Shown here in pieces: positions 1 to 64,000 of a stretch of 64,000 nt of DNA. How positions within the stretch are numbered: the stretch's first letter is position 1; every line of letters starts with the position of its first letter. Position numbers and translations under genes: made by a program. Below the pieces are notes generated by a model. That model saw only the letters and a program-made list of their open reading frames with translations, did not search any database and was not told the DNA's origin. Source of the stretch: Hydrogenophaga sp. BPS33 (GTDB lineage: Bacteria; Pseudomonadota; Gammaproteobacteria; Burkholderiales; Burkholderiaceae_C); assembly GCF_009859475.1 (NCBI RefSeq), contig NZ_CP044549.1, positions 124,001 through 188,000 of the forward strand, read 5' to 3'.

Positions 1-754
1 CCAGCAGGCTGTGCTCCATGCGATGGCGCGGCCCGGCGATGGCAATGGCCAGGGTTTCGCTGTGCACGTTCAGGAACGCCGACACCGCCCACACATCGGC
101 GACGTTCTCGCCCCGGCTCACGAAGTAGCCACGCTTGCGGCTGGCGGCGATGTCGTCGCCCAGGCTCTGCGGGCTGATCAGCGTGGCGCCGGTGATCGCG
201 GGCAGGTGCCGGTGCTCGATCTGTGCGCGCATTTCCGGCTCCTTCAGGCTGCCCAGCAAGGCCTTGCCGATGGCGCTGGAGTGCAGGGGCTTGAACTCGC
301 CCGGCCGCGCGGAGTAGCGGATGGAATGCGTGCTCTCCACCACCTGCAGGTAGATCACCGCATCGCCCTGGCGTTTGCCCAGGATCACCGTTTCGCGCGA
401 GGTGTCGCGCAGGCGTTCGAGCAGCGGCACCACACGCTCCATGAACGGGTCGCTGTCCTGGATCTCGCTGGCGATGTCGAACAGGCGGCGCGTGAGGTAC
501 AGCGAACGCGGGCGGCTCAACGAATAGAGGTAACCGCGCGCCGTGAGCGTGCCCACGATGGCGTGGCAACTGCTTTTGGGAATGCCCGTGGCCTCGGCCA
601 GGTCGGTGAGCGACAACGGTTTTCGCACCTTCTGGAACATCTCGAAGACGTCCAGCACGCGCTCGACGGCGGTCACGGCAACACCTCCGGCCTTCACGGC
701 AGTGGGCGTGGTCTGTTCGGTATCCTGAACGATGGGGTCGAATTCTGGATCCAT
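1..754 (-). CDS. IclR-family transcriptional regulator (3' end beyond window)
   Basis: Reads leftward out of the window; 251 codons are visible, so only the last few residues of a normal 250-270 aa IclR protein are missing. The N-terminus MDPEFDPIVQDTEQTTP is followed by a winged-helix domain (roughly residues 28-90: AVERVLDVFEMFQ, then LTDLAEATGIPKSSCHAIV). The rest is the effector-binding domain, ending near AIAGPRHRMEHSLL, a usual IclR C-terminal stretch. The start is the ATG at 754 with an AGGAG upstream. It diverges from the crotonase/mutase operon with only 72 bp between the starts, so it is probably the local regulator of that operon. The effector is unknown. Confidence 0.88.
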   Translation of the reverse strand, partial: MDPEFDPIVQDTEQTTPTAVKAGGVAVTAVERVLDVFEMFQKVRKPLSLTDLAEATGIPKSSCHAIVGTLTARGYLYSLSRPRSLYLTRRLFDIASEIQDSDPFMERVVPLLERLRDTSRETVILGKRQGDAVIYLQVVESTHSIRYSARPGEFKPLHSSAIGKALLGSLKEPEMRAQIEHRHLPAITGATLISPQSLGDDIAASRKRGYFVSRGENVADVWAVSAFLNVHSETLAIAIAGPRHRMEHSLL

Positions 755-776
755 GGGTCGATGCGGCTCCTATTTG

Positions 777-790
777 TTCGATATCTCGAA
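777..790. promoter_or_regulatory. Candidate IclR operator between divergent starts
   Basis: TTCGA-TATC-TCGAA is an inverted repeat with perfect 5-bp arms, in the 72-bp gap between the regulator start (754) and the crotonase start (827). IclR proteins of the PcaR/PcaU group bind TGTTCG-type palindromes, and the site here is preceded by TG, giving TGTTCGA. Placement and shape fit an operator; binding is inference. Confidence 0.4.
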
Positions 791-826
791 TAAGTGTTCT
801 TCCAGCTGGACTCGAGCCAATCTAGC

Positions 827-1645
827 ATGAATGCCATGCAGACCACAACACCACCACCTCCTCCCCTTGCCACGAGCGGACCGATCCGCACCGTGGCGCG
901 CGCCTCGGGGGCCGTCTGGCTCACCGTCGACCGCGCCGACAAACACAACGCCCTGGCGCGCCCGGTGCTCGCGGCCCTGGCCGACGCGGTGCGCGAGGCC
1001 GGCGCCCGCGCCGGCACGCGTTACCTCGTCATCAGCGGCGCGGGCGAGAAGTACTTCGCCGCCGGCGGCGACCTGCGCGACCTGGCCGGCGTGCGCGACG
1101 AGACCGCGGTGCAGGCCATGATGGAAGAAGCCGGCGACGCGCTCGACGCCATCCGCCACTGCCCGGTGCCGGTGCTGGCCTACCTCAACGGCGACGCCAT
1201 CGGCGGCGGTGCCGAACTCGCCCTGGCCTGCGACATGCGGCTGCAGGCCGCGCACGCGCGCATCGGCTACATCCAGGCGCGCCTGGCTATCACCTCGGCC
1301 TGGGGCGGCGGGCCCGATCTGTTCCGTCTGCTCGGCCCGGCACGCGCGATGCGCATGATGGCCCGCGCCGAACTGGTGAACGCGCCCACCGCACTGGCCT
1401 GGGGACTGGCCGATGCGGTGATCGCCGATGGCCCGCAAGGCCAGGACATCGCCGACTTCCTCCAACCCCTGGATGCCTGCGCGCCGCAGGTGCTGCGCGG
1501 CATCAAGGCGCAGGCCGTCGCGGCACGCCAAGGGCAGGCCTGGCCCGCGCACCGCCGCGTGGAACAGGACCACCTCGCACGGACCTGGTTGCACGACGAC
1601 CACTGGGCCGCCTCCGACAAATTGCTCAACAAGGCCCGTACATGA
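827..1645 (+). CDS. Crotonase-superfamily protein, possible acyl-malonyl-CoA decarboxylase
   Basis: 272 aa with the enoyl-CoA hydratase/isomerase fold: substrate loop AGGDLRDLAGV (about residue 79) and oxyanion-hole segment NGDAIGGGAELALACD (121-136). The hydratase glutamate in GGGAEL is kept (E130). The second catalytic glutamate, normally in a GQPE motif, is replaced: the segment reads GYIQARLAITSAWGGG, with Q150 at that place. A W-G-G after this segment is also seen in ethylmalonyl-CoA decarboxylase-like crotonases. I chose the ATG at 827 rather than the upstream in-frame TTG at 794, because it gives the usual N-terminal length. The stop overlaps the mutase start (ATGA). By analogy with YgfG in the E. 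coli Sbm operon, decarboxylation of the mutase product is plausible but unproven. Confidence 0.8.
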   Translation: MNAMQTTTPPPPPLATSGPIRTVARASGAVWLTVDRADKHNALARPVLAALADAVREAGARAGTRYLVISGAGEKYFAAGGDLRDLAGVRDETAVQAMMEEAGDALDAIRHCPVPVLAYLNGDAIGGGAELALACDMRLQAAHARIGYIQARLAITSAWGGGPDLFRLLGPARAMRMMARAELVNAPTALAWGLADAVIADGPQGQDIADFLQPLDACAPQVLRGIKAQAVAARQGQAWPAHRRVEQDHLARTWLHDDHWAASDKLLNKART

Positions 1646-3267
1646 ACAGCCGAGACCCCCTTGCATCGGCCTTGCCCGCCGAACCCGAGCTGGGCCCCAT
1701 CAGCCGCACCGGCATACCGGTACCCACCCGGGTCGACGCCTCGGCCGTGAACCCCGAGAACATCGGCCAGCCGGGCGAGTACCCGTTCACGCGCGGCATC
1801 TTCCCCGACGGTTACCAAGGCCGGCTCTGGACCATCCGCCAGTACTCGGGCTTCGGCACCGCCGAGGAAAGCAACGAACGCTACAAGTTCCTGCTGGAAA
1901 AAGGCCAGACGGGTCTGTCGGTCGCGCTGGACCTGCCCACGCAATGCGGCTACGACCCCACGCACCCGATGGCCCGGCCGGAGATCGGCAAGGTCGGCGT
2001 GTCGCTGTCCAACCTGAGCGAAGCGGAAATCCTCTTCAAGGACCTGGACCTGTCGAAGATCTCCACCTCGTTCACCATCAACGGCACCGCCGCGATCATC
2101 TACGCGATGTACCTCGCGGTGGCCGACAAGCAGGGCGTGCCACGCCACAAGCTCACGGGCACGATCCAGAACGACATCCTCAAGGAATACGTGGCGCGCG
2201 GCACCTGGATCTTCCCGGTGCGGCCCTCGATGCGTCTGATCGCCGACTCGATCCTGTACTCGAACGACGTCACGCCGCGCTTCAACCCGATCAGCATCGC
2301 CGGTGCCCATGTGCGCGACGCCGGTGCGACCGCCGCCGAGGAGATGGCCTACACGCTGGCCAACGGCCTGGCCTATGTGGAGGAGCTGCGCCAGCGCGGC
2401 GGCGACGTGGAGAAGTTCGCCAAGCGCCTGTCCTTCTTCTTCTACGTACACATGGATTTCTTCGACGAGATCGCGAAGTTCCGCGCCGGCCGCCGGCTCT
2501 GGGCGCGCTTCATGAAGGAGCGCTACGGCGTGCAGGACCCCAAGGCGCAGCACTTCCGTTTCGGCGTGGTGTGCGGCGGCAGTTCACTGGTCGCGCCGCA
2601 GCCCTACAACAACGCGGTGCGCGTGGCGGTGGAAACCATGGCCGCGGTGTTCGGCGGTGCCCAATCCATCTTCACCTGCGCCTTCGACGAAGCCTTCCAG
2701 ATTCCGACCGAATTCTCGGCCGAGCTGGCGGTGCGCACGCAGCAGATGATCGCCTTCGAGAGCGGCATCGCCCGCACGGTCGATCCGCTCGGTGGCTCCT
2801 ATTTCCTGGAGCAGCACACCGACCGCATGGAAGAGATGATCCTCCAGGTCATGGGCGAGATCGACGCATACGGCGGCGTGGTGCCCGCGATCGAGGACGG
2901 CTGGCTGCAGCTGCGCCTGGCCGAGCGCGGCCTGGAACGCAAGCTCGACACCGACGCCGGCCGCCACGCGGTGGTGGGCCAGAACTACTTCGCCAAGGCC
3001 GACGAAAAGATCGGCGTGGGCGAGGTCTTCAAACTCGATCCCACGATCGCGCAGCGCGCGCTCGACAAGTACCAGCGCGTGAATGACACGCGCAACCAGG
3101 CCGCGGTGGACGCGTCGCTGGCCAAGCTGGCCAGCGCCGCCGCGCAGGACCGCGAAAACGTCATGCCCTGGCTGGTGGAGTGCTGCCACGCCTACGCCAC
3201 CGTCGAAGAGATGGTCGATTGCCTCAAGAAGGAATGGGGCGAATTCAAGGAACCGGTGAACCTATGA
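1642..3267 (+). CDS. B12-dependent acyl-CoA mutase, large (substrate-binding) subunit
   Basis: 541 aa TIM-barrel subunit of the methylmalonyl-CoA mutase family, without the B12 domain, which is the next gene. Landmarks: WTIRQYSGFGTAEESN (63-78), with Y68 at the place of the Propionibacterium MCM Tyr89; TGTIQNDILKE (172-182); PSMR with R198; and the catalytic histidine H223. Ala sits where 2-hydroxyisobutyryl-CoA mutase has Asp117, so the specificity pair is MCM-like. Two usually invariant places differ: the GYH motif reads GAH (A222), and the THSQ motif reads FGVV (307-310). The substrate may therefore not be methylmalonyl/succinyl-CoA. Translationally coupled on both sides by ATGA overlaps. 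Confidence 0.92.
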   Translation: MNSRDPLASALPAEPELGPISRTGIPVPTRVDASAVNPENIGQPGEYPFTRGIFPDGYQGRLWTIRQYSGFGTAEESNERYKFLLEKGQTGLSVALDLPTQCGYDPTHPMARPEIGKVGVSLSNLSEAEILFKDLDLSKISTSFTINGTAAIIYAMYLAVADKQGVPRHKLTGTIQNDILKEYVARGTWIFPVRPSMRLIADSILYSNDVTPRFNPISIAGAHVRDAGATAAEEMAYTLANGLAYVEELRQRGGDVEKFAKRLSFFFYVHMDFFDEIAKFRAGRRLWARFMKERYGVQDPKAQHFRFGVVCGGSSLVAPQPYNNAVRVAVETMAAVFGGAQSIFTCAFDEAFQIPTEFSAELAVRTQQMIAFESGIARTVDPLGGSYFLEQHTDRMEEMILQVMGEIDAYGGVVPAIEDGWLQLRLAERGLERKLDTDAGRHAVVGQNYFAKADEKIGVGEVFKLDPTIAQRALDKYQRVNDTRNQAAVDASLAKLASAAAQDRENVMPWLVECCHAYATVEEMVDCLKKEWGEFKEPVNL

Positions 3268-3683
3268 GCGAAGCAGTCAACACCACACGGCCGCTGGCCG
3301 GCAAACGCATCCTGGTGGGCAAGCCCGGCCTCGATGGACACGACATCGGCGCCAAGATCGTCGCGCTCACCTTGCGCGACGCGGGCGCCGAGGTGATCTA
3401 CACCGGGCTGCGCCGCAGCCCCGGACAGATCGCGCAAGTGGCCGTGGACGAAGGCGTGCACGCTGTGGGCCTGAGCATCCTCTCGGGCAGCCACAAGGAA
3501 CTGGTGGCCGACGTGATCGCCGAGCTGCGCGGGCGCAAGGCCACCGACGTGAAGGTGTTCCTGGGCGGCACCATCCCAGGCGAAGACCACGCGGAACTGC
3601 AGGCGCTGGGCGTGGCCGCGATCTTCACCGCCGACATGCCGCTGGACACCGTGGTGTCGCGCCTGGCGGAGCGGCTCACATGA
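3264..3683 (+). CDS. B12-binding small subunit of acyl-CoA mutase
   Basis: 139 aa, a stand-alone cobalamin-binding Rossmann domain. It carries the DxHxxG motif as GLDGHDIG (D24, H26, G29), where H26 would be the lower axial cobalt ligand. GLSILSGSH (about 72-80) and the glycine loop FLGGTIPG also fit the family. Separate large and small subunits are typical of isobutyryl-CoA, 2-hydroxyisobutyryl-CoA and archaeal-type methylmalonyl-CoA mutases. The start ATG overlaps the large-subunit stop, implying equimolar translation. Confidence 0.92.
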   Translation: MSEAVNTTRPLAGKRILVGKPGLDGHDIGAKIVALTLRDAGAEVIYTGLRRSPGQIAQVAVDEGVHAVGLSILSGSHKELVADVIAELRGRKATDVKVFLGGTIPGEDHAELQALGVAAIFTADMPLDTVVSRLAERLT

Positions 3684-3742
3684 GCGCTGTGCCGGGACGC
3701 CCCAAGCAAGCTCGCACCGCAGGCGAAGCCGAAGGAGAACCC
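3681..3742 (+). repeat. Interspersed intergenic repeat carrying a ribosome-binding site (copy A)
   Basis: Begins at the small-subunit stop (TGAGCGC), runs through CCGGGACGCCCCAAGCAAGC and CGCACCGCAGGC, and ends in an AAGGAG Shine-Dalgarno just before a GTG. Closely similar copies lie at 42073-42137 and, more divergent and on the other strand, at 34963-35026. In all three cases the element begins at a stop codon and ends at the next gene's start. Confidence 0.6.
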
Positions 3743-4885
3743 GTGCGCGCAGGTGCCTCGCGCGGCCCGCTGGCGGGTCTGCGCATCATCGAGGTCGGCC
3801 ACATGCTCGCGGGCCCGTACTGCGGCCTGTTGCTGGCCGACATGGGCGCCGAGGTGATCAAGGTCGAGCCGCCCGAGGGCGACATCGCGCGCCGCGTCAG
3901 CCCGCACTTCATCGGCCCGCACAACGCCTACTTCGCCAGCCTGAACCGCAGCAAGAAAAGCGTGGTGCTCGACCTCGCGAGCGATGCCGGCCGCGATGCG
4001 CTTCACAGCCTCGCGCGCGAATCGCACGCGCTCATCACCAACCTGCGACCCTCGGCGATCCGCAAGCTCGGCCTCACCTACGCCGCGCTCGGCGCGGTCA
4101 ACCCCAAGCTGGTCTGCGTGGCGCTGACCGGCTACGGCCTGGACGGCCCCTACGCCGAGAACCCGGCATACGACTACGTGATCCAGGCCCTCACCGGCGT
4201 GATGGCCCTCACCGGCGACCCGAGTGCACCGCCCACCAAGGCCGGCTACTCCGCGGTCGACAACTCGGCCGGTCTGGTGGCCGCCATGGGCCTGCTGGCC
4301 AAGATCGTCGAAGGGCGGGGCGGACAGGTCGACGTCGCCATGTACGACGTCATGCTCTCGCAGCTCAACTACCTGGCGGGCGCGGCCCTGAACACCGACG
4401 AGACCGTGGAGCGCCTGGCCAATTCCTCGCATCCCTACATGGTGCCGGCGCAGATCTTTCCCACCGCCGACGGCTGGCTCACGCTCTTCATCACGCACGA
4501 CAAGTTCTGGCGCAAGTTCTGCACCGAAGCGGGCCAACCGGGCTGGATCGACGACCCGGTGTTCGCCACCCTGGAAGCGCGTCGCGCCCACCGCGCGCCC
4601 GTGCTCGCAGCCATCGGCACCGTGCTGCAGACGGCCAGTGCCGCCGAGTGGGTGCGCCGCCTCGCGCCGCTGGGCATCGTGGTGTCCGAAGTCGGCACGC
4701 TGGCCGCGGCGCTCGACACCGACCTCACGCGCTCGCGCGGCCTTGTGGTGCCGCTCGGCGACGGCGAGGCGCCGCTGCGCGCCATCGCCAGCCCGTTGCG
4801 CTTCGAGGGCTACGCACCGCGCTACGGCCTGCCGCCGCTGCTCGACCAGCACCACGGGGCCGTGTTCGGAAAGGCCCTGGCGTGA
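3743..4885 (+). CDS. Family III CoA-transferase (CaiB/BaiF type)
   Basis: 380 aa. Starts with LAGLRIIEVGHMLAGPYCGLLLADMGAEVIKVEPPEG-type sequence, the family signature for CoA binding, and carries the catalytic aspartate in the PAYDYVIQALTG segment (D144 from this start). Family III enzymes move CoA between an acyl-CoA and an acid without a ping-pong glutamyl-CoA. I place the start at GTG 3743 behind AAGGAG. The earlier in-frame ATG at 3680 would add 21 residues encoded by an interspersed repeat. In the operon it would load the mutase substrate with CoA or recycle CoA from the product, the role YgfH has in the Sbm operon. Confidence 0.88.
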   Translation: MRAGASRGPLAGLRIIEVGHMLAGPYCGLLLADMGAEVIKVEPPEGDIARRVSPHFIGPHNAYFASLNRSKKSVVLDLASDAGRDALHSLARESHALITNLRPSAIRKLGLTYAALGAVNPKLVCVALTGYGLDGPYAENPAYDYVIQALTGVMALTGDPSAPPTKAGYSAVDNSAGLVAAMGLLAKIVEGRGGQVDVAMYDVMLSQLNYLAGAALNTDETVERLANSSHPYMVPAQIFPTADGWLTLFITHDKFWRKFCTEAGQPGWIDDPVFATLEARRAHRAPVLAAIGTVLQTASAAEWVRRLAPLGIVVSEVGTLAAALDTDLTRSRGLVVPLGDGEAPLRAIASPLRFEGYAPRYGLPPLLDQHHGAVFGKALA

Positions 4886-5808
4886 GCGAACGCGAGGCCC
4901 TGGACCGCTACGCCCTGGGCCGCGCCCTCACCGCGCTGGCCAACGCCAGCGCGCACGACATGCTGGCGCGGGCACCCGACGACGTGCCCGGCGCCGGCGC
5001 GCGCCGCATCGGCCTCACCGGCGCGCCGGGCGCGGGCAAGAGCACGCTCGCGGGCCACCTGGCTCTGCACCGCGCGCGCGGCGGCCACCGCATGGGCGTG
5101 CTCGCGGTCGACCCGAGCAGCCCGAAGTCCGGTGGCGCCATCCTGGGCGACCGCATCCGCATGGACGATCTCGCGGGCAGCCCCGATCTCTACATCCGCT
5201 CCATCGGTTCGCGCTCCACCTCCGACGGCCTGTCGGACAACCTGCCCGAGATGCTCGACCTGATGGACGCGCACGGCTTCGACGAAGTGCTGCTCGAAAC
5301 CGTGGGCGTGGGCCAGGCCGAATACGCCGCACGTGCGCAGGTGGACACACTGCTGCTGGTGCTGCTGCCCGAGAGCGGTGATGTCGTGCAAGCCATGAAG
5401 GCCGGCATCATGGAAATGGCCGACCTCTTCGTGGTCAACAAGTGCGACCTCGCGGGCGCGCAGAAGATGGCCACCGACATCCAGCGCATCGCGGCGGTGT
5501 CGCGGCGCGAGGCGGGCACCTGGCAGCCCCGGGTGCTGCTCGCGTCCAGCAGCAAGCCCGAGACCATCGAGGCCTTGTCGCAGGCCATCGACGCACACCA
5601 GGCCTGGCTGGCCAGCTCGCCACGGCAGGCCCAGCTGCGGCAGGCACGCGCGCGCTACCGCCTGCGCCGAGTGGTCGAGCGCCTCGCCGCGCACGCCATC
5701 GCGGCGCTGCCGGCCCCGGTTTTCGACACCTCGATGCCCCGACAGCTGGCGCATGTGATCGAGGCCCTTCAGCACAGCGCCAGCGACACAACGGAGACCA
5801 CACCATGA
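4882..5808 (+). CDS. MeaB/ArgK-type P-loop GTPase, mutase chaperone
   Basis: 308 aa, starting with a GTG that overlaps the CoA-transferase stop. G-protein motifs are clear: P-loop GAPGAGKST, the VDPSSPKSGGAILGDRIRM segment typical of MeaB, the ETVGVGQAE switch region, and NKCD for guanine specificity. MeaB proteins protect and reload cobalamin mutases by gating adenosylcobalamin transfer. The C-terminal dimerisation arm is present. Its operon position next to both mutase subunits fits that job exactly. Confidence 0.92.
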   Translation: MSEREALDRYALGRALTALANASAHDMLARAPDDVPGAGARRIGLTGAPGAGKSTLAGHLALHRARGGHRMGVLAVDPSSPKSGGAILGDRIRMDDLAGSPDLYIRSIGSRSTSDGLSDNLPEMLDLMDAHGFDEVLLETVGVGQAEYAARAQVDTLLLVLLPESGDVVQAMKAGIMEMADLFVVNKCDLAGAQKMATDIQRIAAVSRREAGTWQPRVLLASSSKPETIEALSQAIDAHQAWLASSPRQAQLRQARARYRLRRVVERLAAHAIAALPAPVFDTSMPRQLAHVIEALQHSASDTTETTP

Positions 5809-6773
5809 AGCCGATCTTGTTGAAACGCGCCGCCACCGCCGTGTTGGGCCTGGGCCTGGCCCTGGCTGCCGCCGCGCAGAGCTTTCCCACCCAGCCCGTG
5901 AAGATCATCGTCCCGCAGACACCCGGCGGCGCCTCGGACACGCTGGCGCGCGTGATCGGGCAGAAGCTGTCCGAGAAGTGGGGCCAGCCGGTGGTGGTGG
6001 AAAACCGCGCGGGCGCGGGTGGCAACATCGGCATGGAAGGCGTGGCGCGTGCCGCGCCCGACGGGACCACGCTGCTGATGAGCTACTCGGGCACGCACGC
6101 CATCAACGGCGCGCTCTACAAGAAGCTGCCCTTCGATCCGGTGAAGGACTTCGAGCCCGTGGCCACGCTGGCGACCCTGCCCTTCGTGATCGTCGCGCGC
6201 GCCGGCGCGAAGCACGCCAGCGTGGCCGATGTGATCGCCTCGGCGCGCAGCGGCGCGCTCACCTACGGTTCGGCGGGCAACGGCTCGGTCAACCACCTGC
6301 TGGGCGTGATGTTCGGCCAGGCGGCGGGCATCCCGCTCACGCACGTGCCTTACCGTGGCGCGGCGCCGGCCATGCAGGACCTGATGGCCGGCCAGATCGA
6401 CCTCGTGTTCACCAGCCTGCCCTCGGTGTCGGGCGCCATCAAGCAGGGCAGCCTGCGGCCGATCGCGCTCACCAGCCGCCAGCGCGCCGCCGCCTTCGGC
6501 AGCATCCCGACCATCGCCGAGGCGGGCTTCAAGGACTTCGATGTGAATCCCTGGTTCGGCCTGTTCGCGCCTGCGGGCACGCCCTCGGCGGTCATCCGCA
6601 AGATCAACGCGGACGTGAACGAGCTGCTGAAGTCACCCGAGGTGGTGGAGAAGTTCACCGGCCAGGGCGCCGTGCCCTTTGCCAGCGACCCGCAGCAGTT
6701 CGATGCACTTCTGCGCGAGGACATCGCCAAGTGGTCTGCGGTGGTGAAGTCTTCGGGGGCGAGTCTGGATTGA
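5805..6773 (+). CDS. Bug/TctC-family periplasmic binding protein
   Basis: 322 aa with a Sec signal peptide (MKPILLKRAATAVLGLGLAL, cleavage likely after AAAAQS). The mature start FPTQPVKIIVPQTPGGASD and the loops VVENRAGAGGNIG and VPYRGAAPA are Bug hallmarks. Bug proteins bind small carboxylates or amides in the periplasm; no TctAB membrane partners are nearby. The ATG overlaps the GTPase stop, so it is expressed with the mutase operon and probably binds the free-acid substrate of that pathway. Confidence 0.92.
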   Translation: MKPILLKRAATAVLGLGLALAAAAQSFPTQPVKIIVPQTPGGASDTLARVIGQKLSEKWGQPVVVENRAGAGGNIGMEGVARAAPDGTTLLMSYSGTHAINGALYKKLPFDPVKDFEPVATLATLPFVIVARAGAKHASVADVIASARSGALTYGSAGNGSVNHLLGVMFGQAAGIPLTHVPYRGAAPAMQDLMAGQIDLVFTSLPSVSGAIKQGSLRPIALTSRQRAAAFGSIPTIAEAGFKDFDVNPWFGLFAPAGTPSAVIRKINADVNELLKSPEVVEKFTGQGAVPFASDPQQFDALLREDIAKWSAVVKSSGASLD

Positions 6774-6800
6774 GCGGGAGCGCCGCTGGCGGCGAAGCTC

Positions 6801-7223
6801 GTGGCCTGGCTCTTCGATGTGAACGACATCTGGGTGCTCCAGTACCACCCGGTGTGGGTGCAAGGCCAGAGCAGCTACGCGCTCTCGCCGGGCTTGCCAT
6901 TGCGCGAGTCCGCCCATGTCGACGGCTCCTCCAACCGCCCGGTGCAGTGGTACTTCGACAACCTGCTGCCCGAAGAGGAGCTGCGCAAGTCATTGGCCAA
7001 AGAGGCCCAACTCGTGCACAAGGACGTCTTCGGCTTGCAGCGCCACTACGGCGCGGAGTCCGCGGGCTCGCTGGTGCTCAGCCCGCTGGGGCAAGGGCCG
7101 GCCCCGGAAGGGGTTCGCGGGCTCACGGTTGAGGCACTGAGCAAGTCATCGTCTGCAAACACCCAGCAGCAACCGCAGCGCGCTCATTTTGATGGGCTCC
7201 TGATTTTCCTTACTTTGAGGTAA
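6801..7223 (+). pseudogene. HipA-like N-terminal fragment
   Basis: The reading frame from GTG 6801 gives 140 aa. Residues 1 to about 115 match the N-terminal subdomain of HipA toxins: WVLQYHPVW, then SPGLPLRES, then the signature WYFDNLLPEEELRKSLA, and FGLQRHYGAESAGSLVLSP. The similarity stops near GLTVEALSKS; the remaining 25 residues look unrelated, and the kinase body is missing. No HipB is visible. I read it as a degraded remnant, possibly left by a deletion or rearrangement, and not a functional toxin. Confidence 0.6.
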
Positions 7224-7243
7224 GGATGGATGAGCACGACCCC

Positions 7244-7954
7244 TCACGCCGCGTCGTCGAACGCCGCATCGACCTCCACCACACCCAGCCGCGCATAGGC
7301 CGCAGCGGCCCCGCTCAGGTCCCACACCGTCGCGCCCTGGCGGATCGCTTCGGCGGCCTCGCTTTCCTTGCGCATCTTGGCCTGCGCGGCCGTGACCACG
7401 GCAGCGGCCTCGTCGCGCGGCAGCACCAGCACACCGTCGCCATCGGCCACCACCAGGTCACCGGGGCGCACGGTCACGTCGCCGCAGCTGATCGGCACGT
7501 TCACGCCGCCGCCCTTGCCCTTGTCCGCATGCACCGGCCAGATGTGCGTGGACCACACGGCCATGCCCATGCCGATCACGTTGTCCACATCGCGCACGCA
7601 GCCCTGCACCACCACGCCGGCCAAGCCGACTTCCTTCGCATAGGTGGTGGCCACGTCGCCCCACTGCGCGGCCGAGGTCTCGCCCAGGCAGGTCACCACC
7701 AGCACGTCACCGGGCTGCGCCAGGCGCAGCGCGCGGTGCATCATGAGGTTGTCGCCTGGTTGCGTGAGCGCGGTGATGGCCGGGCCGGCGATGCGCGCAC
7801 CCGGTGTCACGCGCCGCATGCGCGGCGACATGAGTCCGTTGAAGCCCAGGTGAGCGGTGCTTTCGTGGAGGTCGGCCACGGTCACGTCCTGCGCTTGCGC
7901 GCACACGCTGGCGGCCACGCGGTTGACGCGCAGAAAAACGGAAGGTCGGGTCAC
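7244..7954 (-). CDS. RraA-like / 4-carboxy-4-hydroxy-2-oxoadipate aldolase family protein
   Basis: 236 aa, GTG start. Family features: early T-V-A-D-L (DVTVADLHES), the active-site GCVRDVDNVIGM, with the R-D pair that binds pyruvate and metal, and CGDVTVRPGDLVVADGDGVLVLP. LigK/ProA members cleave 4-carboxy-4-hydroxy-2-oxoadipate to pyruvate and oxaloacetate at the end of protocatechuate/gallate 4,5-cleavage; other members are RNase E inhibitors or oxaloacetate decarboxylases. Last gene of a minus-strand group with a TauD-like oxygenase and a Bug receptor, so an aldolase or decarboxylase role in catabolism is more likely than RNase control. Confidence 0.8.
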   Translation of the reverse strand: MTRPSVFLRVNRVAASVCAQAQDVTVADLHESTAHLGFNGLMSPRMRRVTPGARIAGPAITALTQPGDNLMMHRALRLAQPGDVLVVTCLGETSAAQWGDVATTYAKEVGLAGVVVQGCVRDVDNVIGMGMAVWSTHIWPVHADKGKGGGVNVPISCGDVTVRPGDLVVADGDGVLVLPRDEAAAVVTAAQAKMRKESEAAEAIRQGATVWDLSGAAAAYARLGVVEVDAAFDDAA

Positions 7955-7972
7955 GGCGGCGTTCTTTCTCTT

Positions 7973-8851
7973 TCAGGCGTGCGGCACGCAGTACTCGGCT
8001 TCGGAGAGGCGGAAGGTGGTGCGCTTCATCAGGCGCGGCTGGTCGATCTGCATCACGTCGCGGCGGTGCATGGTGCAGCCGTTGTCCCACATCATCATGT
8101 CGCCGTTCTGCACCTTGTGGCGGTACACATGGGCCGGGTCGCCGCCAGCCTCGAACAGCAGCGGCAGCACGCGCGCGTTCTGCTCGTCGCTCAGGCCTTC
8201 GATGGCGATGAGGGTGGTCGGGTCTGCATAGAGCGCCTTGCGACCGGTGCCAGGGTGCGTCAGCACGACCGGGTGTTTCGCATCGGGCAGGTTCAGCAGG
8301 GCGTTGGCCTTGGCCTTGTCCTGCAGCTCCAGCGTGTTGAGCATGGCGTAGCGCTTGGCATAGCGGTAGATACCGGTGCGGCCGTCGATGAGCTGCTGCA
8401 CATCGGCGGGCAGCTGGTCCCAGGCCGCGTACTGGTTGGCCCAGTAGATGTCGCCACCGTCGCGCGGCACTTCGGTGCCGTAGAGGATGGCGCCGGTGGC
8501 CGGGCGCACCTGGAAGGTCTGGTCGGAATGCCAGTCGACGTCCTCGCCGCCCGCGAAGCCGCCCACGAAGCGGCCGTCGGAGTACTTGAGGGTGCTGAAG
8601 TAGATGATCTGCTCGTGGTAAGGCGACTGGATGTCCTTGCGGCCCGAGGTCTCGCAGTGGCCGAAACGCTGGGTGAAGCGCACCAGCTCGGGTTCGTCGA
8701 GCGACTGGCGGCGAAAGATCATCACCGGCGACTGGCGCCAGATGGCCTTGAGTTCGGCGATCGCCGCTTCATCGTCGACGATGTCCATGATGGAGGTGTG
8801 CACCTGCACCGCGAAATCGGAGTGCAGGGAAGAGGTCTGGATCTTGGGCAT
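7973..8851 (-). CDS. TauD/TfdA-family Fe(II)/2-oxoglutarate dioxygenase
   Basis: 292 aa. The metal triad is visible as H108-x-D110 in DWHSDQTF and H262 in CTMHRRD; R277 in LMKRTTF is the likely 2-oxoglutarate carboxylate ligand. Members of this family hydroxylate taurine, 2,4-D, alkyl sulfates or other acids, often releasing a heteroatom group. The start ATG lies 30 bp from the Bug receptor stop and 18 bp separate it from the aldolase-like gene, so the three form one operon. Substrate unknown. Confidence 0.88.
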   Translation of the reverse strand: MPKIQTSSLHSDFAVQVHTSIMDIVDDEAAIAELKAIWRQSPVMIFRRQSLDEPELVRFTQRFGHCETSGRKDIQSPYHEQIIYFSTLKYSDGRFVGGFAGGEDVDWHSDQTFQVRPATGAILYGTEVPRDGGDIYWANQYAAWDQLPADVQQLIDGRTGIYRYAKRYAMLNTLELQDKAKANALLNLPDAKHPVVLTHPGTGRKALYADPTTLIAIEGLSDEQNARVLPLLFEAGGDPAHVYRHKVQNGDMMMWDNGCTMHRRDVMQIDQPRLMKRTTFRLSEAEYCVPHA

Positions 8852-8881
8852 GGCGGTGTCTCTGGTCGGGGGTGGACAGGG

Positions 8882-9859
8882 TCATTCGGGTTTCATCTGG
8901 GCGGCCTGGATGAGTTGCGCAAAGTTGCGCCGCTCGGCTTGCAGCCAGGTGGCGAGTTCGGCGGTGGTCTTGGGTTGTGCCCGTTCGAAGCCCAGGTCTG
9001 CCAGCGCCTTATGGGTTTCGGGCAGCTCCAGGATCTTTTTCATTTCGGCGCCTAGGCGCGCCTGGATGGGAGCAGGCACGCCCTTGGGCACCATCAGGAC
9101 GTTCCAGGCCGTGAGGGTGAAGTTGGGCAAGCCCTGTTCGCTCACGGTCTTGACGCCGGGCATGGAGGCCAGTGGCGTCAGGGTGGTCACGGCCAGCGGC
9201 TTGATCTTGCCGAGCTGGGTGCGGGTGGCGGCGACGGTGTCGATCAGCACCGGCACGTGCCCGCCGAGCGCGGCGGTCATGGCATCGGCCGAGCCCTTGA
9301 ACTTCACGGGGAACAGCGGCACGTTCTGCTGCTTGAGCATTTCCAGCACCAGCTGGCCGGTGACGCTGGGGATGGCCACGTCCAACTTGTCGGGTTTGCT
9401 GCGCGCCAGCGCGATCAGGTCGGACAGCGAGTTCACCGGCAGGTTGGGCGCGGCGGAGATGGCGAAGGGAATCAGCGCCGTGAGCACGATGGGGTCGAAG
9501 TCCTTCTCGGCGTCGAAGCCGGGGTTCACGAACAAGGCCGGGTTCATGGCGTGGGTGCCGTTGGCGCCCATGACCAGCGTGTAGCCATCGGGCGTGGCCC
9601 GCGCCGCGGCCGCCGTGCCGATGTTGCCGGAGGCACCGGGCCGGTTCTCCACGAACACGTTCTGGCCCAGCGCGTGCGTGAGCTTCTCAGCGAAGTAGCG
9701 GGTGGCGATGTCGGTGCTCTGGCCGGCCGGGTAGGCCACGATGATGCGCACCGGCTTGCTCGGCCACTCGCCTTGCGCGAGTGCGGGCGAGCTCAGCGCG
9801 GCCAGCGCGGCCACGGCGGTGCAGCCTTTGAGCAGGGTGCGGCGCAACAGGGATTGCAT
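8882..9859 (-). CDS. Bug/TctC-family periplasmic binding protein
   Basis: 325 aa with signal peptide (MQSLLRRTLLKGCTAVAALA, cleavage after SPALAQ). Mature start EWPSKPVRIIVAYPAGQSTD and the loop VFVENRPGASGNIG are Bug signatures. I prefer the ATG at 9859 to an upstream TTG at 9910 because it places the signal peptide at the N-terminus. First gene of a short operon with the TauD-like and aldolase-like genes. A copy of the candidate IclR half-site lies about 100 bp upstream (9958-9973). Confidence 0.92.
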   Translation of the reverse strand: MQSLLRRTLLKGCTAVAALAALSSPALAQGEWPSKPVRIIVAYPAGQSTDIATRYFAEKLTHALGQNVFVENRPGASGNIGTAAAARATPDGYTLVMGANGTHAMNPALFVNPGFDAEKDFDPIVLTALIPFAISAAPNLPVNSLSDLIALARSKPDKLDVAIPSVTGQLVLEMLKQQNVPLFPVKFKGSADAMTAALGGHVPVLIDTVAATRTQLGKIKPLAVTTLTPLASMPGVKTVSEQGLPNFTLTAWNVLMVPKGVPAPIQARLGAEMKKILELPETHKALADLGFERAQPKTTAELATWLQAERRNFAQLIQAAQMKPE

Positions 9860-9957
9860 GGTGGGTCTCCGTATCGTGTTGGTGTGTGTGCGGCGTGTCG
9901 CTGGGGTCAAAGGTAGCGCGGGACGCCGTGCTTGCGTGTGCGGTGGTTCTGCAGGGT

Positions 9958-9973
9958 TTCACATGTTGAACTT
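9958..9973. promoter_or_regulatory. Copy of candidate IclR operator, one arm degenerate
   Basis: Sixteen bases identical to 15119-15134 (TTCACATGTTGAACTT). The TGAACTT arm is intact; the opposite arm reads GGTTTCA instead of AAGTTCA. It lies about 100 bp upstream of the Bug/TauD/aldolase operon start and just downstream of the SMP-30 gene. Confidence 0.3.
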
Positions 9974-9994
9974 GTGCAGGCCACCGGCGGCGGT

Positions 9995-10924
9995 TCAGGC
10001 GGGGCGGCCCGTGTGCGCGTACAGCGGCTTGCCGGCCACCGGCACGCGCGCGGTGAACACCGTGCCCGAGCGCGACTCCAGCAGGTGCAGCGTGCGGCCA
10101 TCGGGCCCGCCGTAGGCACAGTTGGTGGTGGTGAGGCCGCCGTTGGGCGCGTCGATGCGGTAGAACGGCTCGCCCCTGGGGCTGAAGACCCAGACCGCGC
10201 CGAAGCCGACGTGGCTCACCGCCAGCCCGCCTTCGGCATCGAGCGCGATGCCGTCGGGGCCGCCACCGCCCGACATCTGGATGTACACCCCCACCTTGGT
10301 GGCCGTGCCATCGGCGGCGAGGGGCACGCGCCAGATGGCGTTGTCGCGCGTCACGGCCAGGTAGACCGCGCTCTCGTCGAGGTTCAGCACCAGCCCGTTG
10401 GGGCTGGGGATGCCGGCGAGCACGAGGTCGAGTTCGCCGCTGGCGCGCAGGCGGTACAGACGGCCGCTCGGGTCGTGCAGGCCGCTCATGCCCTGGTCGG
10501 TGAAGTACAGGTCGCCGTTGGCGGCGAAGAACAGGTCGTTGAGCCCTCGAAAGCCTTCGAGCCGCGCGCGCTCCAGCACCGGTTCGACCCGGCCGGTCTT
10601 CGGGTCCAGGACCAGGAGGCCGCGCCGGAAGTCGGTGATGAAGGCGCGTCCATCGGGGTGGAACTTCAGGCCGTTGGGCTCGCCGTCGTACTGCGTGACG
10701 AGGTCGACGTCGCCCTTCGGGTCGATGCGGAAGATGCGCCCCCAGGGAATGTCGACCACCCACAGATTGCCCTGGAGGTCGAACGACGGCCCTTCGAGGA
10801 ACACGGGTGTGGGCGCGCCGTGCAGCTGGGTGTCGACCCAGTCGCTCCGGCGATCGCGCACCAGGAAACGCTCGGGGATGCGCGCAAAGATCTCGGCCTT
10901 CAGCCTTTCGGGTGGTGCAAACAT
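9995..10924 (-). CDS. SMP-30/gluconolactonase-family protein
   Basis: 309 aa six-bladed propeller lactonase type. Typical segments are FLEGPSFDLQGNLWVVDIPWGRI (metal-binding glutamate in EGP), GEPNGLKFHPDG, GLNDLFFAANGDLYFTDQG and PSPNGLVLNLDES. The SPNG asparagine and the later GPDGIALDAEGG aspartate complete the usual Ca/Zn site. These enzymes hydrolyse sugar-acid or other lactones. It lies 3 bp after the TRAP large-subunit stop, so it is probably the last gene of the oxidase/TRAP operon, acting on a lactone that is imported or made by oxidation. Confidence 0.88.
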   Translation of the reverse strand: MFAPPERLKAEIFARIPERFLVRDRRSDWVDTQLHGAPTPVFLEGPSFDLQGNLWVVDIPWGRIFRIDPKGDVDLVTQYDGEPNGLKFHPDGRAFITDFRRGLLVLDPKTGRVEPVLERARLEGFRGLNDLFFAANGDLYFTDQGMSGLHDPSGRLYRLRASGELDLVLAGIPSPNGLVLNLDESAVYLAVTRDNAIWRVPLAADGTATKVGVYIQMSGGGGPDGIALDAEGGLAVSHVGFGAVWVFSPRGEPFYRIDAPNGGLTTTNCAYGGPDGRTLHLLESRSGTVFTARVPVAGKPLYAHTGRPA

Positions 10925-10927
10925 CGT

Positions 10928-12229
10928 TCAGCCTCCCGACACCCGGCTCGGCAGCCAGAGGGCCAGCTCGGGCAGCACGATCAGCAGGCCCACGAGCAGG
11001 AACATGATCAGGTGGAAGGGCACGGTGCCCATCACCACGTCCGACAGGTTGCCGCGCGCAATGCTCTGGATCACGAACAGGTTGATGCCGATCGGTGGCG
11101 TGATCTGCCCCATCTCGATGAAGACCACCACCACGATGCCGAACCACACCGGATCGATGCCGTAGGGCGCCAGCAGCGGGTAGAGCAGCGGCACGGTGAT
11201 GACGATCATGCCGAGGCTCTCCACCAGCGCCCCGAGCGCGGTGAACAGGATGAAGAGCGCGAGCAGGAACTCGAGCTTGCTGAGGTTGAGCCCGACGATG
11301 AAGGCCGTGATGTCTTCGCCCACACCCGCCACGGCCATGGCGTACGAAAAGATGAAGGCCGCGTAGGTGATGAACAGGATGTTGCTCGTGACCAGCGTGG
11401 AGCGTTTGAGACAGTCCACGAATTCGCGCCACGACAGCTCGCCGAACAGCTTGGCGATCACGATCGCGAAGATGCAACCCGCCGCCGCGGCTTCGGTGGG
11501 CGTGGCCACGCCGGTGTAGATCGCGCCCATGATGCCCAGGATGAGCAGCATGAAGGGCACGATGTCGACCAGCGCGCGCAGCACCGTGTCGCGCGTGAGC
11601 GCCGCGGTCTCGCGTGGCGCGATCTCCGGCCGGCGGATGGCAGCGAAGGCCAGGTAGACCATGAACATCAGCGTGAGCACGATGCCCGGCACCACGCCCG
11701 CCATGAAGAGCTTGGCCACCGAGGTTTCGGTGAAGGTGGCGTAGACGATCATGGCGATGGAGGGCGGGATCAGAATGCCCAGCGTGCCGCCCGCCGCCAG
11801 CGAGCCGGTGGCCAGCCGCGCGTCGTAGCGGCGCGCCCGCAGCTCGGGCAGGGCGACCTTGCCGATCGAGGCGGCGGTGGCCACGCTGGAGCCGCTGACC
11901 GCCGCGAACACGGCGCAGCCCACGATGTTGGTCTGCAGCAGGCCACCCGGCACGCGCCGCACCAGCTTGGACAGACCGCCATAGACCCGCAGACCCAACC
12001 CACTGCCCTGCAGGATGTCGGCCATCAGCACGAACAACGGGATGGCGGTCAGCGTGTAGCTGTCCATACTGCCCCAGCTGGCCAGGCCCAGGCCGTGCAG
12101 CGCACCCACGCCGCCCTGCAGCCAGAGGTAGGCGATGCCCGGCAACAGGATGGCGAAGGGCACCGACATGCCGGTGGCCAGCAGGCCGACGAACAGCACG
12201 AAGACGCCGATGATCAGGTACTCATGCAC
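10928..12229 (-). CDS. dctM: TRAP transporter large permease (DctM-like)
   Basis: 433 aa and strongly hydrophobic, with about 12 membrane segments. Family motifs are seen: SMDSYTLTAIPLFVLMAD early, GGTLGILIPPSIAMIVYA in the middle, GVATPTEAAAAG, and GQITPPIGINLFV near the end. Uses the ion gradient to carry the acid delivered by DctP. The start overlaps the small-permease stop by 8 bp. The nearby 2-hydroxyacid oxidase suggests a hydroxycarboxylate substrate (inference). Confidence 0.93.
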   Translation of the reverse strand: MHEYLIIGVFVLFVGLLATGMSVPFAILLPGIAYLWLQGGVGALHGLGLASWGSMDSYTLTAIPLFVLMADILQGSGLGLRVYGGLSKLVRRVPGGLLQTNIVGCAVFAAVSGSSVATAASIGKVALPELRARRYDARLATGSLAAGGTLGILIPPSIAMIVYATFTETSVAKLFMAGVVPGIVLTLMFMVYLAFAAIRRPEIAPRETAALTRDTVLRALVDIVPFMLLILGIMGAIYTGVATPTEAAAAGCIFAIVIAKLFGELSWREFVDCLKRSTLVTSNILFITYAAFIFSYAMAVAGVGEDITAFIVGLNLSKLEFLLALFILFTALGALVESLGMIVITVPLLYPLLAPYGIDPVWFGIVVVVFIEMGQITPPIGINLFVIQSIARGNLSDVVMGTVPFHLIMFLLVGLLIVLPELALWLPSRVSGG

Positions 12230-12788
12230 GGCCCACTCCCTGTTTCGCGGCTTGCAGCCGGCGCCAGTCGCCGCGCACGGTGGCCAGCAGTGCCCAGGCC
12301 AGCATCAGCATGCCCACGGGCATGAAAAAGCGCGGCACCCACAGCGGGGTCATGAGCGAGGTGGCGGCCACGTCCCCCGACTGCCAGGTGATCCACTCGA
12401 AGCGCACGAACTCGGCCAACAGCACCGCCGTCACCACGAGGGTGGCGAGGTCGAAGCCCAGGCGCAGGCGCGCCTGCCCGGCGGGGCCGAACCGGCGTTC
12501 GACGAAGTGCACGCGGTGGTAGGCGTGTTCGAGCTGGCCCGAGGCGAGCGACAGAAAGGTGATGGCCACGAGCGCGTAGCCCCCGATCTCGTTGCTGAAC
12601 TGGATCGACCAGCCGAACAGGGTGCGCACCAGCATCTCGGCGCCCATCATGATCACCAGGCCCACCATGGCCCATTCGCTCACGCGGCGGCCCAGGCGCG
12701 AGAAGGCGTCTTCGGGCGGGCTGAACGCATCGCCATCTTCCTGGTGCAGCTCGGTGTCCAGGGGCAGCCTTTCGGCAAGATCGGCCAT
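12222..12788 (-). CDS. dctQ: TRAP transporter small permease (DctQ-like)
   Basis: 188 aa, about four membrane helices after a 35-residue polar N-terminus. FGWSIQFSNEIGGYALVAITFLSLA, with the conserved E-I and G-Y around helix 2, is the DctQ pattern, and HRVHFVERRFG follows. ATG at 12788 is chosen because everything upstream in frame is arginine-rich out-of-context sequence inside the DctP gene. One base separates it from the DctP stop. Confidence 0.9.
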   Translation of the reverse strand: MADLAERLPLDTELHQEDGDAFSPPEDAFSRLGRRVSEWAMVGLVIMMGAEMLVRTLFGWSIQFSNEIGGYALVAITFLSLASGQLEHAYHRVHFVERRFGPAGQARLRLGFDLATLVVTAVLLAEFVRFEWITWQSGDVAATSLMTPLWVPRFFMPVGMLMLAWALLATVRGDWRRLQAAKQGVGRA

Positions 12789-12789
12789 C

Positions 12790-13803
12790 TCAACGTCCCC
12801 CTGCCAGGCGCACCTTTTGCAGCGCCTCCTGCGCCGCCGGCCGCTTCTCGCCCCACTCCTTCCAGTAGGGCGTGATGCGGCGCTCGGCTTCGGCAAGATC
12901 GGCCGCGCTGGGCTCGGTGATGACCATGCCACCCTCGGCCAGCTTCCGGGTGATCTCGCCATCCTCGGCGGCCATGGCTGCCGTCATGCGTTTCGTGTGC
13001 TCGTCCACCAGCGCCTGCACCTTGGTGCGTTGGTCGGGTGTGAGCTTGCCCCAGGCGTCCTTGTTCACCAGGATCAGCGAGTCGACGAAGCTCACGTTGA
13101 GGCGGTAGCTGTACTTGAGCAGATCGCGCCACACATGGCCGTAGCCCGAGCTGGCGGTGAGGGCACCGTCGATCACGCCACGGTCGATGCCGGCGGCCAC
13201 CTCGGAGGTGCCTAGCGTGACCGGGATGCCGCCGAGCAGCTTGATGAACTCCGACTGCTCGGGCGAAATCACGCGGATCTTCTGGCCCGCGATGTCGGCC
13301 AGCGAGGTCAGCTTCTTGCGCGACCACATCACGTTCTCGGGGAAGATGTAGCGGCCCAGCACCACCACGTTCTTCTTCGCGTAGTCGGCGCGCAGGTAGG
13401 GCGCGGCGGCGTCCCAGGCCTTCTCGAAATCGGCGCGGCGCGGCAGGAACATCGGCAGGCGCACGATGCCGCCCACCGGCACGCTGCCGATGAAGAAGGC
13501 GTCGTCGCCGAGCTGCACCACGTTGTCGGCCACGGCCTGCGTGATGTTGGTGGCCGCGATCGGCAGCGTGCCGCCCAGGTTCAGGCGCACGCTCAGTTCA
13601 CTCTGCGTTTCTTTCTGGATCGCCTCGAACAGGGCATTGAGGCCCTTGACCGCCGTGACGGTGGCGACCGCGTTGTAGGTGTAGGCGCGCCACTGCGTGG
13701 CGGCCATGGCGGCGCCGCTGGCGCCCAGGCCGGCGATGCCTGCGGCGGCGCCGGCCAGATAACCCACGGCGTCGCGCCGCGTCAAACCATGTGCTGTGTT
13801 CAT
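12790..13803 (-). CDS. dctP: TRAP transporter solute-binding protein (DctP-like)
   Basis: 337 aa. The N-terminus MNTAHGLTRRDAVGYLAGAA has a twin-arginine followed by a hydrophobic stretch, so Tat export is possible. Mature motifs include IRVISPEQSEFIKLLGGIP and GVIDGALTASSGYG, the ligand-contact region of the DctP fold; the conserved arginine in KIRV would bind the ligand carboxylate. First transporter gene after the oxidase, with an ATGA overlap to it. Confidence 0.9.
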   Translation of the reverse strand: MNTAHGLTRRDAVGYLAGAAAGIAGLGASGAAMAATQWRAYTYNAVATVTAVKGLNALFEAIQKETQSELSVRLNLGGTLPIAATNITQAVADNVVQLGDDAFFIGSVPVGGIVRLPMFLPRRADFEKAWDAAAPYLRADYAKKNVVVLGRYIFPENVMWSRKKLTSLADIAGQKIRVISPEQSEFIKLLGGIPVTLGTSEVAAGIDRGVIDGALTASSGYGHVWRDLLKYSYRLNVSFVDSLILVNKDAWGKLTPDQRTKVQALVDEHTKRMTAAMAAEDGEITRKLAEGGMVITEPSAADLAEAERRITPYWKEWGEKRPAAQEALQKVRLAGGR

Positions 13804-15041
13804 GCTGTCTCCTCAGGGGTGGTTGTGGGGATGTCCGGTCGGGCGACCGGCGAGGGGGAAGGGGTGCTGGCGCGTGGCAGCGGTGCGCCCTCGCGCCAGA
13901 GGTAGCTCTCATTCAGGGCTTCGAAGTCGTCGCAGCCGATCTGTGCGAGCACCATGTCGACCTCGGCGCGCACGATGGCCAGCGCGCGCGCCGCGCCAGC
14001 CTGGCCACCAGCGGCCACGCCGAACAGGGAGGGCCGGCCGAAGATCGCCGAGCGTGCGCCCAGGCAACGCGCGATCACCAGATCGGAGCCGCGCCGCACG
14101 CCGCTGTCGAGCATGAGTTCCGCGTGGCGACCCACCGCGTCGCGCACCGCGGGCAGCATGTCCAGCGGGGACGGCGCGGCATCGAGCTGGCGCCCGCCGT
14201 GGTTGGAGACGATCAGGCCCTGCGCGCCCAGCTGCACGGCCTGGCGCGCGTCCTCGGGGTGCAGCAGGCCCTTGATGACCAGCGGGCCGCGCCAGGCCTC
14301 GCGGATCTTGCGAATGTGCTGCCACGACACCATGGGCGCGGGCGTGAGCGTGCCGTACATGTCGGCCACCTGCGCCGCCTGTGCGCCTTCGGGTGCGTAG
14401 GGCAGCCAGTTGCGCATCATGGGAATGCCGCCCGCGCGCAGATAGCGCAACACCCAGCCCGGGTGTCCCATGGCTTCGAGCACGACGCCGGGCGTCATCT
14501 TCAAAGGACGAGAAAACCCGTTGCGCTTGTTGCGCTCGCGGTTGGAATTGACCGGCACGTCCACCGACACCACCAGCACCCGAACCTTGGCCCGGATGGC
14601 GCGCTGCACGAGATCGGCGTTGATCGACTCGTTCGTGGTGCAGTACATCTGGAACCACACGTTGTCGGGGGCGATGGCGCTCGCGTCTTCCAGCGCCGCG
14701 TTGGCCGCGCTGGAGAGCAGGAACGGCACGTTGGCCTCCCGCGCGGCGGCGGCTAGCATCAGATCGGCGTCGGGCCGGAACAGGCCGGCCAGGCCGGTGG
14801 GCGAGATGCCGATCGGGCTCGCATAGCGGTGGCCGAACAGCTCCACCGACTGGTTGCGCCGCGACACGTCGCGCAGGTAGCGCGGCACCAGCGTGTAGCG
14901 CTGGAAGGCCGCGCGGTTGCGTTGCAAGCAGGCTTCGTCATCGGCACCGCCATCGATGAAATCGAAGGCGATGCGCGGCAGTTTGCGGCGGGCCTGCTGT
15001 CGCAGGTCTTCCAGGTTGATGGCGGATGGGATGGAAGGCAT
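13800..15041 (-). CDS. FMN-dependent alpha-hydroxy acid dehydrogenase (LldD/GOX family)
   Basis: 413 aa. Begins with INLEDLRQQARRKLPRIAFDFIDGGADDE, the family N-terminus, and carries the catalytic/FMN segment VSNHGGRQLDAAPSPLDMLP with the proton-abstracting His and substrate-binding Arg, then LMLDSGVRRGSDLV. Oxidises L-2-hydroxyacids such as lactate, glycolate or mandelate to 2-oxoacids. About 30 Pro/Ser/Thr-rich residues are added at the C-terminus. Translationally coupled (ATGA) to the TRAP receptor, indicating that the transporter imports its substrate. A candidate operator and a hairpin lie in the 78 bp upstream. Confidence 0.9.
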   Translation of the reverse strand: MPSIPSAINLEDLRQQARRKLPRIAFDFIDGGADDEACLQRNRAAFQRYTLVPRYLRDVSRRNQSVELFGHRYASPIGISPTGLAGLFRPDADLMLAAAAREANVPFLLSSAANAALEDASAIAPDNVWFQMYCTTNESINADLVQRAIRAKVRVLVVSVDVPVNSNRERNKRNGFSRPLKMTPGVVLEAMGHPGWVLRYLRAGGIPMMRNWLPYAPEGAQAAQVADMYGTLTPAPMVSWQHIRKIREAWRGPLVIKGLLHPEDARQAVQLGAQGLIVSNHGGRQLDAAPSPLDMLPAVRDAVGRHAELMLDSGVRRGSDLVIARCLGARSAIFGRPSLFGVAAGGQAGAARALAIVRAEVDMVLAQIGCDDFEALNESYLWREGAPLPRASTPSPSPVARPDIPTTTPEETA

Positions 15042-15084
15042 TCGCGAGGTTCATGAAGGACGACCCCGCGAAGGTAGAGGTCCG

Positions 15085-15104
15085 GCGCCTTCGCGAGAAG
15101 GCGC
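15085..15104. other. Intergenic hairpin between iclR and the oxidase gene
   Basis: GCGCCTTC-GCGA-GAAGGCGC is a perfect 8-bp stem with a 4-base loop. It follows the IclR gene (stop at 15120) and precedes the oxidase start (15041) on the minus strand. There is no T run, so it is not a classical intrinsic terminator; it may slow read-through or protect mRNA ends. Confidence 0.4.
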
Positions 15105-15115
15105 TGGCCGGCGTG

Positions 15116-15134
15116 AAGTTCACATGTTGAACTT
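15116..15134. promoter_or_regulatory. Candidate IclR operator upstream of the oxidase/TRAP operon
   Basis: AAGTTCA-CATGT-TGAACTT: an inverted repeat with perfect 7-bp arms and a 5-base spacer, 75 bp upstream of the oxidase start and overlapping the last codons of the iclR gene (KFNM-stop). The right arm and centre recur at 9958-9973, upstream of the neighbouring Bug operon. IclR dimers bind palindromes of this size. Confidence 0.45.
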
Positions 15135-15938
15135 ACGCGCGTCGGCCGACAGGGCGTCGGCTGCGAGCTGCAATTCCTGGTGCACCTGTTCCAGGCGCTC
15201 GGCCGGATACAGGTCTGCCGTGCCCACCAGCGACAGCGAGGCAAAGGCTTCGCCGGCTTCGTTGATGATCTTGATGCCGAAGGCGTGCACGCCCGGCACC
15301 ACGTCGCCCAGGTTCACGCCCCAGCCATGCTCGGCCGAGCGGTCGTACATCTTCTGCAATGCGGCCAGGCGCACCGTACCGTTGCGGCCGATCTCGACGG
15401 CCAGGTTTTCCGCCTGCACGCGCCGCACCTCTTCTTCGGGCAGCGTCTGCAGGATGGCCACCCCACCGGCGGCCGAGAACAAGGGCCGGCGCGTGCCGGG
15501 GTAGACCATCATGCCGGCGAGCTGCAGCGAACCGGCCCGCTGGCTGCACACGTACTCGTTGCCGCTGCGGTACAGCAGCAGCGCCAGGCCGCCCATGCGC
15601 TTGGCGAAGGCGTTCACGCTCGCCTCTGCCGCGCGCTGGAACTGCATCGCGTCAGGCAAGGCCAGGCCGAGCTCGAACATGAAGGGGCCGGGCAGGTAGT
15701 GGCGGTCGCTGGCGCGCTGGCGCACCAGGCGCTCCTCCACCATGCACGAGAGCATGCGGTGCACCGTGCCCTTGTCCATGCCGCAGGCGACGGAAAGGTC
15801 CGACAGGCGCCAGCCGAACTGGGGCCGCGCCGCGATGGCGCGCAGGAGGCGGATGGCCTTCGTGAGGCTCTGTGTTCCGGAGCGGTCCGCGTTGACGGCA
15901 CTGGGCCGCGCGCGAAAGATGTGTTCTTCAAGGTTCAT
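15120..15938 (-). CDS. IclR-family transcriptional regulator
   Basis: 272 aa. Winged helix at about residues 24-80 (SLTKAIRLLRAIAARPQFGWRL, then LSVACGMDKGTVHRMLSCM as recognition region), then the GAF-like effector domain (VCSQRAG, YPGTRRPLFSAAGGVAIL, GWGVNLGDVVPGVHAFG). Same direction as the oxidase/TRAP operon and directly upstream of it, so probably its regulator. The last codons overlap the candidate operator, an arrangement that would let the protein bind within its own 3' end. Confidence 0.9.
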   Translation of the reverse strand: MNLEEHIFRARPSAVNADRSGTQSLTKAIRLLRAIAARPQFGWRLSDLSVACGMDKGTVHRMLSCMVEERLVRQRASDRHYLPGPFMFELGLALPDAMQFQRAAEASVNAFAKRMGGLALLLYRSGNEYVCSQRAGSLQLAGMMVYPGTRRPLFSAAGGVAILQTLPEEEVRRVQAENLAVEIGRNGTVRLAALQKMYDRSAEHGWGVNLGDVVPGVHAFGIKIINEAGEAFASLSLVGTADLYPAERLEQVHQELQLAADALSADARKFNM

Positions 15939-16060
15939 GGCCGTTGATTCTGTCGACTGGCCACGGGCCGCTCAAGGCACCTCGGGGTTTCCCCCAATCC
16001 CTCCATTCCAGCCGCGGAACCTCGCTTTCAGGATGCGAACTGCGCGTCCGGCCGACCGAA

Positions 16061-16954
16061 TCAGGCCGCGCGATCGGCCACCGCCGCCATGAAGCGCAAC
16101 ACCTCGCCCGCCACGTCCTGCTGCGGCGAGCCCAGGCTCTGCACCGTGGACACGTGGTTGTGGCCCCGGTTGAAGACGAAGCGCGGGCTCTGGCCGTTCG
16201 CGCGCGTGAGCGCGTGCGCCAGCGCATAGGTCTGCTCGGCGATCCAGCCGGGGTCGAGTTCGGCCACGGCGAGGCACAACGGCGTGTCCAGCGCGCGCAC
16301 GTGGGTGAGCGGTGAGCGTTGGGGATACAGCACGGCGTCTTCCCCGAAGTAAGCCTTGGGTCCCGCCGGCAATGGCGCTTCGGCACGGTACAGGCCGCTC
16401 ATGAGCAGCACGCCGTCCACGCGCGCCGCAGGTGCGCCGCCGCGCGCGGCGTCGTCAAACAACCAGGATGCGACGTGGCACGCGCCCGCCGACTGGCCCC
16501 AGAGCACCAGCGGTGTGGCGTCGCCTTGCGCTTCCCGGTCCTGTTGCACCCACTGCAGCACCGCCTGCAGATCCTGCGTGCCGGCGGGCCAGCCGTGGGT
16601 GGTGGCGAGCCGGTAGTTCGGCAGCACCGCCGTGAACCCCTGGCGCGCGAGCCAGCAGCCGACGTTGCGGTAGTACACGCCATCGCCGTTCTTGTCGCCC
16701 GCGACAAAGCCGCCGCCGTGCACGTAGACCGCGGTGGCGCGGCTGAGGCCCTGGGGCTGGTAGACGTCGAGCCGGTGGCGCTCGTGCGGACCGTAGGCCT
16801 GGTCGATCCGCTCTTCGCCCACGGGCGCGAGGTCCAGCAGCGGCCGGTACAACGCGCGCGTGGCGGCGAGCACCTCACCGTCGAAGACGGTGCCGAAGGC
16901 GGCGAGCTGGCGTTCGATCTCGGCCACGGAATGGTGGTCCTGGGGTGCGTTCAT
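16061..16954 (-). CDS. Alpha/beta-hydrolase (esterase, HSL/kynurenine-formamidase-like)
   Basis: 297 aa. The oxyanion motif YVHGGGFVAGDKNGD and the nucleophile elbow LWGQSAGACH are clear. The C-terminal half gives ELDPGWIAEQ as the likely acid and GHNHVST with the catalytic histidine. Residues around DQAYGPHERHRLDVYQPQG fit the kynurenine formamidase/carboxylesterase branch. ATG 16954 follows a GGAAC-type ribosome site; 13 bp separate it from the TIM-barrel gene. Last gene of the long MarR-type block, so it may cleave an ester or amide of the imported compound. Confidence 0.86.
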   Translation of the reverse strand: MNAPQDHHSVAEIERQLAAFGTVFDGEVLAATRALYRPLLDLAPVGEERIDQAYGPHERHRLDVYQPQGLSRATAVYVHGGGFVAGDKNGDGVYYRNVGCWLARQGFTAVLPNYRLATTHGWPAGTQDLQAVLQWVQQDREAQGDATPLVLWGQSAGACHVASWLFDDAARGGAPAARVDGVLLMSGLYRAEAPLPAGPKAYFGEDAVLYPQRSPLTHVRALDTPLCLAVAELDPGWIAEQTYALAHALTRANGQSPRFVFNRGHNHVSTVQSLGSPQQDVAGEVLRFMAAVADRAA

Positions 16955-16967
16955 GACGGAGTTCCTT

Positions 16968-17822
16968 TCATGCGGGAGATGCGGCAGCCTCATCGAGCCT
17001 TCGCAAGCTGTCGAGGCCGCGCCGCTCGCTGTCGGCGCCGGGCTGCGCCCAGCCGTGTTCGAGTTCGACCAGGCCCTGGTAACCACGGCGCGCGAGCGTT
17101 TGCAGCACGCCCGCGAAGTCCACCTGGCCCGTGCCGGGTTCGAGACGGCCGGGGCAGTCCGCCAGCTGCACGATCTCGATGTGCTTCCACGCCGCATCGA
17201 GTTGCGCGAGCAGGTCGCCGTCCATGGCCTGCACGTGCGCGGTGTCGAAGATCAGGCGCACGGCAGGATGGTCCACCGCACGCAGCACGGCGAGTGCGTC
17301 GGGTAGGTGGTGCAGCAGCATGCCGGGCACGGTGTGGGCGTTGAGCGTCTCCAGGCAGAGCACGAGACCATCGCGCGCGGCGAGGTCGGCCGCGTGGCGC
17401 AGGTTCCGCACAAAGGCTTCGCGCTGGGGGCCGATGGGCCGATCCGGATCCGCGCCGCCCAGAACCGCGAGCTGGCGCGCGCCCACGCGCTGTGCCGCCG
17501 CCTTGGCCTGTTCGAGCTCGGTCGTGATCCAGCGCCGCGCGTCGTCGCTGTCCGTGGCCCAACTGGTGTTCTTCAGCTGGTCGAAGGTGGTGGTGAGCAC
17601 GCAGCCGGCCTGCAGACCGCGTTGTGCCAGGGCATGCCCCACGCGCGCCTGCTCGCCCGCGTCGAGCCGCCGCACCGCGGCGCAGAGCACGCCGGCAAAC
17701 CCCTGGTCGGCGGCGAAGGCCACGTGCTCGACCGGGTCGTCGCTGCCCACGAGTGCGCGGAACATCGGCTCGAAGGGCGGCCGGTAGCCCAGGTGGGGTG
17801 CGTAGCGCAGGTGCCAGCTCAT
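16968..17822 (-). CDS. Sugar-phosphate isomerase/epimerase-like TIM-barrel protein
   Basis: 284 aa of the AP-endonuclease-2/hydroxypyruvate-isomerase superfamily. Metal-site pattern: LCLETLNAH (Glu), RLIFDTAHVQAMDGD (Asp and His), HIEIVQLADCPGRLEPGTGQVDF (His in the WKHIEIVQ strand and the R-x-E region), and the final ELEHG (Glu). That is the full xylose-isomerase-like set. The PGR-x-EPGTG-x-x-DF arrangement is the hydroxypyruvate isomerase pattern. The stop precedes the hydrolase start by 13 bp, and its start overlaps the D-2-hydroxyacid dehydrogenase stop. It may link hydroxypyruvate or a related 2-oxo/2-hydroxy acid to the neighbouring dehydrogenase. Confidence 0.85.
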   Translation of the reverse strand: MSWHLRYAPHLGYRPPFEPMFRALVGSDDPVEHVAFAADQGFAGVLCAAVRRLDAGEQARVGHALAQRGLQAGCVLTTTFDQLKNTSWATDSDDARRWITTELEQAKAAAQRVGARQLAVLGGADPDRPIGPQREAFVRNLRHAADLAARDGLVLCLETLNAHTVPGMLLHHLPDALAVLRAVDHPAVRLIFDTAHVQAMDGDLLAQLDAAWKHIEIVQLADCPGRLEPGTGQVDFAGVLQTLARRGYQGLVELEHGWAQPGADSERRGLDSLRRLDEAAASPA

Positions 17823-18808
17823 GGGGTGCTTTCGACGGCGCGGGGCGCGAGCGTTTCGGGGTTGAGGCAGTGCGCGGGCTTCTCACCGCGCGCGAAGGCG
17901 GCGAGCGCATCCACCGCCAGGCGGCCCATGCCTTCGCGCGCCTCGTGCGTGGCGCTGCCGACGTGGGGCAGCAAGGTGGTGCGCGGCAGTTGCAGGAAAC
18001 GGCGATCGATCTGCGGTTCGCGCTGGTACACGTCCAGCCCCGCTGCGCCGACGTGTCCCGATGCGATGGCCTCGATCAGCGCGTCCTCGTCAACCAGGTC
18101 GCCGCGCGCGATGTTGATGAACACCGCGCCGCGCGGCAGCAACGCCAGCCGGCGCGAGTCGATGGCACCACGCGTCTGCGGCGTGGACGGTGCGCAAACG
18201 CAGAACACGTCGCTGTGTGCCATCAGCGCGTCGAGCGTGGGGTGGTATCTGAAGCCTTGCGCGTCGGGGTGCGGCGAGCGGTTGTGGTAATGCACCTGCA
18301 TGCCAAAAGCCCGCGCGCGTTGCGCAATGCCCAGGCCAATGCGCCCCATGCCGAAGAGGCCCAGGCGCCGGCCGGTGAGCTGCACGCCGAGGAAGCGCGT
18401 AGGCGACCACGGCCCCCAGCCACCGCCGCGCAGCGTGGCTTCGGCCGAGGTCGCATCGCGCGCGGCCGAGAGGATGAGCAACATCGCCACCTCGGCCACC
18501 GCGTCGCTCAGCACGTCGGGTGTGTTGAAGACCGGCAGGCCGCGCTGCGTGGCGGCAGCCAGATCGATGTGGTCGTGGCCCACCGAGTAGGTGGCGATGG
18601 AACGCACCGTGGGCGCCAGGGCTTGCAAGGCGGCAGCGTCGAGGCGGTCGGTGGCCATCACCAGCAGCGCGTCGCAGCCCTGCGCCCACGCCGGCAGCTG
18701 TGCGCCAATCGGTTTGTCGTGCGGCCAGAGCACCAGCTCGAACGCGGCGCGTGCGCGCACCAGCACCGCGTCGGGCAGGGTGCGTGTGATCAGCAGGCGG
18801 CGTTTCAT
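17819..18808 (-). CDS. D-2-hydroxyacid dehydrogenase (GyaR/hydroxypyruvate reductase type)
   Basis: 329 aa. NAD(P)-binding loop GLFGMGRIGLGIAQRARAFG (GxGxxG), ARGDLVDEDALIEAI with the catalytic Arg just before (NIARGDLVDE), and the acid pair YQREP (Glu) with TTLLPHVGSATHEARE (His). YSVGHDHIDLAAATQRGLPV is the usual hinge. Reduces hydroxypyruvate or glyoxylate, or oxidises D-2-hydroxyacids. Overlaps the second FMN oxidase at its start (ATGA) and the isomerase at its stop. Confidence 0.9.
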   Translation of the reverse strand: MKRRLLITRTLPDAVLVRARAAFELVLWPHDKPIGAQLPAWAQGCDALLVMATDRLDAAALQALAPTVRSIATYSVGHDHIDLAAATQRGLPVFNTPDVLSDAVAEVAMLLILSAARDATSAEATLRGGGWGPWSPTRFLGVQLTGRRLGLFGMGRIGLGIAQRARAFGMQVHYHNRSPHPDAQGFRYHPTLDALMAHSDVFCVCAPSTPQTRGAIDSRRLALLPRGAVFINIARGDLVDEDALIEAIASGHVGAAGLDVYQREPQIDRRFLQLPRTTLLPHVGSATHEAREGMGRLAVDALAAFARGEKPAHCLNPETLAPRAVESTP

Positions 18809-19959
18809 GCCGGTCCTGCGCACAACAGTTCGCGCCCGATGTCGGGGATGCGCGGCGTGCCGCACAGCTGCAGCGCACGGCGCAGTTCTTCGGTGAGGAT
18901 CTGCAGCGCGCGCTCCGCGCCCGCTTCGCCGCCGGCGGCCGCACCGTACAGCGTGGCGCGGCCGATGGCCACGGCCTGCGCACCCAGGGCGAGCGCCTTG
19001 ACGATGTCGGTGCCCCGGCGCACTCCCGAGTCAAGCAGCACGGCGCAACGACCCTGCACGGCGGCCACCACCTCGGGCAACGCGTCCACGGCCGCCACCG
19101 CGCCGTCGAGCTGGCGCCCGCCGTGGTTGGAGACCCAGATCGCGTCGACCCCCATAGCGGCCAGGCGCGCGGCATCGTCGCCGCGCGACACGCCCTTGAC
19201 CATGAAGCGGCCCGGCCAGCGCTCGCGCAGGCGGGCGAGTGCGTCCCAGCCGAACGAGGCGTCCAGCGCCTGCCCGACCTTGATCGCGATGGAGGCGCGG
19301 GGGTCGGTGTCGCCGTCGAAACCGGCCATGTTCTTGAAGCGTGGCTGGCCATGGCGCAGCATCTGCCAGCACCAGCCCGGGTGGCGTGCGAAGTCGAGCG
19401 CGGTGCGCACGTTCGGCCGCAGCGGCACGGTGAAGCGGTTGCGCAGATCGCGCTCGCGTTTGCCGCCGGTGGCCAGGTCCAGCGTGACGACCAGCGCCTC
19501 GAAGCCAACCTGCTGCGCGCGCTGCAGCAGGCGCTGCGTGAACACCTGGTCGCGCAGCACGTACAGCTGGAACCACAGGCGTCCGCCGACGGCCGCGACC
19601 TCTTCGATCGACGAGGTTGCCATGGTGGACAAGGTATAGGGAATGCCCAGCCGCGCGGCCACGCGGGCGATGGCCACGTCCGCGCCCGGCCAGCCCGCGC
19701 CGATGGCGCCGGTGGGCGCGATCACGAGCGGTGCCGCCGACGGCGCGCCGACGAGCGTGGTGCGCAGATCGGGTTGCTGAACGTCCACCAGCACGTGCGG
19801 ACGCAGGCGCAGGCGCTCGAAGCCCGCGCGGTTGGCGCGCAGGGTGATCTCGTCGTCGGCACCGCCATCGAAGAAGTCGAACACGCCGCGCGGCAGGCGC
19901 GCCTGCGCCAGGCGGCGCAAGTCTTCGATCGAACTGGCGTGAAGCAGGCGTCGGGGCAT
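18805..19959 (-). CDS. FMN-dependent alpha-hydroxy acid dehydrogenase (LldD family), second copy
   Basis: 384 aa, a paralogue of the 13800-15041 gene. N-terminus SSIEDLRRLAQARLPRGVFDFFDGGADDE, catalytic segment VSNHGGRQLDGAVAAVDALPE and DSGVRRGTDIV are all intact. Slightly shorter, without the Pro-rich tail of the first copy. It sits between an SDR and a D-2-hydroxyacid dehydrogenase with coupled ends. An L-specific oxidase plus a D-specific dehydrogenase in one operon could oxidise both enantiomers of one hydroxyacid, or interconvert them through the 2-oxoacid. Confidence 0.9.
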   Translation of the reverse strand: MPRRLLHASSIEDLRRLAQARLPRGVFDFFDGGADDEITLRANRAGFERLRLRPHVLVDVQQPDLRTTLVGAPSAAPLVIAPTGAIGAGWPGADVAIARVAARLGIPYTLSTMATSSIEEVAAVGGRLWFQLYVLRDQVFTQRLLQRAQQVGFEALVVTLDLATGGKRERDLRNRFTVPLRPNVRTALDFARHPGWCWQMLRHGQPRFKNMAGFDGDTDPRASIAIKVGQALDASFGWDALARLRERWPGRFMVKGVSRGDDAARLAAMGVDAIWVSNHGGRQLDGAVAAVDALPEVVAAVQGRCAVLLDSGVRRGTDIVKALALGAQAVAIGRATLYGAAAGGEAGAERALQILTEELRRALQLCGTPRIPDIGRELLCAGPA

Positions 19960-19961
19960 GT

Positions 19962-20786
19962 TCAAGGCGTCGGCGTCCTGGCCGGGCCGAACTTCACGTC
20001 CGGAAACGCCGCCACCGCACCCGCGCCACCGTCGACCGCGATCACCTCGCCGGTGATGTGCGCGCTCAGGTCGGAAGCGAGGAACAGCAGCGGCCCGGCG
20101 ATCTCGGCTGGCGTGGCCGGGCGGCCGATGGGAATGACCTTGCCGATCGCGTCCCACGCGTCTTCGCCCAGGCGTTCGTTCAGTCGGGGCGTGCGCACGT
20201 AACCCGGCGCCACCGCGTTGACGCGCACGCCCCGCCGCGCGTATTCCACGCCGGCGCAGCGCACCAGGTGGTGCAGCGCGGCTTTCGAGGTGGCGTAGGC
20301 GCTCTGGTTGGGCACGGCGCGGTTGCCGCTCATCGATCCCACGAAGGCCATGCTGCCGCCGCCATCGGCGGCCATCATTTCGCCACCGATCTGGATCGCG
20401 AGGAAGGCGTGGCGCAGCACGATGTCGAACTGCTGCGCCCAGCCCTCGTCGTCCACCTCCGACAGGGCCTTGATGCCGGCCACGCCGATGATGTCGACCG
20501 TGCCGTGCACGCGGCCGAACTGCTGGCGCGCGGTGTCGAAGATGCGCTGCATGTCGGCGCGCGAGGTCACGTCGGCCGCGCAGGGCACGCCGCCCACGGC
20601 CTGCGCGATGCGCTGGGCCAGCGCCTCGTCGCGGTCCACGCAGAGCACGCGCGCGCCGGCCTGCGCCAGCGCGTGCGTGGCCTGCTCGCCAATGCCCTGG
20701 CCCGCACCGAGCACGACGAAGCCACGGCCTTGCAGGCTGAGCAGCGAGAGGTAGTCGGGCGTGCCGGCGTTGGTGAAGTGATTCAT
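19962..20786 (-). CDS. Short-chain dehydrogenase/reductase
   Basis: 274 aa classical SDR. Cofactor loop VVLGAGQGIGEQA, DxD in the second strand (CVDRDEAL, suggesting NAD preference), catalytic Ser in VGSMSGNRAVPN, and YATSK for the Tyr-Lys pair. The C-terminus ends in TGEVIAVDGGAGAVAAFPD, as in many cis-diol or alcohol dehydrogenases. 12 bp after the first Rieske gene. Could oxidise the dihydrodiol or alcohol made by the oxygenases. Confidence 0.88.
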   Translation of the reverse strand: MNHFTNAGTPDYLSLLSLQGRGFVVLGAGQGIGEQATHALAQAGARVLCVDRDEALAQRIAQAVGGVPCAADVTSRADMQRIFDTARQQFGRVHGTVDIIGVAGIKALSEVDDEGWAQQFDIVLRHAFLAIQIGGEMMAADGGGSMAFVGSMSGNRAVPNQSAYATSKAALHHLVRCAGVEYARRGVRVNAVAPGYVRTPRLNERLGEDAWDAIGKVIPIGRPATPAEIAGPLLFLASDLSAHITGEVIAVDGGAGAVAAFPDVKFGPARTPTP

Positions 20787-20798
20787 GCGGGGGGTCTT

Positions 20799-22070
20799 TC
20801 AGGCCGGGGCGGTTTCGCGGTGCGAGGGCAGCAGATCCTGCCAGAGCGCGCCGTCTTTCATCTGCACGTCGCAGGCGCTCACACCGCGCAGGTCCAACCC
20901 CACGGCGGGCGGCGTGCCGTTCTCGGCCGCCACCTTCACCGCGTTGAGCAAGGCGCGGCGCACGCGCACGACACCCTGGTCGGCCGGCACCAGGTGTTCC
21001 TTGGAGCGGTCGTACAACGGGCCTTGCGACAGCGCGATGGTGGCGTCCTCCACTTCCACGCCGACCAGGCCGGTCCAGCTGTCGTCTTTCATGCGCTCGC
21101 GGTCCTGGCCGAAGTTGTCGGCCCAGGTCGAGGTGTAGGCGCAAGACTTGCGGTCGTAGTAGCGCTTGTCGTCCAGGCCCAGCAGTTCGATGATTTTGTC
21201 TTCGGTCACCGGCGCGTTGCCATGCACCACGATGTAGGTGCTGGTGTGGGTGTCGTCTTCCGGCACTTCGAACACGGTAAAGAGGAACGCCGGGGCCGGG
21301 ATGATGCGGCCATACGGAATGATGAAAGGCACCACGCGCGCGTTCTTCACGCCAGGCTCGCTGGTCTTGCGCAAGGCCACGTACTGGAACCCGAAGGCGG
21401 TCTCCTCGATCTTGAGCGCGGGCTCCAGATCGTTGGAGACGAGAGCGGCCGGATTCACGACATCGGGGTTGGGCACGAAGCTGTCGTCGATCCAGCCCGG
21501 GCGCGCCATGTTGGTGTGCAGCACGCCCACGTGCGAGCTGTCCTCGCCACCTTCGACCAGCTGCAGGTAGTTGCAGTGCACGTTGACACGCAGCGCCACG
21601 CGGTGCTCGGGCTGCGCTTCCATGAAGGCGTAGCGCGAGAACTCGGGCTGCTGCTCCTTCGGCCCCACGTAGGCCCAGACCAGGCCACCGGCTTCGCGCA
21701 CCGGGTAGGCCGGTGCCTTCATGCGTTCGCGGTATTTCGGATCGGCATGGTTGGGCGTTTCCATCACGCCGCCCTTCACGTCGAATTTCCAGCCGTGGTA
21801 GAGGCAGCGCAGGCCGCCTTCCTCGACACGGCCGAGTGCCAGCGACGCGCCGCGGTGCATGCAGAGTTCGTCGAGCATGCCGACCGCGCCCGCGCTGTCG
21901 CGGAACACCACATAGTCTTCGCCGAGCAGGCGCACACGCAGCGGCGGTGCATCGGGCTCGGGCAGTTGCGCCGAGGTGCACACCGGGTGCCAGTAGCGGC
22001 GCATCAGCACGCCCATGGGCGTGCCCGGGCCGACGCGGCAGATGGTTTCATTGTCTTTGTGGTTCAACAT
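20799..22070 (-). CDS. Rieske non-haem iron oxygenase, phthalate-4,5-dioxygenase-like (oxygenase 1)
   Basis: 423 aa. Rieske cluster CMHRG...CLYHGWKF with C70, H72, C89, H92 (standard spacing). Mononuclear iron site EGGEDSSHVGVLHTNM, with D177, H180 and H185. Catalyses O2-dependent hydroxylation or demethylation of an aromatic or related ring, fed by the FMN/2Fe-2S reductase two genes upstream. It is the most divergent of the three neighbouring paralogues: between the iron site and the C-terminus it lacks the AxxxAPCxVxNPNGD segment shared by oxygenases 2 and 3. A GGAG ribosome site precedes the ATG. Confidence 0.92.
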   Translation of the reverse strand: MLNHKDNETICRVGPGTPMGVLMRRYWHPVCTSAQLPEPDAPPLRVRLLGEDYVVFRDSAGAVGMLDELCMHRGASLALGRVEEGGLRCLYHGWKFDVKGGVMETPNHADPKYRERMKAPAYPVREAGGLVWAYVGPKEQQPEFSRYAFMEAQPEHRVALRVNVHCNYLQLVEGGEDSSHVGVLHTNMARPGWIDDSFVPNPDVVNPAALVSNDLEPALKIEETAFGFQYVALRKTSEPGVKNARVVPFIIPYGRIIPAPAFLFTVFEVPEDDTHTSTYIVVHGNAPVTEDKIIELLGLDDKRYYDRKSCAYTSTWADNFGQDRERMKDDSWTGLVGVEVEDATIALSQGPLYDRSKEHLVPADQGVVRVRRALLNAVKVAAENGTPPAVGLDLRGVSACDVQMKDGALWQDLLPSHRETAPA

Positions 22071-22108
22071 GGATCACTCCTGATTCGGTTCGAGAGGCCG
22101 CGCGCGGC

Positions 22109-23419
22109 TCAGTGGGGCCGGCCGGCCGGGGATGCGGCGTTGGCCGCCTTCAAGATGCGGTGTTGCGGCACGAGGCCGCGCCAGTCTTCGCTCTGGCCGA
22201 TCTCGGCCGAGGTGCCCACCACCTGGCTGATGTCGGCGCGCAGCGAAGGCGGCTCCTGTCCGTCGCGCGCAGCCCGGGCGCAGGCCAGCAGCACGCGGTA
22301 GAGGCGGCTGATCGCGATGTCGGCGGTGGACAGCATTTCCTGCGAACGGTCCCGGATGCCACCGCCCGACACGCTGCAGGCGGCGTCCTCCTGCGTGAAG
22401 CTGGCCAGACCGGTGAAGTGGCCCGCGCGCTGCAGCGCACGGTCCTGGTGGTAGCCGTTCTTCCAGCCCATGGCGGTGGGGCCGTCGCAGGTGGCGGCGG
22501 TCATGCCGTGGCGCGTGAGCGTCTCGTCGTCCAGGCCCACGAAAGACAGTTGCTGCGAACGCAGCGGCTCCTGGCCGATCGGCTTCTCGGCGTTCCACCA
22601 CACGTGGAAGAAGTTGCAACGCTCGTCGTTCACGGGCACCACGGCGAACCACAGGTCGCCGTTGGGGTTGGCGACGAAGCAGGGCGCAACGAAGGAGGCC
22701 ACGCGCGCCATGCGCCGGCCCTCGCCCGCGCCGCGCATGGCGACGTAGTGGAAGCCGAAGTCGGTCTCATCGGCCTCGATCTGCGGCGAGGCGTCGAACT
22801 GCATGTGCGTGGTCTTCTTGGCGAAGTCCAGGTCGACGCCTGCGGTCTTGGCCAGCCCAGAGGCGTGCAGCACGGTGAGGTGCGAGGAGTCGACCAGGCC
22901 TTCGACCACCTGCACGAAGTTGCAGTTGACCACCGCGTAGGCGTTGATGCGGTGGTCCTGGTCCACATCCATGAAGGGCAGGTGCGGAAAGTCTGGCGCC
23001 TGGTCGCGCGGACCGAGGTAGGTCCACAGGAAGCCGCCGGCCTCGCGCACCGGGTAAGTGCGGCCCTTGATGCGCTCCTTGAATTTGGGATCGGCCACGT
23101 TGGGCGTTTCCAGCACCTGGCCGTCGACGGCGAACTTCCAGCCGTGGTAGATGCAGCGCAGGCCATCGCCCTCGGCGCGCGCGAGCTGCATGGAGGCGCC
23201 ACGGTGCAGGCAGAACTCGGCGAAGAGACCGGGGCGTCCGTCCTGGTCGCGCCAGACCACGAAGCGCTCGCCCAGCAGCTCGATCGTCTTCGGATCGCCG
23301 CCCGCTTCGGGCACCTCGTTCAATTGCAGGGCTGGCAGCCAGAAGCGGCGCATGGCCTCGCCCTGCGGCGTGCCCGCACCGGTGCGGCACATCAGATCGT
23401 TGTCTTGTTGGCTCAGCAT
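22109..23419 (-). CDS. Rieske non-haem iron oxygenase, phthalate-4,5-dioxygenase-like (oxygenase 2)
   Basis: 436 aa. Rieske motif CLHRG...CIYHGWKF at C70, H72, C89, H92. Iron site VEGLVDSSHLTVLHAS (D177, H180, H185). Shares long stretches with oxygenase 3, for example TPNVADPKFKERI and EPLRSQ, so the two are recent paralogues with presumably different positions of attack or substrates. 38 bp upstream of oxygenase 1 and 31 bp downstream of the shared reductase. No beta subunit is present, as expected for the homomeric phthalate type. Confidence 0.92.
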   Translation of the reverse strand: MLSQQDNDLMCRTGAGTPQGEAMRRFWLPALQLNEVPEAGGDPKTIELLGERFVVWRDQDGRPGLFAEFCLHRGASMQLARAEGDGLRCIYHGWKFAVDGQVLETPNVADPKFKERIKGRTYPVREAGGFLWTYLGPRDQAPDFPHLPFMDVDQDHRINAYAVVNCNFVQVVEGLVDSSHLTVLHASGLAKTAGVDLDFAKKTTHMQFDASPQIEADETDFGFHYVAMRGAGEGRRMARVASFVAPCFVANPNGDLWFAVVPVNDERCNFFHVWWNAEKPIGQEPLRSQQLSFVGLDDETLTRHGMTAATCDGPTAMGWKNGYHQDRALQRAGHFTGLASFTQEDAACSVSGGGIRDRSQEMLSTADIAISRLYRVLLACARAARDGQEPPSLRADISQVVGTSAEIGQSEDWRGLVPQHRILKAANAASPAGRPH

Positions 23420-23450
23420 GGGGTTTCCTTTCGTGGGTCGGGGGTTGTTC

Positions 23451-24425
23451 TCAAAGGTCGAGCACGAGGCGCGGTGTGCAGGAGCGCGAGCAGCAAGGCA
23501 TGAAGAATTCGCGCTTCTCGTCGTCGGTGAGGTAGAGGTCGCGGTGGTCGGGCTCGCCTTCGAGCACGCGCGTCTGGCAGGTGCCGCACACGCCCGCTTC
23601 GCAAGAAAGCGAGAGCGGCACGCCCGCGTCCAGCAGGGCCTGCGCGGCCGACTGGTCGGCCTTCACGGGGATGCAGCGGCCGCTGTGTTTCAGCTCGATC
23701 TCGAACGGGCCATCGGCCGAGTGGTCGATCGGGGCGGCGGCGAAGTACTCGCGGTGCAGTTGGGCCTCGTCCCAGCCGAGTTCGCGCGCGCTGGCGAGCA
23801 CGTGGTCCATGAAGCCGGTGGGGCCGCACACGTACAGGTGGCGGTCGCTCGCGGGCGCACCGATGGCGGCGCGGGCGTCCAACCGCTGCTCGGGCGCGCC
23901 GTCGTCGGCGTGCACCTGCACACGGTCGGCGAACACGGCGCCGCGCAAGCGGTCCAGGAAGGCCATGCGCGCTGGCGTGCGGCCGCAGTAGTGCAACTCG
24001 AACGAGCGGCCTTCGCGCGTCAGCTGCTCGGCCATGCACAGGATGGGCGTGATGCCGATGCCACCCGCGAACAGCACGGCGTGCGCCGGCCCGCTGTGCA
24101 GAGCGAAGTGGTTGCGCGGCCGCGAGACCGACAGCACGTCGCCTTCCTTCACGGTGTCGATCAGCTTCGCCGAGCCCCCGCGCGACTGTGGGTCGCGCAG
24201 CACGCCAATGCGGTAGCGCGGCGCGGCATCGGGCCGTGCGTCGGGCAACTGGAACAAGGAGTATTGGCGCACCGGGCCGCCGGGGACGTGCACGTCGATG
24301 TGCGCGCCCGCTTCGAAGCCCGGCAGCTCCACGCCATCCAGCGGCGCGAATTCGTAGGCAGCGATGTCCTCGGCCACCAGTTGCCGGGCCGCGACACGCA
24401 CCTGCAAGAGCGTTTCCATCAGCAT
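23451..24425 (-). CDS. Phthalate-dioxygenase-reductase-type FMN/2Fe-2S oxidoreductase
   Basis: 324 aa. Order of domains: FMN-binding barrel (RQYSLFQLP), NAD domain (LFAGGIGITPILCMAEQL, YVCGPTGFMD), and a C-terminal plant-type ferredoxin (LSCEAGVCGTCQTRVLEG with the last cysteine in MPCCSR). Passes electrons from NADH to the Rieske oxygenases; one reductase serves three oxygenases here. The start could be ATG 24425 or 24419. A 14-bp palindrome shared with the liv promoter lies 18 bp upstream, so it probably heads its own transcript inside the larger block. Confidence 0.93.
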   Translation of the reverse strand: MLMETLLQVRVAARQLVAEDIAAYEFAPLDGVELPGFEAGAHIDVHVPGGPVRQYSLFQLPDARPDAAPRYRIGVLRDPQSRGGSAKLIDTVKEGDVLSVSRPRNHFALHSGPAHAVLFAGGIGITPILCMAEQLTREGRSFELHYCGRTPARMAFLDRLRGAVFADRVQVHADDGAPEQRLDARAAIGAPASDRHLYVCGPTGFMDHVLASARELGWDEAQLHREYFAAAPIDHSADGPFEIELKHSGRCIPVKADQSAAQALLDAGVPLSLSCEAGVCGTCQTRVLEGEPDHRDLYLTDDEKREFFMPCCSRSCTPRLVLDL

Positions 24426-24442
24426 CTCATCTTCTCTAATCG

Positions 24443-24461
24443 TCTTCCATGGAAGATCATA
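24443..24461 (-). promoter_or_regulatory. MarR operator palindrome with overlapping -10 (reductase promoter)
   Basis: TCTTCCATGGAAGA (24443-24456) is a perfect 14-bp palindrome, identical to 31633-31646. On the minus strand a TATGAT -10-like hexamer (24456-24461) abuts it, so bound repressor would cover the transcription start. Directly upstream of the reductase start at 24425. Confidence 0.65.
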
Positions 24462-24482
24462 GGGTAAAAAAAAGTCCGGCGG

Positions 24483-24935
24483 TCACGCCAGGGCGGACAC
24501 CGCACGCTTGGAAATCGACACCGGCGCACCGCCCAGGCGGCGCTGCTGCAGCCAGCGCGCCAGGCCCAGGTCCATCACCTGGGCGTGCCGGGGAAACCAG
24601 TCGGCCAGGGCGAGCGCGAACGCGCGCACCACGTCGTGGCGTCCCTCGGCCAGCACGGCGCGCACCTCGTCGAGCGACTTGAGCACCGCCGCGTGCTCGT
24701 CGACGTGGCAACCGGCGGAACCGTAGGCGCTCTCGCGCATGGCCTGGTCTTCTTCCTGGAAGTGGCGGCGCGCATGGTCTTCGAAGGCATTCAGCGCCGC
24801 GTGTTGTTGAGCATCGCTGGCGCGCAGCAGCGCGTCCAGGCAATCGACGAATTCGTGGTGTGTGTCGTCCATGCTGGCGTGGTGGACGCTGAAAGCCTCG
24901 TCCCAGGCGAAGCCGTGTGCCAGGCTCGCGTTCAT
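24483..24935 (-). CDS. Bacteriohemerythrin-like O2/iron-binding protein
   Basis: 150 aa four-helix bundle with a hemerythrin ligand set: VHHASMDDTHHEFVDCL (His), EDHARRHFQEEDQAM (His and Glu), CHVDEHAAVL (two His) and RHAQVMDL (His, Asp). Stand-alone hemerythrins bind O2 at a di-iron site and can deliver it to oxygenases. The start overlaps the stop of Rieske oxygenase 3 by 4 bp, so the two are co-translated. C-terminal tail about 25 residues beyond the bundle. Position inside a Rieske operon suggests oxygen supply or sensing for these enzymes (inference). Confidence 0.85.
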   Translation of the reverse strand: MNASLAHGFAWDEAFSVHHASMDDTHHEFVDCLDALLRASDAQQHAALNAFEDHARRHFQEEDQAMRESAYGSAGCHVDEHAAVLKSLDEVRAVLAEGRHDVVRAFALALADWFPRHAQVMDLGLARWLQQRRLGGAPVSISKRAVSALA

Positions 24936-26233
24936 GCCGCGCCCTCGCTTTCCGTTTCTTGCCGGCGCGCGATCAGGTCGCGCCAGTCTTCGCTGGCCAG
25001 CACGCCGTGCGTGCCCTGCACTTGCGACCAGTCCACGCCCCGCCCGATGCCCAGCGGCGCGCGCCCTTGCTCGACCGCATCGGCGCAGGCCAGCAAGGTG
25101 CGGTACAGCCGCGTGACGCCGACGTCGGCGATGGACAACATCTCGTGCTGGCGGTCGCGCAACGCGCCGGCCGAAACCGAAGCGGCCACGTCTTCCTCGA
25201 TCAAGCCGGGCAGGCCGCTCCAGCTCGTGCCCTGGCGCATGGCGGCGCGGTCCTGGTGGAAGTGGTTGCGCGGGTTGGGCCGGTCGGCGCGGCCCAGCGT
25301 CTCGTCGGTCAGGCCGAAGGCGTCGAGCACGGCCGGGGTGAGGCCGATGAATTCGAGGTGTTGGCTGCGCAGCGGTTCGCGGTTGAGCGCTTGCGTCTCG
25401 CTCCAGAAGATGTGGATGAAGGCGGTGCGCTCGTCGTCCATCGGCACGACGAAGGTGGCGATATCTCCATTCGGGTTGAGCACGCAGCACGGTGCGACAA
25501 AGGCGGCGATGCGCGCCTCGGTGCGCGCGCCTTGTTCGTCCTCGATCTCGCGCAAGGCCGCGTAGTAGAAGCCGAAGTCGGTGTCCTGCACGTCCAGGCG
25601 CGGCGCAAGGTTGCGCTGCATGGAGTTGACCTTCTGCGCAAAGCCCAGGTCCACGTCGCCCGACTGCTGCAGGCCGTTCATGTGCAACAGGCCCAGATGC
25701 GACGAATCGACCAGGCCCTCGATCACCTGCACGAAGTTGCATTCCTCCACGTGGCGCGTGATCAGGCGCTGCGCGTCGGGCAGATCCATCCACGGCCAGT
25801 GCGGGAATTGAGGTTCTTGCGCGCGCGGGCCAAGGTAGGTCCAGAGCAAGCCCCCGGCTTCACGCACGGGAAAGGTGCGGCCCTGGATGCGTTCCTTGAA
25901 CTTCGGGTCGGCCACGTTGGGTGTGTCGAGCACCGTGCCATCGACAGCGAATTTCCAGCCGTGGTAGATGCAGCGCAGGCCATCGCCCTCGGCGCGCGCG
26001 AGGCGCATGGAGGCGCCCCGGTGCAGGCAGTGCTGGTGGTACAAGCCGGCGCGGCCGCTGTCGTCGCGCCAGGCCACGAAACGCTCGCCGAGCAGTTCGA
26101 CGCCTCGCGGATCGTCGCCCACGGCGAGCTCGGCCGCGGCCATGAAGGGCAGCCAGTAGCGGCGCATGGCAAGGCCCATCGCGTCGTCGGGGCCGACGCG
26201 GCACAGGCGCTGGTTGCTGTCGTGGTTCAGCAT
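24932..26233 (-). CDS. Rieske non-haem iron oxygenase, phthalate-4,5-dioxygenase-like (oxygenase 3)
   Basis: 433 aa. Rieske motif CLHRG...CIYHGWKF (C69, H71, C88, H91, give or take one residue) and iron site IEGLVDSSHLGLLHMN. Very close to oxygenase 2 in the first 180 residues; the substrate-pocket half diverges more. It lies 15 bp downstream of an SDR gene, and its stop overlaps the hemerythrin start. It belongs to the liv-led part of the operon, whereas oxygenases 1 and 2 follow the internal promoter. Confidence 0.92.
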   Translation of the reverse strand: MLNHDSNQRLCRVGPDDAMGLAMRRYWLPFMAAAELAVGDDPRGVELLGERFVAWRDDSGRAGLYHQHCLHRGASMRLARAEGDGLRCIYHGWKFAVDGTVLDTPNVADPKFKERIQGRTFPVREAGGLLWTYLGPRAQEPQFPHWPWMDLPDAQRLITRHVEECNFVQVIEGLVDSSHLGLLHMNGLQQSGDVDLGFAQKVNSMQRNLAPRLDVQDTDFGFYYAALREIEDEQGARTEARIAAFVAPCCVLNPNGDIATFVVPMDDERTAFIHIFWSETQALNREPLRSQHLEFIGLTPAVLDAFGLTDETLGRADRPNPRNHFHQDRAAMRQGTSWSGLPGLIEEDVAASVSAGALRDRQHEMLSIADVGVTRLYRTLLACADAVEQGRAPLGIGRGVDWSQVQGTHGVLASEDWRDLIARRQETESEGAA

Positions 26234-26248
26234 CTTTTTCCGCCTTCT

Positions 26249-27004
26249 TCAGTGGTAGACCGAGCCGCCATCCACCGCCAGGATCTGGCCCGAGACGAAG
26301 GCGGCGTCGGCGCTGGCGAGAAAGGCCACCGCACCCACGATGTCGGCCGGCCAGCCGTCGCGCGGCACGGAGCGGGTCTGGATCGCGGCCTCGCGGTAGG
26401 TGGCGAGGAAATCCTGGTTGGCGAGGTTGCCTTCGCTCAGCGTGTAACCGGGCGAGACCGCGTTGACGGTGATGAAGTCCTTGCCGAGTTCGCGCGCGAG
26501 CGCGCGCGTCATCGTCATCAGCGCGCCTTTGCTCGCTACGTAGTCGAGCATGAAGGGCGCGCCCTTGAACGCGGTGCCCGAGGTGATGTTGACGATACGG
26601 CCATGCTGCTGCTGGCGCATGTGGGGTGCGACGGCGCGCGTGCACAGGAACGGCCCCATGGCGTTGACGTTCTGCATGCGCTGCCATTCGGTGGCGGTGA
26701 TCTGCTCGAACGGGCGCAGTTCGATGGTGGCGGCAATCGCCGCGTTGTTGACCAGGATGTCGACGCGGCCAAAGGCCTGCACGGTCTGTTCGACCATGGC
26801 GACCACCGAGGCTTCGTTGGCCACGTCGGTCCGCACGGCCAGGGCGCGCGCGCCGCTGGCGCGGATGGTCTCGGCCACCGGCTGGGCATCGTTCACATCG
26901 GCCAGCACCACGGCCGCGCCCTCGGACGCGAGGCGTTCTGCGATGGCGCGGCCGATGCCGGTCTGCGCGCCGGTGACGATGGCCACTTGTTGATCGAATC
27001 TCAT
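26249..27004 (-). CDS. Short-chain dehydrogenase/reductase
   Basis: 251 aa. TGAQTGIGRAIAERL cofactor loop, LADVND (acidic end of strand 2, NAD-type), NNAAIAAT, catalytic ITSGTAFKG with Ser, and YVASK. C-terminus ends GQILAVDGGSVYH. FabG-like in shape but embedded between the ABC importer ATPase and a Rieske oxygenase, so a diol or hydroxy-intermediate dehydrogenase is more likely than fatty-acid synthesis. Confidence 0.88.
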   Translation of the reverse strand: MRFDQQVAIVTGAQTGIGRAIAERLASEGAAVVLADVNDAQPVAETIRASGARALAVRTDVANEASVVAMVEQTVQAFGRVDILVNNAAIAATIELRPFEQITATEWQRMQNVNAMGPFLCTRAVAPHMRQQQHGRIVNITSGTAFKGAPFMLDYVASKGALMTMTRALARELGKDFITVNAVSPGYTLSEGNLANQDFLATYREAAIQTRSVPRDGWPADIVGAVAFLASADAAFVSGQILAVDGGSVYH

Positions 27005-27020
27005 GCCGTGTGCTTTCTCT

Positions 27021-27716
27021 TCAATGTCCCAGGCCCATCAGGGCGGCCAGTTGGTTTTCGTCGCGCGCGAGGTCGGCCGATGCGCCTTCGAACACGCAAC
27101 GCCCCCGGTCCATCACGATGCACCGGTCCGACAGGTCCAGCGCGATGTCCACGCGCTGCTCTACCAACAGCAGCGCGATCGAGCCCGACTGCACGATGCG
27201 CCGGATGCTGTGCACCAGGTGCTCGACGATGATGGGCGCCAGGCCCTCGAAGGGTTCGTCCATCAACAGCGCGCGCGGGTTGCCCAGCAGCGCGCGCGCC
27301 ACCGCCAGCATCTGCTGCTCGCCGCCGGAGAGCTGGTTGCCGTGGCTGGCCAGGCGCTCGCCCAGGCGCGGGAACAGCTCGATCACGCGCGGCACGGTCC
27401 AATGCCCCGGTCGCGCCGCGATCTGCAGGTGCTCGGCAACGGTGAGGCTGGGAAACACCTCGCGCCCCTGCGGCACGTAGCACAGGCCGCTCTTGGCGCG
27501 CTGGTGCACGGGCAGCGTGGTGATGTCGTTGCCGCCGAGCGAGATGCCGCCGCCACGGCGCTGCGCGCGGCCCACGAGCAGTTCGAGCAGCGTGCTCTTG
27601 CCCACACCGTTGCGCCCGACGATGGCCACGGTCTCGCCGCTGGCCACGCGCAGGCTCACGTCTTCGTTCACCAAGGTCGGACCCCAGCCGCCGCTGAGTT
27701 TGCGGGTTTCAAGCAT
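27021..27716 (-). CDS. livF: ABC importer ATPase, LivF type
   Basis: 231 aa. Walker A GRNGVGKST, signature LSGGEQQMLAVARAL, Walker B ALLMDEPFEGLAP and switch EQRVDIALDLSD. LivF-type features are the short length and the YVPQGREVFPSLTV Q-loop region. The ATG at 27716 overlaps the livG stop by 8 bp. Pairs with LivG to power uptake. Confidence 0.93.
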   Translation of the reverse strand: MLETRKLSGGWGPTLVNEDVSLRVASGETVAIVGRNGVGKSTLLELLVGRAQRRGGGISLGGNDITTLPVHQRAKSGLCYVPQGREVFPSLTVAEHLQIAARPGHWTVPRVIELFPRLGERLASHGNQLSGGEQQMLAVARALLGNPRALLMDEPFEGLAPIIVEHLVHSIRRIVQSGSIALLLVEQRVDIALDLSDRCIVMDRGRCVFEGASADLARDENQLAALMGLGH

Positions 27717-28503
27717 GGGCCACCGCCTTGTCGAAACGTTGCTTGCCACTGCTGCCGAGGTAGACCGCCTGCACCTCGGGGTGTGACATGACGTCGGCCG
27801 GCTTGCCCGACAGGAGCAAGGCGCCGTTCACCAGCACCGACACATCGGTGGCGAAGCGGCGCACCATCTCCATGTCGTGCTCGATCATGAGCACGGCGAT
27901 CTCTCGCGGCAGCGAATCGATGGCGCCGTGCAGCAGGTCCAGCTCGTTGCTGGGGATGCCCGCAGCCGGCTCGTCCAGCAGCAGCACGCGCGGCGTGAGC
28001 GCGAGCGCCAATGCGATTTCCACCAGGCGCTGTCGGCCATAGGCAATCTCGCTCACCTTGTGGTGGCGGTCGGCCTGCAGCTTGAGCTGCTCCACCAGTT
28101 GCTCCGTGCGCTCGAGCAGGTCGCGCTGGCGGCCGGCGGCACGCCAGATCGAGAAGCCTCGCCCGGCCGCCTGCGCGACCGCGATGTAGATGTTCTCGAA
28201 CACGGTGAGTTGCGCGAACAGGCTGGAGATCTGGAAGGTGCGCACCAGGCCCTTGCGCGTGCGAGCGGCCGCCGAGACGGCCGTGACGTCCTCGCCGAAC
28301 AGATGCAGGCGGCCCTGGTCGGGCCGCAGCACGCCGGTGAGCAGGTTCACCAGTGTGGTCTTGCCCGCGCCGTTGGGGCCGATGAGCGCGGTGCGCGCGC
28401 CCACGGGCAGCGAGAGGCTCACGTCCTGCGTCACGTGCAACGCACCGAAGCGTTTGCACAGGCCGCTGGCTTCGAGCGCGAAGGGAGCGAGTGCCAGGCC
28501 CAT
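27709..28503 (-). CDS. livG: ABC importer ATPase, LivG type
   Basis: 264 aa. Walker A GPNGAGKTT, signature-region IAYGRQRLVEIALALAL, where the usual LSYGQQ is AYGRQR as in many LivG, Walker B VLLLDEPAAGIPSNE and EHDMEMV switch histidine. VRTFQISSLF is the LivG Q-loop. Start ATG 28503 overlaps the livM stop. Confidence 0.93.
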   Translation of the reverse strand: MGLALAPFALEASGLCKRFGALHVTQDVSLSLPVGARTALIGPNGAGKTTLVNLLTGVLRPDQGRLHLFGEDVTAVSAAARTRKGLVRTFQISSLFAQLTVFENIYIAVAQAAGRGFSIWRAAGRQRDLLERTEQLVEQLKLQADRHHKVSEIAYGRQRLVEIALALALTPRVLLLDEPAAGIPSNELDLLHGAIDSLPREIAVLMIEHDMEMVRRFATDVSVLVNGALLLSGKPADVMSHPEVQAVYLGSSGKQRFDKAVAHA

Positions 28504-29480
28504 CACGTCCCCCTGCGCACGCGGCGCATCAGCGTTTGCAGCGAGCCCAGCACACCGCCGCGTCCGAACAACACCACCACGATCAGCAACAGGCCGATGA
28601 TCAGCATCCAGTAGAAGGGGTTCCATTGCGAGGAGAAGTGTTTGAGCAGCATGTAGACCGGTGCGCCGACCAGCGCGCCGTGCAGGCCGCCGATGCCGCC
28701 GAGCACCAGCATCACGAGCACGTCGATCGAGGTGTCGACCGCGAGCACCCCCAGGCCGACGAAGGCGTTGGCCTGCGTGAACAGCGCGCCCGCCACGCCG
28801 GCCATGGCCGCGCTGATGACGTAGGCCAGCGTGAGGTGCGGCAGCACGCGGTTGCCGATGAGCCGCATGCGCGCCGGGTTCTCGCGCACGCCTTGCAGCA
28901 TCACCCCAAACGGCGAGGACACGATGCGCTTGAGCAGCACGAACACCCCGCACAGCCAGGCCAGCGCATAGAGGTAGGCGGTGGCGCCGCCCAGCCCCCA
29001 TTCGAAGACGCCCAGGATGGGCGAGAACTGGATGCCGGGCAGGCCGTCGTCCCCGCCGGTGAGCGGGGTGGCCTTGTGCGCGGCTTCGAAGACCAGCACG
29101 CCCAGCGCCAGGGTCACCATCATCAGCGGCAGGCCGGTGAGGCGCAGCAGGAAGGGGCCGATCAGCGCGGCCAGCGCCGCTGCCGCGATGGCCGCGACGA
29201 TCACCACGCTCACCGGCTCGGTCCAGCCCGCCAGCGAGAGCCAGCCGGCGGTGTACGCACCCAGGCCGAAGAACACCGCATGGCCCAGCGAGAGCACGCC
29301 GGAGAAGCCCAGCAGCAAGTCGTAGGACAACACCAGCAACACCATGATGAGCACGGTGGTGCCCAGCGCGAGGTACTGCGGGAAGACGAAATAGCAGGCC
29401 AGCGCGGCCAGCAGCCAGAGCAGCTCGCCCAGGCGCCAGCGGTGGCGGCTGAGGATGGAATCGCGGGGAAGCGGGGTCAT
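28503..29480 (-). CDS. livM: ABC importer permease, LivM type
   Basis: 325 aa with about ten membrane helices. LLGFSGVLSLGHAVFFGLGAYTAG is the LivM/LivH signature, with GVRENPARMRLIG as the cytoplasmic coupling segment and GGIGGLHGALVGAPV near the end. Overlaps livG at its stop, 15 bp after livH. Confidence 0.93.
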   Translation of the reverse strand: MTPLPRDSILSRHRWRLGELLWLLAALACYFVFPQYLALGTTVLIMVLLVLSYDLLLGFSGVLSLGHAVFFGLGAYTAGWLSLAGWTEPVSVVIVAAIAAAALAALIGPFLLRLTGLPLMMVTLALGVLVFEAAHKATPLTGGDDGLPGIQFSPILGVFEWGLGGATAYLYALAWLCGVFVLLKRIVSSPFGVMLQGVRENPARMRLIGNRVLPHLTLAYVISAAMAGVAGALFTQANAFVGLGVLAVDTSIDVLVMLVLGGIGGLHGALVGAPVYMLLKHFSSQWNPFYWMLIIGLLLIVVVLFGRGGVLGSLQTLMRRVRRGT

Positions 29481-29495
29481 GTCGGCTCCACCTTC

Positions 29496-30365
29496 TCAAG
29501 CCGTCTGGCGGCGCACGAGCAGGCCGTTGGGGCGCCACACCATCAGGGCGATGAGCAGCAGGTAGATGAAGAAAGCGCCGAATTGCGGGAACAGGTAGCG
29601 CCCGGCGGTCTCGACCAGGCCCACGAGAATGGCCACAGCCACCGAGGCGGTGACCTGGCCGTGGCCCGCGAGCGCGACGATGACCAGCATCAGCACCAGG
29701 TATTTCATGGGCCACATGGGCTCCATGGGCAGCATCGGCGCGGCGAGGATGCCGCCCAGTGCCGCCAGGCCGCAGCCCAGCGCGAAGGTGGCGGAGAACA
29801 GCAGCGGCACATTCATGCCCATGGCCTGCGCCATGCCCCGGTTGTCTACGGCGGCGCGCAAACGCGCGCCGGTGCTGGTGCGCTCGAACACCCACCACAA
29901 CGCGCCGATGATCAGGATGCAGATGGCCGAGGCCACCACGCGGTAGAGCTCGAACTCGCGGATGCCCAGGTCGACGTTGCCCTTGAGGTAGGCGGGCAAC
30001 TCCATGCGCACGATGTTGGGACCGAACAGCATGGTCAGGATGGCGATCACCACGAAGTTGAAGCCGATGGTCACGAGCACCTGGTCCAGGTGGCTGCGCT
30101 TGTAAAGGCGCACATACAGCAGCCGCTCGGCCAGCACGCCGAACGCCGCCACCGCCAGCACCGCCGCCGGCACGGCCACCGCATACGGCCAGCCCTGCTG
30201 CTGCATCAGGCTGATGGCGAGGTAGCCCCCGATGGCGGCGAAGGCGCCGTGGCCGAGGTTGATCACGTGCATGAGGCCCATGGTGATGACCAGGCCGAGC
30301 GCGATCAGGCACAGGACCAGGCCGTACGACAGGCCATACAGAAGAATGAAGGCGAGGGTGGACAC
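29496..30365 (-). CDS. livH: ABC importer permease, LivH type
   Basis: 289 aa, GTG start. Membrane protein with INLGHGAFAAIGGYLA (LivH signature), RAAVDNRGMAQAMGMNV as the coupling helix, and VETAGRYLFPQFGAFFIYLLL at the C-terminus. Second gene of the importer operon, 37 bp after the binding-protein stop. Confidence 0.93.
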   Translation of the reverse strand: MSTLAFILLYGLSYGLVLCLIALGLVITMGLMHVINLGHGAFAAIGGYLAISLMQQQGWPYAVAVPAAVLAVAAFGVLAERLLYVRLYKRSHLDQVLVTIGFNFVVIAILTMLFGPNIVRMELPAYLKGNVDLGIREFELYRVVASAICILIIGALWWVFERTSTGARLRAAVDNRGMAQAMGMNVPLLFSATFALGCGLAALGGILAAPMLPMEPMWPMKYLVLMLVIVALAGHGQVTASVAVAILVGLVETAGRYLFPQFGAFFIYLLLIALMVWRPNGLLVRRQTA

Positions 30366-30402
30366 AGCGGGCGCTCCCGACGGGGAGAGGTGGTGGAAGG
30401 CG

Positions 30403-31590
30403 TCAGTTGCTCAGCGGCGTGGGCTTGACCTGTTCCCAGGTGGTCACCACACGGTTGCTCTTCGTGCCATCGGCGGCCTTGATCACTTCGCGCAGGTAGA
30501 AGTTCTGGATCGGCTCGCGCGTCACGGGGTCGATGGTGATCGGACCGCGCGGGCTCTTCCAGCTGTAGTTGGGCATGGACTTCATGGCGGCTTCACCGCT
30601 GAAGGGCTTGCCCTTCTGGTCGTTCAGCATCTTGTAGGCCAGGTGCATGGCGTCGAACGCGCCGATGCTGAAGGAATTCGGCTTCACGGTGGGACCGGCG
30701 TTCTTCTTCAGCCAGTCGGCGAAGGCCTGGTTCTCGGCGTTCTTCGCGTTGGCGTCGATGTAGATGATGGACTTGAAACCGACGATGGAGTCGTCGAACA
30801 GGGGCAAGTCGCTGTCTTCGGCCTCGCCCTGGCCGATGATCAGCACCTTCTGCGTGAGGCCGCGCGCGGCCAGCGCCTTGCTGAAGGCCACCGAAGCCGC
30901 GCCCGGTGGAATGAAGATTTGCAGCACGTCCGGGTTGGCGTTGGCGATGCGTTCGGCAAACGGCGCGAAGTCGGCCGTGTTGAGCGGAATGCGCACGTTG
31001 CCCACGATCTGCCCGCCTTCGCTCTTGAATTTTTCGATGAAGGACGTCTCCACGATGTGGCCCGGGCCGTAGTCGCCCACGGCCACATAGCCGCGCGACT
31101 TGCCCTGCTGGCGCGCGTACACCGCGGCCAATTCGGCCGGCTGGTTGATGGCCTGGCCCATGCGCACGAAGTAGGGCGACATCTTCATGAGCGCGGGCGT
31201 GGCCGCGTTCACGATGAAGAGCGGCGTCTTGGCGGCGTTGGCCACCGGCGCGGTCGCAGCCACTTCGGGGCTGAGGTAGAAGCCGGCCAGCATCGAGACC
31301 TTGTCCTTCACCACGAGCTCTTCGGCCAGGCGCTTGGACAAGGTGGGGTCGGCACCCGCGCTGTCGCGGTAGATCACTTCCACCTTGCGGCCACCAGCCT
31401 GGTTGCCGTGCAACGCCATGTAGGCGTCGATGCCGTGGCGAAACGACTGGCCAGCCACCGCGAACGGGCCGGTGTAGGGGCCGACGACACCGATCTTGAC
31501 CGTGTCCTGGGCCAGCGCAGCGGGTGCGGTGGCCACCAGGGAGCTGCCGGCGACAAAGGCCGCCAACAGGCGCAGCAGGGATGTTTTCAT
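30403..31590 (-). CDS. livK: ABC importer substrate-binding protein, LivK type
   Basis: 395 aa. Signal peptide MKTSLLRLLAAFVAGSSLVA with cleavage near PAALAQD; mature start TVKIGVVGPYTGPFAVAGQSF, then GGRKVEVIYRDSAGADPTLS, both type I periplasmic-binding-protein hallmarks. Such Liv-like systems in these bacteria often import aromatic acids and not amino acids. First gene of the long minus-strand block and the one nearest the MarR operator (43 bp). Confidence 0.92.
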   Translation of the reverse strand: MKTSLLRLLAAFVAGSSLVATAPAALAQDTVKIGVVGPYTGPFAVAGQSFRHGIDAYMALHGNQAGGRKVEVIYRDSAGADPTLSKRLAEELVVKDKVSMLAGFYLSPEVAATAPVANAAKTPLFIVNAATPALMKMSPYFVRMGQAINQPAELAAVYARQQGKSRGYVAVGDYGPGHIVETSFIEKFKSEGGQIVGNVRIPLNTADFAPFAERIANANPDVLQIFIPPGAASVAFSKALAARGLTQKVLIIGQGEAEDSDLPLFDDSIVGFKSIIYIDANAKNAENQAFADWLKKNAGPTVKPNSFSIGAFDAMHLAYKMLNDQKGKPFSGEAAMKSMPNYSWKSPRGPITIDPVTREPIQNFYLREVIKAADGTKSNRVVTTWEQVKPTPLSN

Positions 31591-31632
31591 GGGATGTACC
31601 TCGAACGTGGGGTAGGAAGGAAGTCAAAAACC

Positions 31633-31646
31633 TCTTCCATGGAAGA
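31633..31646. promoter_or_regulatory. MarR operator palindrome (livK/marR divergent promoter)
   Basis: TCTTCCATGGAAGA, perfect 14-bp palindrome in the 197-bp gap between livK (start 31590) and marR (start 31788). Identical to the site in front of the reductase gene 7 kb away. Size and symmetry fit a MarR dimer site. Confidence 0.65.
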
Positions 31647-31709
31647 TATCAGCCAGGCCGGCGTCGACGCATAGGGAAAACCACTAAATTCCAGGATGAA
31701 TGCCATGCG

Positions 31710-31727
31710 TTCCCGCGCGTGCGGGAA
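31710..31727. other. Perfect stem-loop in the marR leader
   Basis: TTCCCGC-GCGT-GCGGGAA: 7-bp arms, 4-base loop, followed by AAAG. Between the main operator and marR. It may be a second protein site or an RNA hairpin; there is no T run. Confidence 0.35.
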
Positions 31728-31760
31728 AAGCTAAGATGGTTCCCGTGGTTTCCTGAAAAT

Positions 31761-31774
31761 TCTTCTGAGGAAGG
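31761..31774. promoter_or_regulatory. Degenerate second MarR site over the marR ribosome-binding region
   Basis: TCTTCTGAGGAAGG matches the palindrome TCTTCCATGGAAGA at 10 of 14 positions and keeps both outer arms. It lies 13 bp before the marR start and includes its GAGGAAGG ribosome site, a position suited to autoregulation. Confidence 0.35.
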
Positions 31775-31787
31775 CAGAAAGTCGAAC

Positions 31788-32408
31788 ATGAAGGGCAGTG
31801 CACGCGCCAACGATTCCGCGACCGCAGAGGACCGCTCGGACCTCCCGAGCCTGAGCGAGCTCATCACCCTGCAATGGCAGCGCGAGCGCCCGGACCTGGA
31901 TCTGCAGAATTTCCTGCTCGCGATCTATTTCATGCGCCTGGGCACGCTGGTGGACCGCGCCTACGACCGCTATTGCCAGAAGCAGTACGGCATCAACGGC
32001 GGTGACATGCGCCTGATGCTCGCCTTGCGCCGCAGCGGCCCGCCGTACGTCAAGCGGCCCACCGATCTGTTTCGCGCGCTGCTGGTGACCTCGGGTGCGA
32101 TCACCAAGAAGGTGGACCGGCTGGTACAGGCCGGTTTCGTCGAGCGTTCACCCGACCCCAGCCACAGCGGCGGGTTTCTGGTGCACCTGACCAAGAAGGG
32201 CGCACACGCGGTGGAAGACGCGATCGAGCATCTGGCCCAACATTCGGTGCTGGCGCCGGCCATGGCGCGGCTCACGCCCGAGGCGCGCAAGCACGGTACC
32301 GACTTCGCGCTGCGCATGCTCTCCACGCTGGAGCAGACGGAGATGGACATGCCGGAAGAGGAAGCGCCGGCGGTGGCACCGGCCAAACGCGGTGGGCGTC
32401 GGCGTTGA
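31788..32408 (+). CDS. MarR-family transcriptional regulator
   Basis: 206 aa. Helix-turn-helix and wing: PTDLFRALLVTSGAITKKVDRLVQAGFVER, then SPDPSHSGGFLVHLTKKG, the usual MarR D-x-R/S wing. About 45 extra polar residues at the N-terminus and a basic PAKRGGRRR tail lengthen it beyond the typical 140-170 aa. Divergent from livK with a palindrome between, and the same palindrome upstream of the Rieske reductase, so it is the candidate repressor of the whole uptake/oxygenase block. Confidence 0.9.
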   Translation: MKGSARANDSATAEDRSDLPSLSELITLQWQRERPDLDLQNFLLAIYFMRLGTLVDRAYDRYCQKQYGINGGDMRLMLALRRSGPPYVKRPTDLFRALLVTSGAITKKVDRLVQAGFVERSPDPSHSGGFLVHLTKKGAHAVEDAIEHLAQHSVLAPAMARLTPEARKHGTDFALRMLSTLEQTEMDMPEEEAPAVAPAKRGGRRR

Positions 32409-32468
32409 TCTGATGCCGGCCTGTGCGGCCATAGGGAACCCTCGCGCGCACGGAAGCTCGCAACACGG

Positions 32469-33191
32469 GTGCGCAGATTCTCGCCACGGCCTTCGGGCCG
32501 CATTGCCATTCCCCTGCTCCTCGCAGCCGCGCTCCTGATCGCCTGGGCTTTGCACAGCGGCCGCTTGGTGCTGCCTCCTGCCTGGAACCCCTGGGCACCA
32601 CTGGACGTAGCCGCGCCGCCCAACGCACTCACGCGCTACAAACTGCAGCGTCTGGCCGACGATCCTGCTTTGTGCCACGCGGTGCTGAGGGGTACGACGC
32701 TGGTGCACACACCGGTGCCCGACCACGACGCAGGCGGCGGTTGCGGTTGGCAATCGGCGGTGCGCGTGACCGACGCGCGCTTCGCCCCTGCTTTCACGCT
32801 GACCTGCAGCGCGGCCGTCGCGCTGGCGATGTGGGAGCGCCATGCGTTGCAGCCTGCCGCGCTCTCGCACTTCGCTCAACCTGTCGCCCACGTCGAGCAC
32901 CTGGGCAGCTACGCGTGCCGCAACGTGCGCGGTGATCGGGGAGAGGGCGCGCAACGCAGCCAGCATGCGCTGGCCAATGCGTTGGACGTTGCGGGTCTTC
33001 ACTTGCGGGACGGCCGCCGCGTGCGCGTGCTCAGCGACTGGCCAAGAGAGCCGAGTGCCGAAGCCTCCTTCCTGCGCGAGGTGCGCGATGGCGCCTGCCG
33101 CTTCTTCAACGGCACGCTCAGCCCCCACTACAACGCTGCGCACCGCGACCACCTGCACCTGGACCGCGGCCCGTACCGCATGTGCCGGTAA
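32469..33191 (+). CDS. Extensin-like family protein
   Basis: 240 aa, GTG start. One N-terminal membrane segment (IAIPLLLAAALLIAWAL), then an extensin-like C-terminal domain: CGWQSAVRV, LTCSAAVALAMWERH, GSYACRNVRG, SQHALANALDVAGL, and PHYNAAHRDHLHLDRG near the end. The SQHALANALD and HRDHLHLD parts resemble the metal site of D-Ala-D-Ala-type peptidases. Probably envelope-located; unrelated to the catabolic neighbours. Confidence 0.82.
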   Translation: MRRFSPRPSGRIAIPLLLAAALLIAWALHSGRLVLPPAWNPWAPLDVAAPPNALTRYKLQRLADDPALCHAVLRGTTLVHTPVPDHDAGGGCGWQSAVRVTDARFAPAFTLTCSAAVALAMWERHALQPAALSHFAQPVAHVEHLGSYACRNVRGDRGEGAQRSQHALANALDVAGLHLRDGRRVRVLSDWPREPSAEASFLREVRDGACRFFNGTLSPHYNAAHRDHLHLDRGPYRMCR

Positions 33192-33372
33192 ACACCCAGC
33201 TATGGCGCCTTTCGACGCCTCATCCCGTCTCTCGTGAGAATTGCCACGCGTCCTACAAACCGCTCGACCCGTCCGTCATAGCCTTGTCACCGTTGCGGAT
33301 GCAGCATAGGAGCCCAGCGCGTGCGACGGTTCGTACTGCGTTCAGGCCCTCCAACTTTTCGGGAGCGCGTTT
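33192..33372. other. Intergenic region without recognised gene
   Basis: 181 bp of lower-GC sequence before a small possible gene. A TTGTCA hexamer at about 33284 could be a -35, but no good -10 follows at the right spacing. Nothing else recognised. Confidence 0.3.
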
Positions 33373-33594
33373 GTGTTTGTCTACGAAATCTCTGGCCCCC
33401 AGCCCGGCTTCAAAGAAGGGTTGCTGTTCAACAGCTGCGTGAAGAATCTGCAGCGCCAGCCCGAGTTGTGGCTGGACGAATGTCCGTATCTGCAACCCCT
33501 GGCCGCGCGCCGCATCGAGGGATTGCGGGTCCGGCTGGTGCGCGTGCGCGACAACGCGATGGCGAACACCCAGGCGTTGCCGCTGGCCGCCTGA
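33373..33594 (+). CDS. Hypothetical small protein
   Basis: 73 codons from a GTG that has GGGAG seven bases upstream. The product begins MFVYEISGPQPGFKEG and ends ANTQALPLAA; it has no signal peptide or membrane helix, two cysteines and several aromatic residues. I do not recognise the family. Support rests on the ribosome site, the isolated location between two plus-strand genes and the absence of a better frame there. Confidence 0.35.
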   Translation: MFVYEISGPQPGFKEGLLFNSCVKNLQRQPELWLDECPYLQPLAARRIEGLRVRLVRVRDNAMANTQALPLAA

Positions 33595-33661
33595 AGACCT
33601 CGCACGGCATGTCGGACAGCGCCTACAAGGCGCGGGCCACGGCCGGCTTATCCTCCCGGAA

Positions 33662-34078
33662 ATGAAAACACGGTTGTCGCCCTGGCGCATGTGCGCCGCC
33701 CTCGCCCTGGTTCTGGGTCTTGCCGGCTGCGGTGAGCGCGCCGGAAGCCCACCCACCGCCGCGCCCCCCGCCGAAACCGCACTGCCCACGCCGCCGCCAG
33801 CGCCCGCCACCGACCAGTGGGTCGGCAAGTGGAATGGCCCCGAGGGCACTTATCTCGAGATCCTCGGCGGCCAGGGCCACTACGACGTGACGGTGCGCAA
33901 CCTCGACGGGCCACGCACCTTCGCTGGCGCCGGCCAGAACAACACCATCGTCTTCGAGCGTGACGGCCAGCAGGAAACGCTGCGCGCCACCGACGGCCCT
34001 CAGACCGGCATGAAATGGCTGGCCGAGAAGAAGAACTGCCTGACGGTGCGCGCGGGCGAGGGCTATTGCAAGGATTGA
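33662..34078 (+). CDS. Small lipoprotein of unknown function
   Basis: 138 aa. Type II signal peptide with lipobox LAGC (Cys25), then a Pro/Ala-rich linker (SPPTAAPPAETALPTPPPAP) and a compact domain starting QWVGKWNGPEGTYLEI with two late cysteines (NCL and GYC) that could pair. The W-x-G-K-W-x-G-P-E start recalls small beta-barrel envelope lipoproteins. Its last 16 bp overlap the convergent lyase gene. Confidence 0.75.
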   Translation: MKTRLSPWRMCAALALVLGLAGCGERAGSPPTAAPPAETALPTPPPAPATDQWVGKWNGPEGTYLEILGGQGHYDVTVRNLDGPRTFAGAGQNNTIVFERDGQQETLRATDGPQTGMKWLAEKKNCLTVRAGEGYCKD

Positions 34079-34962
34079 GGTGAACCCAGGGGCCTGCGGT
34101 CGCGCAAGGCGTCCTCGATGTCCCAGTAGGTCTGCATGCCGGCCAGGCGCGACATGCCACCGCGCATGCGCAGCAGAAAATCGTCGGCCTGGTCGATGCG
34201 ACCGCTCTCCCGCAGACCGGCCCACAAGTCGGTGAGCGACTGCACGACGGCGGCGATGGCGTTGAACGGGTAGAGCGCGGCAGCAAAGCCAGCCTTCTCG
34301 AGCTGCTGCAGCGACAACACGGGTGGCACCACGCCGCCGATCCACATCAGCGGCAGATCCGGGACGTCCTGGCGCACCCGCTGAAGATGCGCAGGATCTT
34401 CCACATCGAGCAGCAGCAACGCGTCCGCACCCGCCTGTGCGTAGGCCTTGCAGCGCCGCGCGAGCTGCTCCACGTCGCCGGTGGCGCGGTACACGTCGGT
34501 GCGCGCGATGACCATGAAATCCGGATGTTGGCGCGCCTTGACCGCCACTTCGATGCGCGCCGCGGCTTCGCTCAGATCCACCAGTCCGCCCTTGCCGCGG
34601 TGGTAGTCCACGCTCTTGGGGTAGGGCTGGTCGTCGATGTGCAGGGCCGCCGCGCCGGTGGACTCGATTTCGCGCACCGTGCGGTGCACCTGCGCCACCG
34701 AGCCGAAGCCGGCGCCCGCGTCCACGATGAGCGGACACGGCGTGGTGCGCACGATGCGCGTCGAGCAGTCGGCGGTTTCGGTCAGGGTCAACAAGGGTTG
34801 GCCCACGGCCAGGCTGATGCCCAGCGCATTGCCGCCCAGGTACACCGCCGAGAAGCCGGCCTGCTCGGCGATGCGGGCGGACACGCCATCGTGTGCGCCC
34901 GGCACGGCCAGGATGCCGGGCTCCTTCAACAAGGCGCGCAGGCGGGAAGCCGACGTGCTCAC
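34063..34962 (-). CDS. Isocitrate lyase/PEP mutase-family carbon-carbon lyase
   Basis: 299 aa, GTG start behind GGAGG. TIM-barrel family features: GILAVPGAHDGVSARIAEQAGFSAVYLGGNALG, IVDAGAGFG (metal-binding Asp region), GAAALHIDDQPYPKS and MVIARTDVYRATG. The catalytic loop of isocitrate and methylisocitrate lyases (KRCGH) is replaced by YHRGKGG, without Cys. That resembles oxaloacetate decarboxylase or 2,3-dimethylmalate-lyase-like members and argues against a classical lyase. Follows the intradiol dioxygenase through an interspersed repeat, so the two are probably cotranscribed. Confidence 0.82.
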   Translation of the reverse strand: MSTSASRLRALLKEPGILAVPGAHDGVSARIAEQAGFSAVYLGGNALGISLAVGQPLLTLTETADCSTRIVRTTPCPLIVDAGAGFGSVAQVHRTVREIESTGAAALHIDDQPYPKSVDYHRGKGGLVDLSEAAARIEVAVKARQHPDFMVIARTDVYRATGDVEQLARRCKAYAQAGADALLLLDVEDPAHLQRVRQDVPDLPLMWIGGVVPPVLSLQQLEKAGFAAALYPFNAIAAVVQSLTDLWAGLRESGRIDQADDFLLRMRGGMSRLAGMQTYWDIEDALRDRRPLGSPQSLQ

Positions 34963-35026
34963 TGGACGACCCTCCGTGCTGCGCACTGCGGGGCCGAGCG
35001 CCTTCGGAGCGGCCGGGCGGCGCTCA
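34963..35026 (-). repeat. Interspersed intergenic repeat carrying a ribosome-binding site (copy C, divergent)
   Basis: Read on the minus strand it starts at the dioxygenase stop (TGAGCGCCGCCCGGCCGC), contains CCCCGCAGTGCGCAGCACGG and ends GGAGGGTCGTCCA before the lyase GTG. Same layout as copies at 3681 and 42073, with a more divergent middle. Confidence 0.5.
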
Positions 35027-35806
35027 TACCGGCCGCTGCACGTCGAAGTCGAACCGCGCGGCGAAGGTGGGCGCTGCCGCACCATCCACGCGCTCCAACT
35101 GCGCGATCAGGTCTTCGGTAACCGCGCCTTCGACGTAGTCGGTCTTCAGGGTATCGGAATGGGACATGAAGACTTGCGTGGTCAGGCAAAGCTTCTGATC
35201 GATGCCGATGCGCGCGTGCACGTGTGCGGCCCGCGTGTTGGTGCGGCCCATGGCGCGGAACAGTTCGCCCACGGGGTCGTGGTCGTGCTCGGCGTAGTCG
35301 CTGGGCAGCAAGGTCTCGACGGCGTAGCGGCCCTGTGCATCGGTGAGCACGATGCCGCGCAGGTGGGTGCCCTGGCGGTCGTAGATGCCCAGGTGGTCGG
35401 CGGACCACAGGTCGACCTGAGCACCGGCGATGGGTTGGCCGGTGGCGGCGTCGCGCACCACACCGCTGAGCTGCAGGCGCGGCGCATCGGGCGCTACGTC
35501 TTTTTCGAGCAGCTTGCCGTCGGCCTTGATCGGGTGGGCCGCGTGGTACGGGCCGGTGAGGTTGGCGCGCGTGCCCGGGCGGCCCGAGGCGTGCACGTCG
35601 ATGCTGGTCATGGCCAGGGCCACGTCGATCAGGCTGCGGCACATGCCGGATTGCCCCAGGCGGTTGAGGTAGTCACCGGCGATGTGCAGCTCGTCTTCGG
35701 TGATGCGGTGCTCGCGCACCACGCCCTTGAGCGCGTGGACGGTGCTCTCGAAGATGGCGCGCAGGCGCGCCTGGTCGATCGCGGGGCTCGCGGTGTTGGC
35801 GGTCAT
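35024..35806 (-). CDS. Intradiol ring-cleavage dioxygenase
   Basis: 260 aa. Fe(III) ligands can be assigned as Y142 (HLGIYDRQG), Y171 (LLPSDY), H195 and H197 (RAAHVHARI), with the 24-residue gap between second Tyr and first His seen in catechol 1,2-dioxygenase. N-terminal helical dimer domain residues 1-75. VDLWSADHLG is the usual strand before the first Tyr. Cleaves a catechol- or hydroxyquinol-like ring between the hydroxyls; substrate not determinable. ATG 35806 has GAAGGAGA upstream. Separated by 65 bp from the FMN reductase gene upstream. Confidence 0.88.
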   Translation of the reverse strand: MTANTASPAIDQARLRAIFESTVHALKGVVREHRITEDELHIAGDYLNRLGQSGMCRSLIDVALAMTSIDVHASGRPGTRANLTGPYHAAHPIKADGKLLEKDVAPDAPRLQLSGVVRDAATGQPIAGAQVDLWSADHLGIYDRQGTHLRGIVLTDAQGRYAVETLLPSDYAEHDHDPVGELFRAMGRTNTRAAHVHARIGIDQKLCLTTQVFMSHSDTLKTDYVEGAVTEDLIAQLERVDGAAAPTFAARFDFDVQRPV

Positions 35807-35871
35807 GTTCTGGTCTCCTTCGGCATTCGTGGGTGGCGCGGCGCGCATCGCGCGGTTCTGTTGTCGGCCGT

Positions 35872-36459
35872 TCAGTTCGCGCGCGCCGAGAGCCGCAGCT
35901 GGTCGAGCACGAACCCGTGGAATTCCTCGAGCTGCGTGCGCACGATCTCGCGCGTGTTGCGGTCGGTGAGCAGGCCGGCCTCGTCAAAGCGTTGGCTGGC
36001 CGGGCCGATGAACACCTCGGGCTTGGCGAACACGCGCGCGTTCAGCGCCACCAGCACCTGCCGCAGATGTGGCTGCATGCGCACACCTCCGAAGGCACCG
36101 CCCGAGACCGATTGCAGCAGCACCGGCTTGTGCGCCAGCGGCGGATCGGGCACGCGCGAGAGCCAGTCCAGCATGTTCTTCAAGCCGCCCGGAATGGAGT
36201 AGTTGTATTCCGGCGAGGCGATCACGAGCGCGTCGGCCTCGCGGATCGCCTGCGCGAAGTTCATGATGACTTGGGGAAAGCCGCTGATGCGCTCCAGGTC
36301 GTGGTCGTAGATGGGCACGTCGGCCGGGCTGATGCCGTCGACGAACTGCATGTCGCCCGTGGCCAACCCCGGCAGCGCGCGCAGCAGCGCGGTGTTGTAC
36401 GAGTCCTTGCGGACGCTGCCGGAGACCGTGACGACGCGGATGTTTTCTCTTTTCTTCAT
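35872..36459 (-). CDS. NADPH-dependent FMN reductase (flavodoxin fold)
   Basis: 195 aa. VSGSVRKDSYNTALLRALPG gives the phosphate loop (SxR..S.N), and IASPEYNYSIPGGLKNMLDWLSR is the family signature for the flavin face. QSVSGGAFGGVRMQPHLRQVL follows. Members reduce FMN, azo dyes, quinones or chromate. Between the amidohydrolase and the intradiol dioxygenase, so perhaps a quinone reductase protecting a catechol-type intermediate. Confidence 0.88.
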   Translation of the reverse strand: MKKRENIRVVTVSGSVRKDSYNTALLRALPGLATGDMQFVDGISPADVPIYDHDLERISGFPQVIMNFAQAIREADALVIASPEYNYSIPGGLKNMLDWLSRVPDPPLAHKPVLLQSVSGGAFGGVRMQPHLRQVLVALNARVFAKPEVFIGPASQRFDEAGLLTDRNTREIVRTQLEEFHGFVLDQLRLSARAN

Positions 36460-36494
36460 GGATACCTTTCGCAAGACGGAGCGCAAAAATCGTT

Positions 36495-37889
36495 TCATGG
36501 CCGCACGAATCGACCGCGGGGCCCGGCTTGGACCACGTCGTTCTGGACCAGCAGTTCGCCGCGCAGGTACACCGCGTCGATGCCGCCATGCACTTCGCGG
36601 CCCTTGAGCGTGGTGTAGCGCGCGCGGCTGTGCTGCGCCGCATCGGTCACGCGCCAGCGGCGCTCGGGGTCGAGCAACACCAGGTCGGCGTCCGCCCCCG
36701 GCGCGATCGCACCCTTGCGCGGAAACAGGCCGAAGGCGCGCGCGGGCTGTTCGCAGCACACGCGCACGATCTCGCCGAGCGACACCACGCCCTGCTGGGC
36801 CAGGATCAGCATGGAGGGCAACAGGGTCTGCAGGCCGGGCATGCCGGGCGGGGTCTTCCAGATGTCTTCCCAGCCCAGGTCCTTGTCTTCGACGAGCACG
36901 GGCGAGTGGTCGCTCACCACCATGTCCAGACCGCCTTCGCGCAAGGCCATACGCAGGGCGTCGCGCTCCTGCGCCGAGCGGATCGGCGGCACGATGATGC
37001 CGTAGGGGCCGAACGCGAACGCCTCTTCTTCGCTGAACACCAGGTGGTGCGACATGGCCTCGGTGGTGATGTGCACGCGGTCCGAAAAACGGCGCACGTG
37101 CTCGATGCTGCTGCGCGCGGACAAGGCGCGAAAGTGCAACTTCGTCGCGGTCTCGGCCGCCACCGTGCAGGCGCGGGTGATGCCCAGGGATTCCGACAAC
37201 GTGGGGCGGGTGCGCACAAAGGCTTCCACCAGCGGCGGCGGCTCTTCGCGTTCGACGCGGTAGCGCACGCGGCGGTCGTTCTGGTAGCCCTTCTGGTCGC
37301 GTGTGTTCTTTGCGATCAGCGTGCCCGAGTGCGGCGTGATGCCGGCAATGCCACCGGCTTCGGCCACGGCCGTGAGCAGGCGGTGCAGCTCGTAGTCGTC
37401 GTTGCCGATGGTGAACTCGGGGTTGCCGCCATAGGCCAGGAACAGCTCGAAGGACACCGCGCCCTGGCGCGCCATCGCGAGGATCTCGGCGGTCTCGCTG
37501 CGCGGCGAAATCATGGCCTGGATGGCGAAGTCCACATGCGACTCCCGCTCGCCGGCCTGGCGCTTGCGCTCGAAGTATTCGGGCGTGGCGGTGCGCGGGT
37601 CGTCGGTGGGCATGAGCATGACCGTGGTCACGCCCCCCACGGCGGCCGCGCGGGTGGCGGTGTCGAAACAGTCGAGGCGGCTGCTCAGCGCATGGCCGGG
37701 AATGTGCACGTGCGCGTCGACCAGGCCCGGCAGCAGGAGCTTGCCCGTGGCGTCAACGACCTGCTCGCCTTCGATCGCGGCCCCGGGTTCGGCCACCGCC
37801 TGGACGACACCGTCGCGAATGCCGACGTCGGCGCGTTGCGTGCCCCCGACCCCGACCACGGTGCCGCCTCGGATAACGGTTTCGAACAT
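36495..37889 (-). CDS. Hydantoinase/dihydroorotase-like amidohydrolase lacking the carboxylysine
   Basis: 464 aa. Metal motif DAHVHIPG (H60, H62), AVGGVTTVMLMPTDD, and SDHSPV with the catalytic Asp are typical of cyclic amidases. At the place of the metal-bridging carboxylated lysine (SFKxFxAY in hydantoinases) the sequence reads SFELFLAYGG, that is E148. A glutamate could bridge the metals, or the protein may hold one metal only. The C-terminal ADADLVLLDPERRW strand is intact. Proposed substrate is a cyclic amide or imide; not further resolvable. Confidence 0.85.
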   Translation of the reverse strand: MFETVIRGGTVVGVGGTQRADVGIRDGVVQAVAEPGAAIEGEQVVDATGKLLLPGLVDAHVHIPGHALSSRLDCFDTATRAAAVGGVTTVMLMPTDDPRTATPEYFERKRQAGERESHVDFAIQAMISPRSETAEILAMARQGAVSFELFLAYGGNPEFTIGNDDYELHRLLTAVAEAGGIAGITPHSGTLIAKNTRDQKGYQNDRRVRYRVEREEPPPLVEAFVRTRPTLSESLGITRACTVAAETATKLHFRALSARSSIEHVRRFSDRVHITTEAMSHHLVFSEEEAFAFGPYGIIVPPIRSAQERDALRMALREGGLDMVVSDHSPVLVEDKDLGWEDIWKTPPGMPGLQTLLPSMLILAQQGVVSLGEIVRVCCEQPARAFGLFPRKGAIAPGADADLVLLDPERRWRVTDAAQHSRARYTTLKGREVHGGIDAVYLRGELLVQNDVVQAGPRGRFVRP

Positions 37890-38017
37890 GACTGCGAATT
37901 CCCTCCGGCAAGTCCGCTCGGGACCCTGATGGCGCGGAATTCTAGGGATCGTCCCCGAGCGTCACTAGCCGTGATCGGGTGATGCGAGTCATAGCCCGCA
38001 TCTATGGGAGAAGGGGG

Positions 38018-38806
38018 TCAGAGCAGGGGTTGCAACTGGTTGGCCAATGCGCGCAGCGCGCTCAGAATAGGGCCGGTCAGCAACTCCACGCTCATGCGCG
38101 AAGCCGGGCCGCCGCAGTTCAGGGCCATGATGGTGCGCCGGTCGTTGGAGACCAGTGGCACGGCCACCGCGCACACGTCGGGGTGGTAGCGGCGCAGGTT
38201 GAGCACGTAGCCGTGCGCCCGCACCATCTCCACCGCTTCGCCCAGCCAGGCCTCGGTGGCCGGCCATTCGCCAGGCGGCAGCTGTGCCTGCAGCGAGGCC
38301 AGGGTGGCCCGCCGCTCGGCTTCAGCGGCCGCGCCCAGGTAGGCGCCGCCCACGGCGGAGCGCTCCAGCGCCATGGCGGTGCCGACCGTGAAGTTCAGCC
38401 GCAGCATGCCGGGCGCTTCGGCGCGCTGCACGATCACCATGGTCGTGCCCACCTTGCCCGCGAGCGAGAGCGAGGCGTCGAAGCGGTCGGCGATCTCGGC
38501 CATGCCCGGGTAGGCCGCATAGGCGATGCCCGCTCGCGCCACGGAGGCTCCGCCCAAAGTGAGCACCCCCAAACCGGCACGCAGACGGTCGCTTCCGGCG
38601 GGCACCAGGTAACCCAACTCGGTCAGCGTGTGGCACAAGCGCCAGACCGTCGACTGCGCCAGGCCGGTGAGTTGGGCGATGTCGGTGGAGCCCAGCTCGG
38701 GGCGCTCGGCCGTGAAGCACTTGAGGATGTCCAGCCCGCGCGCCAGCGCGGTGACGAAGTCGCGGTCCTTCTTGCCCTCGGGGGAAGGCGGGGTGTCGGT
38801 TGACAT
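38018..38806 (-). CDS. IclR-family transcriptional regulator
   Basis: 262 aa. Winged helix FVTALARGLDILKCFTAERPELG, STDIAQLTGLAQSTVWRLCHTL, then effector domain to HGYVLNLRRYHPDVCAVAVPL. ATG 38806 (MSTDTPP) is preferred to an ATG ten codons upstream that lies in the promoter region. Divergent from the PDC-lactonase-like operon, with a perfect palindrome between the two, so the likely regulator of that operon. Confidence 0.9.
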   Translation of the reverse strand: MSTDTPPSPEGKKDRDFVTALARGLDILKCFTAERPELGSTDIAQLTGLAQSTVWRLCHTLTELGYLVPAGSDRLRAGLGVLTLGGASVARAGIAYAAYPGMAEIADRFDASLSLAGKVGTTMVIVQRAEAPGMLRLNFTVGTAMALERSAVGGAYLGAAAEAERRATLASLQAQLPPGEWPATEAWLGEAVEMVRAHGYVLNLRRYHPDVCAVAVPLVSNDRRTIMALNCGGPASRMSVELLTGPILSALRALANQLQPLL

Positions 38807-38847
38807 CGGGGTCTGAACTCCTACAATAATCCGCATAGTAGCATTAA

Positions 38848-38864
38848 AACCCGCAGTGCGGGTT
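38848..38864. promoter_or_regulatory. IclR operator palindrome
   Basis: AACCCGCA-g-TGCGGGTT, perfect 8-bp arms around one base, between iclR (38806) and the lactonase start (38880). It ends 15 bp before the plus-strand start codon, covering its leader just ahead of the AAGGAG site. A TACAAT hexamer at 38822-38827 could be the plus-strand -10. Confidence 0.6.
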
Positions 38865-38879
38865 AAAAGGAGACCCGAA

Positions 38880-39719
38880 TTGCCGGTTTTTTCCGAACCC
38901 GGGGTGTGCGACGCGCACGTCCACGTCGTCGGCCCCGCCGAACGCTTTCCACTGGTCGAGGGCGCCAGCGGTCACTTTCCAAAGGAAGCGCTGACCGAGA
39001 TGTACCAGCGGCTGGGCATTGACCGCTCGGTGCTCGTGCAGTCGGCGCGCCACGGCACGGACAACGCGGCAATCGAAGACGCCATCCGCACCAGCGGCGG
39101 GCGTTTTCTGGGCGTCGCGGTGGTGGACGTGGGCGTGGCCGATGGCGAACTCGCGCGCCTGGCGGCCGCGGGCATCCGCGGCGTGCGCTTCAACTTCATG
39201 CGGCATGTGCACAGCGCGGCGCGCATCGAGGACGTGATCGCCCTCACGCCCCGCCTGGCCCGCTTCGGGCTGCATCTGCAAGTGCATTTTGAGAGCCACC
39301 TCGTCCACACGCTGGGCCCGCACCTGCAGCGCGCCGAGGTGCCGGTGGTGATCGACCACATGGGCCGGGTGGACGCCAGCCTGGGCGCCGCGCACGAGGA
39401 TTTCGCCGCGCTGGTGCGCCTCCTGGGCGATGAGCGCTTCCGCGTGAAGGTCAGCGGCATCGACCGCATCGACCGCCAGCCACCCTACGCCGCGGGCGTC
39501 GCCCTGGCGCGCCAGCTGGTGTCGTCCTTCCCATCGCGCTGCTTCTGGGGCACGGACTGGCCGCACCTGAACCACCACCACGCACCCGACGACGCGGCCC
39601 TGGCCGAACTCACGTCGGCCATCGCCTCCGACCCCGAACACCACCACCAGTTGCTCGTGAGCAATCCGGCGTCGTTCTACCGCTTCGAACCCCTGACCCC
39701 ATCGCGAGGAAACCCATGA
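38880..39719 (+). CDS. 2-pyrone-4,6-dicarboxylate lactonase-like amidohydrolase (LigI family)
   Basis: 279 aa. CDAHVHVVGPAERFP gives the HxH motif of amidohydrolase family COG3618, LVQSARHGTDNAAIEDAI and AAGIRGVRFNFMRHV match LigI-type enzymes, and FWGTDWPHLNHH carries the final Asp. I place the start at TTG 38880, seven bases after AGGAG; the in-frame GTG at 38856 lies inside the operator palindrome. LigI opens the pyrone dicarboxylate of protocatechuate 4,5-cleavage; 4-sulfomuconolactone hydrolase is a relative. Coupled (ATGA) to a Bug receptor. Confidence 0.85.
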   Translation: MPVFSEPGVCDAHVHVVGPAERFPLVEGASGHFPKEALTEMYQRLGIDRSVLVQSARHGTDNAAIEDAIRTSGGRFLGVAVVDVGVADGELARLAAAGIRGVRFNFMRHVHSAARIEDVIALTPRLARFGLHLQVHFESHLVHTLGPHLQRAEVPVVIDHMGRVDASLGAAHEDFAALVRLLGDERFRVKVSGIDRIDRQPPYAAGVALARQLVSSFPSRCFWGTDWPHLNHHHAPDDAALAELTSAIASDPEHHHQLLVSNPASFYRFEPLTPSRGNP

Positions 39720-40693
39720 ACCACCCATCGTCCCAACGCCGCCGTCTCCTGCTGGCAGCCGGCGCCCTGCCTTTGACCATCGCCACACCCTCGTTCGCGC
39801 AGTCGGGCGTCACCAAACTGGTCGTGGGCTTCGCGGCAGGCGGCCCGCTGGATGCCGTGGCCCGACTCATCGCGCCCGCGCTCGGCAAGGAGCTGGGCAC
39901 GCAGGTGATCGTGGAAAACAAGCCCGGCGCGAACGCGGCCATCGCGGCCGAATCCGTGGCCAAGGCACCGGCCGACGGCAAGCAGCTGTGGATCACCAGC
40001 GTGGGCGCGGTGGCCATGAACCCCACGCTGTACGACAAGCTGCCCTACCACCCGGTGCGCGATCTGGCGCCGGTCTCGCTGGTGGTGAACACGGTGGAGA
40101 TCCTGGTGGTCGGCGCGAACCACCCGGCCCACGACGCCGCCGACTTCATTGCCCGTGCGCGCCAGCGCAAGGAAGGCGCGACCTTGGGCTCCTCGGGCAC
40201 CGGCAGCGTGCCCCACCTGGCCGCCGAGTTGCTGGCCGACGTCACGGGCGCGCGCATCGCGCATGTGCCGTACAAGGGCGTGGCGCCGGCCATCGCCGAC
40301 ACCATGGCAGGCCACATCGACGGCCTGTTCGCCGACGTGCCGGTGGTGCTGGAACTCATCCGCTCGGGCAAGCTCAAGGCGCTGGGCATTGCCGCGCCCC
40401 AGCGCCACCCGGCCCTGCCCAACGTCAAGACCTTCCAGGAGCAGGGCATCCAGGGTGTGGACTCGGACAACTGGTACGCCGTCTTCGCCGCCAAGGCCAC
40501 GCCGGCCGCCGAACTCGAACGGCTGAGCCAGGCCATGCGCCGCGCGCTCACCGACCCCGATGTCAAGACCCGCCTGGCCGCCACCGGCCTGCAGCCCGCG
40601 CCCACCACGCCGGCCGAACTGGCCCGCCTGCTGGCGGCCGACACGGCCAAGTGGAGCAAGGTCATTCGCGACAAGAAGATCCGCGCCGAATAA
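39716..40693 (+). CDS. Bug/TctC-family periplasmic binding protein
   Basis: 325 aa. N-terminus MNHPSSQRRRLLLAAGALPL with an RRR before the hydrophobic core, cleavage near SFAQSG. VTKLVVGFAAGGPLDAVARL and VIVENKPGANAAIAAE are Bug loops with a slightly atypical GANAAI in place of GASGNI. Overlaps the lactonase stop. Probably binds the acid degraded by this operon. Confidence 0.92.
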   Translation: MNHPSSQRRRLLLAAGALPLTIATPSFAQSGVTKLVVGFAAGGPLDAVARLIAPALGKELGTQVIVENKPGANAAIAAESVAKAPADGKQLWITSVGAVAMNPTLYDKLPYHPVRDLAPVSLVVNTVEILVVGANHPAHDAADFIARARQRKEGATLGSSGTGSVPHLAAELLADVTGARIAHVPYKGVAPAIADTMAGHIDGLFADVPVVLELIRSGKLKALGIAAPQRHPALPNVKTFQEQGIQGVDSDNWYAVFAAKATPAAELERLSQAMRRALTDPDVKTRLAATGLQPAPTTPAELARLLAADTAKWSKVIRDKKIRAE

Positions 40694-40695
40694 AA

Positions 40696-42075
40696 ATGAG
40701 CATCTTTTCCCCCAAACAGCCGAACGCCTCGCGCGTGTTGCGCATCGGCGCTGGCGCCAGCTACGCGGGCGACCGCGTGGAACCCGCCACGCTGCTGGCC
40801 GAGCGCGGCGCGCTGGACTACCTCGTCTACGAAACCCTGGCCGAGCGCACCATCGCGCTGGCCAACATGGAGCGCGCCAAAAACCCCGAGCTGGGCTACA
40901 ACGAACTGCTGGAAGACCGCCTGAGCGCCGCGCTGCCGCATTGCAAGGCCCAGGGCACGCGCATCGTCTCCAGCATGGGCGCGGCCAACCCCCTGGGCGC
41001 GCAGCGCAAGACCGTGGAGATCGCGCGCCGACTGGGCCTGGGCCCGCTGAAGGTCGCAGCCGTGTTGGGCGACGACGTGCTGGACTATTGCCGCGCCCAC
41101 GCCGACACCCTGCCCATCATGGAAACCGGCGCACCGCTGTCCTCCCTGGCCGGCCAGATCGTCTCGGCCAACGCCTACCTGGGCGCGGACAACATCGTCA
41201 CCGCGCTGGAACAGGGCGCGGACGTGGTGCTCACCGGCCGCGTGGCCGACTGCTCGCTGTTCCTCGCGCCCATGGTCCTCGAATTCGGCTGGTCGCAAGA
41301 AGACTGGGACCGGCTGGGCAAGGGCCAGGTGGCGGCCGACATGGTCGAGTGCGGCGCCAACGTCTCGGGCGGCTTCTTCGCCGACCCGGGCTACAAGGAC
41401 GTGCCCGAACTGCACGACCTGGGCTACCCCATCCTCGAAGTGAACGCCGATGGCAGCAGCGTCGTCACCAAGATCGAGGGCACGGGCGGCCTGATTTCGC
41501 GCGCCTCGTGCCTGGAGCAGATGCTCTACGAGATCCACGACCCGGCGAACTACATCACGCCCGACGTGGTGGTGGACTTCACCAGCGTGCAGCTCGACGA
41601 GGTCGCCCCCAACCGCGTGCGCATCCGCGGAGGCACTGGACGCGCCCGGCCCGAGCTGCTCAAGGTGTCCGTGGGCATCCAGGAAGGCTGGATCGGCGAG
41701 GCCGAGATCACTTACGCCGGCATCGGCTGCGTCGAGCGCGCGCGCCTGGCCGAGCAGGTGGTGCGCGAGCGCCTGCGCATCGGTGGCGTGTCCCTGCAGG
41801 AGCTGCGCGTCGACCTCATCGGCATCGACTCCTTGCACGGAGCGCAATCCCTGCCGCTCGAACATCCGCCCTACGAAGTGCGGCTGCGTTTTGCCGGCCG
41901 CAGCGCGGACCGCAAGAACGCGGTCAAGCTGGGCAACGAGGTGGAAACGCTGGTGGGCAAGGGGCCGGGCTCTTCCTCGCTGCCGCGCAAGAGCGTGCGC
42001 GAAGTCGTCGCCATCTATTCCTGCCTGATCCCGCGCGACGCGGTGCAGGCCCGCATCGTGATGGAGACGGCATGA
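40696..42075 (+). CDS. AtuA-family (DUF1446) acyclic-terpene-utilisation-like protein
   Basis: 459 aa. Shows the DUF1446 pattern: RIGAGASYAGDRVEPATLLAERGALDYLVYETLAERT near the start, GAANPLGAQRKTVEIARRLGL, and VVLTGRVADCSLFLAPM. In Pseudomonas AtuA lies in the citronellol/geranyl-CoA operon but its reaction is not established. Here it is not beside geranyl-CoA carboxylase but beside aromatic-type enzymes, so it probably serves another pathway. Start two bp after the Bug stop. Confidence 0.85.
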   Translation: MSIFSPKQPNASRVLRIGAGASYAGDRVEPATLLAERGALDYLVYETLAERTIALANMERAKNPELGYNELLEDRLSAALPHCKAQGTRIVSSMGAANPLGAQRKTVEIARRLGLGPLKVAAVLGDDVLDYCRAHADTLPIMETGAPLSSLAGQIVSANAYLGADNIVTALEQGADVVLTGRVADCSLFLAPMVLEFGWSQEDWDRLGKGQVAADMVECGANVSGGFFADPGYKDVPELHDLGYPILEVNADGSSVVTKIEGTGGLISRASCLEQMLYEIHDPANYITPDVVVDFTSVQLDEVAPNRVRIRGGTGRARPELLKVSVGIQEGWIGEAEITYAGIGCVERARLAEQVVRERLRIGGVSLQELRVDLIGIDSLHGAQSLPLEHPPYEVRLRFAGRSADRKNAVKLGNEVETLVGKGPGSSSLPRKSVREVVAIYSCLIPRDAVQARIVMETA

Positions 42076-42137
42076 GCGCCGCGCCGGGCCGCCCCCAGCA
42101 AGCGCGCACCGCAGGCCGCAAGGCCGGAGGTTTTTCA
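42073..42137 (+). repeat. Interspersed intergenic repeat carrying a ribosome-binding site (copy B)
   Basis: Starts at the AtuA stop (TGAGCGCCGCGCCGGGCCGC), continues CCCCAGCAAGCGCGCACCGC and ends GGCCGGAGGTTTTTCA before ATG 42138. Nearly the same as copy A at 3681 for the first 43 bases. Confidence 0.6.
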
Positions 42138-42578
42138 ATGGACATTCGACACATCTTTCACTTGCGCGAACTCGCGCACTCCCGCGCCGGCGACAAGGGC
42201 GACACGAGCAACGTGGCCGTCATCGCCTACCGCGACGCGTTCTTTCCCCTCATCACCGAGCAGGTCACGGTGGACGCCGTGCGCGCGCACTTCGGCGATC
42301 TGGTCAAGGGTCAGATCCGCTGCTACTCCCTGCCGCAGTTCAGCGCGCTGAACTTCGTGCTGGAGGCGTCGCTCGGTGGCGGCGTCACGCGCTCGCTCTC
42401 GCTCGATCCGCACGGCAAGTCCTACTCCGCCCTCATCCTGACCTTGCCGATCCTGGTCGACGGGGCCACCGCCGCCGCCCTGCGCGAGGCCGGGCGCTCA
42501 CCGATCGAGGCCGGCTTGCTCGAGCGGCTGCACGCGCTCGGCCGCTTGCCCACCCCTGTTCAGAAAGCCCTGGCCTGA
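42138..42578 (+). CDS. AtuA-associated small protein (ferredoxin-fold AtuA-like domain)
   Basis: 146 aa. HLRELAHSRAGDKGDTSNVAVIAY is the signature of the small domain that in some organisms is fused to the C-terminus of DUF1446; GQIRCYSLPQFSALNFVLEASLGGGVTRSLSLDPHGKS follows. Here it is a separate gene after the large one. ATG 42138 is supported by CCGGAGG ten bases upstream; the earlier in-frame ATG at 42072 belongs to the interspersed repeat. Its stop overlaps the next gene's ATG by one base. Confidence 0.85.
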   Translation: MDIRHIFHLRELAHSRAGDKGDTSNVAVIAYRDAFFPLITEQVTVDAVRAHFGDLVKGQIRCYSLPQFSALNFVLEASLGGGVTRSLSLDPHGKSYSALILTLPILVDGATAAALREAGRSPIEAGLLERLHALGRLPTPVQKALA

Positions 42579-43591
42579 TGTACTCCGACCAACGCACTCT
42601 GGCCGTCGAGCGCGTGCGCCTCTCGCTCGAAGATGCCACCCGCATCTCGCACGAAGCGCTGCTGCGCGTCGGCTACGCGGATGATGACGCGCGCGTGGTG
42701 ACCGATCACCTGATCGACGCGGCCGCCTGCGGCTACGAATACTCCGGCTTGCCCAAGATCCTGGAGATCGTCGAAGCGGCGCGCACCAAGAACACCCGCC
42801 ACCCGCGGCAATGGCTCAAGGAAACACCCATGTCCGCGCTGCTCGACGGCGGCCACCACGTCGGCATGGTCACCATGCACCACGCGACCGACCGGGTCAT
42901 CGAACTGGCGCAACGGCAAGGCTTTGGCATCGTCGGCGTCACGCGCAGCTGGATGTCGGGTCGCAGCGCCTATTACATGGAACGCGTGGCGCGCAGCGGC
43001 CTGGTGGGCTTTCACTCGGTGAGTTCGGCCAGCCTGGTGGCGCCGCCGGGCGGGGCCAGGCCATCGATGGGAACCAACCCGATCGCCTTCGGCTTTCCCG
43101 GCCAGCCCGACCCGCTCATCATCGACATCGGCACATCCGCCATCATGGGCACCGAGTTCGGCCTGATCCGCCGCCGCGGCGAACCGCTGCCTGAAGGCGT
43201 GGCGCTGGACGCGCAAGGCAGGCCCACGCGCAACGCCGAGGCCGCCCGCCTGGGGTCCTTCCTGCCGCTGGCTGGCCACAAGGGCTTTGCGCTGGCGCTG
43301 GCCGGCAAGGCGTTGGGCATCCTGGCGGGCTCGGCGCTGAACGAGGCCAAGGACTATGGCTACCTGATCCTGGCGTTCCAGCCCGGCCTGCTCATGCCGC
43401 GCGACGAATTCGAACGCGAGCTGCGCGAGATGCTGGAACGCGTGAAGGCCACGCCGCGGCAGGACGGCGTCTCGGAGATCCGCATCCCCTCGGAACGCTC
43501 GTTCCGCGACCGGCGCCGCAACACGGTCGAAGGCATCGAGATCGACGCGCCCATTCTTCAAGCGATCGAAGCGCTGGGCCGGACCGCATGA
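42578..43591 (+). CDS. Ldh-family (malate/L-lactate/ureidoglycolate type) NAD(P) dehydrogenase
   Basis: 337 aa. LSLEDATRISHEALLRVGYADDDARVVTDHLIDAAACGY gives the family N-terminus, GIVGVTRSWMSGRSAYYMERVAR the cofactor region, and MGTNPIAFGFPG the usual signature; the segment LAGHKGFALALAGKALG carries the conserved H-K-G-F. Unlike Rossmann dehydrogenases, this fold binds NAD(P) in its own way. Oxidises 2-hydroxyacids or reduces cyclic imines. Coupled on both sides. Confidence 0.86.
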   Translation: MYSDQRTLAVERVRLSLEDATRISHEALLRVGYADDDARVVTDHLIDAAACGYEYSGLPKILEIVEAARTKNTRHPRQWLKETPMSALLDGGHHVGMVTMHHATDRVIELAQRQGFGIVGVTRSWMSGRSAYYMERVARSGLVGFHSVSSASLVAPPGGARPSMGTNPIAFGFPGQPDPLIIDIGTSAIMGTEFGLIRRRGEPLPEGVALDAQGRPTRNAEAARLGSFLPLAGHKGFALALAGKALGILAGSALNEAKDYGYLILAFQPGLLMPRDEFERELREMLERVKATPRQDGVSEIRIPSERSFRDRRRNTVEGIEIDAPILQAIEALGRTA

Positions 43592-44373
43592 ACGCACCGG
43601 CGCCGCGCATGCCCTGCCTGTTCCTCGGGCACGGCTCACCCTTGAACGTGCTCGACGACAACCCGTTCACCCGCACCTGGCAGCGCCTGGGCCGCGAGCT
43701 GCCGCGGCCGCGCGCCATCCTGGCCGTCTCCGCGCACTGGTGCACCCATGGCGTGGGCGTGACCGCGATGGTGCAACCGCCCACCCTGCACGACTTCGGC
43801 GGCTTCTCGCGCGAGATGTTCGAGATCCAATACCCCGCACCCGGCAGTCCGGCGCTGGCGGCCCGCGTGGCGCAACTGCTGGCGCCGAAGGACGTGGTGC
43901 AGGACCACGCCTGGGGCCTGGACCACGGCACCTGGTCGGTGCTCTGCAAGGCCTATCCCGCCGCCGACATTCCGGTGGTGCAGCTCAGCCTGGACATGCG
44001 GCGCACGCCCGGGCAGCACCTGCAGACCGGCCGCCAGCTCGCACCCCTGCGCGACGAAAGCGTGCTCATCCTGGGCAGTGGCAACGTGGTGCACAACCTG
44101 ATGACGCACCGCCGCGGCGAGGCCTTCGCCTACGACTGGGCCGAACGCTTCAACGACCAGGTGCGCGAACGCCTGCTGGCGGGCGACCACGAGGCGCTGG
44201 CCGACGACGCCTGGCTTGGCGACGCCGGCCGCCTGAGCGTGCCCACGCCCGAGCACTATCTGCCTCTGCTGGTGGTGGCCGGCGCGGCAGGGGCCGACGC
44301 GCCGACGGTAGAAATCGACGGCGTGCTGGGCGGCTCCATCGGCATGCTCAGCGTGAGCTTCGGACGGCACTGA
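43588..44373 (+). CDS. LigB-type extradiol dioxygenase (DODA/YgiD-like)
   Basis: 261 aa. Metal and active-site motifs: LFLGHGSPLN (H15), AVSAHWCTHG (H50), LHDFGGFS, GLDHGTWSVL (H113), and GSGNVVHNL (H169). This is the class III extradiol fold used by DOPA 4,5-dioxygenase and LigB. Length and single-chain form fit the YgiD/DODA branch. Its ATG overlaps the Ldh-family stop. Likely opens a catechol-type ring that feeds the lactonase at the head of the operon. Confidence 0.87.
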   Translation: MNAPAPRMPCLFLGHGSPLNVLDDNPFTRTWQRLGRELPRPRAILAVSAHWCTHGVGVTAMVQPPTLHDFGGFSREMFEIQYPAPGSPALAARVAQLLAPKDVVQDHAWGLDHGTWSVLCKAYPAADIPVVQLSLDMRRTPGQHLQTGRQLAPLRDESVLILGSGNVVHNLMTHRRGEAFAYDWAERFNDQVRERLLAGDHEALADDAWLGDAGRLSVPTPEHYLPLLVVAGAAGADAPTVEIDGVLGGSIGMLSVSFGRH

Positions 44374-44453
44374 CCCCACACCATCCTGACCCCGCGCCAT
44401 CCACCGGGCAGGCATAGGCGGCGTCGATGGCTCGCATCAGCCGGAGGGATCTA

Positions 44454-44480
44454 CTGCGGCCCGCAGCCGCTCCCTATACT
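44454..44480 (+). promoter_or_regulatory. Candidate promoter with palindrome at -35, upstream of the molybdoenzyme operon
   Basis: CTGCGG-C-CCGCAG (44454-44466), perfect 6-bp arms, followed after eight bases by a TATACT -10-like hexamer (44475-44480). It lies 67 bp upstream of the small-subunit start. The palindrome replaces a recognisable -35, as expected for regulated promoters. Confidence 0.35.
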
Positions 44481-44546
44481 GGTTTTTCCCGCGTTGTTTC
44501 CCCGACTGGCCCCAGGAACGCTGCGGCCGGCGAACATGGCCCCTCC

Positions 44547-46010
44547 ATGACCGAACCGATCCGCTTTTTCCACCGTGGTGCCGTGCACGAAGTTGCGGGC
44601 GTCTCGCCCACGCGCACCCTCCTGCAACACCTGCGCGAAGACCTGCATTGCACCGGCACCAAGGAAGGCTGCGCCGAGGGCGACTGCGGCGCATGCACCG
44701 TGGTCGTGGGACAGCTCGACGGCGATCGGGTGGCGCTACGCTCGGTCAACGCCTGCATCCAGTTCATGCCCACCCTGGACGGCCAGGCGCTGTTCACCGT
44801 GGAAGACCTGGAGCAGCCGGGCGGCCAACTCCATCCGGTGCAACAGGCCATGGTGGCGTGCCACGGCTCGCAATGCGGCTTCTGCACACCGGGCTTCGTG
44901 ATGTCGCTGTGGAACCTCTACCTGCAACGCGACGCGGCGGATGCGCCCGCGCCGCGCCATGAGATTGACCGGGCGCTCTCGGGCAACCTGTGCCGCTGCA
45001 CGGGGTACCGCCCTATCATCGATGCCGCGCAGCGCATGGGCGAACTGCCGCACGTGGCCTTTGATCGCGCGGCATTGGCCGAAGCGCTGCGCCCGCTGGC
45101 GCGCCAGGCCACGTTTTCCTACAGCGCCGAAGGCCGCAGCTTCCACGCGCCGCGCACGCTGGCCGAGCTGCTCGCGCTGCGCCAGGCCCTGCCCGAAGCC
45201 CGGCTCATCGCCGGCACCACCGACGTCGCGCTGTGGGTCACCAAGCAGCTGCGCGAGCTGGGCGATCTGATCTACGTGAACGAAGTCGCCGAACTCAAGG
45301 CCCTCACCGAACGCGACGGCCATCTCGTGGTCGGCGCGGCGGTGTCGCTGGAGTCGGCCTACGCCGCCATCGCCGAACGCTGGCCGACCCTGCGCACGTT
45401 CTGGCAACGCTTCGCCTCGCTGCCCATCCGCCACGCCGGCACGCTGGGTGGCAACGTGGCCAATGGCTCGCCCATCGGCGACTCCATGCCCTGGCTGATC
45501 GCGCTGGGCGCGCAGGTCGAACTGGTGGGCGCGAAGGGTGCTCGCCTGCTGGCTCTGGAAGACTTCTACCTGGGCTACCAGCGCAAGGACTTGCAACCGG
45601 ACGAGGTCGTGGCCGCCGTGCATGTGCCCCTGCCCGCCGAGGACCTGCGCTTTCGCGCCTACAAGCTGTCCAAGCGCTTCGACCAGGACATCTCCGCCGT
45701 GTGCGCAGCCTTTGCCCTGCGGCTGGACGACCGCGGCACGGTGGTGGACGCGCGCATCGCCTACGGCGGCATGTCGCAGCGGCCTCAGCGCGCCGCGCAG
45801 GCCGAGGCCGCCCTGCGCGGCCAAGCCTGGAGCGAGGCCGCGTTGGCGCAGGCCGAAGCCGCGCTCGCGCGCGACTTCACGCCCTTGAGCGACTTGCGCG
45901 CCAGCAGCGGCTACCGCATGCGCACCGCGCAGAACCTGATGCGCCGCTGCTGGCTGGAGACGCGCCCGCACGCCCCGCTGCCCGAACAAGCCCTCAACGC
46001 TTTTGCCTGA
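44547..46010 (+). CDS. xdhA: Xanthine-dehydrogenase-type small subunit (2Fe-2S and FAD domains)
   Basis: 487 aa. N-terminal plant-type ferredoxin ([15 protein letters not shown]), second 2Fe-2S domain ([17 protein letters not shown] and [12 protein letters not shown]), then FAD domain ([37 protein letters not shown]) and CO-dehydrogenase flavoprotein C-terminus. XdhA layout with Fe-S and FAD on one chain. ATG 44547 matches the family N-terminus; an in-frame ATG 40 codons earlier would run through the promoter. Transfers electrons from the molybdenum subunit to NAD+. Confidence 0.92.
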
Positions 46011-46012
46011 CC

Positions 46013-48364
46013 ATGCGACACAACATGGCCCAACACCCTTCGACCGGCAGTGCCACCGCGTGGGCCCAGGTCGGCCTTTCCCAGCCGCACGAGTCGGCCG
46101 AGCTGCACGTGCGCGGACAGGCCACCTATGTGGACGACATTCCCGAACTGCAAGGCACGCTGCACGCCGCGCTCGGCCTCTCGCAAAAGGCCCATGCCGA
46201 CATCGAGTCGATCGACCTGGACGCGGTGCGCCGCGCGCGCGGCGTGGTCGCCGTGTTCACGGCGCGCGACATTCCGGGCACCAACGACTGCGGCCCGATC
46301 GTGCACGACGACCCGGTGCTCGCGGACGGCCTGGTGCAGTACGTGGGCCAGCCGATCTTCGTGGTGGCCGCCGACACGCACGAGAACGCCCGCCGCGCCG
46401 CGCGGCTCGCCCAGGTGAAGTACCGCGAACGCCCGGCCGTGCTCGACACGGCGGCCGCGCGCGCGGCCGGTACATCGGTCGTGCCCGCGCTGCACCTGCA
46501 ACGCGGCAACTTTGCCGAGGCGCTGGCGACCGCACCGCACACCTTGAGCGGCGAGTTCCAGGTGGGCGGCCAGGAGCACTTCTACCTCGAGGGCCAGGTG
46601 TCCTATGCCATCCCGCGCGAAGGCGGCGGCATGCGGGTGCACTGCTCGACCCAGGCTCCCTCTGAAATGCAGCAGATGGTGGCGCACGCGCTGGCGCTGC
46701 CCGCGCACGACGTGAGCGTGGAGTGCCGGCGCATGGGTGGCGGCTTTGGCGGCAAGGAATCGCAGTCCGCGTTGTGGGCCATCGCGGCGGCGCTGTGCGC
46801 TTCGAAGCTGCGGCGTCCGGTGAAGCTGCGCGCCGACCGCGACGACGACATGCTGGTCTCGGGCAAGCGCCACCCGTTCGACTACACCTACACCGTGGGC
46901 TTCGACGGCGAGGGCCGCATCCTCGCAGCCCAGGTGCACATGCTCCTGCAGGCCGGCTTCTCCGCCGACCTCTCCGGCTCGGTGGCCACGCGCGCGGTGC
47001 TGCATTTCGACAATGCGTACTACCTGCCCGACGTGGACATCACCGCCGTGTGCTGCCGCACCCACACCCAGTCCAACACCGCCTTTCGAGGCTTCGGCAG
47101 CCCGCAGGGCGCGCTGGTGATGGAGCACATCGTCGAAGACATCGCGCGCCGCCTGGGCAAGGATGCACTGGACGTGCGCAAGGCCAACTTCTACGGCCGC
47201 GACGATGCCGAAGGCCGCAACGTCACACACTATGGCCAGAAATTGGAAGACAACGTCATCCACGCATTGATGGACGAGCTCGAGGCCAGCAGCGGCTACC
47301 GCCAGCGCCGCGCGGCCATCGAGGCCTTCAATGCCACCAGTCCGGTATTGAAGAAAGGCATCGCGGTCGCGCCGATGAAGTTCGGCATTTCCTTCGCCGT
47401 CACCCACTGGAACCAGGCCGGTGCGCTGGTCCACGTGTACCTGGACGGCTCGGTGCTGGTCAACCACGGCGGCACGGAAATGGGGCAGGGACTCAACACC
47501 AAGGTGGCCCAGGTGGTCGCACACGAACTCGGCCTGGACCTCGCGCGCGTGCGCGTGACCGCCACCGACACCAGCAAGGTCGCCAACACCTCGGCCACGG
47601 CCGCGTCCACCGGCGCCGACCTCAACGGACGGGCGGCGCAGAACGCGGCCGAACAGATCCGCCAGCGGCTGGCGGCCCTGGCGGCACAGGAATACGGCGG
47701 CCCGGCGCAAGACGTGCGCTTCTCTGGCGGCCAGGTGCACGCCAACGGCCATACCGTCGACTTCGCCACCCTGGTGGCCAAGGCCTATCTGCTGCGCATC
47801 CAGCTCTGGTCCGACGGCTTCTTCGCCACGCCGGGCATCCATTGGGACAAACACACCATGCAGGGCCGGCCCTACGCCTACTTCGTGTACGGCGCGGCCG
47901 TGTCCGAAGTGGTGGTGGACACGCTCACTGGCGAATGGAAGCTGCTGCGGGCCGACGTGCTGCACGACGTGGGCCAATCGCTGAACCCGGCCATCGACAT
48001 CGGCCAGATCGAAGGCGGCTTCATCCAGGGCATGGGCTGGCTCACCACGGAGGAGTTGAAGTGGAATGCCGAGGGCAGGCTCACCACGCACGCGCCCTCG
48101 ACCTACAAGGTGCCCGCCATCTCCGACTGCCCTTCGGACTTTCGCGTGCGGCTGTACGCGAACACCAACCACAGCGAAGGCGGCCTGCACCGCTCCAAGG
48201 CCGTGGGCGAACCGCCGCTGCTGCTGCCGTTCTCGGTGTTCTTCGCCATCCGCGATGCGGTGGCCAGCGTGGGCCCCAAGGGCGTGCTGCCGCCACTGAA
48301 CGCGCCGGCCACGGGCGAGGAGATCCTGCGCGTGGTCGATCTGATGCGCGCGGCCCATTCCTGA
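46013..48364 (+). CDS. xdhB: Xanthine-dehydrogenase-type molybdopterin subunit
   Basis: 783 aa. Molybdopterin motifs RMGGGFGGKESQ and TAFRGFGSPQGAL, the latter carrying the arginine that anchors xanthine in xanthine oxidoreductases; NHGGTEMGQGLNTKVAQV; and RSKAVGEPPLLL with the catalytic glutamate. SATAASTGADLNGRA is the usual MPT-phosphate site. Xanthine dehydrogenase is the best reading; another purine or N-heterocycle hydroxylase is possible. No xdhC insertion chaperone is seen before the LysR gene that follows. Confidence 0.9.
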   Translation: MRHNMAQHPSTGSATAWAQVGLSQPHESAELHVRGQATYVDDIPELQGTLHAALGLSQKAHADIESIDLDAVRRARGVVAVFTARDIPGTNDCGPIVHDDPVLADGLVQYVGQPIFVVAADTHENARRAARLAQVKYRERPAVLDTAAARAAGTSVVPALHLQRGNFAEALATAPHTLSGEFQVGGQEHFYLEGQVSYAIPREGGGMRVHCSTQAPSEMQQMVAHALALPAHDVSVECRRMGGGFGGKESQSALWAIAAALCASKLRRPVKLRADRDDDMLVSGKRHPFDYTYTVGFDGEGRILAAQVHMLLQAGFSADLSGSVATRAVLHFDNAYYLPDVDITAVCCRTHTQSNTAFRGFGSPQGALVMEHIVEDIARRLGKDALDVRKANFYGRDDAEGRNVTHYGQKLEDNVIHALMDELEASSGYRQRRAAIEAFNATSPVLKKGIAVAPMKFGISFAVTHWNQAGALVHVYLDGSVLVNHGGTEMGQGLNTKVAQVVAHELGLDLARVRVTATDTSKVANTSATAASTGADLNGRAAQNAAEQIRQRLAALAAQEYGGPAQDVRFSGGQVHANGHTVDFATLVAKAYLLRIQLWSDGFFATPGIHWDKHTMQGRPYAYFVYGAAVSEVVVDTLTGEWKLLRADVLHDVGQSLNPAIDIGQIEGGFIQGMGWLTTEELKWNAEGRLTTHAPSTYKVPAISDCPSDFRVRLYANTNHSEGGLHRSKAVGEPPLLLPFSVFFAIRDAVASVGPKGVLPPLNAPATGEEILRVVDLMRAAHS

Positions 48365-48372
48365 TTGCACCC

Positions 48373-49329
48373 ATGCTCTCGTCCATCGCCCTGCGCCATT
48401 TCGCCGAGGTCGCGCGCTGCGGATCCTTGCGGCTGGCCTCCGATCGCCTGTTCGTCGCGGGCTCCGCCATCAGCCGGCAGCTGGCCTTGCTGGAAGAGGA
48501 GTTCGGCCTGCCCCTGTTCGAGCGCGGGCGCGGCAAGACGTCCATGCGGCTCACGCCCGCCGGCGAGGTCCTGATGAACCTCGTGCGCAAGCTGGAGGCC
48601 GAAGAGGAAAACACGCGCGCGGCCATGCACGCGCTCAAGCACCCGCAGCGCGAGGTGATCCGCATGGGCGTGCCCGAGTCGCAGACGCAGGAGTTCATGC
48701 CCATCTTCCTGACCGACTTCCGCCGCCGCCACCCCGAGGTGGATTTCGACGTGCGCCTGGCCACGTCCACCCGCCTCATGGAGCTGCTGCGGGAAGACGA
48801 GCTCGATGTGGCGCTGGTGTTCAACGCACTGATGCTGCCGGGCGTGCGCGCGGTGTACGAACGCCCGCTCAAGACCTGCCTCCTGGTGGCGCACGACCAT
48901 CCGCTGGCCCAACGCGCCAAAGTCCGGCTGGAAGACTGCGCGGGCTATCCCATGGCCTTGCCGGACGCCTCGCTGGACCTGATGCGCGTGAACGACGAGA
49001 CCTTCGTGCGCGCCGGCATTCGGCCCGATCGCGCGCTCGTGAGCAACTCCTACGAGCTGTTGCGCTCGACCTGCGCCGCCGGCATGGCGGTGGCGGTGCT
49101 CTCCGAGCCCTTGAGCCACCGCGCGGCCGAGGAACGCGCGTTGCGCTACCTACCGCTGGTGGACGCGCGTCCGCGCACGTTCGGGGCCTTTCTCAAACAA
49201 GGTCGCCTGCTCACGCCCACGGCGTGCACCTTCGTCGACGAGCTCGTGGGCGTGCTGCGGGAGGTAGAGGCCGAGCCCGCGCCGGCACCCGCCGCGCGAC
49301 GTTCGCGCAAAGGCAACAAGCCGCTCTAA
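48373..49329 (+). CDS. LysR-family transcriptional regulator
   Basis: 318 aa. HTH at residues 3-62 (ALRHFAEVARCGSLRLASDRLFVAGSAISRQLALLEEEFG), then two-lobed effector domain (MGVPESQTQEFMPIFLTDFRRRHPEV). Basic C-terminal tail RRSRKGNKPL. Eight bp after xdhB and in the same direction, so it may autoregulate with the molybdoenzyme operon or control the flavin monooxygenase downstream. Confidence 0.9.
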   Translation: MLSSIALRHFAEVARCGSLRLASDRLFVAGSAISRQLALLEEEFGLPLFERGRGKTSMRLTPAGEVLMNLVRKLEAEEENTRAAMHALKHPQREVIRMGVPESQTQEFMPIFLTDFRRRHPEVDFDVRLATSTRLMELLREDELDVALVFNALMLPGVRAVYERPLKTCLLVAHDHPLAQRAKVRLEDCAGYPMALPDASLDLMRVNDETFVRAGIRPDRALVSNSYELLRSTCAAGMAVAVLSEPLSHRAAEERALRYLPLVDARPRTFGAFLKQGRLLTPTACTFVDELVGVLREVEAEPAPAPAARRSRKGNKPL

Positions 49330-49399
49330 TCTTTAAAATGGACGCGGGCACGTGGGGCTCGGACACTGCTTCCGAACCACTTCCACAGGAGCCCCGACG

Positions 49400-50800
49400 A
49401 TGACCAACAAGCGCCGCGAAGGCATGCTCAAACTGGGCGCGCTGATCCACCCCACCGGCAACCACGTGGCCTCGTGGTTGCACCCCGAATCGCAGGTCGA
49501 TGCCGGCACCAACTTTCAGCACTACGTGCAAGTGGCGCAGATCGCCGAGCGCGGCAAGCTCGACTGCATCTTCTTCGCCGACGCGGTCGCGGTGCGCGAC
49601 GGCAACCTCGACGTGCTCAGCCGCTGGCCGCAGTACATGGTGTTCTTCGAACCCACGACGCTCATCGCCGGCCTGGCCGCGATGACGAAAAACATCGGCT
49701 TCATCGCCACCGCGACGACCAGCTACAACGAGCCCTACAACGTCGCGCGGCGCTTCGCCTCGCTGGACCACATCAGTGGCGGGCGCGCCGGCTGGAACCT
49801 GGTGACCTCGGCCAACCTTAGCGAGGCTTACAACTTCGGCCGCGACGAGCACTACGAGCACGGTTTTCGCTACGAGCGCGCCAAGGAATTCGCCGACGTC
49901 GTGCGCGGCCTGTGGGACAGCTGGGACGACGACGCCTTCCTGCGCGACCGCGCCACGGCGCGTTACTTCGACCCGCAGAAGGTGCACACCCTGAACCACG
50001 TGGGCGAGCACTTCAAGGTACGCGGCCCGCTCAACCTGGCCCGCCCACCCCAAGGCCACCCGGTGATCGCGCAGGCCGGCTCGTCGGAGGCGGGCAAGGA
50101 ACTGGCGGCCGAAACCGCCGAGCTGGTGTTCACCTCGGCCCCTACGCTGGAGAAGAGCCGCGAGTTCTACCAGGACGTGAAGGGCCGCATGCCGCGCTAC
50201 GGCCGCCACCCCGATGCCTTGAAGATCCTGCCCGGCCTCAACCCTATCGTGGGCCGCACCGAAGCCGAAGCGCGGGAGAAACACGACTACCTGCAAAGCC
50301 TGATCCAACCAGAGGTTGGTCTGGAGATGCTCAAGGCCGTCGTGGGCAGCTTTGATCTCAGCCAATGCGATCTGGACAAGCCCCTGCCCGAGGGCATTCC
50401 GGAAACCAACTCGTCCAAGTCGTCGCTGCAGCACCTCTACCGCATGAGCAAGGAAGACGGCTTGACGCTGCGCCAGCTGGTCCAGCGTTACGCCGGCGCG
50501 CGCGGCCAGCGCACGATCGTGGGCACGCCCGAGCAGATCGCCGACGACATGGAGCGCTGGTTCCAGAGCGAGGCGGTCGACGGTTTCCTGCTGCAGCCGC
50601 CGTACTTGCCAGGCGGGCTGGAAGACTTCACCACCCAGGTGATTCCGGAGCTGCTGGCGCGCGGGCTGTTCCGCCGCGAATACGAAGGCCAGACGCTGCG
50701 CGAGAACCTCGGTCTGCAACGACCCGCGAGCCGCTACGCAGGAACGGGAGCGGGAACGGCCACGGCCTCAACTCCCGCCACGGCCGAGGTGGCACCGTGA
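49400..50800 (+). CDS. Luciferase-like flavin-dependent monooxygenase (NtaA/SnaA/DszA family)
   Basis: 466 aa. KLGALIHPTGNHVASWLHPESQ, HYVQVAQIAERGKLDCIFFADAV, FFEPTTLIAGLAAMTKNIGF and SGGRAGWNLVTSANLSEAYNFG are the hallmark segments of this FMNH2-using group, which acts on EDTA/nitrilotriacetate, pristinamycin, dibenzothiophene sulfone or alkyl chains. The reductase partner is the next gene (GTGA overlap), giving a complete two-component system. AGGAG precedes ATG 49400. Ala/Thr-rich tail of about 20 residues. Confidence 0.9.
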   Translation: MTNKRREGMLKLGALIHPTGNHVASWLHPESQVDAGTNFQHYVQVAQIAERGKLDCIFFADAVAVRDGNLDVLSRWPQYMVFFEPTTLIAGLAAMTKNIGFIATATTSYNEPYNVARRFASLDHISGGRAGWNLVTSANLSEAYNFGRDEHYEHGFRYERAKEFADVVRGLWDSWDDDAFLRDRATARYFDPQKVHTLNHVGEHFKVRGPLNLARPPQGHPVIAQAGSSEAGKELAAETAELVFTSAPTLEKSREFYQDVKGRMPRYGRHPDALKILPGLNPIVGRTEAEAREKHDYLQSLIQPEVGLEMLKAVVGSFDLSQCDLDKPLPEGIPETNSSKSSLQHLYRMSKEDGLTLRQLVQRYAGARGQRTIVGTPEQIADDMERWFQSEAVDGFLLQPPYLPGGLEDFTTQVIPELLARGLFRREYEGQTLRENLGLQRPASRYAGTGAGTATASTPATAEVAP

Positions 50801-51309
50801 GCGGCGCGATGGCCGTGGCGTCGCCCGAGCGCGCCAGTTTTCGCCAGGCCATGCGGCGCATGGCCTCGACCGTGAGCATCATCGCGGCCGAGCACGGCGG
50901 CCAGCGTGGCGGGCTCGCGGCCACCTCGCTCACATCCGTCTCCGCCGACCCGCCCACGGTGCTGGTCTGCATCAACCACAGCGCCTCGGCGTTTGCGCTG
51001 GTGCGCGCGGCCGGCCAGTTCTCGGCCAACATGCTGGGCTGCGACCAGCGCGCGATCGGCGACGGTTTTGGTGGACAAGGTCCGCGCGAGGAACGTTTCG
51101 CGCGCGGGCAATGGGTGCACGACGACACCGGCACACCCTACCTGCTGGCGACGCAGGCGACGCTGATCTGCCGCGTGGTGGAAGAACTGCCCTACGCCAC
51201 GCACACGATCTTTCTCGCCGAGGTGGTGCGCACCTTGGTGAGCGAGCACGTCGATCCGCTGCTGTACGCCGATGGGCGCTACGGCAGCGTGCAACTCGAA
51301 GTAGCCTGA
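50797..51309 (+). CDS. Flavin reductase (two-component monooxygenase partner)
   Basis: 170 aa. FRQAMRRMASTVSIIAAEHGGQRGGLAATSLTSVSADPPTVLVCINHSASAFALV is the flavin reductase (HpaC/NtaB-like) domain start; FSANMLGCDQRAIGDGF follows. GTG 50797 overlaps the monooxygenase stop; ATG 50809 is an alternative. Supplies FMNH2 to the preceding monooxygenase. Convergent with the TRAP genes 38 bp away. Confidence 0.9.
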   Translation: MSGAMAVASPERASFRQAMRRMASTVSIIAAEHGGQRGGLAATSLTSVSADPPTVLVCINHSASAFALVRAAGQFSANMLGCDQRAIGDGFGGQGPREERFARGQWVHDDTGTPYLLATQATLICRVVEELPYATHTIFLAEVVRTLVSEHVDPLLYADGRYGSVQLEVA

Positions 51310-51346
51310 CCCTCACTGCCCCCCCATGCGCAAGCCCACACCGCCA

Positions 51347-52666
51347 TCAGTTGCGCGACATCAGGCCCGGCAGGTAGGTGATGATGGACGGGAACAGCGC
51401 CATCAGCAGAATGCCGAAGGTGATGATCCAGACGTAGGGCCAGGCGGCACGGAAGATGTCGCGCATGGGCATCTCCGGCACCGCGCTCTTGAAGGCGAAC
51501 AAGGTGTAGCCGAAGGGCGGCGACAGCGCGCCGACGGTGGCCACGATCAGGATCAGCGTCCAGAACCAGATCGGGTCGAAGCCGTAGATGGCCAGCACGG
51601 GCAGGTAGATCGGTACCAGCACCATCAGCACCGAGACCGAGTCGAGCACCAGGAACAGGGTGAAGGGCACGGCGAGCAGCACGAACAGCATCCATCCCGG
51701 CGACAGGTCCAGGTGCATCACCATCTCGCCCAGCTGCTGCAGTGCGCCGGAGAAGGTGAGCAGCTGGCTGAACATGGTGGCGCAGCACATGACGATCAGC
51801 AGCATGCCGGCGATGTGCACCGCCGATTTCAGGCCCTCGAGAATCATGCCCAGCTTCAGGCTGCCGTAGTAGCGGGCCAGCACCAGCGCGCCGACCACGC
51901 CAGTGGCGGCGGACTCGGTGGGCGTGGCCACACCCAGGATCACTAGGCCCACCACGAGAAAGAAGATCGCGCTCACCGGCAGCAGGCGGGCGATGGCGCC
52001 CCAGGCGCTGCCGCGCGTATTGGCGTCGAGCAGATCGGCCGACAGATCGGGCGCGAGGGCCGGGTTCAGGCGCAGGCGCGCGAACACATAGACCAGGAAC
52101 ATGGCGGTCAGCATGAGGCCCGGCAGGATGCCGGCGATCAGCATCTGGCCCGTGGACACCTTGGCCAGCGTGGCAATGATGATGGCCAGCACGCTGGGCG
52201 GAATGATGGGGTCCAGGCTCGCGCCGCCCAGCAAGGTGCCGGCGGACATCTGTTCGTCGTAGCCACGCTTGCGCATGGTCGGGTACAGCGAGCGGCCCAA
52301 CAGGCCTGCCACGGCCATGGCCGCGCCCGAGAGCGCACCCAGCACCGCCGAGAGCAGGATGCACAGCACGTACTGGCGGCCACGGATCTTGCCGATCAGG
52401 CGGTCCAGCGAGTCCAGCACCACCTCCATCGCGCCCGAGCGGAACAGCAGTTCGCCCATGAGGATGAACAGCGGCACGGCCGCCAGTTCCGCGATGTTGG
52501 CGGTGGTGAAGACGCTGTTGGCGAACATGCCGAAGCCGCTGGGGCCGATCATGGTCAGCAGGCCCACCACGTTGAGGATGAGAAAGGCCACGAAGACCGG
52601 GAAGCCGAGCACCATCAACACGAGCAATACGGACATCGCGCCCGCGAGAACCATCCACCAGGTCAT
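51347..52666 (-). CDS. dctM: TRAP transporter large permease (DctM-like)
   Basis: 439 aa, strongly hydrophobic. FTTANIAELAAVPLFILMGELLFRSG, GASLDPIIPPSVLAIIIATLA, GVATPTESAATGVVGAL and VGALSPPFGYTLFAFK are DctM-like motifs; the S-P-P-F-G version of the last motif is that of the FadB/mannitol-type TRAP branch. Overlaps the small permease by 4 bp at the start. Confidence 0.92.
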   Translation of the reverse strand: MTWWMVLAGAMSVLLVLMVLGFPVFVAFLILNVVGLLTMIGPSGFGMFANSVFTTANIAELAAVPLFILMGELLFRSGAMEVVLDSLDRLIGKIRGRQYVLCILLSAVLGALSGAAMAVAGLLGRSLYPTMRKRGYDEQMSAGTLLGGASLDPIIPPSVLAIIIATLAKVSTGQMLIAGILPGLMLTAMFLVYVFARLRLNPALAPDLSADLLDANTRGSAWGAIARLLPVSAIFFLVVGLVILGVATPTESAATGVVGALVLARYYGSLKLGMILEGLKSAVHIAGMLLIVMCCATMFSQLLTFSGALQQLGEMVMHLDLSPGWMLFVLLAVPFTLFLVLDSVSVLMVLVPIYLPVLAIYGFDPIWFWTLILIVATVGALSPPFGYTLFAFKSAVPEMPMRDIFRAAWPYVWIITFGILLMALFPSIITYLPGLMSRN

Positions 52667-53190
52667 GCCGGGTCCTTGCCAGCGGCCACGTACGGGCCCG
52701 CCAGAAACACGTGCCGCAGAAAGTAGAGCCCGCTGGAGAGCAGGCCATACGGGAGGAAGCTGGACACGGCCCATTTGGGCACGCGCCATTCGTTGAGGGT
52801 TTCGATGCCGTTGTTGAACTGCATGAAACTCGCGTCGGCGCAGAACCAGGCACCGAGCACGCAGGCAAAGAAGGCCACCCCATAGCCGGCCTTAATCAGC
52901 CGCGTGGCCGCGCGCTGCGACAGCAGGTCGGGCAGGACGCTGATGAAGATGTGTGCGCGCTGGCGCGTGAGCTCGGGCAGCATCAGGAAGATCGACGCGC
53001 ACAACAGATAGGCCACGGCCGAACCCGCCCAGGTGGTCGGCGCGTTGAAGAAGTAGCGCGACACGACCTCGATGCAATAGGTGGCCACGATCACGGCCAG
53101 GCATGCGGCCGCGATCGTGGCGCCTGCGGCTGTCACCGCATCGTGGACCCGCAGCAGCGGATGCTGCGCGGGCGCGGCGGACGAGATCAC
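52663..53190 (-). CDS. dctQ: TRAP transporter small permease (DctQ-like)
   Basis: 175 aa, GTG start overlapping the receptor stop (GTGA). Four predicted helices; EVVSRYFFNAPTTWAGSAVAYLLCASIFLML has the R-Y-F-F-N-x-P-x-x-W DctQ signature, and RQRAHIFISVLPDLL follows. Couples the receptor to the large permease. Confidence 0.9.
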   Translation of the reverse strand: MISSAAPAQHPLLRVHDAVTAAGATIAAACLAVIVATYCIEVVSRYFFNAPTTWAGSAVAYLLCASIFLMLPELTRQRAHIFISVLPDLLSQRAATRLIKAGYGVAFFACVLGAWFCADASFMQFNNGIETLNEWRVPKWAVSSFLPYGLLSSGLYFLRHVFLAGPYVAAGKDPA

Positions 53191-54167
53191 TTCAACAGGC
53201 CCTTCTCGGTGCCGAACTTGCGGATCTCTGCGGTGAACTTGGCGTCCTTCGCGGCGCTGGCGTCCAGCAGGCCGCTGGCCCAGGCGGCCTGCAGCTTGGC
53301 GGCGTGCGCATCGCCCATCTTGGTGACCACCATGCCCTTGGCCTTGAGCTTGGCTTCTTCATCGGCCCACAGGGCGTTGGCGTTCTTGTACCAGGCGTCT
53401 TCCACCTGGCGCGCCACGCTGCTCATGAGTTCCTGGTCCTGCTTGCTCAGCTTGTTCCAGGCGGCGAGGTTCATGAAGAGGGGCTGGTAGTTCACGCCGA
53501 AGCTGGGGCGCAGCAGGTACTTGGCGACCTCGTTCCAGCGGAAGTCGAGCATGCCGATCACCGGCCATGCCGTGCCGTCGATCAGGCCCTTGTCCAGTCC
53601 GGTGTAGACGTCACTGGCCGGCAGCACGGTGGAGGTGGCGTTGAGCAACTTGATGATGCCGCTGTAGTTGGACACCGCGCGGATCTTGCGGCCGGCCAGA
53701 TCGCCCTGCGCGTTCACGGGGCTGCGCAAGAGGAAGTTGTAGGCCCCCGGGGGCGAGACCGGCAGCATCACCAGCTTGAGCTGGTGGCGCTGGTAGTGTT
53801 TGTCCAGCACGTCGAACAGGCCCGAGGCGCGCACCGCCGCGAGATCGCCGTTGAAAGCCTCGACCACCGTCATGGCCGGCGTGGTGCCAAAGTGGTAGGC
53901 ACCGTGCGTGAACAGGAACTGGAACACGCCTGAGCTCACCGGCTCGAGCTGCTCGAACGGCGGCACCGTTTCGGGGCCGCTCACCTTGAAGGTGATGCGG
54001 CCCTTGGAGCCTTCCTGCACGCCCTTCATGAACGGGTCCACCATGGCCGGGCTGTAGGCGTAGTTCTTGTCCCAGCCCGAGAGCAGGCGGAATTCCTGGG
54101 CCAGGGCGGTGGCAGCAAACGACGCCGTCAGGGCGAATGCGGTGCAGAGCTGGAGCAGTTTTTTCAT
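53187..54167 (-). CDS. dctP: TRAP transporter solute-binding protein (DctP-like)
   Basis: 326 aa. Signal peptide MKKLLQLCTAFALTASFAAT with cleavage after TALAQ; mature part FRLLSGWDKNYAYSPAM. GRKIRAVSNYSGIIKLLNA gives the ligand arginine, and GLIDGTAWPVIGML the second contact. NALWADEEAKLKAKGM is the usual C-terminal helix. Second TRAP receptor of the window and not close to the first in sequence, so a different substrate is likely. Confidence 0.9.
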   Translation of the reverse strand: MKKLLQLCTAFALTASFAATALAQEFRLLSGWDKNYAYSPAMVDPFMKGVQEGSKGRITFKVSGPETVPPFEQLEPVSSGVFQFLFTHGAYHFGTTPAMTVVEAFNGDLAAVRASGLFDVLDKHYQRHQLKLVMLPVSPPGAYNFLLRSPVNAQGDLAGRKIRAVSNYSGIIKLLNATSTVLPASDVYTGLDKGLIDGTAWPVIGMLDFRWNEVAKYLLRPSFGVNYQPLFMNLAAWNKLSKQDQELMSSVARQVEDAWYKNANALWADEEAKLKAKGMVVTKMGDAHAAKLQAAWASGLLDASAAKDAKFTAEIRKFGTEKGLLK

Positions 54168-54241
54168 GGGAATCTCTTCTTTCTTCACGTGGGAGTCATG
54201 GGAACACAAGAGGGAACTCAGGGGACGGGGCGGCGCAACGC

Positions 54242-55213
54242 TCATCGGCTGGAGATCGATGGCACGACCTGCTTCCAGATCTCGGTCTCGCGCTGCAACT
54301 GCGCGGTATAGGCTTGCGGCGTGTCCGGCGTGGGCGTGTAGCCGCCCTCGGCCAGCTTCTGCACCAGCTCGGGATTGGCCAGGGCGCGCGCCAGCGCTTC
54401 GCTGAGCGAGCGCACAACAGGCTCTGGCGTTCCCGTGGGTGCGAACATACCCCACCAGGAGCCAGCGTCCAGGGGCGTGATGTCCACGCCGAGTTCCTTG
54501 AAGGTGGGCACCTCGGGGTAGCGGGTGCTGCGCTTCTCGCCCGTTACCGCGACGGGGCGCAGCTTGCCGCTGTCGATGAACTGCTTGATGTTGACCGAAC
54601 TGGTGAAGGTGAAGTCCACCGAGCCGCCCACCAGGTCGGCCATGGCGCCGCTCATGCCCTTGTACGGCACCATCACGAAGGGCGTGGGCACGCGCAGCCG
54701 CAGGATCTCGGCCAGCAGGTCGGGCGGCGTGCCCACGCCCGACGCGCCGAAGTTCAGCTTGTTGGGGTTGGCCTGCGTGTAGCGCACGAACTCGGGCAGC
54801 GTCTTGAACGGCGTGTTGACGTGGGAGACCATCAGCATCTGCGTCGTCACCACGCGCGAGATCGGCACGAAGCTGCGCTCCACGCTGTAACGCACGTCCT
54901 TCTGGGTCATGGGGCTGAGCAACACGTTGATGCTGTTGACCAGCAAGGTGTAGCCATCGGGGGTGGCGCGCGCGACGAACTCGTTGCCGATGTTGCCACT
55001 GGCCCCGGGCCGGTTGTCGATCACCACCTTCGCGCCCAGTTCTTTCTCGAGATAGGGCACGACCTGGCGGAACATCACGTCGGTGCCCGCGCCTGCGGTG
55101 TAGGGAATGACGATGTGCACCGGCTTCTCGGGAAAGGCCGCAGCCGCTGGCGCGGCCATGGCGATCGAGGCACCGGCGAAGAGTGCACAGACGAGAGGAC
55201 GAATGAATTTCAT
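54242..55213 (-). CDS. Bug/TctC-family periplasmic binding protein
   Basis: 323 aa. Signal peptide MKFIRPLVCALFAGASIAMA, cleavage near PAAAAFPEK. KPVHIVIPYTAGAGTDVMFR and VVIDNRPGASGNIGNEF are Bug loops. 74 bp upstream of the TRAP receptor in the same direction, so one operon may express two different uptake receptors. Downstream of, and in the same direction as, Rieske oxygenase 4. Confidence 0.92.
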   Translation of the reverse strand: MKFIRPLVCALFAGASIAMAAPAAAAFPEKPVHIVIPYTAGAGTDVMFRQVVPYLEKELGAKVVIDNRPGASGNIGNEFVARATPDGYTLLVNSINVLLSPMTQKDVRYSVERSFVPISRVVTTQMLMVSHVNTPFKTLPEFVRYTQANPNKLNFGASGVGTPPDLLAEILRLRVPTPFVMVPYKGMSGAMADLVGGSVDFTFTSSVNIKQFIDSGKLRPVAVTGEKRSTRYPEVPTFKELGVDITPLDAGSWWGMFAPTGTPEPVVRSLSEALARALANPELVQKLAEGGYTPTPDTPQAYTAQLQRETEIWKQVVPSISSR

Positions 55214-55475
55214 GGCGAGCTCGTGGAGAGGGATGAAGGTGCGGGGCGCACCGGAATGCCGTGATGATCCGGCAGCAAGTTTCCTGCCACGCGTTCATGC
55301 ACCGCACAGGGAGTGCGGTGGGCGCCATTGGCCCATGCCGCTGGGGTTCGTCTGAACATACCTGTTTCCTTTCATGGACTGCACCCAGCAAGGGCGCGTG
55401 GACCGAAATGGCTCGAAACCCGATGTCTCCCCAGTCTGCGCGGCGGACTCTGGCGCCCCTCCTTCTCGTGGCCGT
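55214..55475. other. Intergenic region without recognised gene
   Basis: 262 bp between Rieske oxygenase 4 and the Bug gene. Frames on both strands are short and lack ribosome sites. A promoter for the Bug/TRAP operon probably lies here, but I cannot point to a convincing -35/-10 pair. Confidence 0.3.
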
Positions 55476-56735
55476 CTACGCCGCGAGATCGGCGCTGGCT
55501 CTCTTCTCGCCGCCGTGCGGCTCCAACGCGTCGAGCTGCCTGCGATAACGGTGCACCGACCATTGGTTCAGTTGCGCGATCGCGCCTTCCAGGTAAGACA
55601 GGCGGCCGCGCGGCTTGTGGCGCGAGTGGTAGGCGCCCTGCAAGGCGATCTGCGTCACCGCGTCCTGCGCGACGATGGTCTTCATCTTGTCGAACTGGTC
55701 GGTTTCCAGCTGCTCGAAATCGGGCGCCTCGGCCGCGGCTTTCGGGTACAGGTTGACCCGGCGTGAATTCAGCGTACCGGCCGAGGTGGGATTGAGAAAG
55801 GTCACCGAGACCAGCGAGGGTTGCATCACCATCACCAGGCAGGGCATGACAGACACGAACATGACGCGCCCCTTCTGTTCGTCCGTCAACGTCGGAATGG
55901 AGGGCAGGCGGCGCGTGCCCTCGCTCTCGAACAGATCGCCGTCGGCCGCTTCGAAACCGGTGGTGCGAAACACCATGCCTTCGGCCGGGTCGAGGTCGTA
56001 GAAGCGCGTGAGCTTGGCGGGCACCGCGTCGTGGTAACCGCGGTGCACATAGCTGGTGTGGTAAGACTCCAGCGCATTCTCGTGGTGCAGCTTCCAGTTC
56101 CACTGCAGATCGGTGAGGGAATAGGCACGGCCGGGCTGCAGCTCGGCGAGCGAGTAGGTTCGGAACTCCTCGTCGAGCTTGGCCAGCTTCTCGGCCACGG
56201 GTGCGACGTCCTCGGAGAAGGTGACGAACACTAGGCCGTGGAAGATCTCGCTGCGGATCTCGGGCAGGCTGTTGCGCGCCTGCAGTTCGGCCAGCGGAAC
56301 GTGCTCCATCGAGGGCGCGCCGCGCAGCTTGCCATCGAGGTTGTAGGTCCAGGCGTGGTAGGGGCAGACCAAGGCCCGCGCATTCAGGCATCTGCCCGCT
56401 GGCGGCATTTCCTTGACACCACCCACCAGCGGATGCCCGCGGTGCTGGCACACCGCCGACAACACGCGCACCGTGCCGGCCTCGTCGCGCACCACCACCA
56501 CCGGCTCGCCCTGCACCGTGATCGGCAGGTAGTCCCCGGATCGGGGCACCTCGTTCACATGGGCCACGCACAACCATTCCTTGGCGAAGATCGACTGGCG
56601 CTCGAACTCCCAGAAGTTGGCGTCGGTGTAGGTATCGGCCGGAAGAATGCCGGCATGCTCCACCGGCCCCAGCGCCTCTTCTGCCTCTTTCACAACCTTG
56701 CGGATGTGCGCCAGATCGACCGCCACGTTTCTCAT
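55476..56735 (-). CDS. Rieske aromatic-ring-hydroxylating-type oxygenase, alpha subunit (oxygenase 4)
   Basis: 419 aa. Rieske motif CQHRG...CPYHAWTYN with C96, H98, C124, H127: the 25 residues between H98 and C124 are more than the usual 15-17, from an insert around VKEMPPAGRCLNA. Iron site WKLHHENALESYHTSYVHRG (H226, H231). Of the CntA/GbcA/carnitine-oxygenase-like or small-substrate class, unlike the phthalate type at 20799-26233. No beta subunit gene. ATG 56735 fits the family N-terminus. Its electron donor is the divergent reductase. Confidence 0.9.
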   Translation of the reverse strand: MRNVAVDLAHIRKVVKEAEEALGPVEHAGILPADTYTDANFWEFERQSIFAKEWLCVAHVNEVPRSGDYLPITVQGEPVVVVRDEAGTVRVLSAVCQHRGHPLVGGVKEMPPAGRCLNARALVCPYHAWTYNLDGKLRGAPSMEHVPLAELQARNSLPEIRSEIFHGLVFVTFSEDVAPVAEKLAKLDEEFRTYSLAELQPGRAYSLTDLQWNWKLHHENALESYHTSYVHRGYHDAVPAKLTRFYDLDPAEGMVFRTTGFEAADGDLFESEGTRRLPSIPTLTDEQKGRVMFVSVMPCLVMVMQPSLVSVTFLNPTSAGTLNSRRVNLYPKAAAEAPDFEQLETDQFDKMKTIVAQDAVTQIALQGAYHSRHKPRGRLSYLEGAIAQLNQWSVHRYRRQLDALEPHGGEKRASADLAA

Positions 56736-57047
56736 TCCATTCCCCAGAAGAAAGGTCCGCCCCGAACGGGCGTGGGCTGGCAGCGCAAGCTCGCCATGAA
56801 CGGCGCGAGACCTGAGATCACGCGCGGTGCGCCATGCCACTGCCACAAAGCTGGGCGCGATTCTAGGAATGGGGTTCGCGGTCGAGTAGCCGCTTTTGGA
56901 TGATTCCGGTCATAGACAACATCGATGCCTTGAGGGTTGGAACGCCGCGCACGCGCGGGTGCTGCACAAAGATCCGGTCTATGACCGGAATCATCCAAAA
57001 GCGGCTTCTGCGCGCGCGGGCCGCTTCCTAGAATCCGCCCCCAGCCC
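56736..57047. promoter_or_regulatory. Divergent twin-promoter region with a 30-bp perfect inverted repeat
   Basis: 312 bp between oxygenase 4 and its reductase. A 30-base sequence at 56888-56917 recurs exactly as its reverse complement at 56977-57006, with 59 bp between. Read toward each gene, the arm starts GTCTATGACCGGAATCATCC and is followed, after exactly 18 unconserved bases, by TTCCTAGAATC on both sides. The TAGAAT could be the -10; no -35 is visible, so activation is likely. ATGA-6-TCAT inside the arm is a dyad suited to a LysR protein. Confidence 0.75.
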
Positions 57048-58013
57048 ATGAACCCATCCGCCATTCCTTCCCGGGTCCACGCCATGCGCCACGCCGCGCA
57101 AGGTATCGTCACCCTCGACCTGCGACCGCTGGACGGCGCGGCCTTGCCCGCGTTCTCCGCCGGCGCCCACATCGACTTGTGTCTGGCCGAGGGCTTGGTG
57201 CGCAGCTACTCCCTGTGCAACGACAGCGAGGAGCGGCACCGCTACGTCGTCGGCGTGCTGAAAGATGCGGCCAGCCGCGGCGGATCGCGCCACGTGCACG
57301 AACGCGTGCGCGTGAACGAGGTGCTGAACATCAGCGCGCCGCGCAACCACTTTGCCTTGCACGAGGTCGCGGCACACTCCGTGCTGGTCGCGGGAGGCAT
57401 CGGCATCACGCCCATTCTCTGCATGGGCCGGCGCCTGAAACGGCTGGGCCGCAGCGCCGAGATCGTCTATGCCTGTCGTTCGCGCCAGAGCGCCGCCTTT
57501 CTGCCTCATCTTGAAGCCTTGCAGGTGCCGCTGACGCTGCACTTTGACGACGAGAAGGGCGGACCACCCGATCTGCGCGCGCTGCTGGCACGCCGTGCGC
57601 CCGAGAGCAGCACGCACCACTACGCGTGTGGGCCGGCCGTCATGCTCGACGCGTTCGTGCGCGCGTGCACCGCACTGGGACATCCCCACGCCCACATCGA
57701 GCGCTTCCAGGCAGCGGCGCCACCTCCCGTGGCCCCGCAAGCTCGAAGCCATTTCACCGTCGAGCTGCGCCGCAGCGCTCAGGCGTTCGAGGTGACGCCG
57801 GAGAAATCGCTGGCCCGGCACCTGATCGAACGCAAGATCGATGTGCCCTTCAGCTGCGGCGAAGGCATCTGCGGCTCGTGCGAGACGCGTGTGCTCGAAG
57901 GCGAGCCGGACCACCGCGATTCGCTGCTGAGCGAGAAGGAGCGGGCCTCCAACCGCATCATGCTGCCTTGTGTATCGGGCTGCCGCGGCGAACGGCTGGT
58001 GCTCGACCTGTAG
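57048..58013 (+). CDS. FMN/2Fe-2S oxidoreductase (Rieske oxygenase reductase)
   Basis: 321 aa. FMN barrel RSYSLCND, SAPRNHFALHE, NAD domain VLVAGGIGITPILCMGRRL and HYACGPAVMLDAFV, then ferredoxin domain FSCGEGICGSCETRVLEG with final Cys in MLPCVSGC. Same architecture as the reductase at 23451-24425 and about the same length. Divergent from oxygenase 4 and sharing its duplicated promoter element, so the two are likely made together. The candidate -10 lies only 19 bases before the ATG, giving a very short leader. Confidence 0.92.
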   Translation: MNPSAIPSRVHAMRHAAQGIVTLDLRPLDGAALPAFSAGAHIDLCLAEGLVRSYSLCNDSEERHRYVVGVLKDAASRGGSRHVHERVRVNEVLNISAPRNHFALHEVAAHSVLVAGGIGITPILCMGRRLKRLGRSAEIVYACRSRQSAAFLPHLEALQVPLTLHFDDEKGGPPDLRALLARRAPESSTHHYACGPAVMLDAFVRACTALGHPHAHIERFQAAAPPPVAPQARSHFTVELRRSAQAFEVTPEKSLARHLIERKIDVPFSCGEGICGSCETRVLEGEPDHRDSLLSEKERASNRIMLPCVSGCRGERLVLDL

Positions 58014-58083
58014 CGCTTGGCGTCGAACCCCGTCGGTATACTTTTCCTCCACCGGCCGAAGGCCCTTCCCACGGCGGTGCGAC

Positions 58084-59019
58084 ATGAAGAAGTACGACTC
58101 CCCCACACCGCCCAGCGTCAATTTCGTCCGCAACGTCGACTGGAATCTGTTCAAGGTGTTCTACGAGATCGGCCGCCAAGGCGGCATCGGATCGGCGGCG
58201 CGGGCCTTGAACAAGCAGCAGCCCAGTGTCAGCGCTGCGCTGCAGCGCCTGGAGAGTTTTCTCGACACGCACCTGTGCACGCGCACCGCGCGCGGCATCG
58301 AACTCACGGTGCAGGGGCATCAGGTGATGGCCGCCTGCGAAGCCATGTACCTGCAGGTGCAGTCGTGCGCGCGCCTCAAGGGCGCGGACGTGGCGCACGT
58401 CTCGGGCTCGCTGACCTTGAGCCTGATCTCCAACCTGTACCTGGTCCCCCGCCTCACGACCGTGTTGCAGGAATTCCACCGGCGCTACCCGCTCATCGAT
58501 GTGCGGCTGGACGTGGCGCCCTGGCGCCGCGTGCTGAACTCGCTGAAGAACGGCGAAGTCGAACTCGCGTTCTGTTTCGCCGATACGCGCGACAGCAACA
58601 TGATGTTCGTGCCCTTGACCCACCAGCTGCAGCAGATCTATTGCGGCCCGCAACACCCGTTGTTCGGCAAGCCACCGGTATCGCCTAACGCGCTGGAAGG
58701 CGACGCTTTCGTGATCAGCCAGGACGAGCCCACGGCCTATGTGGACTTTCGCCAGCGGCACGCGCTGGGGCGCCAGATCGGCGGCGTGGCCGAGAACTTG
58801 CAGGAGCGCATGTGGCTGATCCAGCTCGGCATGGGCATCGGCATCTTGCCCAAGCCGGTGGTGGAGGCTTCAAACCTGGCCAGCGTGCTCTGGCCCTTGT
58901 TGCCCGAAGAAGAAGCGCTGAAGTCCACCATCTACCTGCTGGCCAACAACGACGGCATCCGCAGCGCGCCGGCCCAGCTGTTCCTGGAAACCGCCATGGA
59001 GCACCTGAACGCGGACTGA
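58084..59019 (+). CDS. LysR-family transcriptional regulator
   Basis: 311 aa. HTH DWNLFKVFYEIGRQGGIGSAARALNKQQPSVSAALQRLESFL, longer N-terminal lead (about 18 residues) than usual; effector domain with LSLISNLYLVPRLTTVLQEFHRRYPLIDVRLDV. Same direction as the reductase, 70 bp after it, with a TATACT -10-like hexamer in that gap. The best candidate for the protein that binds the 30-bp repeat arms. Convergent with the phosphonate gene 6 bp away. Confidence 0.9.
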   Translation: MKKYDSPTPPSVNFVRNVDWNLFKVFYEIGRQGGIGSAARALNKQQPSVSAALQRLESFLDTHLCTRTARGIELTVQGHQVMAACEAMYLQVQSCARLKGADVAHVSGSLTLSLISNLYLVPRLTTVLQEFHRRYPLIDVRLDVAPWRRVLNSLKNGEVELAFCFADTRDSNMMFVPLTHQLQQIYCGPQHPLFGKPPVSPNALEGDAFVISQDEPTAYVDFRQRHALGRQIGGVAENLQERMWLIQLGMGIGILPKPVVEASNLASVLWPLLPEEEALKSTIYLLANNDGIRSAPAQLFLETAMEHLNAD

Positions 59020-59025
59020 GCGCGG

Positions 59026-59577
59026 CTACAAGGCCACCTGTTCCAGGTGGCGGCGAAAGTGCGCCAGGCCGGGCACCGGTTCGTCGGGCACCTTGGCCAA
59101 GTCGTCGTAGCGCCGCAGGCGCATCGCGCTCAGCGCATGGGGCAGACGGGCAAACGCCTCGCCCTGCTCGGCGGTGAAGATGCCGCCTTGCTGCTCCAGG
59201 CTGGCCTTGGAAGCGGGCGAGAGCCGGCTCCAGTAGCCCGCCTCCATCAGACACAGGTAGCGCTTGGCATCCACGTGCAAGCGGATCGGTGCGAGCACGC
59301 TTTCCGGGAACACGCCGCGCAGGAAGGGCAAGGCCATGAACTGGTGCAGGTCGTCCTGGTCCGGCGGTGGCTCGTCGGATGCGGCCTGCTCGGCGGCCAG
59401 CAGGTGGCCCAGGTCGTGCAGCAGCGCGGCCACCACGACCTCGGGCCGCTCGCCGGCGGTCTCGGCCAGGTGCGCGCACTGCAACGCGTGCTGCAGCTGG
59501 CTGACCGCCTCCTGGCCGTACTGCGTCTGGCCCCGTGTTTCCAGCAGGCGCACGATATCGTTAAGCGTCAATGCCAT
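59026..59577 (-). CDS. PhnZ-like HD-domain protein of phosphonate operon
   Basis: 183 aa. QLQHALQCAHLAETAG, VAALLHDLGHLLA (HD motif), and RLHVDAKRYLC, where the lysine is the residue that MIOX/PhnZ-type mixed-valent di-iron oxygenases use near substrate. PhnZ cleaves 2-amino-1-hydroxyethylphosphonate with O2. TIGR-type phosphonate-operon HD proteins of this length are common, and the location after phnE supports this. The partner hydroxylase PhnY is not in the window. A repeat of about 85 bp separates it from phnE. Confidence 0.8.
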   Translation of the reverse strand: MALTLNDIVRLLETRGQTQYGQEAVSQLQHALQCAHLAETAGERPEVVVAALLHDLGHLLAAEQAASDEPPPDQDDLHQFMALPFLRGVFPESVLAPIRLHVDAKRYLCLMEAGYWSRLSPASKASLEQQGGIFTAEQGEAFARLPHALSAMRLRRYDDLAKVPDEPVPGLAHFRRHLEQVAL

Positions 59578-59633
59578 CTCAGTTTTCCGCCGCGCCGAAG
59601 CGTGAGCCGCAACGCATGAAACAACGCAGTCCA

Positions 59634-59717
59634 GAGACACCGAGGGTCCGGCTTAGCCGGCCCCAGGTGTCGCCCCCCTTCCAGGGGGGAGCGCCGAAGG
59701 CGCGCAGGGGGTGTCTC
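59634..59717. repeat. Cloverleaf-foldable interspersed repeat inside the phn operon
   Basis: Outer stem GAGACACC (59634-59641) pairs with GGTGTCTC (59710-59717). Inside are three perfect hairpins: CCGGC-TTA-GCCGG (59648-59660), CCCCCC-TTCCA-GGGGGG (59673-59689) and GCGCC-GAA-GGCGC (59691-59703). A second GGTGTC at 59666-59671 could pair with GACACC instead, giving an alternative fold. No open reading frame. I recall similar elements between genes in Comamonadaceae genomes. Confidence 0.65.
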
Positions 59718-59722
59718 ATATG

Positions 59723-60544
59723 TCACACAGCCAGTTTGCGGATGCGCGCCGACACCATGTCGATCGCGGTCACGCTCACGATGATGATGATCATCACGGC
59801 GCAGGTCTCGGCGTACTGGAAGCCGCGGATGATTTCCCACAGCACCACGCCGATGCCGCCGGCGCCCACCATGCCCACCACCGAGGCCGAGCGCACGTTG
59901 GCCTCGAACCGGTAGAGCGTGTACGAGATCCACAGCGGCATGACCTGCGGGATCACGCCATAAACGATTTCGTGCAGGGCCGACGCACCGGTGGAACGGA
60001 TGCCTTCGACCGGCTGCGGGTCGATCGCCTCCACCGCCTCGGAGAACAGCTTGGCCAGGGTGCCCGCCGTGTGGATCCACAAGGCCAGCACGCCGGCGAA
60101 CGGGCCCAGGCCCACGGCCACCACGAACAGCATGGCGAACACCACTTCGTTGATCGCTCGGAATGCGTCGAGCAGGCGGCGCACCGGCTGGAACACCCAC
60201 CACGGCACGATGTTGCTCGAGGCCAGCAACGCCAGCGGAATGGCGGTGACCACCGCCAGTGCCGTGCCCCACAGCGCGATCTGCAGCGTGACCAGCATCT
60301 CGTGCACGTAGATGCGCCAGTCGGCGAAGTTGGGCGGGAAGAATTCGGACGCGTAGGTCGCCATGTTGCCGGCGTCGCTGAACAGCGCCATTGGCCGCAT
60401 GTCGGCGCCGTTCCACGACAGCGCGAGCAGGGCGAGCAGCAGGCCCCAGGAGACATACCAGAGCAGGCTGCGCCGGGGCGCAGCCTTGTCGGCCGCCACC
60501 AGCCAACGGGACGACGGGAGTGTGGTCATGGTTGCGGTCGGCAT
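59723..60544 (-). CDS. phnE: Phosphonate ABC transporter permease
   Basis: 273 aa, about six helices. [30 protein letters not shown] is the start of the permease domain; [28 protein letters not shown] and [24 protein letters not shown] (EAA loop) are PhnE hallmarks, and [23 protein letters not shown] closes. ATG 60544 is chosen; an in-frame ATG five codons on is possible. 10 bp after the phnD stop. Confidence 0.93.
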
Positions 60545-60554
60545 GGGCCCGGCT

Positions 60555-61499
60555 TTACTTCAGCAGGGCGATCTGCTGGTCGATCTGCGCAATCTGGGTC
60601 TTCTTCTCGGCTTCGGCCATGTTGGCGTCGGCTTCGATCTTGTTGCGCTTGGCGAACAGTTCGAGCTGGCGGATCGGCTTGAGCTGGTCGTTGGTCGACG
60701 GCTTGAAGCCCGAGAGCTTGGAGATCTTCATGACGATGTCCTTCTCGCGCGCATCGGTCTTGGCGTAGTTGTAGAAGAAGGTCTTGAGCTTGGCCTTGGT
60801 AGCCTCCGGCAGGCCCTTGTGCATCACCAGCGGGTCCAGCGGGATCAGCGGCGAGGTCCAGACGATCTTGATGGACTTGAACTTCTCGGGCTGGCGCTCT
60901 TCGATCTTGCCCATGGTTTCGCTGTTGGTCACGGCCACGTCGATCTGCTTGTTGGCCGCGGCCATGGCGTTGGTTTCGTGGTTGGCGCTGCGCACCACCT
61001 TGAAGTGCGACTTGGCGTCGATCTTGTTCTGTGCGAACACGTAGAAACCGGGCACCAGGAAGCCGCTGGTGGAGTTGGGGTCGCCATTGCCAAAGCTCAG
61101 CGACTTGCCGTTCTTGAGCACATCGTCCAAGTTGTTGAGCGGGCTCTCGGCGTTCACCACCAGGTGCGAGTAGTAGCCTTGCGTGCCGTCGGCGTTGACC
61201 ATCTGCGCGAACACCTCGCCGTTGGCGCGGTCCACCGCTTCCATGGCCGACTTGTTGCCCAGCCAGGCGACCTGCACCTTGTTGAAGCGCATGCCTTCGA
61301 TGATGCCGGCGTAGTCGGGCGCGAAGAAGGCCTTGACCTTCATGCCGGTCTGCTTCTCCATGTCGTCCAACAGGGGTTGCCAGTCGGCCTTGAGGTTCTG
61401 CGTGGACTCGGTGGAGATGATGCCGAAGTTGATGTCTTGGGCTTGCGCCGTGGCCAGGCCGAGGCCCAGGGCCAGCGCGGCCATGGAATGTTTGAACAT
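60555..61499 (-). CDS. phnD: Phosphonate-binding periplasmic protein
   Basis: 314 aa. Signal peptide [20 protein letters not shown], mature start [60 protein letters not shown] is the PhnD ligand region and [20 protein letters not shown] the second phosphonate-contact loop (S-T-S-G). C-terminal coiled KK/E-rich helix. Captures 2-aminoethylphosphonate or other alkylphosphonates. Confidence 0.94.
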
Positions 61500-61550
61500 G
61501 GGAATGCTCCTGGTGGAAAAAGGGTTGGGGGAGAAGAGGAGGTGGGCGGA

Positions 61551-62414
61551 TCAGGCCGCGTGCGCCACGGGCTGGGGCCAGGCGGGCACGGGCGCGGGTG
61601 GGTTCATGGGCACGACCGTGCCGCCGTGCACGAACTCGCTGCCGTTGAGAATCTCGTCGGCCTGCATGCCGTAGAGTTCGCGCAGCATGGCGGTAGAGAG
61701 ATCGGCCGCGGGGCCGTCGTAGACCACGCGGCCCTGGTGCAAGGCGATCACACGCTGGCAGAAGCGCTTGGCCATGTCGACCTGGTGCAGCGAGACGACG
61801 ACGGTGCTGCCGTCCTCGCGGTTGATGCGCGAGAGCATGTCCATGACGTTGCGCGAGGCTTCCGGATCGAGCGAGGCAATGGGTTCGTCGGCCAATACAA
61901 CGCGCGCGCCCTGCACCAGGGTGCGAGCGATCGCGGCGCGCTGTTGTTGTCCGCCCGAGAGCGTGGAGGCGCGTTGCGCATGGCACTCGGCGATGCCCAC
62001 GCGGTCCAGCGCTTCGAGCGCCAGCGCGCGTTCCTGCCGGTTGAACAGCTGGAACCAGCTGCGCCACCAGGGCATGCGGTGCAGGCGGCCGACCAGCACG
62101 TTGACCAGCACCGGCAGGCGGTCGACCAGGTTGAACTGCTGGAACACGAAACCCACCTGCGCGCGGATCTGGCGCACGTCGCGCTGGATGGTGCCACCGC
62201 GCTGCACGCAGCGGCCGTCGATCTCGATGCAGGAAGCGCTGCCCGCATCGGCCGGCATGAGGCCGGCAATGTGGCGCAGCAGCGTGGACTTGCCCGAGCC
62301 GGACGCGCCGATCAAGGCCACCATCTCGCCCTGGGCGATGTCGAGGTGGATGTCGCGCAGCGCGTGCTTGCCGTTGGCGAAGTGCTTGTCGAGGTGGCGG
62401 ATGTGCAGGGTCAT
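61551..62414 (-). CDS. phnC: Phosphonate ABC transporter ATPase
   Basis: 287 aa. Walker [10 protein letters not shown], PhnC-typical [25 protein letters not shown], signature [15 protein letters not shown], Walker [16 protein letters not shown]-terminus extended by about 25 Pro-rich residues ([13 protein letters not shown]) beyond the usual end. First gene of the transporter part, with candidate PhnF- and PhoB-type sites in the 92 bp upstream. Confidence 0.94.
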
Positions 62415-62432
62415 GGTGTTCGTCCGTTCAGA

Positions 62433-62442
62433 TGTCTAGACA
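62433..62442. promoter_or_regulatory. TGTCTAGACA palindrome before phnC (possible PhnF site)
   Basis: Perfect 10-bp palindrome 18 bp upstream of the phnC start. GntR-type PhnF regulators of phosphonate genes bind TGTCTA-type dyads; no phnF gene lies inside the window, but phn operons often carry it further upstream. Confidence 0.4.
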
Positions 62443-62461
62443 AGCAGTGTCGAAGCAGCCT

Positions 62462-62479
62462 GTGACAGTTTCTTGACGC
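62462..62479 (-). promoter_or_regulatory. Candidate Pho box upstream of phnC
   Basis: On the minus strand, GCGTCAA-GAAA-CTGTCAC: two 7-bp units with an A-rich 4-base spacer, as in the PhoB box CTGTCAT-N4-CTGTCAT. The second unit matches 6 of 7, the first 4 of 7. 48 bp before the phnC start, suggesting phosphate-starvation control. Confidence 0.4.
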
Positions 62480-62506
62480 TCATGGGAAGTTTTCGTGAGA
62501 CGGCGC

Positions 62507-63664
62507 TCACATCACCCGCCGGCCTTCGCGCCAGACACCGCGCACCACGCCTTGCTGGCTGCCATCGGGCAGATTCACCACACGCACCTGGATGAGGTCG
62601 GCGCGCAACTCGGGCTCGATCGCGCCCCGGTCGGTCAAGCCGGTGGCCAGCGCCGGGTTGCGGCTGACCATGGCCACCGCTTGAGGCAAGGGCGTGATGC
62701 CGTCCTTCACCAGGCGCAGCACGGCGCTCAGCAGGCTGCCCGGCACGTAGTCGGACGAGAGGATGTCCAGCACGCCGTGGCGCGCCAGGTCGGCGGCGGC
62801 GACGTTGCCCGAGTGCGAGCCGCCTCGAACGACGTTGGGCCCACCCATCACGGTGAGCAAACCGCGCTGGTGCGCGGCCTGCGCGGCGGCCAGCGTGGTC
62901 GGGAACTCCGACATGCTGGCGCCCTCGGTGTGGGCCTGTTCCACGTGCGCCACCGTGGTGTCGTCGTGGCTGGCCAGGGCGATGCCGTTGGCGCGGCAGT
63001 AGTCCACGAAATACGCGCGGTGCGGCTCGGCGTACTGCGCCTGCAGCTGCGCCGAGTGCGCCACCTGGCGTTCGAACTTTTCCGGGCTCCAGCCCTTCTT
63101 GCCGGTGTAGTACACGCGGGCGTGGTCCAGGTTCTCCCACTGGCGCTGGCCGGGCGTGTGGTCCATCAGCGAGACCAGCGACAGGCGATCGTGGCCCTTG
63201 AAGGGCTCGAACAGGTCGATGGTGTTGGGCGCGGGCAGCTCGCAGCGCACGTGCAGGTGGTGGTCGGCGCGCAGCAGGTTCTCGCGCGCGCAGGCCTGCA
63301 GCGTGTCGATCAGTTTGTGCCAGGTGCTGCCGCGCAGGCTCTCGGGGTCGGCGTCGCCCACGCCGAGCGCGTCGAACACGGTGGTGATGCCGGCCGCGGT
63401 CACTTCCGCGTCGTGCGCCATCAGCGCGGGCATCTCGGCCCACTGCACCTTGGGGCGTGGCATGAGGTGGCGCTCCAGGTTGTCGGTGTGCATCTCCACC
63501 AGACCGGGCATGAGGTAATCACCCTCCAGGTCCACCGTGCCGGCAACACCGGTGCCATGGCCGTTGACGTCGTGGATGCGGCCGCTGCGCACCGAGACGC
63601 TGCCGTGGTGCACGGCGTCGGGCAGCACCACGCGGGCGTTGTTGAAGACGATGTCGTTGTTCAT
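62507..63664 (-). CDS. phnM: Alpha-D-ribose 1-methylphosphonate 5-triphosphate diphosphatase
   Basis: 385 aa amidohydrolase of the C-P lyase pathway. [25 protein letters not shown] is the PhnM metal motif (HxD), with [36 protein letters not shown] and [17 protein letters not shown]. Removes pyrophosphate from the ribose-phosphonate triphosphate. Its start overlaps the phnL stop by 4 bp; phnL and phnM form a unit separate from phnCDE. Confidence 0.94.
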
Positions 63665-64000
63665 GCGCAGGCTCCCCGGAATTCGGCCACGTTCACGCGG
63701 CGGGTGGCGACGGCGTCGCCCACGTCGGCGTCGTGGAAGATGCCCATGACCGCCGCGCCGCGCGCCACGGCTTCGCGGATCAGCTCGATCACGGTCTGCG
63801 TGTTGGCCGCGTCGAGCGAGGCGGTAGGCTCGTCGAGCAACAGCAGCGGGCGTGGCTTGATCATGTTGCGCGCGATGTTGATGCGCTGCTGCTCGCCGCC
63901 CGAGAAGGTGGCCGGCGGCAAAGACCACAGGCGCTCGGGGATGCGCAGGCGCTGCAGCCACTGGCGCGCCTGTTCCCGCGCGGCCTCGCGCGCCGCGTCG
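63661..64000 (-). CDS. phnL: C-P lyase system ATP-binding protein, C-terminal part (5' end beyond window)
   Basis: About 112 codons visible, entering from the right edge. Contains the ABC signature [15 protein letters not shown], Walker [13 protein letters not shown] and the switch histidine in [10 protein letters not shown]. Upstream residues read [18 protein letters not shown], PhnL-like. Walker A lies outside. PhnL is an accessory NBD of the C-P lyase complex, which implies phnGHIJK to the right of the window. Confidence 0.9.

Follow-up and report, generated by a model that had tools for sequence, protein, structure and literature searches.

Which acid is handled by the operon at the left end of the window (the whole 64,000-nucleotide stretch of Hydrogenophaga sp. 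BPS33 analysed here) is the question raised by this locus, where a B12-dependent acyl-CoA mutase with an altered pocket is encoded together with a CoA-transferase and a candidate decarboxylase. To our knowledge, few substrates of acyl-CoA mutases are known.

Operon organisation and recurrence

The operon comprises six genes on the plus strand, encoding a crotonase-fold protein, which is a putative acyl-malonyl-CoA decarboxylase (827..1645; PF00378, 115.8 bits), the large subunit MutL of the B12 acyl-CoA mutase (1642..3267; PF01642, 611.9 bits), the B12-binding small subunit MutS (3264..3683; PF02310, 75.3 bits), a family III CoA-transferase (3680..4885; PF02515, 360.6 bits with a cut-off of 23.3), a MeaB-type GTPase, the mutase chaperone (4882..5808; PF03308, 244.8 bits; TIGR00750, 242.6 with a cut-off of 240.75), and a Bug/TctC periplasmic receptor (5805..6773; PF03401, 253 bits). 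Consecutive genes overlap at all five junctions, by ATGA, ATGA, ATGA, GTGA and ATGA in this order. A divergent IclR-type regulator gene is located on the minus strand (2..754) as an open-ended reading frame cut by the left window edge; it is complete in its own genome (L115, 11943-12755), and it was assigned to its family by reading and because the equivalent gene is annotated as IclR in L086 and L089. The profile matches and the junctions confirmed the gene set, the coordinates and the ATGA-type coupled operon opposite an IclR gene described in an earlier sequence-only reading. Its term "fused" is appropriate for the translationally coupled genes but not for the proteins, which are separate, and the span that it gave, 827..5808, contains the genes as described but ends before the Bug gene that it names.

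MutL and MutS have the hallmarks of the B12 acyl-CoA mutase superfamily, a PF01642 domain and a B12-binding partner with a DxHxxG motif; the latter region reads KPGLDGHDIGAK in the window and KPGLDGHD in the eight commonest forms (96 aligned rows). The PAYDYVIQ motif of the CoA-transferase is present in the eight commonest forms (64 aligned rows), and the commonest forms retain its Asp, which we take to be the catalytic residue of family III enzymes; the closest solved structure is YfdE (4hl6). The P-loop of MeaB is GAPGAGKST. No epimerase was found among the operon genes scanned with protein family profiles.

The operon is patchily distributed: among 399 genomes from the order, only three contain it, its own genome included. 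The five-gene core recurs in Burkholderiales, Rhodobacterales, marine alphaproteobacteria and Marinobacter. The crotonase gene lies upstream of the mutase in 57 of the 61 relatives with enough flanking sequence, and the small subunit follows the large one in 61 of 62 testable loci; the CoA-transferase and MeaB genes are found downstream in 56 of 61 and 57 of 59 testable loci, respectively, while the regulator gene adjoins the operon in 42 of 56 testable relatives. Since the places of the core genes recur across testable relatives, the operon order is more than chance, and a chance arrangement was ruled out. The Bug receptor gene occupies the end of the operon in only 22 of 58 loci; it is optional and lies outside the conserved core. 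The inclusion of an uptake receptor, as proposed earlier, thus holds for the window operon but not as a constant property of the module.

The same functional classes, namely a mutase, a GTPase chaperone, a crotonase-fold protein and a CoA-transferase, are brought together in the E. coli Sbm operon scpA-argK-scpB-scpC, with identities to the window over the aligned parts of 41% for the mutase and 40% for the GTPase. Both this likeness and the differences noticed from the sequence, namely that the mutase here consists of two chains and that the CoA-transferase comes from another family, were borne out: scpA encodes one chain (PF01642 and PF02310) with an ordinary pocket (YFQRYHHQWHNE versus YLQRAHGVSFCE in the window), and scpC belongs to PF02550/PF13336, versus PF02515 here. 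A receptor and an IclR gene are not annotated in the E. coli stretch.

Phylogeny and pocket of the mutase large subunit

In two trees, the large subunit forms a clade of its own with support of 100/100. The first tree (52 rows used, from sets of 89 and 30 rows) placed this clade outside the MCM, HCM, IcmF and ECM-like rows, the last being labelled, like the IaaG-type rows, from gene surroundings, with no sequence known as the assayed enzyme; the ECM label follows from a ccr-family gene, which shares a contig with the mutase in G001 and G002 and a genome with it in G003. In a separate step, L003, the other mutase of L086, and L103 were set aside from 29 "others". The MCM rows form a separate clade (100/100). 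The phylogeny, named beforehand as a check, thus places the large subunit outside ordinary MCM. For the second tree, 28 named rows were removed, namely near-duplicates, fragments, the IcmF rows and the long-branch group of L086, L124 and L125; IcmF therefore has a position in the first tree only. In the best tree of the second set the window clade stands apart from the IaaG-type rows, weakly (AU p 0.0325 against joining them), and the long branch L123 joined the latter. The closest solved match of the large subunit is 2-hydroxyisobutyryl-CoA mutase 4r3u (496.8 bits).

Alignment bore out the altered residues of the sequence-only reading. The window large subunit carries L117, A243, G328, V330, F364 and C366, where MCM, HCM and IcmF have F, Y, H, Q, H and N, respectively. 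All 36 MCM, MCM-like, HCM and IcmF rows have H328, Q330, H364 and N366, whereas each of these residues, as well as Y243, is found in 0 of 20 window-clade rows. Of the four, Q330 alone remains in the ECM-like rows (n=3) and none in the IaaG-type rows (n=5), and C366 is common to the IaaG-type rows and the window clade (19 of 20 clade rows). Position S334 is not distinctive, with S or C there in MCM-like rows. Among the genome-contig loci, A243, G328 and V330 each occur in 56 of 56 and L117 in 55, the remaining one being a gap. L117 combined with a small residue at position 243 is also seen in two single mutases, L003 and L123.

All 20 clade rows retain Y89 and R207, and so do the MCM, ECM-like and IaaG-type rows, whereas HCM and IcmF rows have I or F at position 89 and Q207. 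Of the 56 genome-contig loci, 55 have Y89 (the disrupted L057 has Ala instead) and 54 have R207, the other two showing a gap and, in the truncated L059, Cys. R207 in MCM is presumably the residue that holds the substrate carboxylate. H244 and E370 are also retained in the window large subunit.

Ordinary MCM identity was rejected on the tree and the pocket residues, and HCM or ICM identity on the lack of Q207 and I/F89 (for HCM also on the tree). ECM identity was rejected on the tree, and ECM is one chain, whereas the large subunit and the B12 domain are encoded by separate genes here.

Judging by the aligned residues, the pocket differs from all five known types compared (MCM, HCM, IcmF, ECM-like and IaaG-type), and the mutase may therefore act on a compound not known to be degraded in this way. 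R207 and Y89 together with an opened pocket would be compatible with a substituted dicarboxylate, the argument on substituent size being drawn from few mutase types, with G328 occurring also in ECM, whose substituent is methyl only. An ordinary Sbm-type cycle, in which succinyl-CoA is converted via methylmalonyl-CoA to propionyl-CoA and the pocket has merely drifted without harm, would agree with the functional gene set shared with E. coli and with the retained Y89, R207, H244 and E370. However, invariant positions do not suggest drift, the clade lies outside MCM with full support, and another mutase of the same genome (C1:2953542, 797.7 bits) groups with MCM; we regard such a cycle as very improbable.

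The crotonase and the proposed route

The predicted model of the crotonase (pLDDT 85.5) has the crotonase fold, and both by overall sequence and by model this protein is closest to hydratases. The catalytic glutamates of hydratases are E144 and E164 in the rat enzyme; the first is kept in 59 of 59 crotonases and the second in 0 of 59, being replaced by Q in 58 and H in one. E. coli ScpB, an annotated decarboxylase with 23% identity over 175 residues, has Pro at the second position. By its residues, the crotonase thus appears to be other than a plain hydratase, in line with the sequence-only reading.

A mutase of the same class might instead be paired with a crotonase acting as a CoA-ester hydrolase or isomerase, in which case the product would stay undecarboxylated. 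Hydratase-like nearest sequences and folds would suit this explanation, as would the 4 of 61 loci in which no crotonase was found at the expected position, but the free carboxyl of a malonyl-type product makes it the natural substrate for decarboxylation, and the second Glu is lost likewise in ScpB. We consider this unlikely.

More likely than not, in our view, the operon serves the catabolism of a 2-substituted succinate, which would be imported, activated by CoA transfer, rearranged to a substituted malonyl-CoA and decarboxylated. The acid would be taken up via the Bug receptor, or via TRAP systems in relatives, and the family III CoA-transferase would attach CoA to the carboxyl adjoining the substituted carbon. 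MutL/MutS with adenosylcobalamin, which MeaB would load and guard, could then shift the CO-S-CoA group to the neighbouring carbon, in the sense of succinyl-CoA to methylmalonyl-CoA as in MCM, with a larger side chain. The crotonase would decarboxylate the resulting substituted malonyl-CoA to an acyl-CoA usable by beta-oxidation, and this product may pass its CoA to the next acid. We infer all four steps, their direction, and a bulky substituent, such as a larger alkyl, gem-dimethyl or aryl group; the order of steps proposed from the sequence alone is still the best reading, with the crotonase as the presumed decarboxylase.

More tentatively, the mutase may represent a new specificity class of B12 acyl-CoA mutases that is patchily spread among proteobacteria, has a sister group in Actinomycetota and carries an unusually open pocket, and bacteria, including aerobes, may degrade bulky or quaternary 2-substituted succinates via rearrangement and non-oxidative decarboxylation. 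For example, 2,2-dimethylsuccinate would yield isopropylmalonyl-CoA and then isovaleryl-CoA, channelling a quaternary carbon into the leucine pathway. Such a route could bypass quaternary or substituted carbons that block beta-oxidation, and it would assign a function to genes named only methylmalonyl-CoA mutase or acyl-CoA mutase large subunit family. With an invariant pocket of its own, and linked to a transferase and a likely decarboxylase, this additional clade provides a handle on how pocket residues set substrate size.

Related systems and gene neighbourhood

The earlier suggestion that the substrate may not be covered by known mutase pathways was overstated, because IaaL with IaaGH (phenylsuccinyl-CoA transferase and benzylmalonyl-CoA mutase) is a close functional precedent (PMC8360864). 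In indoleacetate degradation by Aromatoleum, the transferase IaaL, the two-chain B12 mutase IaaGH acting on a substituted succinyl-CoA, and decarboxylation by IaaF follow in an order like that proposed here (PMC8360864). However, decarboxylation there proceeds via an acyl-CoA dehydrogenase, the IaaG-type rows keep Y243 and F117 and form a separate clade, and the IaaL-type CoA-transferase is only 27% identical to that of the window.

One could accordingly assign the operon to auxin-type degradation, as an aerobic branch whose substrate would be (aminophenyl)succinate or a closely related arylsuccinate, since the IaaL/IaaGH logic is the same and the IaaG-type rows likewise lack H328, Q330 and H364 and have Cys in place of N366. 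The distant CoA-transferases argue against this branch; the tree, weakly, and the scarcity of iaa partner genes argue against both the branch and IaaG orthology. Hydantoinase A/B, molybdenum hydroxylase and IaaF-like acyl-CoA dehydrogenase genes are present in 4 of 5 iaa loci, but among the 63 clade loci no relative was found for hydantoinase A or either molybdenum-hydroxylase subunit, hydantoinase B has one in L045 only (26% identity), and acyl-CoA dehydrogenase relatives (28-37% identity) occur in only four. This branch therefore seems very improbable.

ECM resembles the window mutase in Y89, R207 and G328 (ECM-like rows), but it is one chain (L105), keeps Y243, F117 and Q330, and belongs to a separate clade. 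The 2-hydroxyisobutyryl-CoA mutase (4r3u) likewise has separate large and small subunits, but it carries I89 and Q207, keeps H328, Q330, H364 and N366, and is placed in a separate clade. A similar carbon-skeleton rearrangement is performed by the (1-methylalkyl)succinyl-CoA mutases of alkane degradation, which is anaerobic, however, and likened by description only. Rearrangement between bulky malonyl-CoA and 2-substituted succinyl-CoA was proposed for ActD and MatB of actinonin and matlystatin, hexylmalonyl-CoA/2-pentylsuccinyl-CoA mutases, of which ActD is assigned to the HCM subclass by the paper (PMC5719088). These enzymes are biosynthetic, act in the opposite direction and are accompanied by a carboxylase (PMC5719088); they too are likened by description only.

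Flanking genes for an oxygenase, an aldehyde dehydrogenase and an SDR were found in 13, 9 and 10 of 63 loci, respectively, and could convert a methyl group to a carboxyl. The oxygenases vary from locus to locus, and in 35 of the 63 loci all three kinds are missing, although 12 of those stretches are shorter than 13 kb. In the window, the operon is neighboured by a catabolic cluster that recurs next to it in relatives. It includes, on the minus strand, genes for an RraA-like aldolase (7244..7954; PF03737, 144.5 bits; RraA in 9 of 63 loci, the window included), a TauD-type 2-oxoglutarate oxygenase (7973..8851; PF02668, 169.4 bits; 10 of 63), a second Bug/TctC receptor (8882..9910; PF03401, 157.8 bits; 9 of 63), and an FMN 2-hydroxy-acid dehydrogenase-like protein (13800..15041; 7 of 63). 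The latter falls into protein cluster F17 together with L012:16365, which matches L-lactate dehydrogenase models with scores below the cut-offs.

Organisation and conservation of the operon

The operon comprises six plus-strand genes encoding a crotonase (827–1645), the large (1642–3267) and B12-binding small (3264–3683) subunits of a mutase, a family III CoA-transferase (3680–4885), a MeaB GTPase (4882–5808), and a Bug receptor (5805–6773). The genes are coupled, each overlapping the next by four bases (ATGA at four junctions and GTGA at the fifth), and an IclR-type regulator gene, an open-ended ORF cut by the window edge, is located divergently on the minus strand (754–2). The coupled operon opposite an IclR gene described in the sequence-only reading was thus borne out. 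The small-subunit motif KPGLDGHDIGAK, the MeaB P-loop, and the PAYD motif of the CoA-transferase all look intact.

A scan of species genomes, from which the best 80 of 158 relatives were kept, revealed 56 loci (L006–L060 and L079) with at least 70% identity to the window large subunit over the matched part; among their hosts are Burkholderiales, Rhodobacterales, and marine alphaproteobacteria. On plasmids, the operon was also encountered in Diaphorobacter, Paraburkholderia, Marinobacter, and Sulfitobacter. Of 399 genomes of the order, 3 matched a DNA pattern for the pocket motif, as did 3 of 60 relatives, own genome included in each case; the reversed control gave no matches. These counts indicate a patchy distribution.

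Gene order was compared in 63 loci, made up of the window, 56 loci on genome contigs, five on plasmids, and the Frankia locus L061, which is more distant; each count takes in only loci with enough flank. The crotonase gene lies upstream of the mutase in 57 of 61 loci, the small subunit follows the large one in 61 of 62, the CoA-transferase is downstream in 56 of 61, and MeaB is present in 57 of 59. Among the 61 loci, the crotonase was not found in L025, L045, L057, and L061, and the CoA-transferase was absent from its usual place in L025, L038, L042, L057, and L061, being further downstream in L038. The operon is real and conserved. An IclR-like regulator adjoins it in 42 of 56 loci and a Bug receptor is present in 22 of 58; since the Hydrogenophaga genome carries seven TctA transporters, the lone receptor has possible partners. 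The same genome contains 62 family III CoA-transferase matches. At two loci, L089 and L092, TRAP genes are located 3' of the operon.

Phylogeny and substrate pocket of the mutase

In a first tree (52 rows), 17 proteobacterial large subunits form one group with 100/100 support, joined at 100/99 by four actinobacterial rows, two of which are the same gene; this clade lies away from the MCM, HCM, IcmF, and ECM-like rows. In a second tree (53 rows), IcmF was left out and five IaaG-type mutases of the order, labelled by their gene surroundings, were included, and the clade was again separate. Forcing it together with IaaG cost 14.4 log units (p-AU 0.0325), with long branches making deeper joins unsure. 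The phylogenetic check proposed earlier thus places the large subunit outside ordinary MCM, in a clade of its own. At two actinobacterial sister loci (L063 and L066), the mutase appears, by reading, directly 3' of genes for fumarate reductase/succinate dehydrogenase-like subunits, and neither a small subunit nor a CoA-transferase was noticed nearby by eye.

The pocket positions follow the numbering of Propionibacterium MCM, fitted to the 1req alignment. All 20 clade rows keep Y89, Q197, R207, H244, and E370, and are changed to L117, A243, G328, V330, F364, and C366 (C366 in 19, with one Ala). Across the loci on genome contigs, A243, G328, and V330 are invariant (56 of 56), L117, F364, and C366 each occur in 55 with one gap, and Y89 and R207 are found in 55 and 54, respectively, with exceptions in the disrupted L057 and truncated L059. 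Ser at position 334 is not distinctive. The set H328, Q330, H364, and N366 is kept entirely in 8 MCM, 10 MCM-like, 14 HCM, and 4 IcmF rows; the three ECM-like rows have G328, Q330, Q364, and P366, the five IaaG-type rows have I328, G/A330, A364, and C366, and the clade has lost all four. Loss of Y243 and F117 is confined to the clade among the named types, and L117 with a small residue at 243 also occurs in two unnamed single mutases, L003 and L123. Ordinary MCM was rejected as the identity of the large subunit on the basis of the separate clade and the changed pocket.

Free-carboxylate substrates go with R207 and Y89, and others with Q207, the specificities of the named types being taken in part from PMC8360864, PMC11599936, and PMC10481361. 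A larger side chain appears to go with loss of the H328/Q330/H364/N366 set. Since the clade keeps Y89 and R207 and has lost this set together with Y243 and F117, its residues point to a dicarboxylyl-CoA substrate carrying a bulky substituent.

The Hydrogenophaga genome (6.77 Mb, three contigs) has five PF01642 genes. One (L001, 797.7 bits) falls with MCM in both trees. L003 (C1:399180–400736, wider stretch L113), outside the window, is a second unusual mutase with L117, S243, A330, R364, and A366; genes near it encode, by reading, a MeaB-type GTPase, an IclR regulator, thiolase-like proteins, and a Bug receptor. Two IcmF-type genes on opposite strands (C1:1743357–1744910 and C1:1102976–1104529) both score 414.7 bits, perhaps reflecting recent duplication. 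L123 (G106:C67:900–2468) is an odd-pocket mutase on a long branch (L117, G243, L328, H330, G364, R366).

Crotonase and comparison with known pathways

With the catalytic Glu positions set by a rat sequence, the first Glu is retained in all 59 aligned crotonases, the window's included, and the second is lost in all (Gln in 58, His in one). E. coli ScpB, annotated as methylmalonyl-CoA decarboxylase, has Pro at the second position. A plain hydratase is unlikely because the second Glu is lost, a residue pattern in line with the altered catalytic residues noted for the module in the sequence-only reading. This loss does not prove a decarboxylase role, for which the crotonase is a candidate: identity to ScpB is low, the best solved-structure matches are hydratase-like, and the model (pLDDT 85.5) fits many different crotonases to a similar degree.

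Identity to the E. coli Sbm proteins is 41% for the mutase, 40% for the GTPase, and only 23% over 175 residues for the crotonase (against ScpB). The Sbm mutase is a single chain with an ordinary pocket (YFQRYHHQWHNE against YLQRAHGVSFCE), and the Sbm CoA-transferase belongs to PF02550/PF13336, whereas that of the window is of family III. The likeness to Sbm suggested previously holds for the outline of working and not for membership.

Four of the five IaaG-type loci have genes nearby for a molybdenum hydroxylase, an acyl-CoA dehydrogenase, and both hydantoinases (A and B); the hydantoinase and hydroxylase are parts of the indoleacetate pathway. A related CoA-transferase is near all five, and L149 has the transferase and mutase genes alone of the iaa set. 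Among the 63 clade loci, hydantoinase A and both hydroxylase subunits were not found, hydantoinase B gave one weak match (L045, 26%), and the dehydrogenase four (28–37%). An iaa operon was rejected as the identity of the window operon, since these partner genes are nearly all missing. Among the 399 genomes of the order, matches with E-values no worse than 1e-133 led to clusters with iaa-operon domain content (L145–L148, and L149 in part), and the mutase motifs RMIA[GA]GGGGG and QTMALC may mark IaaG.

In PMC8360864, indoleacetate degradation is described as CoA transfer by IaaL, interconversion of phenylsuccinyl-CoA-type and benzylmalonyl-CoA-type esters by IaaGH, and oxidation and decarboxylation by IaaF. 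The window operon repeats this logic, with a crotonase where iaa has IaaF. Its route is likely import, CoA transfer, rearrangement, and decarboxylation, and 2,2-dimethyl-, 2-alkyl-, and 2-aryl-succinates are candidate substrates.

Neighbouring genes

Two gene sets recur by the operon: an IPNS-like 2-oxoglutarate oxygenase (13 of 63 loci), an aldehyde dehydrogenase (9), and an SDR (10), or TauD (10 of 63), a 2-hydroxy-acid dehydrogenase (7), and an RraA-like aldolase (9); the window has the second of these sets. Another TauD is beside the operon in 6 of 63 loci, and all three oxygenases are lacking from 35 of the 63. The IPNS-like gene adjoins the operon in two loci of marine alphaproteobacteria as well, with 53–58% identity to those of Burkholderiales. 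The neighbour sets could convert methyl to carboxyl and so make the dicarboxylate, but do not fix the substrate. The interval separating the operon from the next cluster contains a short ORF (6801–7223) that, by reading, resembles the beginning of a HipA-type protein and is perhaps a remnant. At 22109–26233, a reductase-like ORF is flanked by two ORFs that look, by reading, like large subunits of Rieske oxygenases; these would be further catabolic genes.
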